Source: Desulfobacterales bacterium (lineage in GTDB: Bacteria; Desulfobacterota; Desulfobacteria; Desulfobacterales; Desulfosalsimonadaceae). Taken from it: a stretch of DNA of 32,349 nucleotides. The notes under the pieces were generated by a model. The model was given only the letters and a program-made list of their open reading frames with translations, did not search any database and was not told where the DNA came from. The stretch lies in the NCBI GenBank assembly GCA_018399235.1, contig JAGYOX010000024.1, positions 1 through 32,349 on the forward strand. Reading direction: 5' to 3'. The position numbers and the translations under genes were made by a program. Positions 1-32,349 of this stretch are shown one piece after another (the first letter of the stretch is position 1; each line of letters begins with the position of its first letter).

Positions 1-60
1 AGGAATTGACGAATGCGCTTTGTTTATCCACCCTACATGGCTAAGCTTTTGTTTTTTTTA

Positions 61-110
61 CCTAATACCCAATACCTTATACCCAATACCTAATACCCAA
101 TACCTATACC
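61..110. repeat. Degenerate heptamer array (14-bp unit, about 3.5 copies)
   Basis: Three consecutive 14-bp units, CCTAATACCCAATA, CCTTATACCCAATA and CCTAATACCCAATA, are followed by the partial copy CCTATACC. Each unit is two 7-mers of the form CCYWATA. Read on the minus strand the motif is RGGTATW, which matches the array at 6309-6371. The array lies just beyond the end of the minus-strand gene block. It has no coding potential, and there are no direct-repeat/spacer units of CRISPR type. Confidence 0.8.
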
Positions 111-128
111 TTTCCCCTTAAACCTTTT

Positions 129-701
129 TTACTCGCCTTTCACCCAGGATACGACCATCTCCACCTGCTTACGGCTCTCCGGAGACGGCCAGTCAATAAA
201 ATCGACATGCTTTCTCAAAGCCGCAATATACCGGATTATCCCATCACCGGAAGCATATCCGTGGCGGGCCAGGTAACATCCCACCACGGTTCCGGTCCTG
301 CCGATGCCGCCCATACAGTGAACATAAACCGACAAATGATTCGCTATGGATTCATCAATCACATCCAGAATTCCAGACATCCGGGCCCGCCCCGGAACAT
401 TCCGGTCGATAATCGGTTCGCGCCGGTACCACAACTCAATATTCCTGGCATCGGCAATCTTATTGAGACTCATGGAGTAATCCGCCGGTTGCAGCCCTCC
501 CGGAATCCGTTCATCATCCTGGGTTAAATCGATAAAATTTCGAACCCCCGCATCAACGATCCCTGAAAGAAGCTCCGGACATTCGTAAGGGGCGTAAAAA
601 CATGGATGGCATCCGGCCAGAAACCATTTGGAAATCACCCAGTAAGACCCGCTGAAAGGTGCTTGAAGGCTTTGCGTATCACGGACCCTTTTCCCTTCCA
701 T
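129..701 (-). CDS. Dual-specificity/tyrosine phosphatase family protein
   Basis: A 190-residue protein with the cysteine-phosphatase signature HCMGGIGRTG, giving the HC-x5-R P-loop (nucleophile Cys129, Arg135). An upstream Asp (near residue 99, in PIIDRNVPG) could be the general acid. This layout matches the compact bacterial dual-specificity-type phosphatases that act on phosphoproteins or small phosphorylated molecules; the substrate cannot be told. I chose the ATG at 701 because GGGAGGGGG precedes it closely; the same frame is open up to 734, where it would touch the stop of the hydrolase gene. It is the last gene of a minus-strand run after the alpha/beta hydrolase, with 33 bp between them. 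Cytoplasmic: no signal peptide or membrane segment is visible. Confidence 0.8.
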   Translation of the reverse strand: MEGKRVRDTQSLQAPFSGSYWVISKWFLAGCHPCFYAPYECPELLSGIVDAGVRNFIDLTQDDERIPGGLQPADYSMSLNKIADARNIELWYRREPIIDRNVPGRARMSGILDVIDESIANHLSVYVHCMGGIGRTGTVVGCYLARHGYASGDGIIRYIAALRKHVDFIDWPSPESRKQVEMVVSWVKGE

Positions 702-734
702 ACCCCCTCCCATATAATATTGCAGGAAAACCAT

Positions 735-1592
735 TTATTTGGCGGCAAAAAAAGAACGGATAATCGATAGGATGAGCTCAGGCTTTTCCATCGGAATCAA
801 GTGGCCGGCATCCTCAACCAGTTGATAGCTGCCGTTCGGAAACCTTTCAGCCGCTTTTTGGAAATCAATGATACCGCGATTTTCGGTATGTTCCCCCTCA
901 AGGACAAGCACCGGGCATTGAACCGATGGCAAGACAGGCCATGGGTCATAGCCCATGCCGCCCATAAAAAGCGCAGCTTCCCTGTGTGGATGGCAGGCCA
1001 GCTCCAACCCGCCCGAGTCCGAGCCGACCATACCGTATTGGATATATAGTTCCAGCATTTCATCATCCCAATCCTTGAAGAGCGGTTTTGACCGGAGGTA
1101 TGCCTGGGCTTCGTCTTGATCCCGCCACTGATTCCGTCGTTTGATGGATTTGCCCGCCAATGGATGATCTTCCACACGCATTTCAATGCTATAGAAGTCC
1201 TGCGGCAAAAAAATCGGTTCGATGAGAACCATTTTTCCGGCGTTGAGGCTGAATTTTCCCTCGGCCAAAGTAATGACCGCCCCGCCCATTGAATGGCCGA
1301 CCATGTAAGGGGATGACAGGCCCAATTCACCGCAGAATTTAGCGAGATCTTCGGCCAAAAGCAGCCAGTTGAACCCGCCCTTTTCCGGGTCCGTCTCCCG
1401 GTGATCACAAAAATAGGGGCAAAAAATTTGATATGTATCACTCAGTCCACGGGCGATGGGATGCCAGAGCCAGGGGTTAAATCCTGTGGCGTGGAGCATA
1501 ATCAAGGGTTCGCCCTCCCCCCCGTAATGCAGATAGCTGATTATACTATCCCCGATATCAACCGCTGCCTGTACAGGCCCTGTTTCAGCCAT
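735..1592 (-). CDS. Alpha/beta hydrolase
   Basis: A 285-residue alpha/beta-hydrolase-fold protein. An oxyanion-hole segment (LIMLHATGFNPWLW) is followed by the nucleophile elbow VGHSMGGAV. The C-terminal LVLEGEHTENRG (possible acid) and EDAGHLIPMEKPE (His) would complete a Ser-Asp/Glu-His triad. The family includes esterases, C-C hydrolases and haloperoxidase-like enzymes, and the substrate is not predictable. The frame is open to 1811, but that extension runs through the FTR-like gene. The ATG at 1592 (MAETGPVQ) has AAGGGAAGG upstream and leaves 13 bp after the preceding stop, so I use it. The gene lies between the FTR-like reductase and the phosphatase and is probably co-transcribed with both. 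Confidence 0.85.
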   Translation of the reverse strand: MAETGPVQAAVDIGDSIISYLHYGGEGEPLIMLHATGFNPWLWHPIARGLSDTYQIFCPYFCDHRETDPEKGGFNWLLLAEDLAKFCGELGLSSPYMVGHSMGGAVITLAEGKFSLNAGKMVLIEPIFLPQDFYSIEMRVEDHPLAGKSIKRRNQWRDQDEAQAYLRSKPLFKDWDDEMLELYIQYGMVGSDSGGLELACHPHREAALFMGGMGYDPWPVLPSVQCPVLVLEGEHTENRGIIDFQKAAERFPNGSYQLVEDAGHLIPMEKPELILSIIRSFFAAK

Positions 1593-1605
1593 TGGCCTTC
1601 CCTTA

Positions 1606-1935
1606 TCATTCAAACTTTTCCGGCGGACGGCGCTCCGGCACATAGACATGCGGAATTTTGTCCTCATTCCATTCCTTGGAAACATACAGCCCGCAGTAGC
1701 AGCTGCCATATGCCTCAACATCCGGAGCACGGTAAATACAGGGGCATAATATATCCTTGTCCTTCTCCTTGTCGCCGGATGCCAGCCGGCAGGGACAGGA
1801 CATGTATCCATATCTTTCCTTGTTTGTCAAAAGGGAATTCAAAAGCTCCATGACGAATTCCTTGTCCCTGTTGAAAAAGTATCCCTTCGGCTCCTGGACT
1901 TTCCTTAGCTGTTCATATAGCTCTTCTGCATTCAT
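1606..1935 (-). CDS. Ferredoxin-thioredoxin reductase catalytic-subunit-like protein
   Basis: A 109-residue protein with the FTR catalytic-chain pattern of three Cys pairs: C47-P-C49, C64-P-C66 and C79-Y-C81. It ends in the typical HVYVPERRP segment. In plant and cyanobacterial FTR these cysteines hold a [4Fe-4S] cluster beside a redox-active disulfide, which takes electrons from ferredoxin one at a time. The third pair here reads CYC, whereas the photosynthetic enzymes have CHC, so the active-site His is a Tyr. The start overlaps the glutaredoxin stop by 4 bp (ATGA), so the two are translationally coupled. No variable (FtrA) subunit is nearby. The likely role is ferredoxin-driven reduction of the adjacent glutaredoxin-like protein, as in the bacterial and archaeal ferredoxin:disulfide reductases. 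Confidence 0.88.
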   Translation of the reverse strand: MNAEELYEQLRKVQEPKGYFFNRDKEFVMELLNSLLTNKERYGYMSCPCRLASGDKEKDKDILCPCIYRAPDVEAYGSCYCGLYVSKEWNEDKIPHVYVPERRPPEKFE

Positions 1936-2189
1936 GACAATCCTAGCGCCTCCTTGATCTCTTGTTCCTTGTATCCCACGATCACCTGCTCGCCGATTTT
2001 AATTGTCGGGAATGAACACTTGGGATTGAGTTTTTTAACATCTTCAAGAATGGCCTTCCTCTCTTCCGCATCCAATAAATCCACATCAACGAAATCATAC
2101 GCCACATTACATTCGTTTAGCAGACGTTTGGTCGATTTACAGTGACTGCAGGTACTCAATGTATAAATTTTCACATCCGGTGTCGTCAT
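1932..2189 (-). CDS. Glutaredoxin-like / NrdH-type redoxin
   Basis: An 85-residue thioredoxin-fold protein with the active site CSHC (Cys14, Cys17) after a first beta strand (VKIYTLST). A cis-Pro segment SFPTIKIGEQVIVGY follows, as in glutaredoxins that bind a substrate thiol. AAGGAG lies about 10 bp before the ATG. The stop overlaps the start of the FTR-like gene, so this small redoxin is probably its electron acceptor, which gives a ferredoxin-to-dithiol pathway independent of NADPH. Only 28 bp separate it from the upstream nitroreductase, so it probably belongs to the same transcript. Confidence 0.88.
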   Translation of the reverse strand: MTTPDVKIYTLSTCSHCKSTKRLLNECNVAYDFVDVDLLDAEERKAILEDVKKLNPKCSFPTIKIGEQVIVGYKEQEIKEALGLS

Positions 2190-2217
2190 AGGCTGTCAAC
2201 TCCTTATAACTGAACGA

Positions 2218-2850
2218 TTATTCAAATGAAACAACGATCTCATCATATGATTTTCTCCATTTCGGCGGCAACAGGGTCTTGTCCGATCGGAAATACCCGA
2301 CCGCCATCAATAAGGGGATCCAGTAATTTTCGGGAATATTGAATTCCTGATGGACCCTTTCTATATCAAAACCGTCCATGGGATGGGTGTCAAGCCCTAA
2401 ACTTTTGGCGGCAAGCATTAAGGCCATGGCAAAAAATCCGGTATTTTTGCACGCGTAGGCGACGCGCCGGGCCTCCGATGTCCCGTAAAGGGATTGGCAG
2501 ACCCCGTCAAACCAGTCCCGCTGTTCCTCTTTCATCATACCCCCTTTTACCAGCTCGCTGAAGTTTTTTTCAACAAACTGATGCCCCGGCTTCCAACCGT
2601 CGGTATCTGCCAGCACAATCAAAGTTACAGGGGCCTCACTGACTTTCGGCTGTTTCCACGCGTGCTGCTGCAGGCGCATCTTATCCGCCTTATCCCTCAA
2701 AACCATCAGGCTCCATGGCTGCAGGTTAAACCCGGACGGGGCCTGACCCGCCGTTTCAATCATCTGCCGCAAAAGGTCTTCAGGGACATCTTTATTTGGA
2801 TCAAAAAAGTTCACCGCCCGCCGGCCATAAATAACATCTTTGAATTCCAT
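2218..2850 (-). CDS. Nitroreductase family FMN protein
   Basis: A 210-residue single-domain nitroreductase. The FMN-binding start MEFKDVIYGRRAVNFFD (Arg pair near residues 10-11) is followed by APSGFNLQPW, and a central segment GFFAMALMLAAKSLGLDTHPMDGF is typical of the family. The ATG at 2850 has GGGAG 8 bp upstream; a GTG at 2859 in the same frame lacks such spacing. The enzyme probably reduces a quinone, nitro group or other unsaturated substrate with NAD(P)H; the sequence does not say which. A strong hairpin ends only about 20 bp upstream, so transcription depends on read-through or a promoter in the preceding gene. It heads the glutaredoxin/FTR/hydrolase run. Confidence 0.88.
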   Translation of the reverse strand: MEFKDVIYGRRAVNFFDPNKDVPEDLLRQMIETAGQAPSGFNLQPWSLMVLRDKADKMRLQQHAWKQPKVSEAPVTLIVLADTDGWKPGHQFVEKNFSELVKGGMMKEEQRDWFDGVCQSLYGTSEARRVAYACKNTGFFAMALMLAAKSLGLDTHPMDGFDIERVHQEFNIPENYWIPLLMAVGYFRSDKTLLPPKWRKSYDEIVVSFE

Positions 2851-2870
2851 CCTTATCACTCCCTTAGAAT

Positions 2871-2899
2871 AAAAGAGCGGCTATTTGCGCCGCTCTTTT
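2871..2899 (-). terminator. Rho-independent terminator
   Basis: A perfect 11-bp inverted repeat AAAAGAGCGGC / GCCGCTCTTTT with a 7-nt loop. Read on the minus strand it ends in TTTT and lies after the coiled-coil gene (2930-3241). It could work in both directions. It sits directly in front of the nitroreductase start. Confidence 0.8.
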
Positions 2900-2929
2900 T
2901 TCAAACAAAGGAGGCCACCCCCCCCCTTT

Positions 2930-3241
2930 TTAGCCGGGCACCGAGTATGGGGCCGCCTTGCCGATATAATCCAGCGTCTCCTCATACCTGCCGCGCATAT
3001 CGACGTGGGCATCTTCGATTTCTTTTTTCTGCGGGCTCCATTCAGTCGGGCATTCATGTTTCAACTGGGCGATCTTATCTTCCAGGTCTTGAATAATCAT
3101 TTTCATGTCATTAAAATTTGTCCACACCTTTTCTTTTTCAGCCGTGCCCAACTGATCCGCCCGGGAAACGACATCAAACAGTTTGGCTTTCCACGCCGTC
3201 AACTCGCTTTCTAACCCATTGCAAAAATCCATTACCTCCAT
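2930..3241 (-). CDS. Small coiled-coil protein of unknown function
   Basis: A 103-residue, charged, largely helical protein that I do not recognise. Residues about 20-75 (ADQLGTAEKEKVWTNFNDM onward to AQLKHECP) look like a coiled coil, followed by a second helix and a short tail. It has two Cys (FCNGL, HECP) but no metal motif. AAAGGAGG stands just before the ATG, so it is probably well translated. No signal peptide or membrane segment. It lies 96 bp after the zinc-ribbon gene and ends before a clear terminator, so it is probably the last gene of the run that starts at 6161. Confidence 0.7.
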   Translation of the reverse strand: MEVMDFCNGLESELTAWKAKLFDVVSRADQLGTAEKEKVWTNFNDMKMIIQDLEDKIAQLKHECPTEWSPQKKEIEDAHVDMRGRYEETLDYIGKAAPYSVPG

Positions 3242-3337
3242 TCGACATCCTCCTTTTTCTCTGTTTTCAGTTAAGTGGCTCTGACAGATTTAGCATCTTC
3301 TCCTTGCAAATAAACGTCCCCTGCCAATAAGCCCCGT

Positions 3338-3550
3338 TTATGCCTGTTTCATTCTACATTCCTTGTCCCATTCCGGGCACACATCCTTCATCGGTGCGGT
3401 GTATTTTGCCATGCATTCTCCGCATTCCAGTTCGATGTTCGGAACATCCCCATACCGTCTCATCATTTCCTCATGGCTTAAATGAGACACCGCACTGCAT
3501 CCGCACTGAGGGCATGAGGTTTTCAACCTGAACCTTTCTTTTTTTTCCAT
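3338..3550 (-). CDS. Small zinc-ribbon protein
   Basis: A 70-residue protein with two Cys pairs, SCPQCGCSA near the N terminus and LECGECMAKY in the middle. This is the usual four-Cys zinc (or iron) knuckle of short zinc-ribbon proteins. A later CPEWDKEC pair may be a second site. The start has AAAGGAGGT at good spacing. It lies 28 bp after the YyaL-like gene. No partner or function can be read from the sequence; an RNA- or protein-binding role is possible. Confidence 0.72.
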   Translation of the reverse strand: MEKKERFRLKTSCPQCGCSAVSHLSHEEMMRRYGDVPNIELECGECMAKYTAPMKDVCPEWDKECRMKQA

Positions 3551-3578
3551 GGTCCATACCTCCTTTGTTTAGAATAAT

Positions 3579-5798
3579 CTATTTGAATGCCGTTTCAAGC
3601 TGTTCAATTAATTTTTCAGGTGTATCCACAGGTGGCCGACATGCCTGTTCAAAGCAGACTTGCGCCACAGCCCCATTATCCGGTATCTTCATTTCCATGG
3701 TATCCTCTAAGAAATGGGACAGCGTCTCACTATCCGTCATGTCCCCAACCACCACCATACTCTGTCCGATCCCGCCGGCACGACGCCCGGCATCAATCAT
3801 TTGTCCGGTAACCCCGCTTTTTTTATTGCCGGCGATTACCATGTGAACATGCTTGGAAAATGAAATGATCGCAGCCGTCAGAAGATAAGGCGCCATTTTC
3901 GGAGAACGGACCATCTCGCCCCCGGCGCATCTGAGGATAGTCTCGGCCGCTGTATCAAAATTCTTGTTCCCGCTGATGCGATACAGTCTCACTAGGTTCA
4001 TTACGGCAGCAGATGCGGCGGACGGGGTGACGTTGTCCACGACATCCTTCATTTGAAACGCAAGGTATGGGTCGTGCGAAGACGGGTTCATATAGACCAT
4101 CCCCGAACGAAGATCGACAAAATCGGCAAGAAACTCATGCATTAACTCAACCGCCCATTCAAGCAGCCAAGGATTGAAGTTCGTCTCATAAAGGTCGATC
4201 AGCCCATTCATTAAAAACGTATAATCATCGGCAAGCCCGGCGACTTTGCGCTCTTCCTCCCGCCATCGCCGGTAGAGCCGCCGTGTATTCTTGTCATATA
4301 AGTGCTCATAAATAAAACCAACCGCCCTCTCGGCTGCGGCAAGATAGCGAGAGGATTCAAAGACCCTTGACGCCCGGGCCAGCGCAGAGATCATCAGGCC
4401 GTTCCAGGCAGTTAATATCTTATCGTCCAGATGGGGACGCGGCCTGTTTTGTCGGGAATGAAACAGCCTTTTTTTTGCCCTATCAACCCGCTCCCTGATC
4501 TCCATTTCAGACAAACCAAAATGCGCAGCCGCCTCATCGATTGTATGGACTTGACGCAGGATATTCTGGCGCTCAAATTCGCCAAAGGGATCCTGAGACA
4601 CATTGCCGTTTTCCCGGACATCAAAAATGTAGCAGAAAACCTCTGCTGCCTGGCTATCCGGTTCAACCAAGAGAAGCGATCTTAACTCATCAAAAGACCA
4701 GACATAAAACGCACCTTCCCGCTTGGCCGAATGCTTGTCCGATCCCTCTACCGCATCCGGCGATAGGCTGTCGGCATCTTCTGCTGAGTAAAAGCCACCT
4801 TCGGGATGCGTCATATCCCGAATCACGTAATCTATTGTCTGTTTTACCAAATCAGCATAAATCGGATCGCCACTTATTTGATAGGCATCCGTATAAACAT
4901 TGACTAGCTGAGCATTATCATAAAGCATTTTTTCAAAATGCGGCACATGCCAAAATTGATCGGTTGAATACCTGTGGAATCCCCCCCCGATATGGTCATA
5001 TATGCCGCCCTTCGCCATAGCGTCCAAGGTGCCTGTTACCATTCGAAGCGATCTATCTCGCAGCTGGCTATCTTGACCGGCTTCTTTGGCGTACTGATAG
5101 AAGGTGAGCAAAAATTGCAAAACAGGCGGCATCGGAAATTTGGGGGCGCCGCTGAAACCGCCGTTCTTGGGGTCATAATCCTTGGCAAAAGCCTGAACCG
5201 CATCCCTAATCAGGTCGTCAGAAAGCGCCGTGCTCCCCGAAGGGATGGAGAGCTCGGATAGATGTTGCTTTAACCTTTGGATGAATGCAGTCGCCGAGTC
5301 TTCTATTTTCGCTCGCTGATCTTTATCGTTCCATGCTTTATGAATTCCTCGCAGCACATCCGGCCAGCCCGGCATCCCATGACGGGAGTTCGGCGGAAAA
5401 TAGGTCCCCCCGAAAAACGGTTCACCCGCCGGCGTTAAAAAAACGTTCAAGGGCCAGCCGGCTGATCCGGTCAATGAAGAAACCGCCGTGATATAAAGGG
5501 AGTCCACATCCGGCCGTTCCTCCCGATCCACCTTGATGTTTACGAGGAACCTATTCATAAGCTCCGCGATTTCCGGGTCGCTAAAGGATTCCGCTGCCAT
5601 CACATGGCACCAGTGACAAGTGGAATATCCGATGGATACCAGAACTGGTTTATCCACTTCTTTCGCCCGTTCAAATGCCGCCTCGCCCCAAGCATACCAA
5701 TCAACTGGCTGATATGCATGCTGAATCAGGTAAGGGCTTTTTTCATCGATCAGGCGATTAGGACCCGTATTATCCGCTTTGTCTGCCATACCTGACAC
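3579..5798 (-). CDS. YyaL/SSP411 family thioredoxin-domain protein
   Basis: A 739-residue protein of the DUF255/YyaL (spermatogenesis-associated SSP411) family. The N-terminal thioredoxin-like domain (about residues 12-170) has the signature [17 protein letters not shown], the motif STCHWCHVM (Cys61, Cys64), then DREERPDVD and GGTYFPP. The rest is an alpha/alpha-toroid similar to N-acylglucosamine 2-epimerase and six-hairpin glycosidases (for example [34 protein letters not shown]). Length fits the family. The biochemical role is not established; redox control of sugar or cell-envelope metabolism is a guess. I use the GTG at 5798, just after the stop of the upstream gene with AGGA before it; an ATG at 5789 is the alternative. 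No signal peptide. Confidence 0.9.
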
Positions 5799-5804
5799 GT
5801 TTTC

Positions 5805-6161
5805 CTAGTTTTCATAAAGTGTCTTCTCGAGCCACTCCCGCACCCGTCCTTCTACGGCATAAACTCCCTTATTATGGCCTACTGAGTCCAAAAACCATTC
5901 CTTGATGTCCGCCGGCATTCTAATTTTGGCCATTTCCTCGGCAGCCTCGGAATTTCGGCGGATCAGATAGATCACCGGCTCGGCATCCCAAGCGTAGACA
6001 ACAAAATAATTGGAAAAATCCGCCTTTGATCTGATGACACGCCCGTGGGCCCAGTTATTTCCCCACTCCAGATAAAGCGTTACCGCCTCTTCCGGGGTCA
6101 TTTCCCAATCAATTGAACTGATCAGGTCTTTTTGCTTTTTAAGCTCTTCTATATGCATCAT
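5805..6161 (-). CDS. Small conserved protein, possibly DVU0772 family
   Basis: A 118-residue soluble protein. The N-terminal segment IDWEMTPEEAVTLYLEWGNN, with a following Trp/His/Arg-rich stretch, resembles a small protein family I associate with sulfate reducers (DVU0772 of Desulfovibrio). This rests on memory and needs a search. There is no cofactor motif and no cysteine. GAGGGGGG precedes the first ATG. Only 6 bp separate its stop from the GTG of the YyaL-like gene, so the two are one transcript and this is probably its first gene. If the family assignment holds, it supports a sulfate-reducing host. Confidence 0.65.
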   Translation of the reverse strand: MMHIEELKKQKDLISSIDWEMTPEEAVTLYLEWGNNWAHGRVIRSKADFSNYFVVYAWDAEPVIYLIRRNSEAAEEMAKIRMPADIKEWFLDSVGHNKGVYAVEGRVREWLEKTLYEN

Positions 6162-6273
6162 TTTGAACCCCCCTCTAAACTAAGCGTTTAAAAATGTTTT
6201 GCAAACGTCACAGAACAGTAATGCACTATTTGTGCCAAAACCATTGGCGACGAGACCGTTCGTGAAATTATGC

Positions 6274-6292
6274 GCTGTATAAATCATACAGC
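6274..6292. promoter_or_regulatory. Inverted repeat upstream of the 5805-6161 gene
   Basis: GCTGTAT-AAATC-ATACAGC is a perfect 7-bp inverted repeat with a 5-bp spacer, 113 bp upstream of the first gene of the minus-strand block. It could be an operator, or an RNA hairpin if transcribed. No T-run follows directly, so I do not call it a terminator. Confidence 0.35.
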
Positions 6293-6308
6293 ATAAGGCT
6301 TAGGGGTG

Positions 6309-6371
6309 AGGTATAAGGTACAGGGTTTAGGGCGTAAGGTTTAAGGTATAAGGTTTAGGGTGTAAGGTTTC
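6309..6371. repeat. Degenerate heptamer array (9 copies)
   Basis: Nine back-to-back 7-mers of the form RGGYNTA: AGGTATA, AGGTACA, GGGTTTA, GGGCGTA, AGGTTTA, AGGTATA, AGGTTTA, GGGTGTA, AGGTTTC. A further degenerate unit or two lies just upstream. The G-rich strand is the plus strand here and the minus strand in the array at 61-110, so the two arrays are inverted with respect to each other. Confidence 0.8.
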
Positions 6372-6466
6372 AACCTTTATGCGTTCACACAAAAAAGCCC
6401 TGTAGGGTCGATAAGCAAAGTGCATCCACCAATTTCTGACCGGTTTACCCAAATTTGTGCAATCAA

Positions 6467-6552
6467 TGTAGTGGAAGGCTTTAGCCTTCCAGTGGACGCG
6501 TTTTGTTGCGCCGATCGATTCTGCGAATGGCAGGCTAAAGCCTGCCGCTACA
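6467..6552. repeat. REP-like inverted pair (BIME-type element)
   Basis: Left half: GTAG at 6468-6471 followed by the hairpin GGAAGGCT-TT-AGCCTTCC. Right half, on the opposite strand: the hairpin GGCAGGCT-AA-AGCCTGCC (6529-6546) followed by CTAC, the complement of GTAG (6548-6551). The outer 14 bases of the two ends match at 12 positions. GTAG next to a small palindrome is the known head of REP sequences mobilised by RAYT transposases, and two inverted copies form a BIME. No RAYT gene is in the window. Confidence 0.75.
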
Positions 6553-6648
6553 TGGTATTTGACATAGAATCTATTTTCAGGCTCGGTCCCGGCCCCAGCC
6601 CGAGGGGAAACAGTTCCAATCGATACCGGTATCTCTTCTACTAAGAAA

Positions 6649-6690
6649 TTTGATACACACTTACTTATTTTGATACATTTTTGTATCAAA
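6649..6690. promoter_or_regulatory. Operator-like palindrome plus extra half-site upstream of cooS
   Basis: TTTGATACA occurs at 6649-6657 and again at 6669-6677, 20 bp apart (two helical turns). The second copy forms a perfect palindrome with TGTATCAAA at 6682-6690 (4-bp spacer). The TTGAT...ATCAA ends look FNR-like, but the spacer is 10 bp where FNR has 4, and it does not fit the CooA site. It lies about 98 bp before the predicted cooS promoter, so an activator or a local repressor is possible. Confidence 0.5.
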
Positions 6691-6787
6691 TAATAGTTTC
6701 AAGTATGAACCCCTTTTTCAGTCCAAGATTAAGCCTTGCAGTTGAAAATATAACCATTTTAAAAAATTGTAAATATTTCAGTAAAGT

Positions 6788-6815
6788 TTGATTTCAGGGA
6801 ATATTAGTTTATATT
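6788..6815 (+). promoter_or_regulatory. Predicted sigma-70-type promoter of cooS
   Basis: A -35 box TTGATT (6788-6793) and a -10 box TATATT (6810-6815) are separated by 16 bp in an AT-rich stretch. Transcription would start near 6822, leaving an untranslated leader of about 100 nt before the cooS ATG. Confidence 0.45.
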
Positions 6816-6920
6816 ACATTGTGGCACATTATTTGTATGTCTATTAAAAGGAAGACACATGTGGATGGGTGGGGCCAGCCTGCATGTCATTTACAAAACC
6901 GCAAACAAAGAGGAGGATAT

Positions 6921-8903
6921 ATGCCAGACAAGACAAAAGACACGGGCAAGGACAAGACGGATAAAAAGCTTCTTGACCCCAGGGATGCGACCATTTGCGA
7001 GTCAACTGCGCAAATGCTCGAAAAAGCAAGGAGGGATGGAGTAGAAATCGCCTTTGACCGGGCGTCAACCATGAAAGCATGCCCCATCGGAGCGGATTCA
7101 GCATGCTGCAAACACTGCTCAATGGGGCCCTGCCGGCTTAACGCCAAGGATCCATACAGCAAAGTCGGTGTATGCGGCGCGACCATTGATACCATTATGG
7201 CCAGAAACTTTGCCAGGATGGTAGCCTCAGGCGCTTCCGCCCACACAGACCATGGAATGTCCATGCTGGATGTTTTCCGTGACGTAGTTGACGGCAAAAT
7301 TCCGGATTACCAGGTCAAAGATGTCATAAAACTTGAAGCCGTTGCTCGCTCCGTAGGCATCGAGATTGAGGGCAAAGATCAGAAGGAAATCGCCAAGGAA
7401 CTATACAAAGAGCTTGAACGCACCTATACGCAGGTTGACGGCGAAATTCCGTTTATGAAGCGGGTGCCTAAAAAAACGCTGGAAACCTGGCGAAAGCAAG
7501 GTATTGTCCCCAGGGGCGCCATGCGGGAAATCATGGAGCTGATGCATCGGACACACATGGGGGTTGACCAGCATTATGAGAACATCACCCGTCAATGCAG
7601 CCGAACTGCCCTGTCAGACGGCTGGGGCGGCTCCATGGTGGCCACTGAAATTTCCGATATCCTCTATGGAACCCCGGTTCCGGTAGCAGCGGATGTTAAC
7701 ATGGGCGTCCTGAAGGAGAACATGGTCAATATCATCGTTCATGGTCATGAGCCCAACCTGTTTGAATCCATGCTCGAATCGGTCAATGAGCCCACGCTTG
7801 TGGAGGCGGCAAAAGCGGCCGGAGCAGACGGAATCAACCTTGTGGGGATGTGCTGCTCAGGGGCGGAAATGATGTCCCGCCACGGCATACCGCATGCCGG
7901 CAATTTCATGTCGACAGAGGCGGTCCTCGTGACCGGCGCTGTTGACGCCATGGCAGTGGATGTCCAGTGCATCAAGCAGGGGCTTGCCAAGGTTGCGGAA
8001 TGTTATGGCACTTATCTGTTTACCACCAACCCGCGCTGCCATATTGAAGGGGCTCAGCATCTTGAATTTCATGAGCACAGTCCCAAGGAAACTACGGATG
8101 AAATCGTAATTCAATCGATTTCCCGGTTTAAAAACAGGAAAATGCCGATTGACATACCGCAGATAATAAACACGGGTATACACGGATTTTCTCATGAATA
8201 CATCAACTATATGCTTGGCGGGTCATTCCGGGGCAGTTACACGCCACTCAATGAGAATATCATCAACGGTCGGATTCGCGGCGTTGCCGGCATCGTCGGC
8301 TGCACCAACCCCCGTGTAAAGCATGACTATGCACATGTTGAACTCGTAAAAGAACTGATAAAAAATGACGTCCTGGTGCTTCAGACCGGCTGCTCACAAA
8401 TATCTCTTGCAAAAGCCGGATTGCTGACACCCGAGGCGTCTCATCTCGCAGGTCCCGGGCTTCGTGAAGTCTGCGAAGCTGTTGGTATGCCGCCGGTACT
8501 CGGCATGGGTTCATGCGTTGACAACAGCCGTATACTTATCGCCGCCGCTGAAATGGTAAATGAAGGCGGCCTCGGTGAGAGCATAGCGGATTTGCCGGCT
8601 GCCGGGGCGGCCCCCGAATGGATGAGCGAAAAAGCCATTTCCATCGGCCACTATTTTGTGGCCTCAGGGGTTTATACGGTCTTCGGGGTCACCTTCCCCA
8701 TTGTTGAGGAGACCAAGTTTCATGAGCTCCTTTTCAACGGACTGGAGCAGCAGGGACTCGGAAAATGGGGTTTTTCGCCGGACCCGAAAGAAATGGCCCG
8801 GATGATGATCGCCCATATTGACAAAAAAAGAAAAGAACTCGGTATTGACAAAGCAAGGGAAGGCTTTCTTATGGATTTGGCCGACCGCCGCGAGTTCGCC
8901 TGA
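6921..8903 (+). CDS. cooS: Anaerobic carbon monoxide dehydrogenase catalytic subunit
   Basis: A 660-residue Ni-Fe-S CO dehydrogenase that oxidises CO to CO2 and passes electrons to ferredoxin. D- and B-cluster ligands follow the family spacing exactly: Cys54 and Cys62, then Cys63, Cys66, Cys71 and Cys85. C-cluster ligands are also visible: HGHEP (His near 276), GMCCSG (311-312), DVQC (350), VGCTNPR (461), QTGCSQ (491) and GMGSCVDNS (532). Lys571 in MSEKAISIGHYF matches the catalytic Lys. AGGAGG lies just before the ATG at 6921; the frame is open further upstream, but no such site is there. No cooC, cooF, hydrogenase or acetyl-CoA synthase gene adjoins it, so it is transcribed alone, with its own promoter and terminator. 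Confidence 0.97.
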   Translation: MPDKTKDTGKDKTDKKLLDPRDATICESTAQMLEKARRDGVEIAFDRASTMKACPIGADSACCKHCSMGPCRLNAKDPYSKVGVCGATIDTIMARNFARMVASGASAHTDHGMSMLDVFRDVVDGKIPDYQVKDVIKLEAVARSVGIEIEGKDQKEIAKELYKELERTYTQVDGEIPFMKRVPKKTLETWRKQGIVPRGAMREIMELMHRTHMGVDQHYENITRQCSRTALSDGWGGSMVATEISDILYGTPVPVAADVNMGVLKENMVNIIVHGHEPNLFESMLESVNEPTLVEAAKAAGADGINLVGMCCSGAEMMSRHGIPHAGNFMSTEAVLVTGAVDAMAVDVQCIKQGLAKVAECYGTYLFTTNPRCHIEGAQHLEFHEHSPKETTDEIVIQSISRFKNRKMPIDIPQIINTGIHGFSHEYINYMLGGSFRGSYTPLNENIINGRIRGVAGIVGCTNPRVKHDYAHVELVKELIKNDVLVLQTGCSQISLAKAGLLTPEASHLAGPGLREVCEAVGMPPVLGMGSCVDNSRILIAAAEMVNEGGLGESIADLPAAGAAPEWMSEKAISIGHYFVASGVYTVFGVTFPIVEETKFHELLFNGLEQQGLGKWGFSPDPKEMARMMIAHIDKKRKELGIDKAREGFLMDLADRREFA

Positions 8904-8935
8904 TTCTGAAGATTTAAAACAAACTGCAACCACAT

Positions 8936-8965
8936 AACAAGGGGGGATTGATATCCCCCCTTGTT
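8936..8965 (+). terminator. Rho-independent terminator after cooS
   Basis: A perfect 13-bp stem (left arm AACAAGGGGGGAT, right arm ATCCCCCCTTGTT) with a 4-nt TGAT loop, 33 bp after the cooS stop and followed by TATT. It ends 18 bp before the metX start, so metX needs read-through or a promoter close by. Confidence 0.85.
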
Positions 8966-8983
8966 TATTCTATAACCAAATTC

Positions 8984-10153
8984 ATGAGCGAATATATTAC
9001 CCATGACAGGACCGGCCGCTCTGTCGGCCGGGTTGAGAAAAAATATTTCACGTTTGCCGAGCCGCCTGAAGAAATGGTGCTTGACAGCGGCTGCAGGCTT
9101 GGGCCCGTCACAATTGCCTATGAAACCATGGGCACCTTGAATGCGGATAAAAACAATGTGATTCTGGTGCTGCATGCCCTGACCGGCGACTCACACGTGG
9201 CAGGGTATTACTCGGAAACCGATGACAAGCCGGGCTGGTGGGATAACATGGTGGGACCGGGTAAGGGGATTGACACGGACAAATATTTTGTCGTCTGCTC
9301 AAACGTGCTTAGCGGATGCATGGGCTCAACCGGTCCGGCCTCAACTAATCCCGCCACAGGGAAGCCATATGGCTTAAAATTTCCAATGGTCACCATAGGG
9401 GACATGGTTAGGGCTCAAAAGGCCCTTCTTGACCATCTCGGCATCAAACGGATACTGTCCATGACAGGAGGTTCCATGGGTGGCATGCAGGTGCTTCAAT
9501 GGTGTGTTCAGTACCCGGAAATGGTCCTGTCCGCCATACCCCTGGCAACCACCATGCGGCATTCTGCGCTGGCCATTGCGTTCAATGAGGTGGCCAGGCA
9601 GGCGATTATTGCGGATCCGAACTGGAACAGGGGCGACTATTATGACGGCCCCAAGCCCAATGTGGGGCTTTCTGTCGCCCGCATGATTGGACATGTCACC
9701 TATTTATCCGATGAGGCCCTGCGGCAGAAATTCGGCCGCAGGCTCCAGGACAGGGATAGTTTTTCGTTTAACTTTGACGGCGACTTCCAGGTGGAAAGCT
9801 ATCTACGCCACCAGGGCGCCAAGTTCGTTGAACGGTTTGACGCCAATTCGTTTCTTTATATCACCAAGGCTGCCGACTATTTTGATCTGACCCAGCCAAG
9901 CGGTCAATCATCCGCAGTGGATGTGTTTCTAAAGGCTTCGGCCCGTTTTCTGGTGATCTCCTTTACTTCGGACTGGCTCTATCCGACGTATCAAGCCCGG
10001 GACATGGTCAAAGTTATGAAAAAAAGGGGACTGGACGTCAGCTTTTGTGAAATCGAAGCCGAATGGGGGCATGACGCTTTTCTCCTCCCTAACAAACGAC
10101 TTGCGAATCTTATCAGGGGATTTATCGACAGTGTCTATGAACGGATGGAATAG
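8984..10153 (+). CDS. metX: Homoserine O-acetyltransferase (MetX family)
   Basis: A 389-residue alpha/beta-hydrolase-fold acyltransferase that activates homoserine for methionine synthesis. Family motifs: [29 protein letters not shown], the nucleophile elbow [12 protein letters not shown] (Ser164), then SDWLYP (Asp) and [10 protein letters not shown] (His). Members use acetyl-CoA or succinyl-CoA, and I cannot decide between them from sequence. I use the ATG at 8984 (MSEYITH); a TTG at 8948 lies inside the terminator stem. No clear Shine-Dalgarno sequence precedes the ATG. metW overlaps its 3' end, the usual metX-metW pairing. Confidence 0.93.
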
Positions 10154-10769
10154 CAATTCTGTGCGCTATGATCTGCAGATCATAGCCTCTTGGATTAAGC
10201 CCGGCTCGAAAGTGATTGGTCTCGGCTGCGGTGAAGGTGAACTGTTATACTATCTTAAGCACCACAAACAGGTGGCGGAAACGGGTGTTGAAATCCTTGA
10301 ATCCCGGGTTGCTGAATGCATCAATAAAGGGCTTACTGTAATCCAGGGCGATATCAACGAAGAGATTAAAGATTATGCGAATGACGCCTTTGATTACGTG
10401 GTTTTGAGCCAGACCCTTCAGCAGGTCTATGATCCATTGGCTTTAATCCGTTCCATGCTCCGGATCGGTCGAAAAGTGATTGTCAGTTTTCCAAATTTCG
10501 GACACTGGTATGTTCGCCTGCAACTCCTTTTGACGGGCCATGCCCCAATAACCCCCCAGCTGCCGTACCAGTGGTACGAAACCCCCAACATCCGGGTGCT
10601 TTCCATTAAGGATTTCAGATCATTTGCCCGTGAGATGGGTTTTCGGATATTAAAAGAGGCGACCATCAATACGGACCGGGAGGATAAAACAGGCAGCTAT
10701 GTTGCGTTTATGCCGAATTTGCGCGCAACCTATGGAATTTATCTGATCAGCCGATTAACGTCGGCGTAA
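10137..10769 (+). CDS. metW: Methionine biosynthesis protein MetW
   Basis: A 210-residue protein of the MetW family, a SAM-methyltransferase-like fold paired with MetX in many proteobacteria and thought to support its activity. The glycine-rich motif reads [12 protein letters not shown], then [14 protein letters not shown], the MetW-typical [19 protein letters not shown] and [15 protein letters not shown]. The ATG at 10137 overlaps the metX end by 17 bp; a GTG at 10131 is an alternative with better spacing to AGGGGA. The overlap makes translational coupling with metX likely. Confidence 0.92.
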
Positions 10770-10799
10770 AAAAAGTCCACCCTCTACCAAAGGAAACAT

Positions 10800-10859
10800 A
10801 TGGGAAAAGGCCAAGCGGATTCTTTATGTTATGGACATTTTAACCGAAAAAGAATGTGA
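10800..10859 (+). CDS. Possible 19-codon leader ORF before fdhD
   Basis: An ATG at 10800 preceded by AAAGGA at 5 bp opens a 19-codon frame (MGKGQADSLCYGHFNRKRM) whose TGA at 10857-10859 overlaps the fdhD starts in ATGTGATGG. fdhD itself has only a weak Shine-Dalgarno sequence, so ribosomes ending here could restart on fdhD. It may be a coupling or leader peptide, or chance. It does not resemble a known protein. Confidence 0.35.
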   Translation: MGKGQADSLCYGHFNRKRM

Positions 10860-11695
10860 TGGTTCCTGTGAGATCTGCAGATAAATCAAGCGAAGTAAAC
10901 AGCTACCGCGAAGAATCGATTACGGTATATAAAAATGGTGACAAACGGTTCGCCTGCGAAGCCATAATCGTTGAAGAACCGCTGTCAATATGTATTGATG
11001 GGACCTTATACTCAATGGTTATGCGCAGTCCGGGCGACGAAAAAGCACATGCTGCAGGCTTCTGCCTCACAGAAGGGATTATTGAACATTCCAATGACTT
11101 ACTTGCCATCGATGTATCAAAGGAAAACGGCGTTAATACGGCTACGGTTGCCCTTTCCCCCCGGCGGCGGCAAAAAATCGGCCACATCTTAAACCGAAAG
11201 GGCTCTATCGACCAGACCAACTGTGGCATCTGCGGAAAGGAGCTGACTGAAGACATACGCCGGAGCCTGACGCCAACCAACAGCCAAACAGCCTTTACCA
11301 TTGAAGAGATCCATCGATGCGTTCAAATGCTGCCGGAATACCAGTTGCTTTACCAAAAAACCCGCAGCTCGCATGCGGCCATGATATTCGATGAAGCACT
11401 GAACCCGTTGTCTTTTGCCGAGGACGTCGGCAGGCATAATGCCCTGGACAAGGCGATCGGCCGTGTGGTGCTTGAAGATAAAATTCCAGCCGCCGTTTTA
11501 GGCGTAATGTCGTCCCGATTAAGTTACGAACTGGTTCAGAAAGCCGCTCGGGCGCAGATTGAGATATTAATCGGCATATCCCGGCCCACGACGCTTGCCC
11601 TTGATCTCGCCCGCTCAGTCAATATGACGCTTGGCTGTTCAAAAAATAACCGACTGATGGTTTTCTGCTGCGAAAACCGGATTATCGGCGAGTGA
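10856..11695 (+). CDS. fdhD: Formate dehydrogenase accessory sulfurtransferase FdhD
   Basis: A 279-residue FdhD family protein. It transfers sulfur from a cysteine desulfurase to the Mo/W-bis-MGD cofactor of formate dehydrogenases. The redox Cys pair is in TNCGICGKE (Cys123, Cys126); typical blocks are EEPLSICIDG, RSPGDEKAHAAGFCLTEGII, RSSHAAMIFD, EDVGRHNALDKAIG and GISRPTTLALDLA. The start is GTG at 10856 or ATG at 10859, both overlapping the stop of the tiny upstream ORF. No formate dehydrogenase gene is in the window, so its client lies elsewhere. It follows metW by 86 bp and is followed closely by a Cys-rich miniprotein. Confidence 0.95.
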   Translation: MMVPVRSADKSSEVNSYREESITVYKNGDKRFACEAIIVEEPLSICIDGTLYSMVMRSPGDEKAHAAGFCLTEGIIEHSNDLLAIDVSKENGVNTATVALSPRRRQKIGHILNRKGSIDQTNCGICGKELTEDIRRSLTPTNSQTAFTIEEIHRCVQMLPEYQLLYQKTRSSHAAMIFDEALNPLSFAEDVGRHNALDKAIGRVVLEDKIPAAVLGVMSSRLSYELVQKAARAQIEILIGISRPTTLALDLARSVNMTLGCSKNNRLMVFCCENRIIGE

Positions 11696-11708
11696 AAGGT
11701 ATGTCGCC

Positions 11709-11894
11709 ATGACCTTTAAAGAAATTCCCGGACTTCCTGGAAAACTCTATATACCCGAGCAAAATCCAGATGCCCCCAAAAAACATAACTGCCCGGACTG
11801 TTTCTCCTGCCAAATGTGCAGCGATGATCGCTGCCGAATTTGCCGGGCAAACCACGGCAAGTGCGAATATAAAAAAGACGAGCACCAGGAATAA
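11709..11894 (+). CDS. Cysteine-rich miniprotein
   Basis: A 61-residue protein with a dense central Cys block (CPDCFSCQMCSDDRCRIC, then a further Cys in GKCEYKK). The spacing could hold an iron-sulfur cluster or zinc. The first Met (ATG at 11709) has GAAAGG about 10 bp upstream. It starts 13 bp after the fdhD stop and is probably in the same transcript, which suggests a link to metal or sulfur handling. I do not recognise a family. Confidence 0.65.
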   Translation: MTFKEIPGLPGKLYIPEQNPDAPKKHNCPDCFSCQMCSDDRCRICRANHGKCEYKKDEHQE

Positions 11895-11921
11895 TTTCAT
11901 AGAGGCTTGAGGCTTAATTTT

Positions 11922-11944
11922 ATTGATTTTACAAAAGTATCAAT
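11922..11944. promoter_or_regulatory. Inverted repeat before the DUF364-like gene
   Basis: ATTGAT-N11-ATCAAT is a perfect 6-bp inverted repeat 24 bp upstream of the next start codon. Its halves partly resemble those of the palindrome before cooS (TTTGAT...ATCAAA, N10). It may be an operator; the evidence is weak. Confidence 0.25.
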
Positions 11945-11968
11945 CACAGGAAATAGGAAATTACTCCT

Positions 11969-12715
11969 ATGGATATTCGAAATCGAATTAAGGATCAGCT
12001 TCAGACAACGGCTCAAGCCAGAACTGTCGCAGATGTCCGGATCGGGCTGGGATACACGGCGGTTATGCTTGATAACGGTCAAACCGGCGTGGCATTTACC
12101 TTTCACCGGGATATGCCGGAGCGATGTAGCCTGTTTACCGGCTCACTGCCCTTGGAAGGACGCTCCGCAGTGGATCTGTTAGCCCTTATTAACTCTTCGA
12201 AAAAGATTGAAACGGCCGTGGGCATGGCCACTGCCAATGCCTTGGTCAATGTTGACAACGACCACTTCAAAGGCGGCGATATATTGGATTTTATTGAAAT
12301 CCGGTCCACGGACCGGGTCGGTATGGTGGGCATGTTCGGACCCTTGATCGGGCCTTTAAAGAAAACAGCCGGTGAACTCGTGATATTTGAAAAAGAATAC
12401 AAATCGGACGAAACGCTTCAGCCGGACGCTGAAATCCCCGATCAACTCCCGCATTGCCAGGTCGCTTTAATCACTGCCACATCAATTATTAACCACACGA
12501 TGGATCATTTTCTTTACTCTGCTTCAAACTGCCGGGAAGTGGTCGTCCTGGGCGCATCAACCCCGTTGGTGCCAGAGGTTTTTAAAAATATGCCGGTGAC
12601 CTGTCTGTCCGGTGTGATCGTTTCCGAGCCCGCCGCCGTCCTCCGCATTGTCAGTTCCGCCGGGGGTATGCGTCAATTCAAAGGGTTTGTCAAAAAAGTC
12701 AACCTGCGGCTGTGA
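11969..12715 (+). CDS. DUF4213/DUF364-type putative heavy-metal chelation protein
   Basis: A 248-residue protein with the two-part layout of the DUF364 family: an enolase-N-like first half (to about residue 95, ending near TAVGMATANALVN) and a Rossmann-like second half. The second half contains VGMVGMFGPLIGPLKK, ALITATSIINHTMDHFL and VVLGASTPLVPEVF, a usual family sequence. The family is described as a putative heavy-metal chelation domain on structural grounds, with no proven reaction. It follows the fdhD/Cys-rich pair by 74 bp and faces a second DUF364-like gene tail to tail, with 9 bp between the stop codons. Confidence 0.82.
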   Translation: MDIRNRIKDQLQTTAQARTVADVRIGLGYTAVMLDNGQTGVAFTFHRDMPERCSLFTGSLPLEGRSAVDLLALINSSKKIETAVGMATANALVNVDNDHFKGGDILDFIEIRSTDRVGMVGMFGPLIGPLKKTAGELVIFEKEYKSDETLQPDAEIPDQLPHCQVALITATSIINHTMDHFLYSASNCREVVVLGASTPLVPEVFKNMPVTCLSGVIVSEPAAVLRIVSSAGGMRQFKGFVKKVNLRL

Positions 12716-12724
12716 TAACCCGTC

Positions 12725-13450
12725 CTATTTGCTCTCCGCACAAAATCGCTCCCAGTTCATCAGATAGGCGGCACCGGCAACGGTGGTACCATAAAAAATG
12801 GCCGGTTTTGAGCCTAAAAACGGCTCTATGGTATCATTAACGACAGTGGTTCCGGTCACGCAGAGGAGATCCGCCCATTCAATGATTTCGTGGGTCATTT
12901 CCGGGGACTCGATCTCAATCTGGTTTGTAAAGGTGCCGATATTATCGGGATCCATATCAACAATTCGCAGGGGAAAATGCGCCGCCAGGTTTTCAGCCAT
13001 GCGTGGCTGCAAACCGATCAAGGCAACCTTCGGCGTGCCGTGGCGTTCCCGAATAAATGCGGGCAGCTGCTTACCGCACAATGCCGGTCCTTCATCCCGG
13101 CAGTGAATGGTCCTGTCAATTTTTCCCAAATGCCGCAAGGCGGCATTGATGGCGGCAACAAAAATGGCCCGACGGAAATTATTGGAAAGAGACATCTCAA
13201 GGATCTCGCCCATGGTGCCCTCGTAATCACCGAATTGATCGGTATAAGCCTGGCCCAGGGCGCCTTTGAACTCAGCCTGCATAAGGCGCTCCTTGCCTTT
13301 TTGCAAGGGGAAATCATTGGCTTCCGGGTTGCCAATGGCTTCTTCAGTGCTTAGGGGCCGGGCTTTGATCCGGACTTTTTGCTCAAGCAGTTGATGAGCC
13401 TCCAACAGGGGTCGGACCCGGGTTTTTAATTCGTCAAAAATACCGGACAT
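12725..13450 (-). CDS. Rossmann-like DUF364 family protein (second copy)
   Basis: A 241-residue protein related to the previous gene by layout more than by close identity. Its first half contains PLSTEEAIGNPEANDFPLQ and KERLMQAEFKGALGQAYTD. The middle block RTIHCRDEGPALCGKQL has two Cys and a His that could bind metal, which the other copy lacks. The Rossmann-like half has VALIGLQPRMAENLA, RIVDMDPDNIG, DLLCVTGTTVVNDTI and YGTTVAGAAYLM. It is transcribed towards the other copy from a 136-bp region shared with the divergent ferredoxin-nitroreductase. Function unknown; metal or metal-cofactor binding is the family expectation. Confidence 0.78.
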   Translation of the reverse strand: MSGIFDELKTRVRPLLEAHQLLEQKVRIKARPLSTEEAIGNPEANDFPLQKGKERLMQAEFKGALGQAYTDQFGDYEGTMGEILEMSLSNNFRRAIFVAAINAALRHLGKIDRTIHCRDEGPALCGKQLPAFIRERHGTPKVALIGLQPRMAENLAAHFPLRIVDMDPDNIGTFTNQIEIESPEMTHEIIEWADLLCVTGTTVVNDTIEPFLGSKPAIFYGTTVAGAAYLMNWERFCAESK

Positions 13451-13586
13451 AAATACTGTCCTTTTCCTTGGAGTAACTGTTCGTTTGACAATTTTAGGTT
13501 TATCTATCGGGCAACTTATTGTAAACCATTTTTTAGGGGTTTTCGCTGATAAGCGGCTTAAATAAATTAATGAGGGACAGGTTAAA

Positions 13587-14462
13587 ATGGCTATTTATCG
13601 AATCGCTGACAAATGCGATCTATGTATGCGGTGTGTAAACGATTGCATATCCGGGGTCTGGCAAATAAAGGAGGGAGAACCGACGCCGGTTCTCCCTGAG
13701 CTTTGCAACCGATGCAGTCATTGCGTGGCAGTGTGCCCGAATGCGGCCATCAACCATGATCACCTGGACCTGGATCAGGTCCGTCCCATTGATAAAAAAT
13801 ATATTGACCCGAATACCTGCCGGGAAACCATCGTAACCCGGCGCAGTGTACGGCAATATTTAAAAAAACCGGTCAGCGTTGCGGTAATAAAAAATATCCT
13901 CGACCTGGCCAGATATTCCCCCACTGCGAGCAATAGCCAGCATGTGGAGTACATCGTTGTCACCGATCCCGCCTGCTTGAAGTCGATTTCAGAGAAGGTA
14001 TTTGCCATTGGCAGGCGCATTAATGATTGGTCCAAGACCCGGCCCGGGAAAATGGTTTTCCGCGGATTAAAGCTATATCCGGCAATGGCCCGGCTCTTCG
14101 AAAAATATATCGATCCGATGGATGCCTATATCGAGCAGAAAAACGCCGGCCGAGATCTTATCCTTCACCACGCACCGGTGCTGATCCTTATTCATGCCCC
14201 GGTTCGATCATTTTTTGGAAGCGCCAACTGCAATATCGCAGCGGCAAACATTATGAATTACGCCCATTCGTTAGGACTTGGGACCTGCATGCTAGGCTTT
14301 GTCACCTTGTCCAGCCGTTTCAATAAGTCCCTTAATCAACTGGTCGGATTGCCGGAAAAACGAAAAATCCATGCCAGCCTGGTCCTGGGTCACCCCAAAT
14401 ATGAATACACCCATACGGTTTCCAGAAAGGGGCCGCCTGTAACATGGCTGGTTAAAAAATAA
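13587..14462 (+). CDS. Ferredoxin-domain nitroreductase (type 1)
   Basis: A 291-residue fusion. Residues 10-20 (CDLCMRCVNDC) and 40-50 (CNRCSHCVAVC) give an 8Fe-type 2x[4Fe-4S] ferredoxin domain, and from about residue 80 there is a nitroreductase domain (TRRSVRQYLKK, YSPTASNSQHVEYIVV, IMNYAHSLGLGTCMLGF). The iron-sulfur domain can feed electrons from ferredoxin or another donor to the FMN site; the substrate is unknown. An insertion around residues 150-190 carries a basic stretch. The gene is divergent from the second DUF364-like gene and is followed 22 bp later by the anchored hydrolase, probably in one transcript. Confidence 0.88.
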   Translation: MAIYRIADKCDLCMRCVNDCISGVWQIKEGEPTPVLPELCNRCSHCVAVCPNAAINHDHLDLDQVRPIDKKYIDPNTCRETIVTRRSVRQYLKKPVSVAVIKNILDLARYSPTASNSQHVEYIVVTDPACLKSISEKVFAIGRRINDWSKTRPGKMVFRGLKLYPAMARLFEKYIDPMDAYIEQKNAGRDLILHHAPVLILIHAPVRSFFGSANCNIAAANIMNYAHSLGLGTCMLGFVTLSSRFNKSLNQLVGLPEKRKIHASLVLGHPKYEYTHTVSRKGPPVTWLVKK

Positions 14463-14484
14463 ACGATCAGAAAGGCTACGCAGC

Positions 14485-15456
14485 ATGAAACAAAAAAGTT
14501 TTAAATCTATCATAGCGGCGGCTGTTATCCTATTAACTTGCGGTTTAATCGTTCTATACTATGTATCTCCGGACTGGCTGGCCCGCTCTGCCATTTCAAT
14601 TGAACGATGCAAGGCTGGGCTGAAAAAACGCTCGCTGACCGTTGATAATACGCACTTTGTATATCTTACAGGGGGCAGTGGTCCGGACATGGTTTTGCTG
14701 CATGGATTCGGCGGCAATAAGGATAATTTTACCCGAATGGGAAATTATTTATCAAACGATTACCAAATTATTATACCCGACCTACCCGGTTTTGGCGAAT
14801 CGGCTAGGGATTCGGCTTGGGACTATTCCATTTCTTCGCAGGTTTCAAGACTCCATAAATTTATCAAAGCGCTGGATATTGAATCTTTTCACCTGGCAGG
14901 AAATTCCATGGGCGGGGGGATTGCCGCCGCATACGCGGTTAGACACCCCCAGCGGGTGAAAAGTGTTTTGCTTTTGGCCCCGGGACATGTCAGCAGCGCG
15001 CCGCCTTCAGAACTATTTCAAATGCTGGAGAAGGAAAAAAATCCGTTTTTAGTAAAAAATCTTAAGGACTACAAAAAGCTGTTGGATATGCTCTTTTTCG
15101 AGATTCCGTTTATTCCGCGTCCGATAAGCATCTACTTCGCTGAAAAAATGATAGAGGACCGCGAATTTCTCCAACAGGCGATTGTTGACGTAAGGACGAA
15201 TTTCTATGCGGTAGAAAAACATATCCTGAAATACCCGGGACCCGTCATGGTCGTGTGGGGGGCTCAGGACCGCGTGCTTCATCCCAAAGGGGCAGAAATC
15301 CTGGCGAATAAAGCCTCCCGAATAAAAAAAGCCATTATTGACGACTGCGGCCATTTGCCGATGATTGAAAAGCCCAAACAAACGGCCCGCATCTATAGGG
15401 AATTCTTAAGGCATGGGGATTCACAGGGCGCTTTTCGCAAAACTCCAAATACATGA
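14485..15456 (+). CDS. Membrane-anchored alpha/beta hydrolase
   Basis: A 323-residue protein with an N-terminal hydrophobic helix (about residues 9-28, IIAAAVILLTCGLIVLYYV) after a basic start, so it is probably tethered to the outer face of the inner membrane. The alpha/beta-hydrolase domain has LLHGFGGNKDNF (oxyanion region), DLPGFGES, the nucleophile elbow LAGNSMGGG (Ser), VWGAQDRVLHP (Asp) and DDCGHLPMIEKP (His). It resembles lipase/esterase members of the fold. AAAGG precedes the ATG. Its last 36 bp overlap, on the other strand, the end of the duplicated-module gene. Confidence 0.87.
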   Translation: MKQKSFKSIIAAAVILLTCGLIVLYYVSPDWLARSAISIERCKAGLKKRSLTVDNTHFVYLTGGSGPDMVLLHGFGGNKDNFTRMGNYLSNDYQIIIPDLPGFGESARDSAWDYSISSQVSRLHKFIKALDIESFHLAGNSMGGGIAAAYAVRHPQRVKSVLLLAPGHVSSAPPSELFQMLEKEKNPFLVKNLKDYKKLLDMLFFEIPFIPRPISIYFAEKMIEDREFLQQAIVDVRTNFYAVEKHILKYPGPVMVVWGAQDRVLHPKGAEILANKASRIKKAIIDDCGHLPMIEKPKQTARIYREFLRHGDSQGAFRKTPNT

Positions 15457-16923
15457 ATCGTTTTTTTTCTTCGGCGGTTCGATATTTAGTCCCGAATCTC
15501 TGAGCCTATCGGCGACCATTCCGCACTGGCAGCAGAAGTATGGGACCCCCGCTTTTGAAAACGACCAAGCATGGCCGGCCTTTGTTTTACCCTGATCAAC
15601 GGGCTTTCTCTGGGTAAACAGGTGGACCATGATTGGAAATGTCCGTTCAATGATCGGCTCCGGGAGCGGCAAACGCCGAGACGCGGAACAGATTATCCGA
15701 TTTTCTGTTTTTTCTTTAAGCGCTACTAAAGGCGGCATAGGCGAATAGCAGCCCGCGCGTATCAGGCGGCCGCCGCTGCCGCACGGGGAAAGACGGAACA
15801 CAATCTTGTGTTCGGTCTCTTCAACCAAGAAGCTGCCCCCATATCGACCGGCGCCGTTGCAGATATCAACCCCGAAGACCTTTCTGGCCATAAAGACGAT
15901 TTTATTTCTTGCCGGCATGGCCTTTACAACATCGATGAGTTGGTTTTTGATGCAATGGGCGAACTGTTTTTCAAGGGCGGTTCCTAAACCCTCTTCACCT
16001 GTATGTTCGGCGATGAAGGTGAAGGTCGCGGCCAGCATATTGACATAAAGGTCATGGAGCACCAAGAACTCGCCCTCCACCTCATCACATAACCGCATGG
16101 CATTGGCCGCATTTCCCTGCCCAATATGGCGCATGATCCGGTCGGTGATCGGCTGCGCCATCTCTTGAAGCTCCTGTTCTGAAAAATACCTCCGGCCCGG
16201 TTGGTAAAACCGGCTTCTTGGGACCGGCTTTTTTTTAATGCCCAAACGATCATAATAGGATGACGGAATCCGGTTCCTATCCTTGTAAATATGCCAGGCA
16301 CAGGTATCATCGGGATTTTTAGGAGGGTCCACCGGCCAAAGAAGGGTGCCGTAGTCTGATTCATAGGGGAGTATCTCGTTTAAAAACGGACAATGGATGC
16401 AATAATAGGGAAACTGTTCCCGCTGGTAGGTCCAGGAACGGGCGGTTTCTGTAAGTTTACCCGCGGCTTCATGCCCGTACCAGCCCTTGCGCCACAGCCG
16501 CAGCCCGCTGCCGCAGGGGGCCAGCTGAAAGGTAAACTTTTCATCATCTTCGGATATCGAGAACCGGCCGGGATGGTCGCCCGCACCATAGCAGCTGTGG
16601 GCCCGCCAGGATCTGGCAAGCAGTATGACCGACAGATGCGGGGGCGCATCCGCGCAGGCGGCATCAAAAAACTGGCGCCGGCCGGCATGATGAAAAACAT
16701 AGCGGAACATGGCCTCTATGACATCTTCTCCCATCTTCTCGCCGACCCAGCTCCAGAGCACGGTACAGGACTCGGCGAAAAAGTCATGAAGAATAACTTG
16801 TGAGTTTTTCAATTCACTGCATAGGCCGAGCGCTCTTTCAAAATCCATTTTTCGAAGAGATCTACGAATAAGCAAGGGATAGGGGATAGAAAGATCCTTC
16901 AGTTCGTGTGCCGAAAAAAGCAT
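15421..16923 (-). CDS. Unrecognised protein of two tandem Cys-rich modules
   Basis: A 500-residue soluble protein whose two halves are copies of one module. Matching pairs are HDFFAE (46) and HDLYVN (290); CYGAG (111) and CNGAG (355); LAPCGSGLRL (134) and LSPCGSGGRL (378); FPYYCIHC (171) and VPYFCCQC (460); DPPKNPDDTCAW (199) and EPPKKKNDSCIW (482). The CxGAG to PCGSG distance is 25 residues in both, while the second copy has about 45 extra residues before its Cys pair. The conserved Cys/His set suggests metal binding. I cannot name a family with certainty. The ATG at 16923 has GAGG before it; a GTG at 16935 would overlap the previous stop. It is the last gene of the acyl-CoA operon, so a role on a CoA thioester is likely. 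Confidence 0.75.
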   Translation of the reverse strand: MLFSAHELKDLSIPYPLLIRRSLRKMDFERALGLCSELKNSQVILHDFFAESCTVLWSWVGEKMGEDVIEAMFRYVFHHAGRRQFFDAACADAPPHLSVILLARSWRAHSCYGAGDHPGRFSISEDDEKFTFQLAPCGSGLRLWRKGWYGHEAAGKLTETARSWTYQREQFPYYCIHCPFLNEILPYESDYGTLLWPVDPPKNPDDTCAWHIYKDRNRIPSSYYDRLGIKKKPVPRSRFYQPGRRYFSEQELQEMAQPITDRIMRHIGQGNAANAMRLCDEVEGEFLVLHDLYVNMLAATFTFIAEHTGEEGLGTALEKQFAHCIKNQLIDVVKAMPARNKIVFMARKVFGVDICNGAGRYGGSFLVEETEHKIVFRLSPCGSGGRLIRAGCYSPMPPLVALKEKTENRIICSASRRLPLPEPIIERTFPIMVHLFTQRKPVDQGKTKAGHAWSFSKAGVPYFCCQCGMVADRLRDSGLNIEPPKKKNDSCIWSFAKSAL

Positions 16924-16931
16924 GGAGTGCC

Positions 16932-18035
16932 TCACAACGATTCTGCGACGACGCGGATTTGATGGTACGGATTCTGGCCGCCCAGTAGTTGAAGAATTTT
17001 TATATCCCGCATCATTTTTTCCAGACCGTATTCATGCATGTACCCGTATCCGCCATGGATCTGGATGGCATCCATCACCACCTCCATGGCGGCATCAGTA
17101 CAAAACGCCTTGACAAGCCGCGCATCTGCGGGAAAGTATGAAAAGTTTATCTTTTTTGGATCAAAAAGATTCATGTAGGCGGCGGTTCCCAGGCCCAGTT
17201 TCATCTGCATGGCACCCAGCATCCGCTGGATTTCCTGATGGTAAATAATTCTTTTGCCATACTGGTAGCGCTGTCTGGCATAGGAAAACGACGTTTCCAG
17301 TGCTTTTCGGGAAACGCCCATGGCCATGGCGGCGATAAATCCGTAATAGGCATTCTGAACGGAATCCATTAAGCCGCCGGCCACTTTTAAGCCTTCCACG
17401 ATCCAATCTTTTTCAATGAAAACGTCCGTAAACCGAACCTTTGCAAAGCAGTTGGCTTTAAGCCCCGGAAGTTTCAGGGGGTCATTTTTCTCAATCCCCG
17501 GCAGATCTTTTGGGACCCTCACCAAAACAGGATCCTTTTCCAGCGCCCCGTTTGGGATGATCCCGAAAAATGCATCAGCTATTTTTGCATTCCCGGCTAT
17601 CCCGGACTCTCCGGATATAACAATCCCCCCGCTTTTCTTATGTAAGTTTAAGCTTGACTCCCCCATTTCATCAGGAAACAGGATTGCCGCCGGCAAAGAT
17701 GGGTCGCCGGTAAAATATCCAAGAAATTTTTTATTGTTCGTTATGCAGGCGGCAACAGATGCCGCAAAGTGGTGAGCGAAAACCGATGCTACGCCGGCAC
17801 ACTCCGATGCCAGTACATCCAGAACAAGCGCCGCACATAGCTCTGGATAGCCGATCCCGCCAAAACGTTCCGGGACCAAAAGAACCGGAAGGTCCAGGGC
17901 ATGACTTTTCTGCCAGAGCGTTTCGAGCGTTTCGAGCGCCGGGACAAGATCCATATCCAACGCCAACGGCTGAATTTCCTTTTTGGCAAACCGCCGGCAC
18001 TCGGCGATGATTTCATTGTATTCCCGGGTTTCCAT
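16932..18035 (-). CDS. Acyl-CoA dehydrogenase family protein lacking the usual catalytic Glu
   Basis: A 367-residue protein of the acyl-CoA dehydrogenase fold: an N-terminal helical domain, a middle beta domain (about residues 115-215) and a C-terminal helical domain with RQRYQYGKRIIYHQEIQRML and the family block IQIHGGYGYMHEYGLEKMMRD. Where active dehydrogenases have K-I-T-Q-I-Y-E-G-T, this one has KILQLLGGQ, so the catalytic Glu is Gly352. No substitute Glu is obvious at the helix-G position used by isovaleryl-CoA dehydrogenase. It may be the non-catalytic half of a heteromeric enzyme with the neighbour 37 bp upstream, or use another base. Shine-Dalgarno sequence is weak. Confidence 0.85.
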   Translation of the reverse strand: METREYNEIIAECRRFAKKEIQPLALDMDLVPALETLETLWQKSHALDLPVLLVPERFGGIGYPELCAALVLDVLASECAGVASVFAHHFAASVAACITNNKKFLGYFTGDPSLPAAILFPDEMGESSLNLHKKSGGIVISGESGIAGNAKIADAFFGIIPNGALEKDPVLVRVPKDLPGIEKNDPLKLPGLKANCFAKVRFTDVFIEKDWIVEGLKVAGGLMDSVQNAYYGFIAAMAMGVSRKALETSFSYARQRYQYGKRIIYHQEIQRMLGAMQMKLGLGTAAYMNLFDPKKINFSYFPADARLVKAFCTDAAMEVVMDAIQIHGGYGYMHEYGLEKMMRDIKILQLLGGQNPYHQIRVVAESL

Positions 18036-18072
18036 TTTTTTCTACCGACCTTGGCATTCTCTAAAAAACACC

Positions 18073-19530
18073 TTAAAATAAATTCTCCTCGTTTGGAAAA
18101 GCATGCTTGAAGATGTCTATCCTGTTGGCCTGGTTGGTACCTTCATAGATCTGGGTGACTTTGGCATCCCGGAATGATTTTTCAATCCCGTATTGGCGGT
18201 CCATCCCCTCAATACCCACGATATCCGCCACTCTGCCTGCCACCGCGGCGGCCAGATCCGTACCGGCCACCTTAACCATTGATCCGTAGTAAACGAAATT
18301 TTCAATCACCTCGTCCGGTACCAACCGGTGCTTCAGCCGGCTTCCGGCTTTCTTGATGAATCCTGAACGGGCCAGGGAGTAAAGCGACTCGCTGAGCAGA
18401 AAACGCTCGGGGGTTACTTTCAATCCGGCTTTCAGCGGCAAAAGATCAAACAGTTTCCAGGCATGACAGGCATCCAGGGCCAGGGCAAAGTTGATACCGG
18501 CGCACCTGACGCTGTTGATGTCCTTTATCATGTCGGCAAACGCCATCTGCACCCATTTTTCGTCAATCAACCGGCGGCTACCGATTTTTTTGTTCACCGC
18601 AAAATAAATTCCCCTTTCCAACGCGCCCCTGGCAATACCCAACCCACCAATGCCGATAAAACCGCGGGTAATGGATAGGATCTCCCGCGTATGGCGAAGT
18701 CCTCTGCCCGGTGGTTCCCACACGTTTTCATCGGGGACAAATACGTCTTTAAAATGAAGCTCTGCCGTCTGACTGGCTTTTTGGCCGCATTTGCGTTCCA
18801 CCCGAGCCACTGAAAACCCTTCTGATTCTGCCGGAATGAAGAAAGTAGCCATTGATTCCCTGGGTTGCCCAGGATCTGCCGGAATGGTGGCGATCACATA
18901 ATCGGCCAAGCTGCCGTTTGTAATAAAACACTTGGTGCCGTTTATCCGGTAGCCGCCATCAACTTGTTTCGCTTCTGTTGAAGGCTGCATGGCCGCCATG
19001 GCTTCCCCGTCTTCTACATCCGTGCCGGCACTGGGTTCGGTAATGGCCCACGACCAGAAAAGCTGTTTTTCCTGACGCTGGGCATGCACCATCTTATGAA
19101 TAATGTTTAAAATGATATCGGTTTGGCACTCTACCATAGCGCCCAGCAAACCAAAGGTATTGAACGTGATATTGCTTGCGCATCCCATGCAGGCGCTGGT
19201 CAGCTCTTCAACCAAAAAAGCGTTTGCCAGCGCACTCCAGCCAAGACCGCCCATTTTTTCCGGAATCGGGGCAATGTTCAGTTTTAGCCGATTGGCCTGC
19301 CGCCACAGCTCCCAGTCAAAATGGGTCGGGTCTTCCGCGCACGCCGCATCAATTTCCAAAAACCGCGGCAAAATCTCATCCCTTGCAAATCTCCGGGCCA
19401 GTGTCTGTGCGGCTTCCGCCTGGGCGATATATTTCGGACTGACCGTTTTCAACCTGACAAGGCCGGGCAAGGATTCAAGCACATCCGGTGCCGGGGCATG
19501 CAGACCTAAACAGAAATTCTGGTTTTCCAT
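18073..19530 (-). CDS. Acyl-CoA dehydrogenase, long form
   Basis: A 485-residue acyl-CoA dehydrogenase. Motifs include WSWAITEPSAGTDVEDGE (FAD/substrate region), YRINGTKCFITNGSLADY, RKCGQKASQTAELHFKDVFVP, and the C-terminal FRDAKVTQIYEGTNQANRI with the catalytic Glu463. It is about 100 residues longer than usual, owing to an N-terminal extension and an insertion of some 65 residues (about 360-425, LLPLKAGLKVTPERFLLSES onward) before the last helices, where the usual GGYGY is replaced by VGIEGMDRQYG. The ATG at 19530 lies 7 bp after the ligase stop; the frame is open to 19590 but would overlap the ligase gene. It oxidises an unknown acyl-CoA, probably passing electrons to ETF. Confidence 0.92.
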   Translation of the reverse strand: MENQNFCLGLHAPAPDVLESLPGLVRLKTVSPKYIAQAEAAQTLARRFARDEILPRFLEIDAACAEDPTHFDWELWRQANRLKLNIAPIPEKMGGLGWSALANAFLVEELTSACMGCASNITFNTFGLLGAMVECQTDIILNIIHKMVHAQRQEKQLFWSWAITEPSAGTDVEDGEAMAAMQPSTEAKQVDGGYRINGTKCFITNGSLADYVIATIPADPGQPRESMATFFIPAESEGFSVARVERKCGQKASQTAELHFKDVFVPDENVWEPPGRGLRHTREILSITRGFIGIGGLGIARGALERGIYFAVNKKIGSRRLIDEKWVQMAFADMIKDINSVRCAGINFALALDACHAWKLFDLLPLKAGLKVTPERFLLSESLYSLARSGFIKKAGSRLKHRLVPDEVIENFVYYGSMVKVAGTDLAAAVAGRVADIVGIEGMDRQYGIEKSFRDAKVTQIYEGTNQANRIDIFKHAFPNEENLF

Positions 19531-19537
19531 GGCGCGG

Positions 19538-20905
19538 TCAAGCCTCGTAGGTTTTTTCCAGAAGCTGGGTCTTCTTGGTGGCCCGCTCAAGGGTATGGGG
19601 GGCTAGCCAGGTAATCGCCGGCCGAATTTTCAAAAGCCGATGCATTTTTTCCTGCACCTCGGCTTCAAGACCGGGCAGGTCTCCCTTACCTACCCCCTCG
19701 GCGTGTTCGATTTTTAATTTAAGCGGCGGCACCACCCGGGGCGGCGGTTCATCAAGAACGATACGAAATGCGCCGGTCAGTTTTTCCGGAAAGGAATGAA
19801 TCACGCCCTCCACTGCCGCCGGATAGACCGGCACGCCCTTGACCTTCAGCATATCGTCGGCCCGTCCCACGATCTTGTAACGAAACCCGCTCATACCGCA
19901 TGGGCAAGGATCGGTAAACACCTGATGGATGTCCATCATGGTAAATCGCATATCAAACCACGCAGCCGCCTCCGGATGCAGGGAGGTGCCCGCCATGATA
20001 CCGGTCGCCCCGTTTTCCATAGGCACGGGCTTTCGGGTCTCCGGATCGATAAGCTCGTAATAGGCCAGGTCATCCGCCAGCCAGTGCATACCCTGGTATA
20101 CTGGATGATCGCAGGAGCACCCGTAACCGGCTCCAAGATCGAACACCCGCGCCCCGTATTCGGTTTCAAGCTTTTTCCTGACCTCCGGAATCCCGGCGCC
20201 TGGCTCAGCGCCAAGCATTAAAATCCGGATACCCAGATCTTTTACCGGATGGGACAGAACTTCCGGGCACTTTTCGATCAGATGAAGGGCCAGCGAAGGG
20301 GTGCCGGTAAATACTGTCACACCGAAAAGCTTCATAAACTGCAAAATTTTCTCCGTACCCGCCTCGGCGCCGATGGGAACGATGGTGATACCCGGATAAT
20401 TTTCGAACCAAAGGATCTGCGGCGTGCCTGCGGCGTGCATGGAAAGACCGAAACAAAGCCCGATTCGGTCACCCGCCCGAATGCCCATTCGCCAGGCCGC
20501 TCTTGACATAATTTCCCTGGCATCTCCGAGCGCCCCCCGAAAATTGGGATAGGGCGTCGGGATGCCTGTCGTGCCGGAGGTGGTTGTCAAAAGATATAGA
20601 TCGGACATCCGTTTTTCGCCAAACACATGGGTCATCAGTTTATCCATATCAAATCCGATCTCGGATATAATCTCCCGGATTTCCTCCTGCCCGACGGGCG
20701 CGATGGCCTCTGCAAAATCAGAAAAACTGTTGATATCCTCCGGTGTAATACCGGCTTTTTCAAACCGCCTGCGGTTAAACGGGGTGTTTTCATACTGCCA
20801 CCTAAGAGCTTCCTTAAGCCGTTTCCACTGCAGTTCCCTGATATCCGGGCTATTCAGTTTCGGCTCGATATCCATATTCCAGTATTTTCTGTCCGATGCT
20901 GCCAT
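19538..20905 (-). CDS. Phenylacetate-CoA ligase family acyl-CoA synthetase (PaaK-like)
   Basis: A 455-residue member of the adenylate-forming superfamily closest to PaaK-type ligases. N-terminal PaaK-like region (YENTPFNRRRFEKAGITP), P-loop TTTSGTTGIPTPYPN (about 107-121), LGAEPGAGIPEVRK, and the C-terminal hinge CPCGMSGFRYKIVGRADDMLKVKGVPVYPAAVE. It converts a carboxylic acid, ATP and CoA to an acyl-CoA. PaaK-like enzymes accept aryl and cyclic acids among others, so the substrate need not be phenylacetate. It sits 10 bp downstream of the thiolase and 7 bp before the long dehydrogenase, clearly one operon, and should provide the CoA ester for it. GGGGGAG precedes the ATG. Confidence 0.92.
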   Translation of the reverse strand: MAASDRKYWNMDIEPKLNSPDIRELQWKRLKEALRWQYENTPFNRRRFEKAGITPEDINSFSDFAEAIAPVGQEEIREIISEIGFDMDKLMTHVFGEKRMSDLYLLTTTSGTTGIPTPYPNFRGALGDAREIMSRAAWRMGIRAGDRIGLCFGLSMHAAGTPQILWFENYPGITIVPIGAEAGTEKILQFMKLFGVTVFTGTPSLALHLIEKCPEVLSHPVKDLGIRILMLGAEPGAGIPEVRKKLETEYGARVFDLGAGYGCSCDHPVYQGMHWLADDLAYYELIDPETRKPVPMENGATGIMAGTSLHPEAAAWFDMRFTMMDIHQVFTDPCPCGMSGFRYKIVGRADDMLKVKGVPVYPAAVEGVIHSFPEKLTGAFRIVLDEPPPRVVPPLKLKIEHAEGVGKGDLPGLEAEVQEKMHRLLKIRPAITWLAPHTLERATKKTQLLEKTYEA

Positions 20906-20915
20906 TTACTCCCCC

Positions 20916-22139
20916 TTATTTCTTAAATATATGGACTGCCATAGCCGCCGCATCCACACCTAAAATTCCGCCCCCATTATGGGCCATTCCGACCTTTGGA
21001 CCGTTTACCTGGCGCTTGCCGGCATCTCCCCTGAGCTGCTGAACGATCTCGTGGACCTGCCCCAGCCCGGTAGCCCCGATCGGATGCCCCTTTGAAGCAA
21101 GCCCGCCGGATGTATTGGTGGGCAGTCGACCGTTTATCTCCATAGACCCGTTGTCAATCCAATGACCGGCTTCATCTCCGGGGCACAAATTGAGCTCGAT
21201 CAGGGTAATGATCTCGGATGGCGAGGTGGCATCATGCACCTCGATAACGTCAATTTCATCGGGACCGATTCCCGCCTTTTCAAAGGCTTTCGGTCCAAGC
21301 CGGCGGGTTAAGGTATCCGACATATCATTGCCCAACTGCCCGCTGCCCAACACAGAGGCTGCGACCCATACCGGTTGGCTGGTGAATCGGGCGGCCATTT
21401 GCTTTGAACAGATCACGGCGGCCGCTGCCCCGTCCCCTATGGGAGAGCACATCATGCGGGTTAGTGGATATGCAACCTCTCCGGAATCAAGTACCTCTTC
21501 GAGGGTCACTTCCTTTTGATACTGGGCGTGTGGATTATTTGCGCCGTTTTTGTGGCTTTTAACCGAAATTTTGGCAAAATGCGTCTGGGTCAATCCATAT
21601 TTTTCCATGTATCGGCGGGTGTAATAGGCATACATATCCATGAAGATGCTTCGGTTTTTACCGCTGCCTTTTGAAAATATCTCTCCGCCATCCGTCTGGT
21701 CGTTTTGAAGGTCTTCCAAAAATTTGGTGATGACCTCAACGTCCACGGCCGTGCCAAGCGCCATGAATGACTTCAACTTGTCTTTATCATATAGCTTTTC
21801 GAATCCCGCCACAAGAACACAATCATACAATCCGGCCGCCACCGCCATCCATCCAAGGTGCAACGCAGTGGAAGAACTGGCACAGGCGTTCTCCACATTC
21901 ACCATGGGGATACGCTCAATGCCCATGGCGCTTAGGGTCACCTGAGCCTTTATCATCTCCTGGCCGGTCATTATCCCCGGAGCGGCGCTCCCGACATAGG
22001 CGGCCTCAATGTCTGAGATGGAAATGCCGGCATCATCTATCGCATTCACAACCGACTCCCGGACCAGCTCCTTTATTCCCGTATCCAAAAATTTTCCAAA
22101 CCGCGTCATGCCGACACCGATTACCGCCACGTCCCGCAT
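20916..22139 (-). CDS. SCP2-type thiolase family protein
   Basis: A 407-residue thiolase-fold protein of the SCP2/archaeal acetyl-CoA C-acetyltransferase type. The nucleophile is in VENACASSSTAL (Cys86). His residues lie in EVHDATSPSEI and GGLASKGHPIGATGLGQ. The C-terminal site is AHNGGG, where classical thiolases have CxG, so it lacks the second active-site Cys. Relatives are either thiolases working with a DUF35 zinc/OB-fold partner or retro-aldolases such as Ltp2 in steroid side-chain degradation; no DUF35 gene is present here. AAGGAG is 6 bp before the ATG at 22139, so that start is preferred to the ATG at 22145. It is the first gene of the operon behind the shared operator. Confidence 0.88.
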   Translation of the reverse strand: MRDVAVIGVGMTRFGKFLDTGIKELVRESVVNAIDDAGISISDIEAAYVGSAAPGIMTGQEMIKAQVTLSAMGIERIPMVNVENACASSSTALHLGWMAVAAGLYDCVLVAGFEKLYDKDKLKSFMALGTAVDVEVITKFLEDLQNDQTDGGEIFSKGSGKNRSIFMDMYAYYTRRYMEKYGLTQTHFAKISVKSHKNGANNPHAQYQKEVTLEEVLDSGEVAYPLTRMMCSPIGDGAAAAVICSKQMAARFTSQPVWVAASVLGSGQLGNDMSDTLTRRLGPKAFEKAGIGPDEIDVIEVHDATSPSEIITLIELNLCPGDEAGHWIDNGSMEINGRLPTNTSGGLASKGHPIGATGLGQVHEIVQQLRGDAGKRQVNGPKVGMAHNGGGILGVDAAAMAVHIFKK

Positions 22140-22186
22140 GTTCATCTCCTTATCGAAGCTAAATAAAAACCTGAGAACCGCATATA

Positions 22187-22227
22187 TAGTGTCTTAACAA
22201 AAAATCCTGGTTTTCGTTCGGACACTA
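22187..22227 (-). repeat. Imperfect 41-bp palindrome in the leader of the thiolase operon
   Basis: TAGTGTC (22187-22193) pairs with GACACTA (22221-22227), and the inner AACAAAA pairs largely with TTTTCGTT, leaving a loop of about 6-8 nt. In the minus-strand transcript it would be a long hairpin between the predicted promoter and the thiolase start. It could be an attenuator, a stability element, or a relic of a small mobile repeat. Confidence 0.45.
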
Positions 22228-22249
22228 GATAAAAATATAAAACAATAGA

Positions 22250-22265
22250 TTGACTGTATAGTCAA
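22250..22265. promoter_or_regulatory. Operator O1, upstream of the thiolase operon
   Basis: TTGACTGTATAGTCAA, a perfect inverted repeat with 6-bp arms and a 4-bp spacer. The same sequence with one spacer change is at 23368-23383. On the minus strand its outer arm TTGACT can act as a -35 box, with TTTTAT (22242-22237) 17 bp away as a weak -10. A protein bound here would block this promoter, as expected for a TetR-type repressor. Confidence 0.75.
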
Positions 22266-22274
22266 ATAAATTTG

Positions 22275-22289
22275 TTGACTTGTTGTCAT
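22275..22289. promoter_or_regulatory. Degenerate second operator copy
   Basis: TTGACT-TGT-TGTCAT lies 25 bp from O1 and has one intact arm and a partly matching second arm with a 3-bp spacer. It may be a secondary site for the same regulator. Confidence 0.35.
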
Positions 22290-22386
22290 TTTACGAGTTT
22301 TAAACTTATTATATAATAAAACTAGTATATTGAAAATATATTAGGTGATATATAGTTTATGTACAGATTTTATGGGTTTCACTCGG

Positions 22387-23274
22387 TCATTTTTTAACCC
22401 CCGAAATCAAAATATCCAGAATATTATCCCAGATAGCGGCATGCGCCATGGAATGATCGACAGCCTTCAGATAATACATATTCTCAATAATGCCGATCAT
22501 CATACTACCGGCGATTTTTGAATCAATATCCCGAAACAGGCCTTTTTTAATCCCCTTGTCGATGTCCGCTTCGAGCGGCCTGCGGATGGATAAAAAGGTC
22601 TGCTGACCGAGCCGCTTTAATTTGGGATCCGGGTCTGCAAGTGCTTCCTTGCAAAGCTGAATAATTGCACAAAACTCGGGAAGCACCGGAAATACCGTTT
22701 GAGCCCGCAGCTGCAGGCGCTTTAACGGATTTTTTTCCCGCCGGATACGCTCCCAGCCATGGGAAAAAAGCGCTTCGGAAATCCGGGGAACGCACTCGAG
22801 AAGCAGCTCCTTTTTATCCGAAAAATAAAAATAAAACGTCCCCTTCCCGATGTTTAAAGCTTTTGTAATATCCGTGACGGTCGTATCCCTGTAGCCTTTT
22901 TGACGAAACAGGTAACAGCCCCATTCAAGAATGCTATCCCGCGTTTTAACCCTTTTAGCCGGTTCTCTGGATTTTTTTTCTCGCTTTTCCGCAACCTTGG
23001 CTGCCCCCGCTTTTGCTTCTAATGATGACAGCTGACTTTTAATGGCCACAATGGGCAATCCCTTTTTCCTTGCTGACTGAATCATTTTCAGTCGCTCCAG
23101 ATGGCCGTCATCATAATAGGCCATTGTCTTCCCGGTCTTTAACGGGGGCGGCATAAGACCCTGCTGAAAATAAAAATGTATGGTGCGGCGGGGAATCCCG
23201 GACAGGTTTTCCAAATCGGATATCCGGTACCATACCTGTTTATCTTTTATTTCGCTTTTTTTCTGTAACGTCAT
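22387..23274 (-). CDS. MerR-TetR fusion transcriptional regulator
   Basis: A 295-residue protein with two DNA-binding domains. Residues about 15-85 are a MerR-type winged helix-turn-helix (YRISDLENLSGIPRRTIHFYFQQGL, then YYDDGHLERLKMIQSARKKGLPI). After a Lys/Glu/Ala-rich linker (86-110), residues about 112-158 are a TetR N-terminal domain (RQKGYRDTTVTDITKALNIGKGTFYFYFSDKKELL), followed by a TetR-type ligand and dimer domain. The acyl-CoA operon, and two identical-type palindromes nearby, suggest it senses an acyl-CoA and represses both flanking units. No clear Shine-Dalgarno sequence precedes the ATG (AT-rich leader), so it may be made in small amounts. It lies upstream of the thiolase operon on the same strand and is divergent from the ferredoxin-nitroreductase. 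Confidence 0.88.
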   Translation of the reverse strand: MTLQKKSEIKDKQVWYRISDLENLSGIPRRTIHFYFQQGLMPPPLKTGKTMAYYDDGHLERLKMIQSARKKGLPIVAIKSQLSSLEAKAGAAKVAEKREKKSREPAKRVKTRDSILEWGCYLFRQKGYRDTTVTDITKALNIGKGTFYFYFSDKKELLLECVPRISEALFSHGWERIRREKNPLKRLQLRAQTVFPVLPEFCAIIQLCKEALADPDPKLKRLGQQTFLSIRRPLEADIDKGIKKGLFRDIDSKIAGSMMIGIIENMYYLKAVDHSMAHAAIWDNILDILISGVKK

Positions 23275-23367
23275 TTTAATTAACCGTTATTTATTATCTA
23301 TTAACTATATATTTAATAGCTGGTTTATTATTGTATTAATTTGAGTTCATCAATATTATTAAAATTG

Positions 23368-23383
23368 TTGACTGTAGAGTCAA
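23368..23383. promoter_or_regulatory. Operator O2, upstream of the ferredoxin-nitroreductase
   Basis: TTGACTGTAGAGTCAA, identical to O1 except for one spacer base. It lies in the 165-bp divergent region, 56 bp before the ferredoxin-nitroreductase ATG. Its left arm TTGACT can be the -35 box, with TATTAG (23391-23396) 17 bp away as a possible -10, the same arrangement as at O1. From this position it could also control the regulator gene. Confidence 0.75.
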
Positions 23384-23439
23384 GTTATTTTATTAGATCT
23401 ATATTGTCCTTAAAACATTTTAACCGAGGTGGAATTATA

Positions 23440-24477
23440 ATGCTGTTTGAAAAACATCGCTTTGTTTCGCTGCCACCGGCTACCTATGCCCGTTTTGTGC
23501 TGGATGAAACAAAATGTACCGGCTGCGGCCGGTGCGTTAAAACCTGCCCGATACAGCTTCTTACGCTGGATAATGGCAAAGCCCGGCCAAATGATCGATA
23601 TGACAGTTTCCGCTGCATTACCTGCCAAAACTGCGCCTCGGTTTGTCCAGAGGGTGCCATCCGGATTGAGGGCACCTACCGGGTCAGCAAAGGGTATTGG
23701 AAAAATGACCATCTTTACAGCGGAGAAAAGACGACTCCGGAACCGCTGCCAAAATACAAAGACAAGCCATTCGATGACTTTGCCTATGAACTGACCGAAA
23801 CCGAGCGGGTCATTTACAACCGCCGCAGCATTCGCCTATACAGGAAAAAACAGGTGCCAAAAGAAATGGTCCGTCGTGTTATCGAGGCCGGTCGATTTGC
23901 CCCGTCCGCCGGAAACAACCAACCGTGGAAATTTATAGCAGTTCAGAACCGGGAGGTTATCGATGAAATCAATCAGAAGTGCAAAAATTTCATAAAAATC
24001 ATCATGCGGGGGACCATGCCGAAACAATGGCTTGAAAAAAGAGTTCCCGGCGATAAAGACGCCAAACTTTCCTTCGGCCAAACCTTGCTGACGAATCTCC
24101 TGATCAGATGGCGGGCCGGCGAACTCGATCCCCGCGCGCGAGGCGGCATGAATACCGTCACCAGCGATCCGGACTATGACATTTTTCTGGGCGCGCCCAC
24201 GCTTATCATTCTGCTCGCAGACAAACGCGGCATCGGATCCATTGATTTGGACACAGGGATCTGCGCCCAGAACATGGTTCTGGCCGCCCATTCACTGGGA
24301 CTTGGCACCTGTTATATCGGACTGATCGATGGGTTGATGATGTATCCGAACTACCGTGAAAAACTCGGCATCACGCCACCGTTTGAGATCGTGACAGCCC
24401 TCACCCTCGGCTACCCCCAGGGCCGGATTGACAAGATTGTTTCCCGGGAGCAGGCCAGAATCAAATGGGTTGAATAA
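23440..24477 (+). CDS. Ferredoxin-domain nitroreductase (type 2)
   Basis: A 345-residue fusion. Two [4Fe-4S] sites, CTGCGRCVKTC (Cys26-36) and CITCQNCASVC (Cys59-69), precede a nitroreductase domain from about residue 125 (YNRRSIRLYRKKQVP, APSAGNNQPWKFIAV, NMVLAAHSLGLGTCYIGL). Compared with the type-1 protein at 13587 it is longer, with an insertion around residues 190-250 carrying GTMPKQWLEKRVPG and a Arg-rich stretch. I chose the ATG at 23440, where GAGGTGG stands 8 bp upstream; the frame is open to 23341 but would include the operator. The shared operator links it to the acyl-CoA operon, so it may reduce an unsaturated or ring intermediate, or recycle electrons. Confidence 0.88.
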   Translation: MLFEKHRFVSLPPATYARFVLDETKCTGCGRCVKTCPIQLLTLDNGKARPNDRYDSFRCITCQNCASVCPEGAIRIEGTYRVSKGYWKNDHLYSGEKTTPEPLPKYKDKPFDDFAYELTETERVIYNRRSIRLYRKKQVPKEMVRRVIEAGRFAPSAGNNQPWKFIAVQNREVIDEINQKCKNFIKIIMRGTMPKQWLEKRVPGDKDAKLSFGQTLLTNLLIRWRAGELDPRARGGMNTVTSDPDYDIFLGAPTLIILLADKRGIGSIDLDTGICAQNMVLAAHSLGLGTCYIGLIDGLMMYPNYREKLGITPPFEIVTALTLGYPQGRIDKIVSREQARIKWVE

Positions 24478-24511
24478 TGTCTTTGTAAAAACTATTCCGC
24501 CGCAGTATGCT

Positions 24512-25840
24512 TTAAAAGCTCTTGCGCCCTGCTTCCCCCACCCTTTCAAGCGCGTATTTGAAAGTCACTGAGCCAACAACTTGGTTGATAGAAATCATGG
24601 TCACAATTATGACTGCGGCGGCCGCACCCCAGTCCGGAAAATTTCTGACAAGAATGCCGCAAAGCCCCAGGCTGACACATGCCTGGGCGATATAGGCCAA
24701 ACCGCCCATTTTTGAAAACACGGGCGGGTCTTCGCTAAGCCTGCAGGACAACCAAGCGCTTGCCCATATAAAAATTCCCCGTCCGAGGGCAAGCAAAACT
24801 CCCAGCATCCAAGTCTGCCGGAGCTCTATAAGATCAAGGGATGCGCCGATCAGCGAAAAAAATAGAATATAAACCGGAAGCGACAGGCGGTCAAGCCGTT
24901 CCATGAAAAATTCACCCTTTTTTGTAAAATTGCGGATAAAGAATCCCGCTGTCATACAGATGAGCAAGGGTTCAAAGTGAAAACGAATTTCATAAAAAAC
25001 ATCCAGAAACCGAGCAAATTGATCCGAAAAAAATGTCACTAGGAACGCCACAGCCAGGATAAATACCGGGATTTCAGCGCCGATCCGTGTAATATAGAAG
25101 ACGACGACCCAGCCGACCGCCACCCCAGCGACAATTGATCCAATCAACTCTATACCGACGGTCATCAAAAAAATAACGTCCATGTCGACATCGGGCTTGA
25201 CCATCGTCAGGCTCACAGAAACAGCCGCAGCAAATAACGCAATCACCAGGACATCAATAATTACAGTTACGCCCAGCGTAGTTTCAGTAAACGGCCCTTT
25301 TGCCTTGCTTTCACTGATAATGGCCATTGCCAAGGAAGGTGATCGGGCGATTGATAGCACGCCGATCAGCACTGCGGCTGACAGGATTATCGGCATGGGC
25401 GCGTCATTTAAAAACGGAATAAATCGGCGGCCTAAAAGGATAAGAAAAAAAACCCCGGTAAAAACACCGAAGATCTGAAGCACCACCCCCAAAAAAATGC
25501 TCTTACAGCGCCTTTTCAATCCGGCCAGTTCCAGTTCACCGCCGGCTGAAAGGGCAATAAATGCAAGCGCCAGGTTATCCAAGAGTTTTAAATCCTTAAC
25601 CGTATCTGCAGGAATAAGATTGGACACATAGGGGCCCGCTAAAGCGCCCGCGATAATATATCCGGTAATCTTTGGAAACCGGAACCATGAAAGAATATCC
25701 CCCAACAAATAGCCAGCGAGTAACAGGAAACCGAAGGAAAGCGATATCCGGGCACCTTCCAGGCGATCCCAGCCTCCGGACCCAGCAAACACGAGAGCCA
25801 TAAAAAAGACGATGATCAGAAATCCTGCAAGCCTTCTCAC
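24512..25840 (-). CDS. Cation:proton antiporter (CPA2-like), distal gene
   Basis: A 442-residue integral membrane protein with about 12-13 hydrophobic segments and the layout of monovalent cation:proton antiporters. Conserved stretches include PKITGYIIAGALAGPYVSNLI, DNLALAFIALSAGGELEL (helix-4 region), the unwound segment SIARSPSLAMAII and VTVIIDVLVIALFAA with a single membrane Asp where electrogenic members have Asp-Asp. It should exchange Na+ or K+ for H+ across the inner membrane; the ion cannot be told. Its GTG start overlaps the stop of the first antiporter gene (GTGA), so the two are translated together and may form a hetero-oligomer. It has no cytoplasmic TrkA-N tail. Confidence 0.88.
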   Translation of the reverse strand: MRRLAGFLIIVFFMALVFAGSGGWDRLEGARISLSFGFLLLAGYLLGDILSWFRFPKITGYIIAGALAGPYVSNLIPADTVKDLKLLDNLALAFIALSAGGELELAGLKRRCKSIFLGVVLQIFGVFTGVFFLILLGRRFIPFLNDAPMPIILSAAVLIGVLSIARSPSLAMAIISESKAKGPFTETTLGVTVIIDVLVIALFAAAVSVSLTMVKPDVDMDVIFLMTVGIELIGSIVAGVAVGWVVVFYITRIGAEIPVFILAVAFLVTFFSDQFARFLDVFYEIRFHFEPLLICMTAGFFIRNFTKKGEFFMERLDRLSLPVYILFFSLIGASLDLIELRQTWMLGVLLALGRGIFIWASAWLSCRLSEDPPVFSKMGGLAYIAQACVSLGLCGILVRNFPDWGAAAAVIIVTMISINQVVGSVTFKYALERVGEAGRKSF

Positions 25841-27045
25841 GTGACCTCGCTCCCCGCCTCCGTCAACAAACGCCGGATTAGCTCAGGACTGATCAATTCG
25901 TTCACAATAACAGCAATCACCAACATGGCCACGATCAGGTCGATAAGCGGTCCGCCGCCTGAAAGGTAAAAATCCATAGCCATGGCAATGGCGACACCGC
26001 TTTGCGATAAAAGCCCGAGTCCAACTAACGGCGACACCTTGAATTCGCGAGCGATAAAACGGGCGGCAACATAGCCGCCCAAAACCTTACCGGCGATTCG
26101 GAAAACCAGGTAAGCAGCAGCCAGTACAATGCTTAACAAAATCCCTGGGCGCCAAACCGCTCCGGCAAGAATAAGAAATCCGATATAAAATGTTTTTTCC
26201 TGTGGGGCAACAGCCATGAAGATTCGGTCTTTTGACCCGGGAAGGTTGGATGCGGTAATGCCGGCGATCATATTCACAAAAAGCGGCGAGAGGCCGAAAA
26301 AAATGGAAACACCTCCGGCAAAAGTAATAATGCCGATGGTGAACACCCAGAGCTCGTCTTCCTTGCAATGTACCTGGGTAAGCAAATGAAGGAGGAACCC
26401 CATACTGATGCCGAAAATTATCGATGCCCCAATCCATTGAAGAGCTGGAAAGGAATCGATACCAAGGGGCGGCGGTTCGGTATGCATCATGCAAGTGGCC
26501 ACACCAAACAGCATGAAGCCAATAATCGTATCAAATCCGCCGATATACCGAATCAAATCCATATCACCGGTGGGACGGCAACTGGTTTGTTTTACAATCA
26601 GGGCGATTAGAGTTGGTGACGTGCAGCATGCAACAGCGCCTATGGCTAAAGCTGCGACAACTGTGAAAGTGGCGGGCTCTATTTGATGAAGCAGCCAGGC
26701 AAACGGGACAAAAACCAATATCAACGTTACTGAGGACTGAATGACTGTGGCGGAAAAAAATGCGCGTGGAAACCGCCAAACCTTTTTGTTTTCAAACTGC
26801 AGGCCGAAAATCAGCCCGAAATAGCCCAGACCTAAACTGAACAACGGCCCCAGATGCCCAATCGTTGTTCGGTCAAGCACGCCAATGAACTGATCGCCCA
26901 AGGCAAGTCCGATAAAAATAAACTCTGTTCCGGTAAGAAAAAAGAATCTCGCGCCGACGGGCAGCGGCAGGCGAGCAAACATTTTGTGATGACCCAACAA
27001 CGATATAAAAACCAGAATCATTAAGCCGACAACGCTCTGAAACAC
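25837..27045 (-). CDS. Cation:proton antiporter, proximal gene
   Basis: A 402-residue membrane protein with about 11-12 hydrophobic segments and the same general fold as the next gene, but low similarity to it. Visible features: LFSLGLGYFGLIFGLQFENKKVWR, the segment AVACCTSPTLIALIVKQTS before GGFDTIIGFMLFGVA (membrane Asp), and the C-terminal GLGLLSQSGVAIAMAMDFYL of cation:proton antiporters. The GTG start follows the stop of the PII-like gene directly (TAGGTG), with GAGGAG 9 bp upstream. Two different antiporters in a 4-bp overlap suggest obligate partners, each supplying different half-site residues, or two ion specificities under one control. Confidence 0.85.
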   Translation of the reverse strand: MFQSVVGLMILVFISLLGHHKMFARLPLPVGARFFFLTGTEFIFIGLALGDQFIGVLDRTTIGHLGPLFSLGLGYFGLIFGLQFENKKVWRFPRAFFSATVIQSSVTLILVFVPFAWLLHQIEPATFTVVAALAIGAVACCTSPTLIALIVKQTSCRPTGDMDLIRYIGGFDTIIGFMLFGVATCMMHTEPPPLGIDSFPALQWIGASIIFGISMGFLLHLLTQVHCKEDELWVFTIGIITFAGGVSIFFGLSPLFVNMIAGITASNLPGSKDRIFMAVAPQEKTFYIGFLILAGAVWRPGILLSIVLAAAYLVFRIAGKVLGGYVAARFIAREFKVSPLVGLGLLSQSGVAIAMAMDFYLSGGGPLIDLIVAMLVIAVIVNELISPELIRRLLTEAGSEVT

Positions 27046-27408
27046 CTATCGAATCTCCTCGGCCAATCCTTCCACATGGGAAACGGGTACGGTAAACATG
27101 ATTCCGGACCCCGGCGATTCGAAATTATCACAGACCTCCCTGGCCAGTTGAAAGGCTTTCTCACGGGATTGTTCGTCGACCACAGACATAATCATATACG
27201 TATCCGCGCCCCATCCGGGAAAAAGGGACTTAAATCCTGTAAATATAGGAATCTCTGAAGATATAATCTGCCCCATGCCTCTCACATCAATAACCGTTGC
27301 ACCCCTTAAACCGAGTTCAAGAAAACCGGTCAGTACATCTTCCACTTGGTGGTGATCCTTTACCACGACGATCAGCAGCTGCATATCCCCTTTCTGCTTA
27401 CTCGACAT
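27046..27408 (-). CDS. PII-like signalling protein
   Basis: A 120-residue protein with the ferredoxin-like beta-alpha-beta core of PII/CutA-type trimers: MQLLIVVVKDHHQVEDVLTGFLELGLRGATVIDVRGMG, a long loop at the T-loop position (SEIPIFTGFKSLFPGWGAD), then TYMIMSVV and SPGSGIMFTVPVSHVEGL. The classical uridylylated Tyr of GlnB is not evident, so it is a PII-like protein, not GlnB itself. The ATG at 27408 has GGAGG 9 bp upstream and overlaps the EIIA gene by 11 bp; an ATG at 27384 is the alternative. It sits between an EIIA-Ntr-like gene and the antiporters, so it probably senses a nucleotide or small ion-related signal and gates transport. Confidence 0.75.
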   Translation of the reverse strand: MSSKQKGDMQLLIVVVKDHHQVEDVLTGFLELGLRGATVIDVRGMGQIISSEIPIFTGFKSLFPGWGADTYMIMSVVDEQSREKAFQLAREVCDNFESPGSGIMFTVPVSHVEGLAEEIR

Positions 27409-27865
27409 GGCGATTATCCTCCATCGCAATCTGTCTGTGAAGCTCTTGGGGGTCGCAGGAGACAGCGACTGAGTTTATAAAATCCTCGTTTTTAATCAGA
27501 CGGGCGATCCGGGCGAGCAGTTTAATATGCAGACCGGTCTCGCCGGGAGGACTGAGAAGGAGGAAAATCAGACGAACGGGAAGCTGGTCAATTGAATCAA
27601 AGGCTATACCCCTTGGGATGCAAATCAGTATGCAGACGGTTTTGGACAGACCATCAATCATTGCATGCGGGATTGCCACCCCGCAACCAATCCCTGTGCT
27701 GCCAGCCGCTTCACGCTGGTTTAACTTTTCGTACAATTCCTTTCGATTGACTTCAGGAAAGCGCTCAGATACGAGATCGGCAATTGCTGCCAGAAAACCG
27801 GGCTTATCATCCGCATTAAAATCGGCATAAATCAATTCTTGATCCATGTAATCGGTCAGTTTCAT
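27398..27865 (-). CDS. PTS EIIA-Ntr-like (PtsN family) protein
   Basis: A 155-residue protein of the mannitol/fructose-type PTS EIIA fold. The phosphorylatable His67 is in GIGCGVAIPHAMIDGL, with the preceding REAAGSTGIG block and LLSPPGETGLHIKLLARIARL after it, all typical. There is no permease of the PTS nearby, so the role is regulatory, as for PtsN, which controls potassium transporters and kinases in enterobacteria. The ATG at 27865 gives the usual N terminus (MKLTDYMDQELIY); the frame is open to 27904. The first gene of the antiporter operon. Confidence 0.88.
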   Translation of the reverse strand: MKLTDYMDQELIYADFNADDKPGFLAAIADLVSERFPEVNRKELYEKLNQREAAGSTGIGCGVAIPHAMIDGLSKTVCILICIPRGIAFDSIDQLPVRLIFLLLSPPGETGLHIKLLARIARLIKNEDFINSVAVSCDPQELHRQIAMEDNRHVE

Positions 27866-27982
27866 AGTTCTCTGCTTTCCAGCCTGAAAAGGCTTTTGAG
27901 GCAACAGGCGGTTTGCGGAAAAAATCTACACTGAAATTTTTCGGTATCAGATAATTTGATGCTTCAACAGATAGAACGGTGA

Positions 27983-28255
27983 TTAAGCCGGCGGTTTCCG
28001 GAAGGTTTTCTGATCATCATCATAAAAATAGGACAAACGCTCACGATTTTTTCTCGGAACCCCTTTAAATATCCACATGTATTTTCGAACGGCTGCCGGC
28101 CAAGAACCCTCTATTTCTTTTAAATTCTGGGTGATCTGGAGCCAAAGCTGAAACTCCCTGGACATGCCCGGCAATTGGCGAGGCCCTATATTGGCCTGTT
28201 TTAACGCCTTCCAGCTTTTCCAAAACACATCGAACTTTTGTTTAAACGGCTTCAT
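27983..28255 (-). CDS. Small basic protein of unknown function
   Basis: A 90-residue basic protein (many Lys/Arg and Trp: KPFKQKFDVFWKSWKALKQ, LWLQITQNLKEIEGSW, RKNRERLSYFYDDD). No membrane segment, Cys or known motif. The ATG at 28255 overlaps the end of the DUF2284 gene by 14 bp and has AGG at 8 bp spacing in that gene, so translation is probably coupled. I do not recognise it. Nucleic-acid or lipid binding would fit its charge, but this is only a guess. Confidence 0.55.
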   Translation of the reverse strand: MKPFKQKFDVFWKSWKALKQANIGPRQLPGMSREFQLWLQITQNLKEIEGSWPAAVRKYMWIFKGVPRKNRERLSYFYDDDQKTFRKPPA

Positions 28256-28949
28256 TTTTTTTCCTATTAACAAGAACAATCCCCATCAGGCTCCCCCTTG
28301 GAACGGTGTCCGGTTCGCATGTCCCGCCGATGGGATAATGATCCCAGCCAACCCGCGCCGCCATTGTATAAGCATCCATTCCGCAGGACTCCATGGAAAA
28401 TGCGCTTAGATCCGGATTCCGACAGCCCTTGGAGCTCACCAAGCGCTGGCAGACAGGCTGTAAAAAACAGAACGGATCCTTACAGTTGCCTGCTCCGAAC
28501 CCATACGCGCCATAACCGGCCTGACGGGCGTATTTCTCCAGAACCTTGATAATGGTAAAAACCAGGATGTAGTTGCCCCCGAGATTCATCAGGTTGCCTT
28601 TTTTATCGGCAAGCCCCTGTTCTATCGCCTCATGGATGCCTGCGGCGGCGATAATTTTACTATCGACTTTGACACGGAAAAAAACGCCCAGTTCATATTC
28701 GGCAACAAGATCCTTTACTTCTCTCACTGAAAGCCCGTGTGGCGGACAATGGGCACATCCCCCCGACATATAGCACTTCGGAATCATGCATTTAAACCGG
28801 ACGCGCGGGTCAACAATAACATCTGAGGCCGGGATAATAACCGCTTCGTCCGCCCCATGGTCTATTGCTGATTTTCTGAGAAATTCGACATCTTCATTTT
28901 TCAAGGGATTGGCCTCGCCCTGTTTAAGAGCGGTAGTATCGGATTTCAT
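28242..28949 (-). CDS. DUF2284 metal-binding protein
   Basis: A 235-residue protein with the DUF2284 pattern. N-terminal Cys54, Cys59, Cys65 and Cys68 are in CMIPKCYMSGGCAHCPPHG, and a C-terminal cluster lies in GAGNCKDPFCFLQPVCQRL and GCRNPDLSAFSMESCGMDAY. Such Cys-rich proteins are annotated as putative metal-binding or iron-sulfur proteins, common in anaerobes. No biochemical role is established. AAGGA precedes the ATG. It lies 17 bp after a second DUF2284 gene and is overlapped by the small basic gene at its 3' end. Confidence 0.88.
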   Translation of the reverse strand: MKSDTTALKQGEANPLKNEDVEFLRKSAIDHGADEAVIIPASDVIVDPRVRFKCMIPKCYMSGGCAHCPPHGLSVREVKDLVAEYELGVFFRVKVDSKIIAAAGIHEAIEQGLADKKGNLMNLGGNYILVFTIIKVLEKYARQAGYGAYGFGAGNCKDPFCFLQPVCQRLVSSKGCRNPDLSAFSMESCGMDAYTMAARVGWDHYPIGGTCEPDTVPRGSLMGIVLVNRKKNEAV

Positions 28950-28966
28950 GCGGATTTCCTTAACTT

Positions 28967-29602
28967 TTAGTGGATCATGACCAGTCCTCCCAAAAACGGG
29001 ACGGGCTTTAACGGAACTTCCCAGTTTAATGCCCCTGCCATAGCTCGGGCATCAATACCTGCGGCTTCCATCGAAGGGCGGCCAATATTCGGACGAATGC
29101 AGGTTTGCCCCTTCAACGTTGCCCGGCATCGTTTTTCATCCGGGCAAAAAACGCTCCGACAGTTGCCTGAAGCCAGACCAATGGCCAGGTGGTAGCCCAT
29201 ATAAAAGGCCGAAGATTCGATGATGGTGACGATTTCGTAGGTTCTGATATAACGCTGCCGATGCTCCAGCTCAGCTATTGGACCGCCGCCGTATGCAGGA
29301 ATGGTATTGTCCGGGGGCAGCTGAAAAAAAACAGCCCATTTATAGGTATCAATCGTCTCGTTCAAATCATCCTTGGGATAATCCAGCGGCCAGTGAATTG
29401 ACGGCAGCCGGTTATCAGCCTCAACCTGCCTTAGGATATCCGGGTTGAATACAATCTCATCCCTGGTAATAACCGCACAATCAGCGGCACCTGCAGACAG
29501 ACCTTTATTGCGGAGGTATTCCAGATCGGTTTCTAGCTGCTGGGGATCGATCCGGGTAGGGATACGACGGACAATCTCGGGTTTGAAGGAAAGCTTGATC
29601 AT
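28967..29602 (-). CDS. DUF2284-like protein without the N-terminal cysteines
   Basis: A 211-residue paralogue of the following gene. The C-terminal half keeps the Cys-rich block (GNCRSVFCPDEKRCRATLKG, then CIRPNIGRPSMEAAGIDAR). Of the N-terminal site only the frame remains: over 22 aligned residues all four Cys are replaced (by Pro, Gln, Arg and Ser) and CPPHG becomes SIHWP. It may be the non-metal or regulatory partner of a heterodimer. TAAGGAGT precedes the ATG. It is the first gene of the DUF2284 pair; the upstream 133 bp separate it from gpmA. Confidence 0.82.
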   Translation of the reverse strand: MIKLSFKPEIVRRIPTRIDPQQLETDLEYLRNKGLSAGAADCAVITRDEIVFNPDILRQVEADNRLPSIHWPLDYPKDDLNETIDTYKWAVFFQLPPDNTIPAYGGGPIAELEHRQRYIRTYEIVTIIESSAFYMGYHLAIGLASGNCRSVFCPDEKRCRATLKGQTCIRPNIGRPSMEAAGIDARAMAGALNWEVPLKPVPFLGGLVMIH

Positions 29603-29706
29603 CTTGACTCCTTACGGTCAAAACCGGATTTCTATGAAACCCAAAATTTTCGACAAGCCAGCCTACTAACTAATATCAGAAATCATCAATAAATCCAACA
29701 AGAAAT

Positions 29707-29737
29707 CAAAAAGCCGGGACTCGTTCAGGCACCAGCT
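29707..29737 (-). terminator. Probable terminator after gpmA
   Basis: On the minus strand AGCTGG pairs with CCGGCT (one G-T pair, loop about 14 nt) and is followed by TTTTT. The stem touches the gpmA stop codon. Moderately weak stem. Confidence 0.4.
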
Positions 29738-30488
29738 ATTTGTTTAATTTTCCCTGGTTCGCGACCGCCGATTCAGCGCGGGCAACCGCTTCCGGATCGC
29801 CCAGGTAATAGTGGTTTTGCGGGTTTAACGCATCGTCCAACTCGTAAACCAGCGGAATGCCGGTGGGTATATTGAGCTTGACGATTTCTTGTTCTGATAT
29901 CCTGTCAAGATGTTTGACAAGCCCTCTCAGGCTGTTTCCGTGGGCAACGATGATAACGCGTTTACCGTTTTTTATGGTGGGGGCGATGGCCTCGTGCCAA
30001 AATGGCAGAAAACGCTCGATCGTATCTCTCAGGCTTTCCGTCTTTGGAATCCGGCTTTTATCCAGATCCGCATATTTTGGATCAAAACCGGGATACCGGG
30101 GATCCTCCGCATCCAAAGCCATGGGCGCCGCATCATAGCCGCGCCGCCATATCTGAACTTGTTCGTCGCCATACTGTTTCGCTGTTTCAGCCTTATTAAG
30201 TCCCTGCAACGCCCCGTACATCCGTTCATTAAGCCGCCAGGAGTTTTTCACCGGGATCCACATCTGATCCATTTCATCCAAAACAATCCAAAGGGTTCGA
30301 ATCGCACGCTTCAATACCGACGTAAACGCCATATCAAACGTAAAGCCTTTATCCTTTAATACACGGCCCGCTGATCTAGCCTCATCAATGCCGGCCTCGG
30401 TTAAATCCACATCCGTCCAGCCGGTAAACCGGTTTTCCTTGTTCCAAAGGCTTTCACCGTGTCTTAAAAGAACGAGTTGATGTATCAT
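29736..30488 (-). CDS. gpmA: 2,3-bisphosphoglycerate-dependent phosphoglycerate mutase
   Basis: A 250-residue cofactor-dependent phosphoglycerate mutase, the same length as E. coli GpmA, interconverting 3- and 2-phosphoglycerate in glycolysis and gluconeogenesis. The phospho-His motif [18 protein letters not shown] is at the N terminus (His10), then [18 protein letters not shown] and the second catalytic His in [20 protein letters not shown] precedes the ATG. It is flanked by its own leader hairpin and a probable terminator, so it is probably transcribed alone. Confidence 0.96.
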
Positions 30489-30532
30489 TTATCTCCTTCA
30501 AAAAAATTAAGCGCTATCATCCTGTACAGAGT

Positions 30533-30561
30533 CGGCGCCGATTTCAACTACCGAGGCGCCG
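30533..30561 (-). promoter_or_regulatory. Hairpin in the gpmA leader
   Basis: CGGCGCC (30533-30539) and GGCGCCG (30555-30561) form a 7-bp GC-rich stem with a 15-nt loop, about 45 nt upstream of the gpmA ATG. No T-run follows in either direction. The rest of the 30489-30749 gap shows no coding potential. Confidence 0.3.
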
Positions 30562-30749
30562 GGCCTGATGCCAATTCTTTACAGAATCCGTGAAATATCT
30601 TTGAGACTATTGATATTTGGAACCCGGGGCATCCCATAGCCAAGCCTTCAGCTGTCGGCCGAAGCAAGTATACACTGTGCCCCGTAATAGTTGTAATGAT
30701 ATCAACGTATTGCCGGCCGATTATTTTTGAAAACGGGAAAGACGCTTTA

Positions 30750-31202
30750 TCAGTCTTTGTTTCTTCGGCTCACATAGTCTTCCAGTGCCGACTGAAGGGC
30801 GGCAACCGCCAGAAAGGCGCAATGCTCATCTTCAGGCGGCAATCCACCAAGCTCCGTCAGAATATCTTCGCCGCCTATTTCAGTCAACTCCGCAGGCGTT
30901 TTTCCCATTGCCATCTGGGCGGCATAAGAACCGCATACAAGGCTTGTCCCGCAGCCGTCCGTCTGAAAACCGATGTCGGATACACGCCCATTTTCAAATT
31001 TTAAATACATCTCAATAGAATCCCCGCAACTGCCGGTTTCCTTCGCATAGCCGTGCGGATCAGCTATAACCTGCAGATAGCGGGGATTTTTCCAACGCTG
31101 AAAGACTTTTTCGCCATACGTTTGCCGGGTGTCCTCATCTATTTGAGACTGGAGCTGCTCGACAAAATCATCAAATGTATCTACCATTACCAATGCTACC
31201 AT
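30750..31202 (-). CDS. NifU-like iron-sulfur cluster scaffold
   Basis: A 150-residue protein of the IscU/NifU-N family. The three cluster-ligand Cys are in TGSCGDSIEMYLKF, QTDGCGTSLVCGSYAAQM and DEHCAFLAVAALQSAL; the second Asp-Gly-Cys-Gly segment is typical. It can build and hand on Fe-S clusters, but no cysteine desulfurase or other isc/nif gene is present. It starts directly after the CGGC-protein stop and has only a poor Shine-Dalgarno sequence, so translation probably depends on coupling. An ATG 15 bp downstream (31187) is an alternative start. Confidence 0.88.
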   Translation of the reverse strand: MVALVMVDTFDDFVEQLQSQIDEDTRQTYGEKVFQRWKNPRYLQVIADPHGYAKETGSCGDSIEMYLKFENGRVSDIGFQTDGCGTSLVCGSYAAQMAMGKTPAELTEIGGEDILTELGGLPPEDEHCAFLAVAALQSALEDYVSRRNKD

Positions 31203-31580
31203 TTATTTAAAGACTTCAGGGGTATAGTCCTCCGGCAGATGGGCGGTTCCTTTTACACATGGAACATCCACCGCCTCGGATAACTGCTGTATCAGATCAT
31301 CAATGTTTTCGCAGAATCCATCACCCATAACCCAACCCTCTTCTCCTTTGCTGGCAAAGGTACAGGTACACATATGTATGGCCTCTGCCCCTTTGCTCTG
31401 CAAAATTTTACCTAGATTCGCCACGTTATCACCCGGACAATGACAGGTGAACACGCCGATCAGTTCTGCGTTCTCATAGTCTGAAAACGCCTGCTGGGTG
31501 TTTCGGAGGCTTTTGATGCAGTTGGTTAATGGACACCGTTGAGCATTTTTTTCACACCGAATAATACCAATGTTTGCCAT
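31203..31580 (-). CDS. CGGC domain-containing protein
   Basis: A 125-residue Cys-rich protein that fits the CGGC domain family of anaerobes: GIIRCEKNAQRCPLTNCIKS, a central FTCHCPGDNVANLGKIL and HMCTCTFASKG, and a C-terminal Cys. The family is thought to bind metal or a redox centre; no reaction is known. GAGGGAG lies 7 bp before the ATG. It is followed without a gap by the NifU-like gene and preceded, 30 bp away, by a response regulator gene. Confidence 0.78.
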   Translation of the reverse strand: MANIGIIRCEKNAQRCPLTNCIKSLRNTQQAFSDYENAELIGVFTCHCPGDNVANLGKILQSKGAEAIHMCTCTFASKGEEGWVMGDGFCENIDDLIQQLSEAVDVPCVKGTAHLPEDYTPEVFK

Positions 31581-31610
31581 TTAAAACACTCCCTCTTCAT
31601 TTATATGTTG

Positions 31611-32243
31611 TTAATTCACCAATCCATATTTGAAGGCATAATGGGTAATCTCCGCGTTGCTCTTCACCCCCATTTTCTGTAAAATACGAGAGCGATAGGT
31701 ACTGATGGTTTTTTCACTCAGGTTGAGCTCCTCAGCAATATGCTTGACGGTTTTGCCCGAAGCGATCATGCAAAGTGTCTGGTATTCCCTGTCTGACAGG
31801 TTTTCATGGGGCATCTTTTCCTGGTCCGTCCCCAGGGTGAACAGAATTTTTTCAGCCAGGCACGCACTGACATATTTCCCGCCACTGGATACCTTTCGAA
31901 TCGCACTTACCAATTCCTCCGGGGCGCTTTCCTTGGTCAGATATCCCGAGGCGCCCGCCCGTAAAACGCGCACCGCATATTGCTCCTCGGGATGAAGGCT
32001 AAGCACCAAAATAGGAAGCCCGGGCTTATGCTGCCTTATTAGCTTGACAAGGTCTAGTATATTCGGACCGGGCATTGTTATATCCAATATAACCACATCG
32101 TAGCTGTTTGACTGGACATAAGAAACCACGTCAAACCCATTATCCGACTCTCCGGCAATTTCCATACCCGAGACTTCGGAAATAATCTGTTTCAGCCCTT
32201 CACGCACCACCGCATGATCATCTGCAATAAAAATACTGACCAT
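31611..32243 (-). CDS. NarL/FixJ-type response regulator
   Basis: A 210-residue two-component regulator. Receiver domain residues 1-120: acidic pair Asp8-Asp9, phospho-acceptor Asp54 in VVILDITMPGP, Thr/Ser (ILVLSLHP) and Lys104 (YLTKES). LuxR-type helix-turn-helix residues about 145-205 (LSDREYQTLCMIASGKTVKHIAEELNLSEKTISTYRSRILQKMGV). I use ATG at 32243 (MVSIFIADDH); a GTG at 32249 is possible. No kinase gene is in the window. It could control itself and the CGGC/NifU-like genes behind it; its signal is unknown. Confidence 0.93.
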   Translation of the reverse strand: MVSIFIADDHAVVREGLKQIISEVSGMEIAGESDNGFDVVSYVQSNSYDVVILDITMPGPNILDLVKLIRQHKPGLPILVLSLHPEEQYAVRVLRAGASGYLTKESAPEELVSAIRKVSSGGKYVSACLAEKILFTLGTDQEKMPHENLSDREYQTLCMIASGKTVKHIAEELNLSEKTISTYRSRILQKMGVKSNAEITHYAFKYGLVN

Positions 32244-32310
32244 AAACACCCAACCCTGTTTAGTTCAACCTTATCTGGAGATTGTCGCAGCGCTATTTCA
32301 AAGCCATCGA

Positions 32311-32325
32311 TAATAGCGGCTATTA
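32311..32325. promoter_or_regulatory. Small inverted repeat upstream of the response regulator
   Basis: TAATAG-CGG-CTATTA, a perfect 6-bp inverted repeat 68 bp upstream of the regulator start. Its role is unknown; it could be an operator. Confidence 0.25.
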
Positions 32326-32349
32326 GCTCCCGTTATGGCGCCATTTATT

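Follow-up and report, generated by a model that had tools for sequence, protein, structure and literature searches.

A packed five-gene operon of a Desulfobacterales bacterium combines a thiolase (thl), an acyl-CoA ligase (lig), two acyl-CoA dehydrogenases (ACADs; acd1 and acd2) and a two-module protein of an undescribed family (mod). Somewhat short of even confidence, we propose that this is an inducible operon for the CoA-dependent breakdown of one carboxylic acid, repressed by a MerR-TetR protein and acting through an ACAD heteromer, mod and a BbsB-like thiolase. The gene set, its linkage, a shared operator, the loss of the catalytic Glu and the FAD motif in ACAD2, the thiolase residues and the four Cys of mod are read directly from the DNA, and one module of mod has a confident structural model. 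No account of the operon or of the module family was found in the libraries and literature searched, in agreement with the first-pass annotation, which had called the operon possibly undescribed.

In the scheme that we infer, which extends to substrate class, step order, metal, mod reaction, complex formation and repression, a MerR-TetR hybrid repressor would hold the operon off at TTGACYNNNNRGTCAA operators. The ligase would convert the acid to its acyl-CoA, which would then be dehydrogenated by an ACAD1:ACAD2 heteromer with the catalytic Glu and FAD motif in ACAD1 only. The product of this reaction would be bound and probably converted by mod, a tandem of two candidate metal-binding ligand-pocket modules. 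Finally, the 3-oxoacyl-CoA so formed would be split by thl through a Cys-His-His mechanism like that of BbsB, and the electrons would be handled by the ferredoxin-nitroreductase.

Locus, regulator and operator

The window, that is, the whole analysed stretch of 32,349 nucleotides, contains the five ORFs in the order thl-lig-acd1-acd2-mod, all on the minus strand and in one packed unit (Table 1). The gaps measure 10 (thl/lig), 7 (lig/acd1) and 37 bases (acd1/acd2), and acd2 and mod overlap by 4 bases. These coordinates bear out the earlier description of five packed one-direction genes at 15421-22139, and Pfam agrees with the families assigned to them (SCP2-type thiolase, PaaK-like ligase, two ACADs). 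The start of acd1 (ATG 19530) was picked from the ORF reading, with no clear ribosome site seen. Pfam was searched with 30 window ORFs out of 98 of at least 80 aa, the remainder being mostly overlapping frames. Among these 30 ORFs there was no match to a hydratase, a 3-hydroxyacyl-CoA dehydrogenase or DUF35, which is the absence that the first-pass annotation had reported for the set.

Table 1. Features of the operon locus, with positions in the window.
Feature	Position	Strand	Remarks
thl, SCP2/BbsB-type thiolase	20916..22139	-	Cys nucleophile (ENACASSS), HDAT, GHP, NGGG; AAGGAG ahead of ATG 22139
lig, PaaK-like AMP-forming acyl-CoA ligase	19538..20905	-	Pfam/NCBIfam and PDB matches
acd1, acyl-CoA dehydrogenase	18073..19530	-	FAD motif (TEPSAGTD, ITNG), catalytic Glu (YEGT)
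acd2, degenerate acyl-CoA dehydrogenase	16932..18035	-	Without catalytic Glu, without middle-domain FAD motifs
mod, two-module protein, undescribed family, 504 aa	15421..16935	-	No family-library match
mod N-module	16198..16935	-	Cys141, Cys179, Cys182, Cys212
mod C-module	15424..16239	-	27% identical to N-module; Cys385, Cys468, Cys471, Cys495
Regulator, MerR HTH fused to TetR_N HTH	22387..23274	-	Pfam; orthologs adjoin operon at other loci
Fer4-nitroreductase fusion	23440..24477	+	Divergent; inferred regulon member; ATG 23440, ORF opens 23341
Operator TTGACYNNNNRGTCAA before thl	22250..22265	.	Sequence pattern match
Operator TTGACYNNNNRGTCAA between regulator and nitroreductase	23368..23383	.	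Overlaps promoter-like -35
DUF2284 protein, first of tandem pair	28967..29602	-	55% relative in locus L017
DUF2284 protein, second of tandem pair	28242..28949	-	64-65% identical to L017 counterpart

The two operators in the window compare with an expectation of 0.02. Of 12 operator matches in five genomes that contain the operon, 8 are found at the operon locus, all between genes, and more copies occur in loci L017 and L154. The remaining four, in contigs C79 and C239 of the source genome and C243 and C319 of genome G009, were considered as regulon sites and judged to be chance matches, all being inside unrelated ORFs. Over ten genomes the pattern yielded 23 sites, compared with 30 for a reversed control; since it is not commoner than this control, only the position of the sites is telling. 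Hydratase and DUF35 genes of the same regulon elsewhere, a prospect raised in the first-pass annotation, did not turn up: no such gene, and no hydroxyacyl dehydrogenase gene, accompanies any of the four operator matches of the source genome, including the two off the locus. Because the regulator and the Fer4-nitroreductase share the operator, the system appears to be larger than 15421-22139, and both the MerR-TetR hybrid and the ferredoxin-nitroreductase probably belong to it. The first DUF2284 protein is a possible further member, because its relative in L017 sits between the nitroreductase and acd1.

Ligase, dehydrogenase pair and thiolase

The ligase carries the Pfam domain AMP-binding_C_2. 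Its PaaK-type NCBIfam matches fall far under their cut-offs (133 bits with PaaK model TIGR02155, cut-off 646), and its best PDB match is 2-hydroxyisobutyryl-CoA synthetase (6hdw, E 7e-39).

Catalytic Glu and FAD motif are present in ACAD1 at 11 of 11 loci and in ACAD2 at none of them. Adjacent ACAD genes of which one lacks both features, the mark of a heteromeric ACAD, were therefore found at all 11 loci, as expected from the earlier description of a heteromeric-type pair. The middle domain of acd2 scores 18 bits in Pfam, where the cut-off is 33.3. Heteromeric acyl-CoA dehydrogenases, alpha2beta2 complexes with shared FAD sites, are known from ChsE1-ChsE2 and PimC-PimD, and acd1 and acd2 likewise pair a Glu-bearing with a Glu-less ACAD. 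Unlike these systems, ACAD1 carries a long insertion, with about 70 additional residues within its C-terminal domain, and the PimC and PimD models match weakly and far under cut-off (acd1-PimC, E 3.5e-11; acd2-PimD, E 6e-10). The operon would offer a compact heteromeric-type ACAD of an anaerobe. In loci L018 and L024, ACAD2 has a Glu one place past the catalytic position.

The thiolase consists of the Pfam domains Thiolase_N and Thiolase_C_1, and its ENACASSS motif aligns with the nucleophile Cys of solved thiolases. Neither of the usual positions has the second Cys (HDAT replaces HDCF, NGGG replaces CxG), consistent with the earlier report of a thiolase without it, and thl accordingly lacks the Cys in the HDCF loop that defines a canonical SCP2 thiolase. 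HDAT is found in 14 thiolases of the clade, thl of the window included. PDB matches include SCP2-thiolase 6hsj (E 6e-69), BbsB 7pxp (E 4e-56) and 6ok1 (E 9e-27), which is labelled 'lipid-transfer protein' in the match table and which we take to be Ltp2. With BbsB, the degradative thiolase of BbsAB in the anaerobic toluene pathway, thl shares the Cys nucleophile, HDA, GHP and the lack of a second Cys. It differs in that the operon is without the DUF35 subunit BbsA and in that the overall score of thl is higher with 6hsj.

The two-module protein

Neither Pfam nor NCBIfam has a match for mod, and PDB sequence searches gave nothing reliable; the best PDB sequence matches of the module (E 0.35 for the window protein, 0.077 for the profile) were taken as chance. 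The halves are 27% identical and both contain four conserved Cys, so the duplicated-module protein described at first is indeed one. Across 56 modules, Cys141 and Cys179 are invariant, and Cys182 and Cys212 occur in at least 90%. The model of the N-module (pLDDT 95.1) shows a bundle of helices and few strands, while a single-sequence AlphaFold model of the entire protein was discarded (pLDDT 34.5). Structure comparison of the N-module returned TRAPP, BcsD and phenol sensors as the best 19 rows (Z 4.6-6.4 over 129-153 residues), all below the tool's specific level, with histidine kinases next (Z 3.3-3.7). Foldseek against the PDB gave a best E of 0.4, kinases leading; Pfam V4R (PF02830) does not match mod, and hhalign of the module profile against V4R, although in register, is not significant (probability 1.15). 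As modelled, the N-module may bear a faint resemblance to TRAPP/V4R ligand-binding folds.

The phenol sensors DmpR, MopR and PoxR (Zn site; V4R/TRAPP/H-NOX folds) share with mod conserved Cys, candidates for metal binding in mod, and an end strand of the C-x-aromatic type. The Zn ligands of DmpR, as given in an excerpt of PMC7264223, are Cys151, Glu172, Cys177 and Cys185, whereas mod has four Cys instead of three Cys and a Glu. Furthermore, mod occurs in catabolic operons, whereas the phenol sensors are regulators. A bolder and doubtful proposal is that mod represents a previously unknown family of metalloenzymes built on a TRAPP/V4R-like scaffold. Together with an obligate ACAD1:ACAD2 heteromer it would perform the post-dehydrogenation step (hydration, ring or C-C conversion), replacing the hydratase, in anaerobic degradation of cyclic or branched acids, and comparable functions would fall to single-module relatives in the ACAD, OYE and lipoyl-dependent clusters found in several phyla. 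A hydratase-family gene lies within 8 kb at 10 of 30 other module loci and at 3 of 14 two-module loci, and a hydratase role of mod is therefore not general.

Conservation and competing explanations

A search for the same five-gene set revealed conserved linkage, with the full set at 6 of 14 two-module loci and acd1-acd2-mod adjacent at 11 of 14. Loci with the conserved set come from Desulfobacterota and Actinomycetota (phyla as titled in the sequence records), and the two-module proteins of L021-L023 have no ACAD pair alongside.

The operon might instead be part of an ordinary beta-oxidation route whose hydratase and hydroxyacyl dehydrogenase come in trans, with mod as a mere accessory ligand-binding or carrier protein. 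The source genome has 14 hydratase-family (ECH_1) genes, all outside the operon, which could supply the hydratase. It also contains a PaaK-thiolase-ECH-nitroreductase-Fd-SDR paralog operon on contig C255, where PaaK is 51% identical to lig, the thiolase 47% identical to thl and equipped with HDAT, and the nitroreductase and ferredoxin pieces 40% identical each. This paralog has ECH, SDR and one ordinary ACAD, and neither mod nor acd2; the window cassette is related to it, with hydratase and SDR missing and acd2 and mod present. Since a thl-type thiolase occurs there with an ordinary hydratase and SDR, the thiolase type alone is no sign of unusual chemistry. Similarly, SDRs and a ligase belong to the L018 cluster, and an epimerase-type NAD enzyme to those of L015 and L155 (for L155, judged from similarity alone). 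An accessory role would also be in keeping with TRAPP- and V4R-like domains, most of which are not catalysts. However, no regulon operator in the source genome stands ahead of a hydratase gene, and in two phyla mod has remained beside the ACAD pair. We regard in-trans beta-oxidation as somewhat unlikely.

A role of mod in place of DUF35, as a Cys-rich acyl-CoA-binding partner of thl like BbsA for BbsB, would suit the BbsB residue set of thl in an operon without DUF35 and the two sets of four Cys. The source genome has five PF01796 (DUF35) matches, none on the operon contig; they adjoin other thiolase-superfamily genes on C5, C256 and C24, and two on C226 lie within a few genes of one. Several observations make this role improbable. 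Genomes G077 and G062, which also tell against the preferred reading, encode PaaK proteins 60-62% identical to lig, but at E 0.001 neither genome shows a match to mod, and in G077 a 63% identical thiolase sits next to the 61% PaaK. The HDAT thiolases of the paralog operon are also without mod. Among the loci compared, mod adjoins acd2 (acd1 in L018) and never thl, and its modelled bundle is unlike the PF01796 fold, a zinc ribbon plus OB fold according to an excerpt of PMC2954200.

There is little to recommend a biosynthetic direction, in which a Claisen-type acyltransferase, the ligase and the dehydrogenases build a compound: the superfamily of thl includes PhlC-type acylases (5m3k, E 2.5e-27) and the second Cys is missing, but BbsB, degradative with the same residues, matches better, and the paralogs with ECH and SDR look catabolic.

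RND and BNR-repeat genes, which often accompany hydrophobic substrates, are neighbours of certain lig and thl relatives (60-68% identical). Together with the lopsided ACAD pair this favours an anaerobic counterpart of ChsE1/ChsE2-Ltp2 steroid side-chain removal, a parallel drawn in the first-pass annotation that has only the slightest chance, because thl has Cys, HDAT and GHP, the BbsB residue set, and not the YDHF and YDCY motifs of Ltp2 and Sal or the Gly that replaces the nucleophilic Cys in Sal (excerpt of PMC12329534), has no DUF35 partner nearby, and matches 6hsj and 7pxp far better than 6ok1. Other parts of that interpretation (an undescribed, linked set with an ACAD pair and without hydratase or DUF35) stand. 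As it also suggested, mod may fill the missing step, although the 14 ECH_1 genes could provide a hydratase in trans. For the preferred reading, inducible breakdown of a carboxylic acid, the operator and its regulon offer a way to test what the substrate is.

Of 395 genomes sampled from the phylum, 20 match the module family, which also occurs in records titled Actinobacteria, Chloroflexi, Oceanobacillus, Endozoicomonas and others, and in Rhodococcus jostii RHA1. Acyl-CoA genes are often nearby, and the module protein is named hypothetical in all three annotated records examined; a function for the family would aid the annotation of many catabolic clusters together. An apparent 905-aa fusion to the module in L071 was judged to be read-through of a GC-rich frame, its N-terminal part being blank in Pfam. 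The RHA1 relative, hypothetical protein WP_011600302.1 on pRHL3, lies in an ACAD-E1-E2-ADH-LpdA-SDR-ligase cluster and, unlike mod with its two modules, has a single module and other partners, in an aerobe.

Gene set, conservation and regulation

Five genes, thl (thiolase), lig (PaaK-like ligase), acd1 and acd2 (acyl-CoA dehydrogenases, ACADs) and mod (two-module protein), lie head to tail on the minus strand; the first four are separated by 10, 7 and 37 bases in turn, and the last two overlap by 4. The window is the entire contig C157 of a draft genome (G000; 3.47 Mb, 299 contigs, 92.8% complete). The operon proposed in the first-pass annotation stands as observed, and we now widen it to a two-unit regulon that includes a divergent Fer4-nitroreductase fusion. 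The most likely reading is that of an inducible acid-degradation operon in which an ACAD heteromer and an undescribed two-module protein carry out the middle chemistry. The products of thl, lig, acd1 and acd2 could be assigned to known superfamilies (Pfam, NCBIfam), every NCBIfam match listed for them being under its cut-off. For mod we found no match in Pfam-A or NCBIfam, and the best hit among PDB sequences had an E of 0.35. Among eleven module sequences the only Pfam matches were weak and scattered, each in a single member (best E 0.011), and six mod relatives gave one NCBIfam match (E 0.11).

Among 98 relatives, mod found matches at E 0.001 in five: two-module proteins in G000, G004, G009 and G016 and a single-module one in G080, with G009 encoding an additional single-module protein beside its two-module one. 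Orthologs of acd1 at E 1e-80 also occur in five of the 98 (G000, G004, G009, G016 and G032); the G032 contig stops 0.9 kb past the start of acd2. Six genomes contain lig orthologs (at least 76%), the sixth being G028, where a 3-kb contig stops just past lig and acd1 was not found. Scanning a species-genome collection with six short mod peptides returned at least 21 loci, a lower bound. Two-module loci of the mod type number 14 (the window and comparison loci L012-L024). The acd1-acd2-mod genes are adjacent in 11 of these, and six have the complete five-gene set (window, L012, L013, L014, L015 and L020, the last from Actinomycetota). The lack of upstream thl and lig in L017, L018, L019 and L024 is uninformative because each of these loci starts at the edge of its contig or close to it. 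Nine of the 14 loci, among them L022, which has no ACAD pair, have a nitroreductase-family gene within 8 kb; the nitroreductase of L016 is only 23% identical to that of the window. In the assembly of L012 (G009:C139) lig is split into two ORFs, by sequencing error or as a pseudogene.

The palindrome TTGACYNNNNRGTCAA occurs at two window sites (0.02 expected), one ahead of thl and the other in the interval separating the regulator and nitroreductase genes. It is also present in L012, L013, L015, L017, L154 and L155, and was not found in L014, L016, L018, L019, L020 and L024. In a search of ten genomes, the five with the operon contained 12 sites, 8 of them intergenic at the operon locus and 4 elsewhere, all within ORFs; the five without it contained 11. 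Since this total of 23 does not exceed that of a reversed control pattern (30), the position of the sites, not their number, is telling. The regulator is a fusion of MerR and TetR DNA-binding domains (Pfam). A promoter-like -35 box ahead of its gene shares bases with one of the sites, but this stretch has only 8 promoter-like matches (4.1 expected, sd 2.2). We infer repression by this protein. The MerR domain precedes the TetR domain, and the gene stays beside the operon in several loci.

Dehydrogenases, thiolase and a paralogous operon

Across 11 loci, acd1 retains the TE-x-x-x-GTD motif and the catalytic Glu (FEG in L019, YEG in the others). In acd2 (11 loci) the aligned position is Gly, Leu or Pro, never acidic, with a Glu one place further on in L018 and L024; TEP and ITN are absent. 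In the window protein the middle domain falls short of its Pfam cut-off (18 bits, with 33.3 required). This pattern is that of a heteromeric dehydrogenase, and a complex is predicted from the residues. The window acd1 has about 70 additional residues inside its C-terminal dehydrogenase domain.

The residue set of thl (Cys, HDAT, GHP, NGGG) is that of benzoylsuccinyl-CoA thiolase BbsB (HDAF, no second Cys) and is unlike that of HDCF thiolases. It also differs from the Ltp2 and Sal motifs given in PMC12329534, and we have set aside the earlier analogy with steroid side-chain removal (ChsE1/ChsE2 with Ltp2) on this ground. HDAT thiolases were found in 14 loci (window, L012-L015, L020, L074, L154-L156, L158, L160-L162). 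A PaaK-like ligase adjoins, or lies one gene from, all of them, in a sample biased for this linkage by the 7 loci that were retrieved via the ligase. The L078 thiolase has HDAS, and its neighbouring ligase is of another type. PaaK-thiolase genes in L074 and L120, and a PaaK gene in L157 (with an OYE gene nearby), have RND transporter and BNR-repeat genes as neighbours, hinting at hydrophobic substrates.

All five DUF35 (PF01796) matches in G000 cluster with thiolase-superfamily genes other than thl; on contigs C5, C256 and C24 they are immediate neighbours of one. ECH_1 matches in this genome number 14, including the ECH of a paralogous operon on C255. That operon has an ACAD, an ECH and an SDR together with a ligase, a thiolase, a nitroreductase and a ferredoxin like those of the window. 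The window operon can therefore be described as a C255-type cassette without ECH and SDR and with acd2 and mod. The 132-aa protein of the C255 operon has no Pfam match and appears SCP2-like by eye.

Coordinates of the operon, its regulon and related features
Feature	Locus	Position	Remark
Five-gene operon	window	15421-22139	minus strand
acd1	window	18073-19530
Regulator	window	22387-23274
Nitroreductase, regulon member	window	23440-24477	Fer4 fusion, divergent
Second Fer4-nitroreductase fusion	window	13587-14462	26% identical to regulon member
Plain nitroreductase	window	2218-2859
DUF2284 pair	window	28967-29602 and 28242-28949	same order as L016/L017
Split lig	L012	2574-3906
Paralogous operon	L158 (G000:C255)	1055-8374	ligase, HDAT thiolase, ECH, nitroreductase, ferredoxin, SDR, 132-aa protein
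Single-module relative	L180	13965-14732	R. jostii RHA1 plasmid pRHL3, 2-oxoacid-dehydrogenase-like catabolic cluster
Epimerase/3-beta-HSD-like protein	L015	1220-2968
Likely ortholog	L155	5271-7022
Apparent two halves	L018	5563-7372

The module family

Cys141, Gly144, Cys179 and Lys218 are invariant in 56 modules, and His50, Asp51, Gly69, Glu129, Cys182 and Cys212 are conserved in 90% of them or more. The N-module, modelled alone, gave a confident structure (pLDDT 95.1, pTM 0.88) for which Foldseek returned nothing significant, with kinases heading the list. Re-alignment ranked TRAPP subunits (Z up to 6.4) and BcsD (5.8) first, followed by PoxR, DmpR and MopR (4.0-4.9) and YslB (3.9), then histidine kinases (3.3-3.7) and H-NOX (3.6 and less), every Z being under the level that the tool treats as specific. 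Because TRAPP, V4R and H-NOX belong to a single superfamily, chance is a less likely source of this ranking. In DmpR, Zn is bound by three Cys and a Glu, and a His and a Trp flank the phenol (PMC7264223, PMC10715001). From its four conserved Cys, a metal site in mod is plausible.

A profile search (E 1e-6) detected the family in 20 of 395 genomes of the phylum. Genes within 8 kb of 30 other module loci, some of which share one genome, include SDR (15), ACAD (13), ECH (10), FadD-type ligase (8), lipoamide dehydrogenase (7), OYE (6) and thiolase (6), as cluster names assigned from sequences; L075, L081 and L082 among these loci carry tandem modules of another type. ECH occurs in 3 of the 14 two-module loci, namely those without the ACAD pair. 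The module gene on pRHL3 is surrounded by genes for ACAD, E1 alpha, E1 beta, E2, ADH, LpdA, SDR, an AMP-binding protein, TetR and ECH, an IS3 element separating ADH from the module gene. The module context is not always acyl-CoA, because relatives on two other Rhodococcus plasmids (27% to the L026 query) adjoin glutamine-synthetase-family genes. LipB-like genes adjoin the single-module genes of L063, L064, L065 and L067, LipA-like genes lie beyond them in three of these four (both named by eye), and LPD and two ACADs are nearby in L063, L064 and L067; these surroundings are a recurrent lipoyl-linked cluster.

Other neighbouring genes

Two tandem DUF2284 genes lie between the nitroreductase and acd1 in L016 and L017, and in L017 the operator precedes the nitroreductase. 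The window contains a pair that is 55% and 64-65% identical to that of L017 and 47% and 61-62% identical to that of L016. Two exchanger genes and others fill the 3.8 kb between the nitroreductase and this pair, which has no operator. Orthologous in order and sequence, this pair may belong to the system, which we offer as a suggestion only. The operon cluster of L015 also encodes an epimerase/3-beta-HSD-like protein with a C-terminal 4Fe-4S part; a likely ortholog is found in the same cluster of L155, and in that of L018 its apparent two halves are separate genes.
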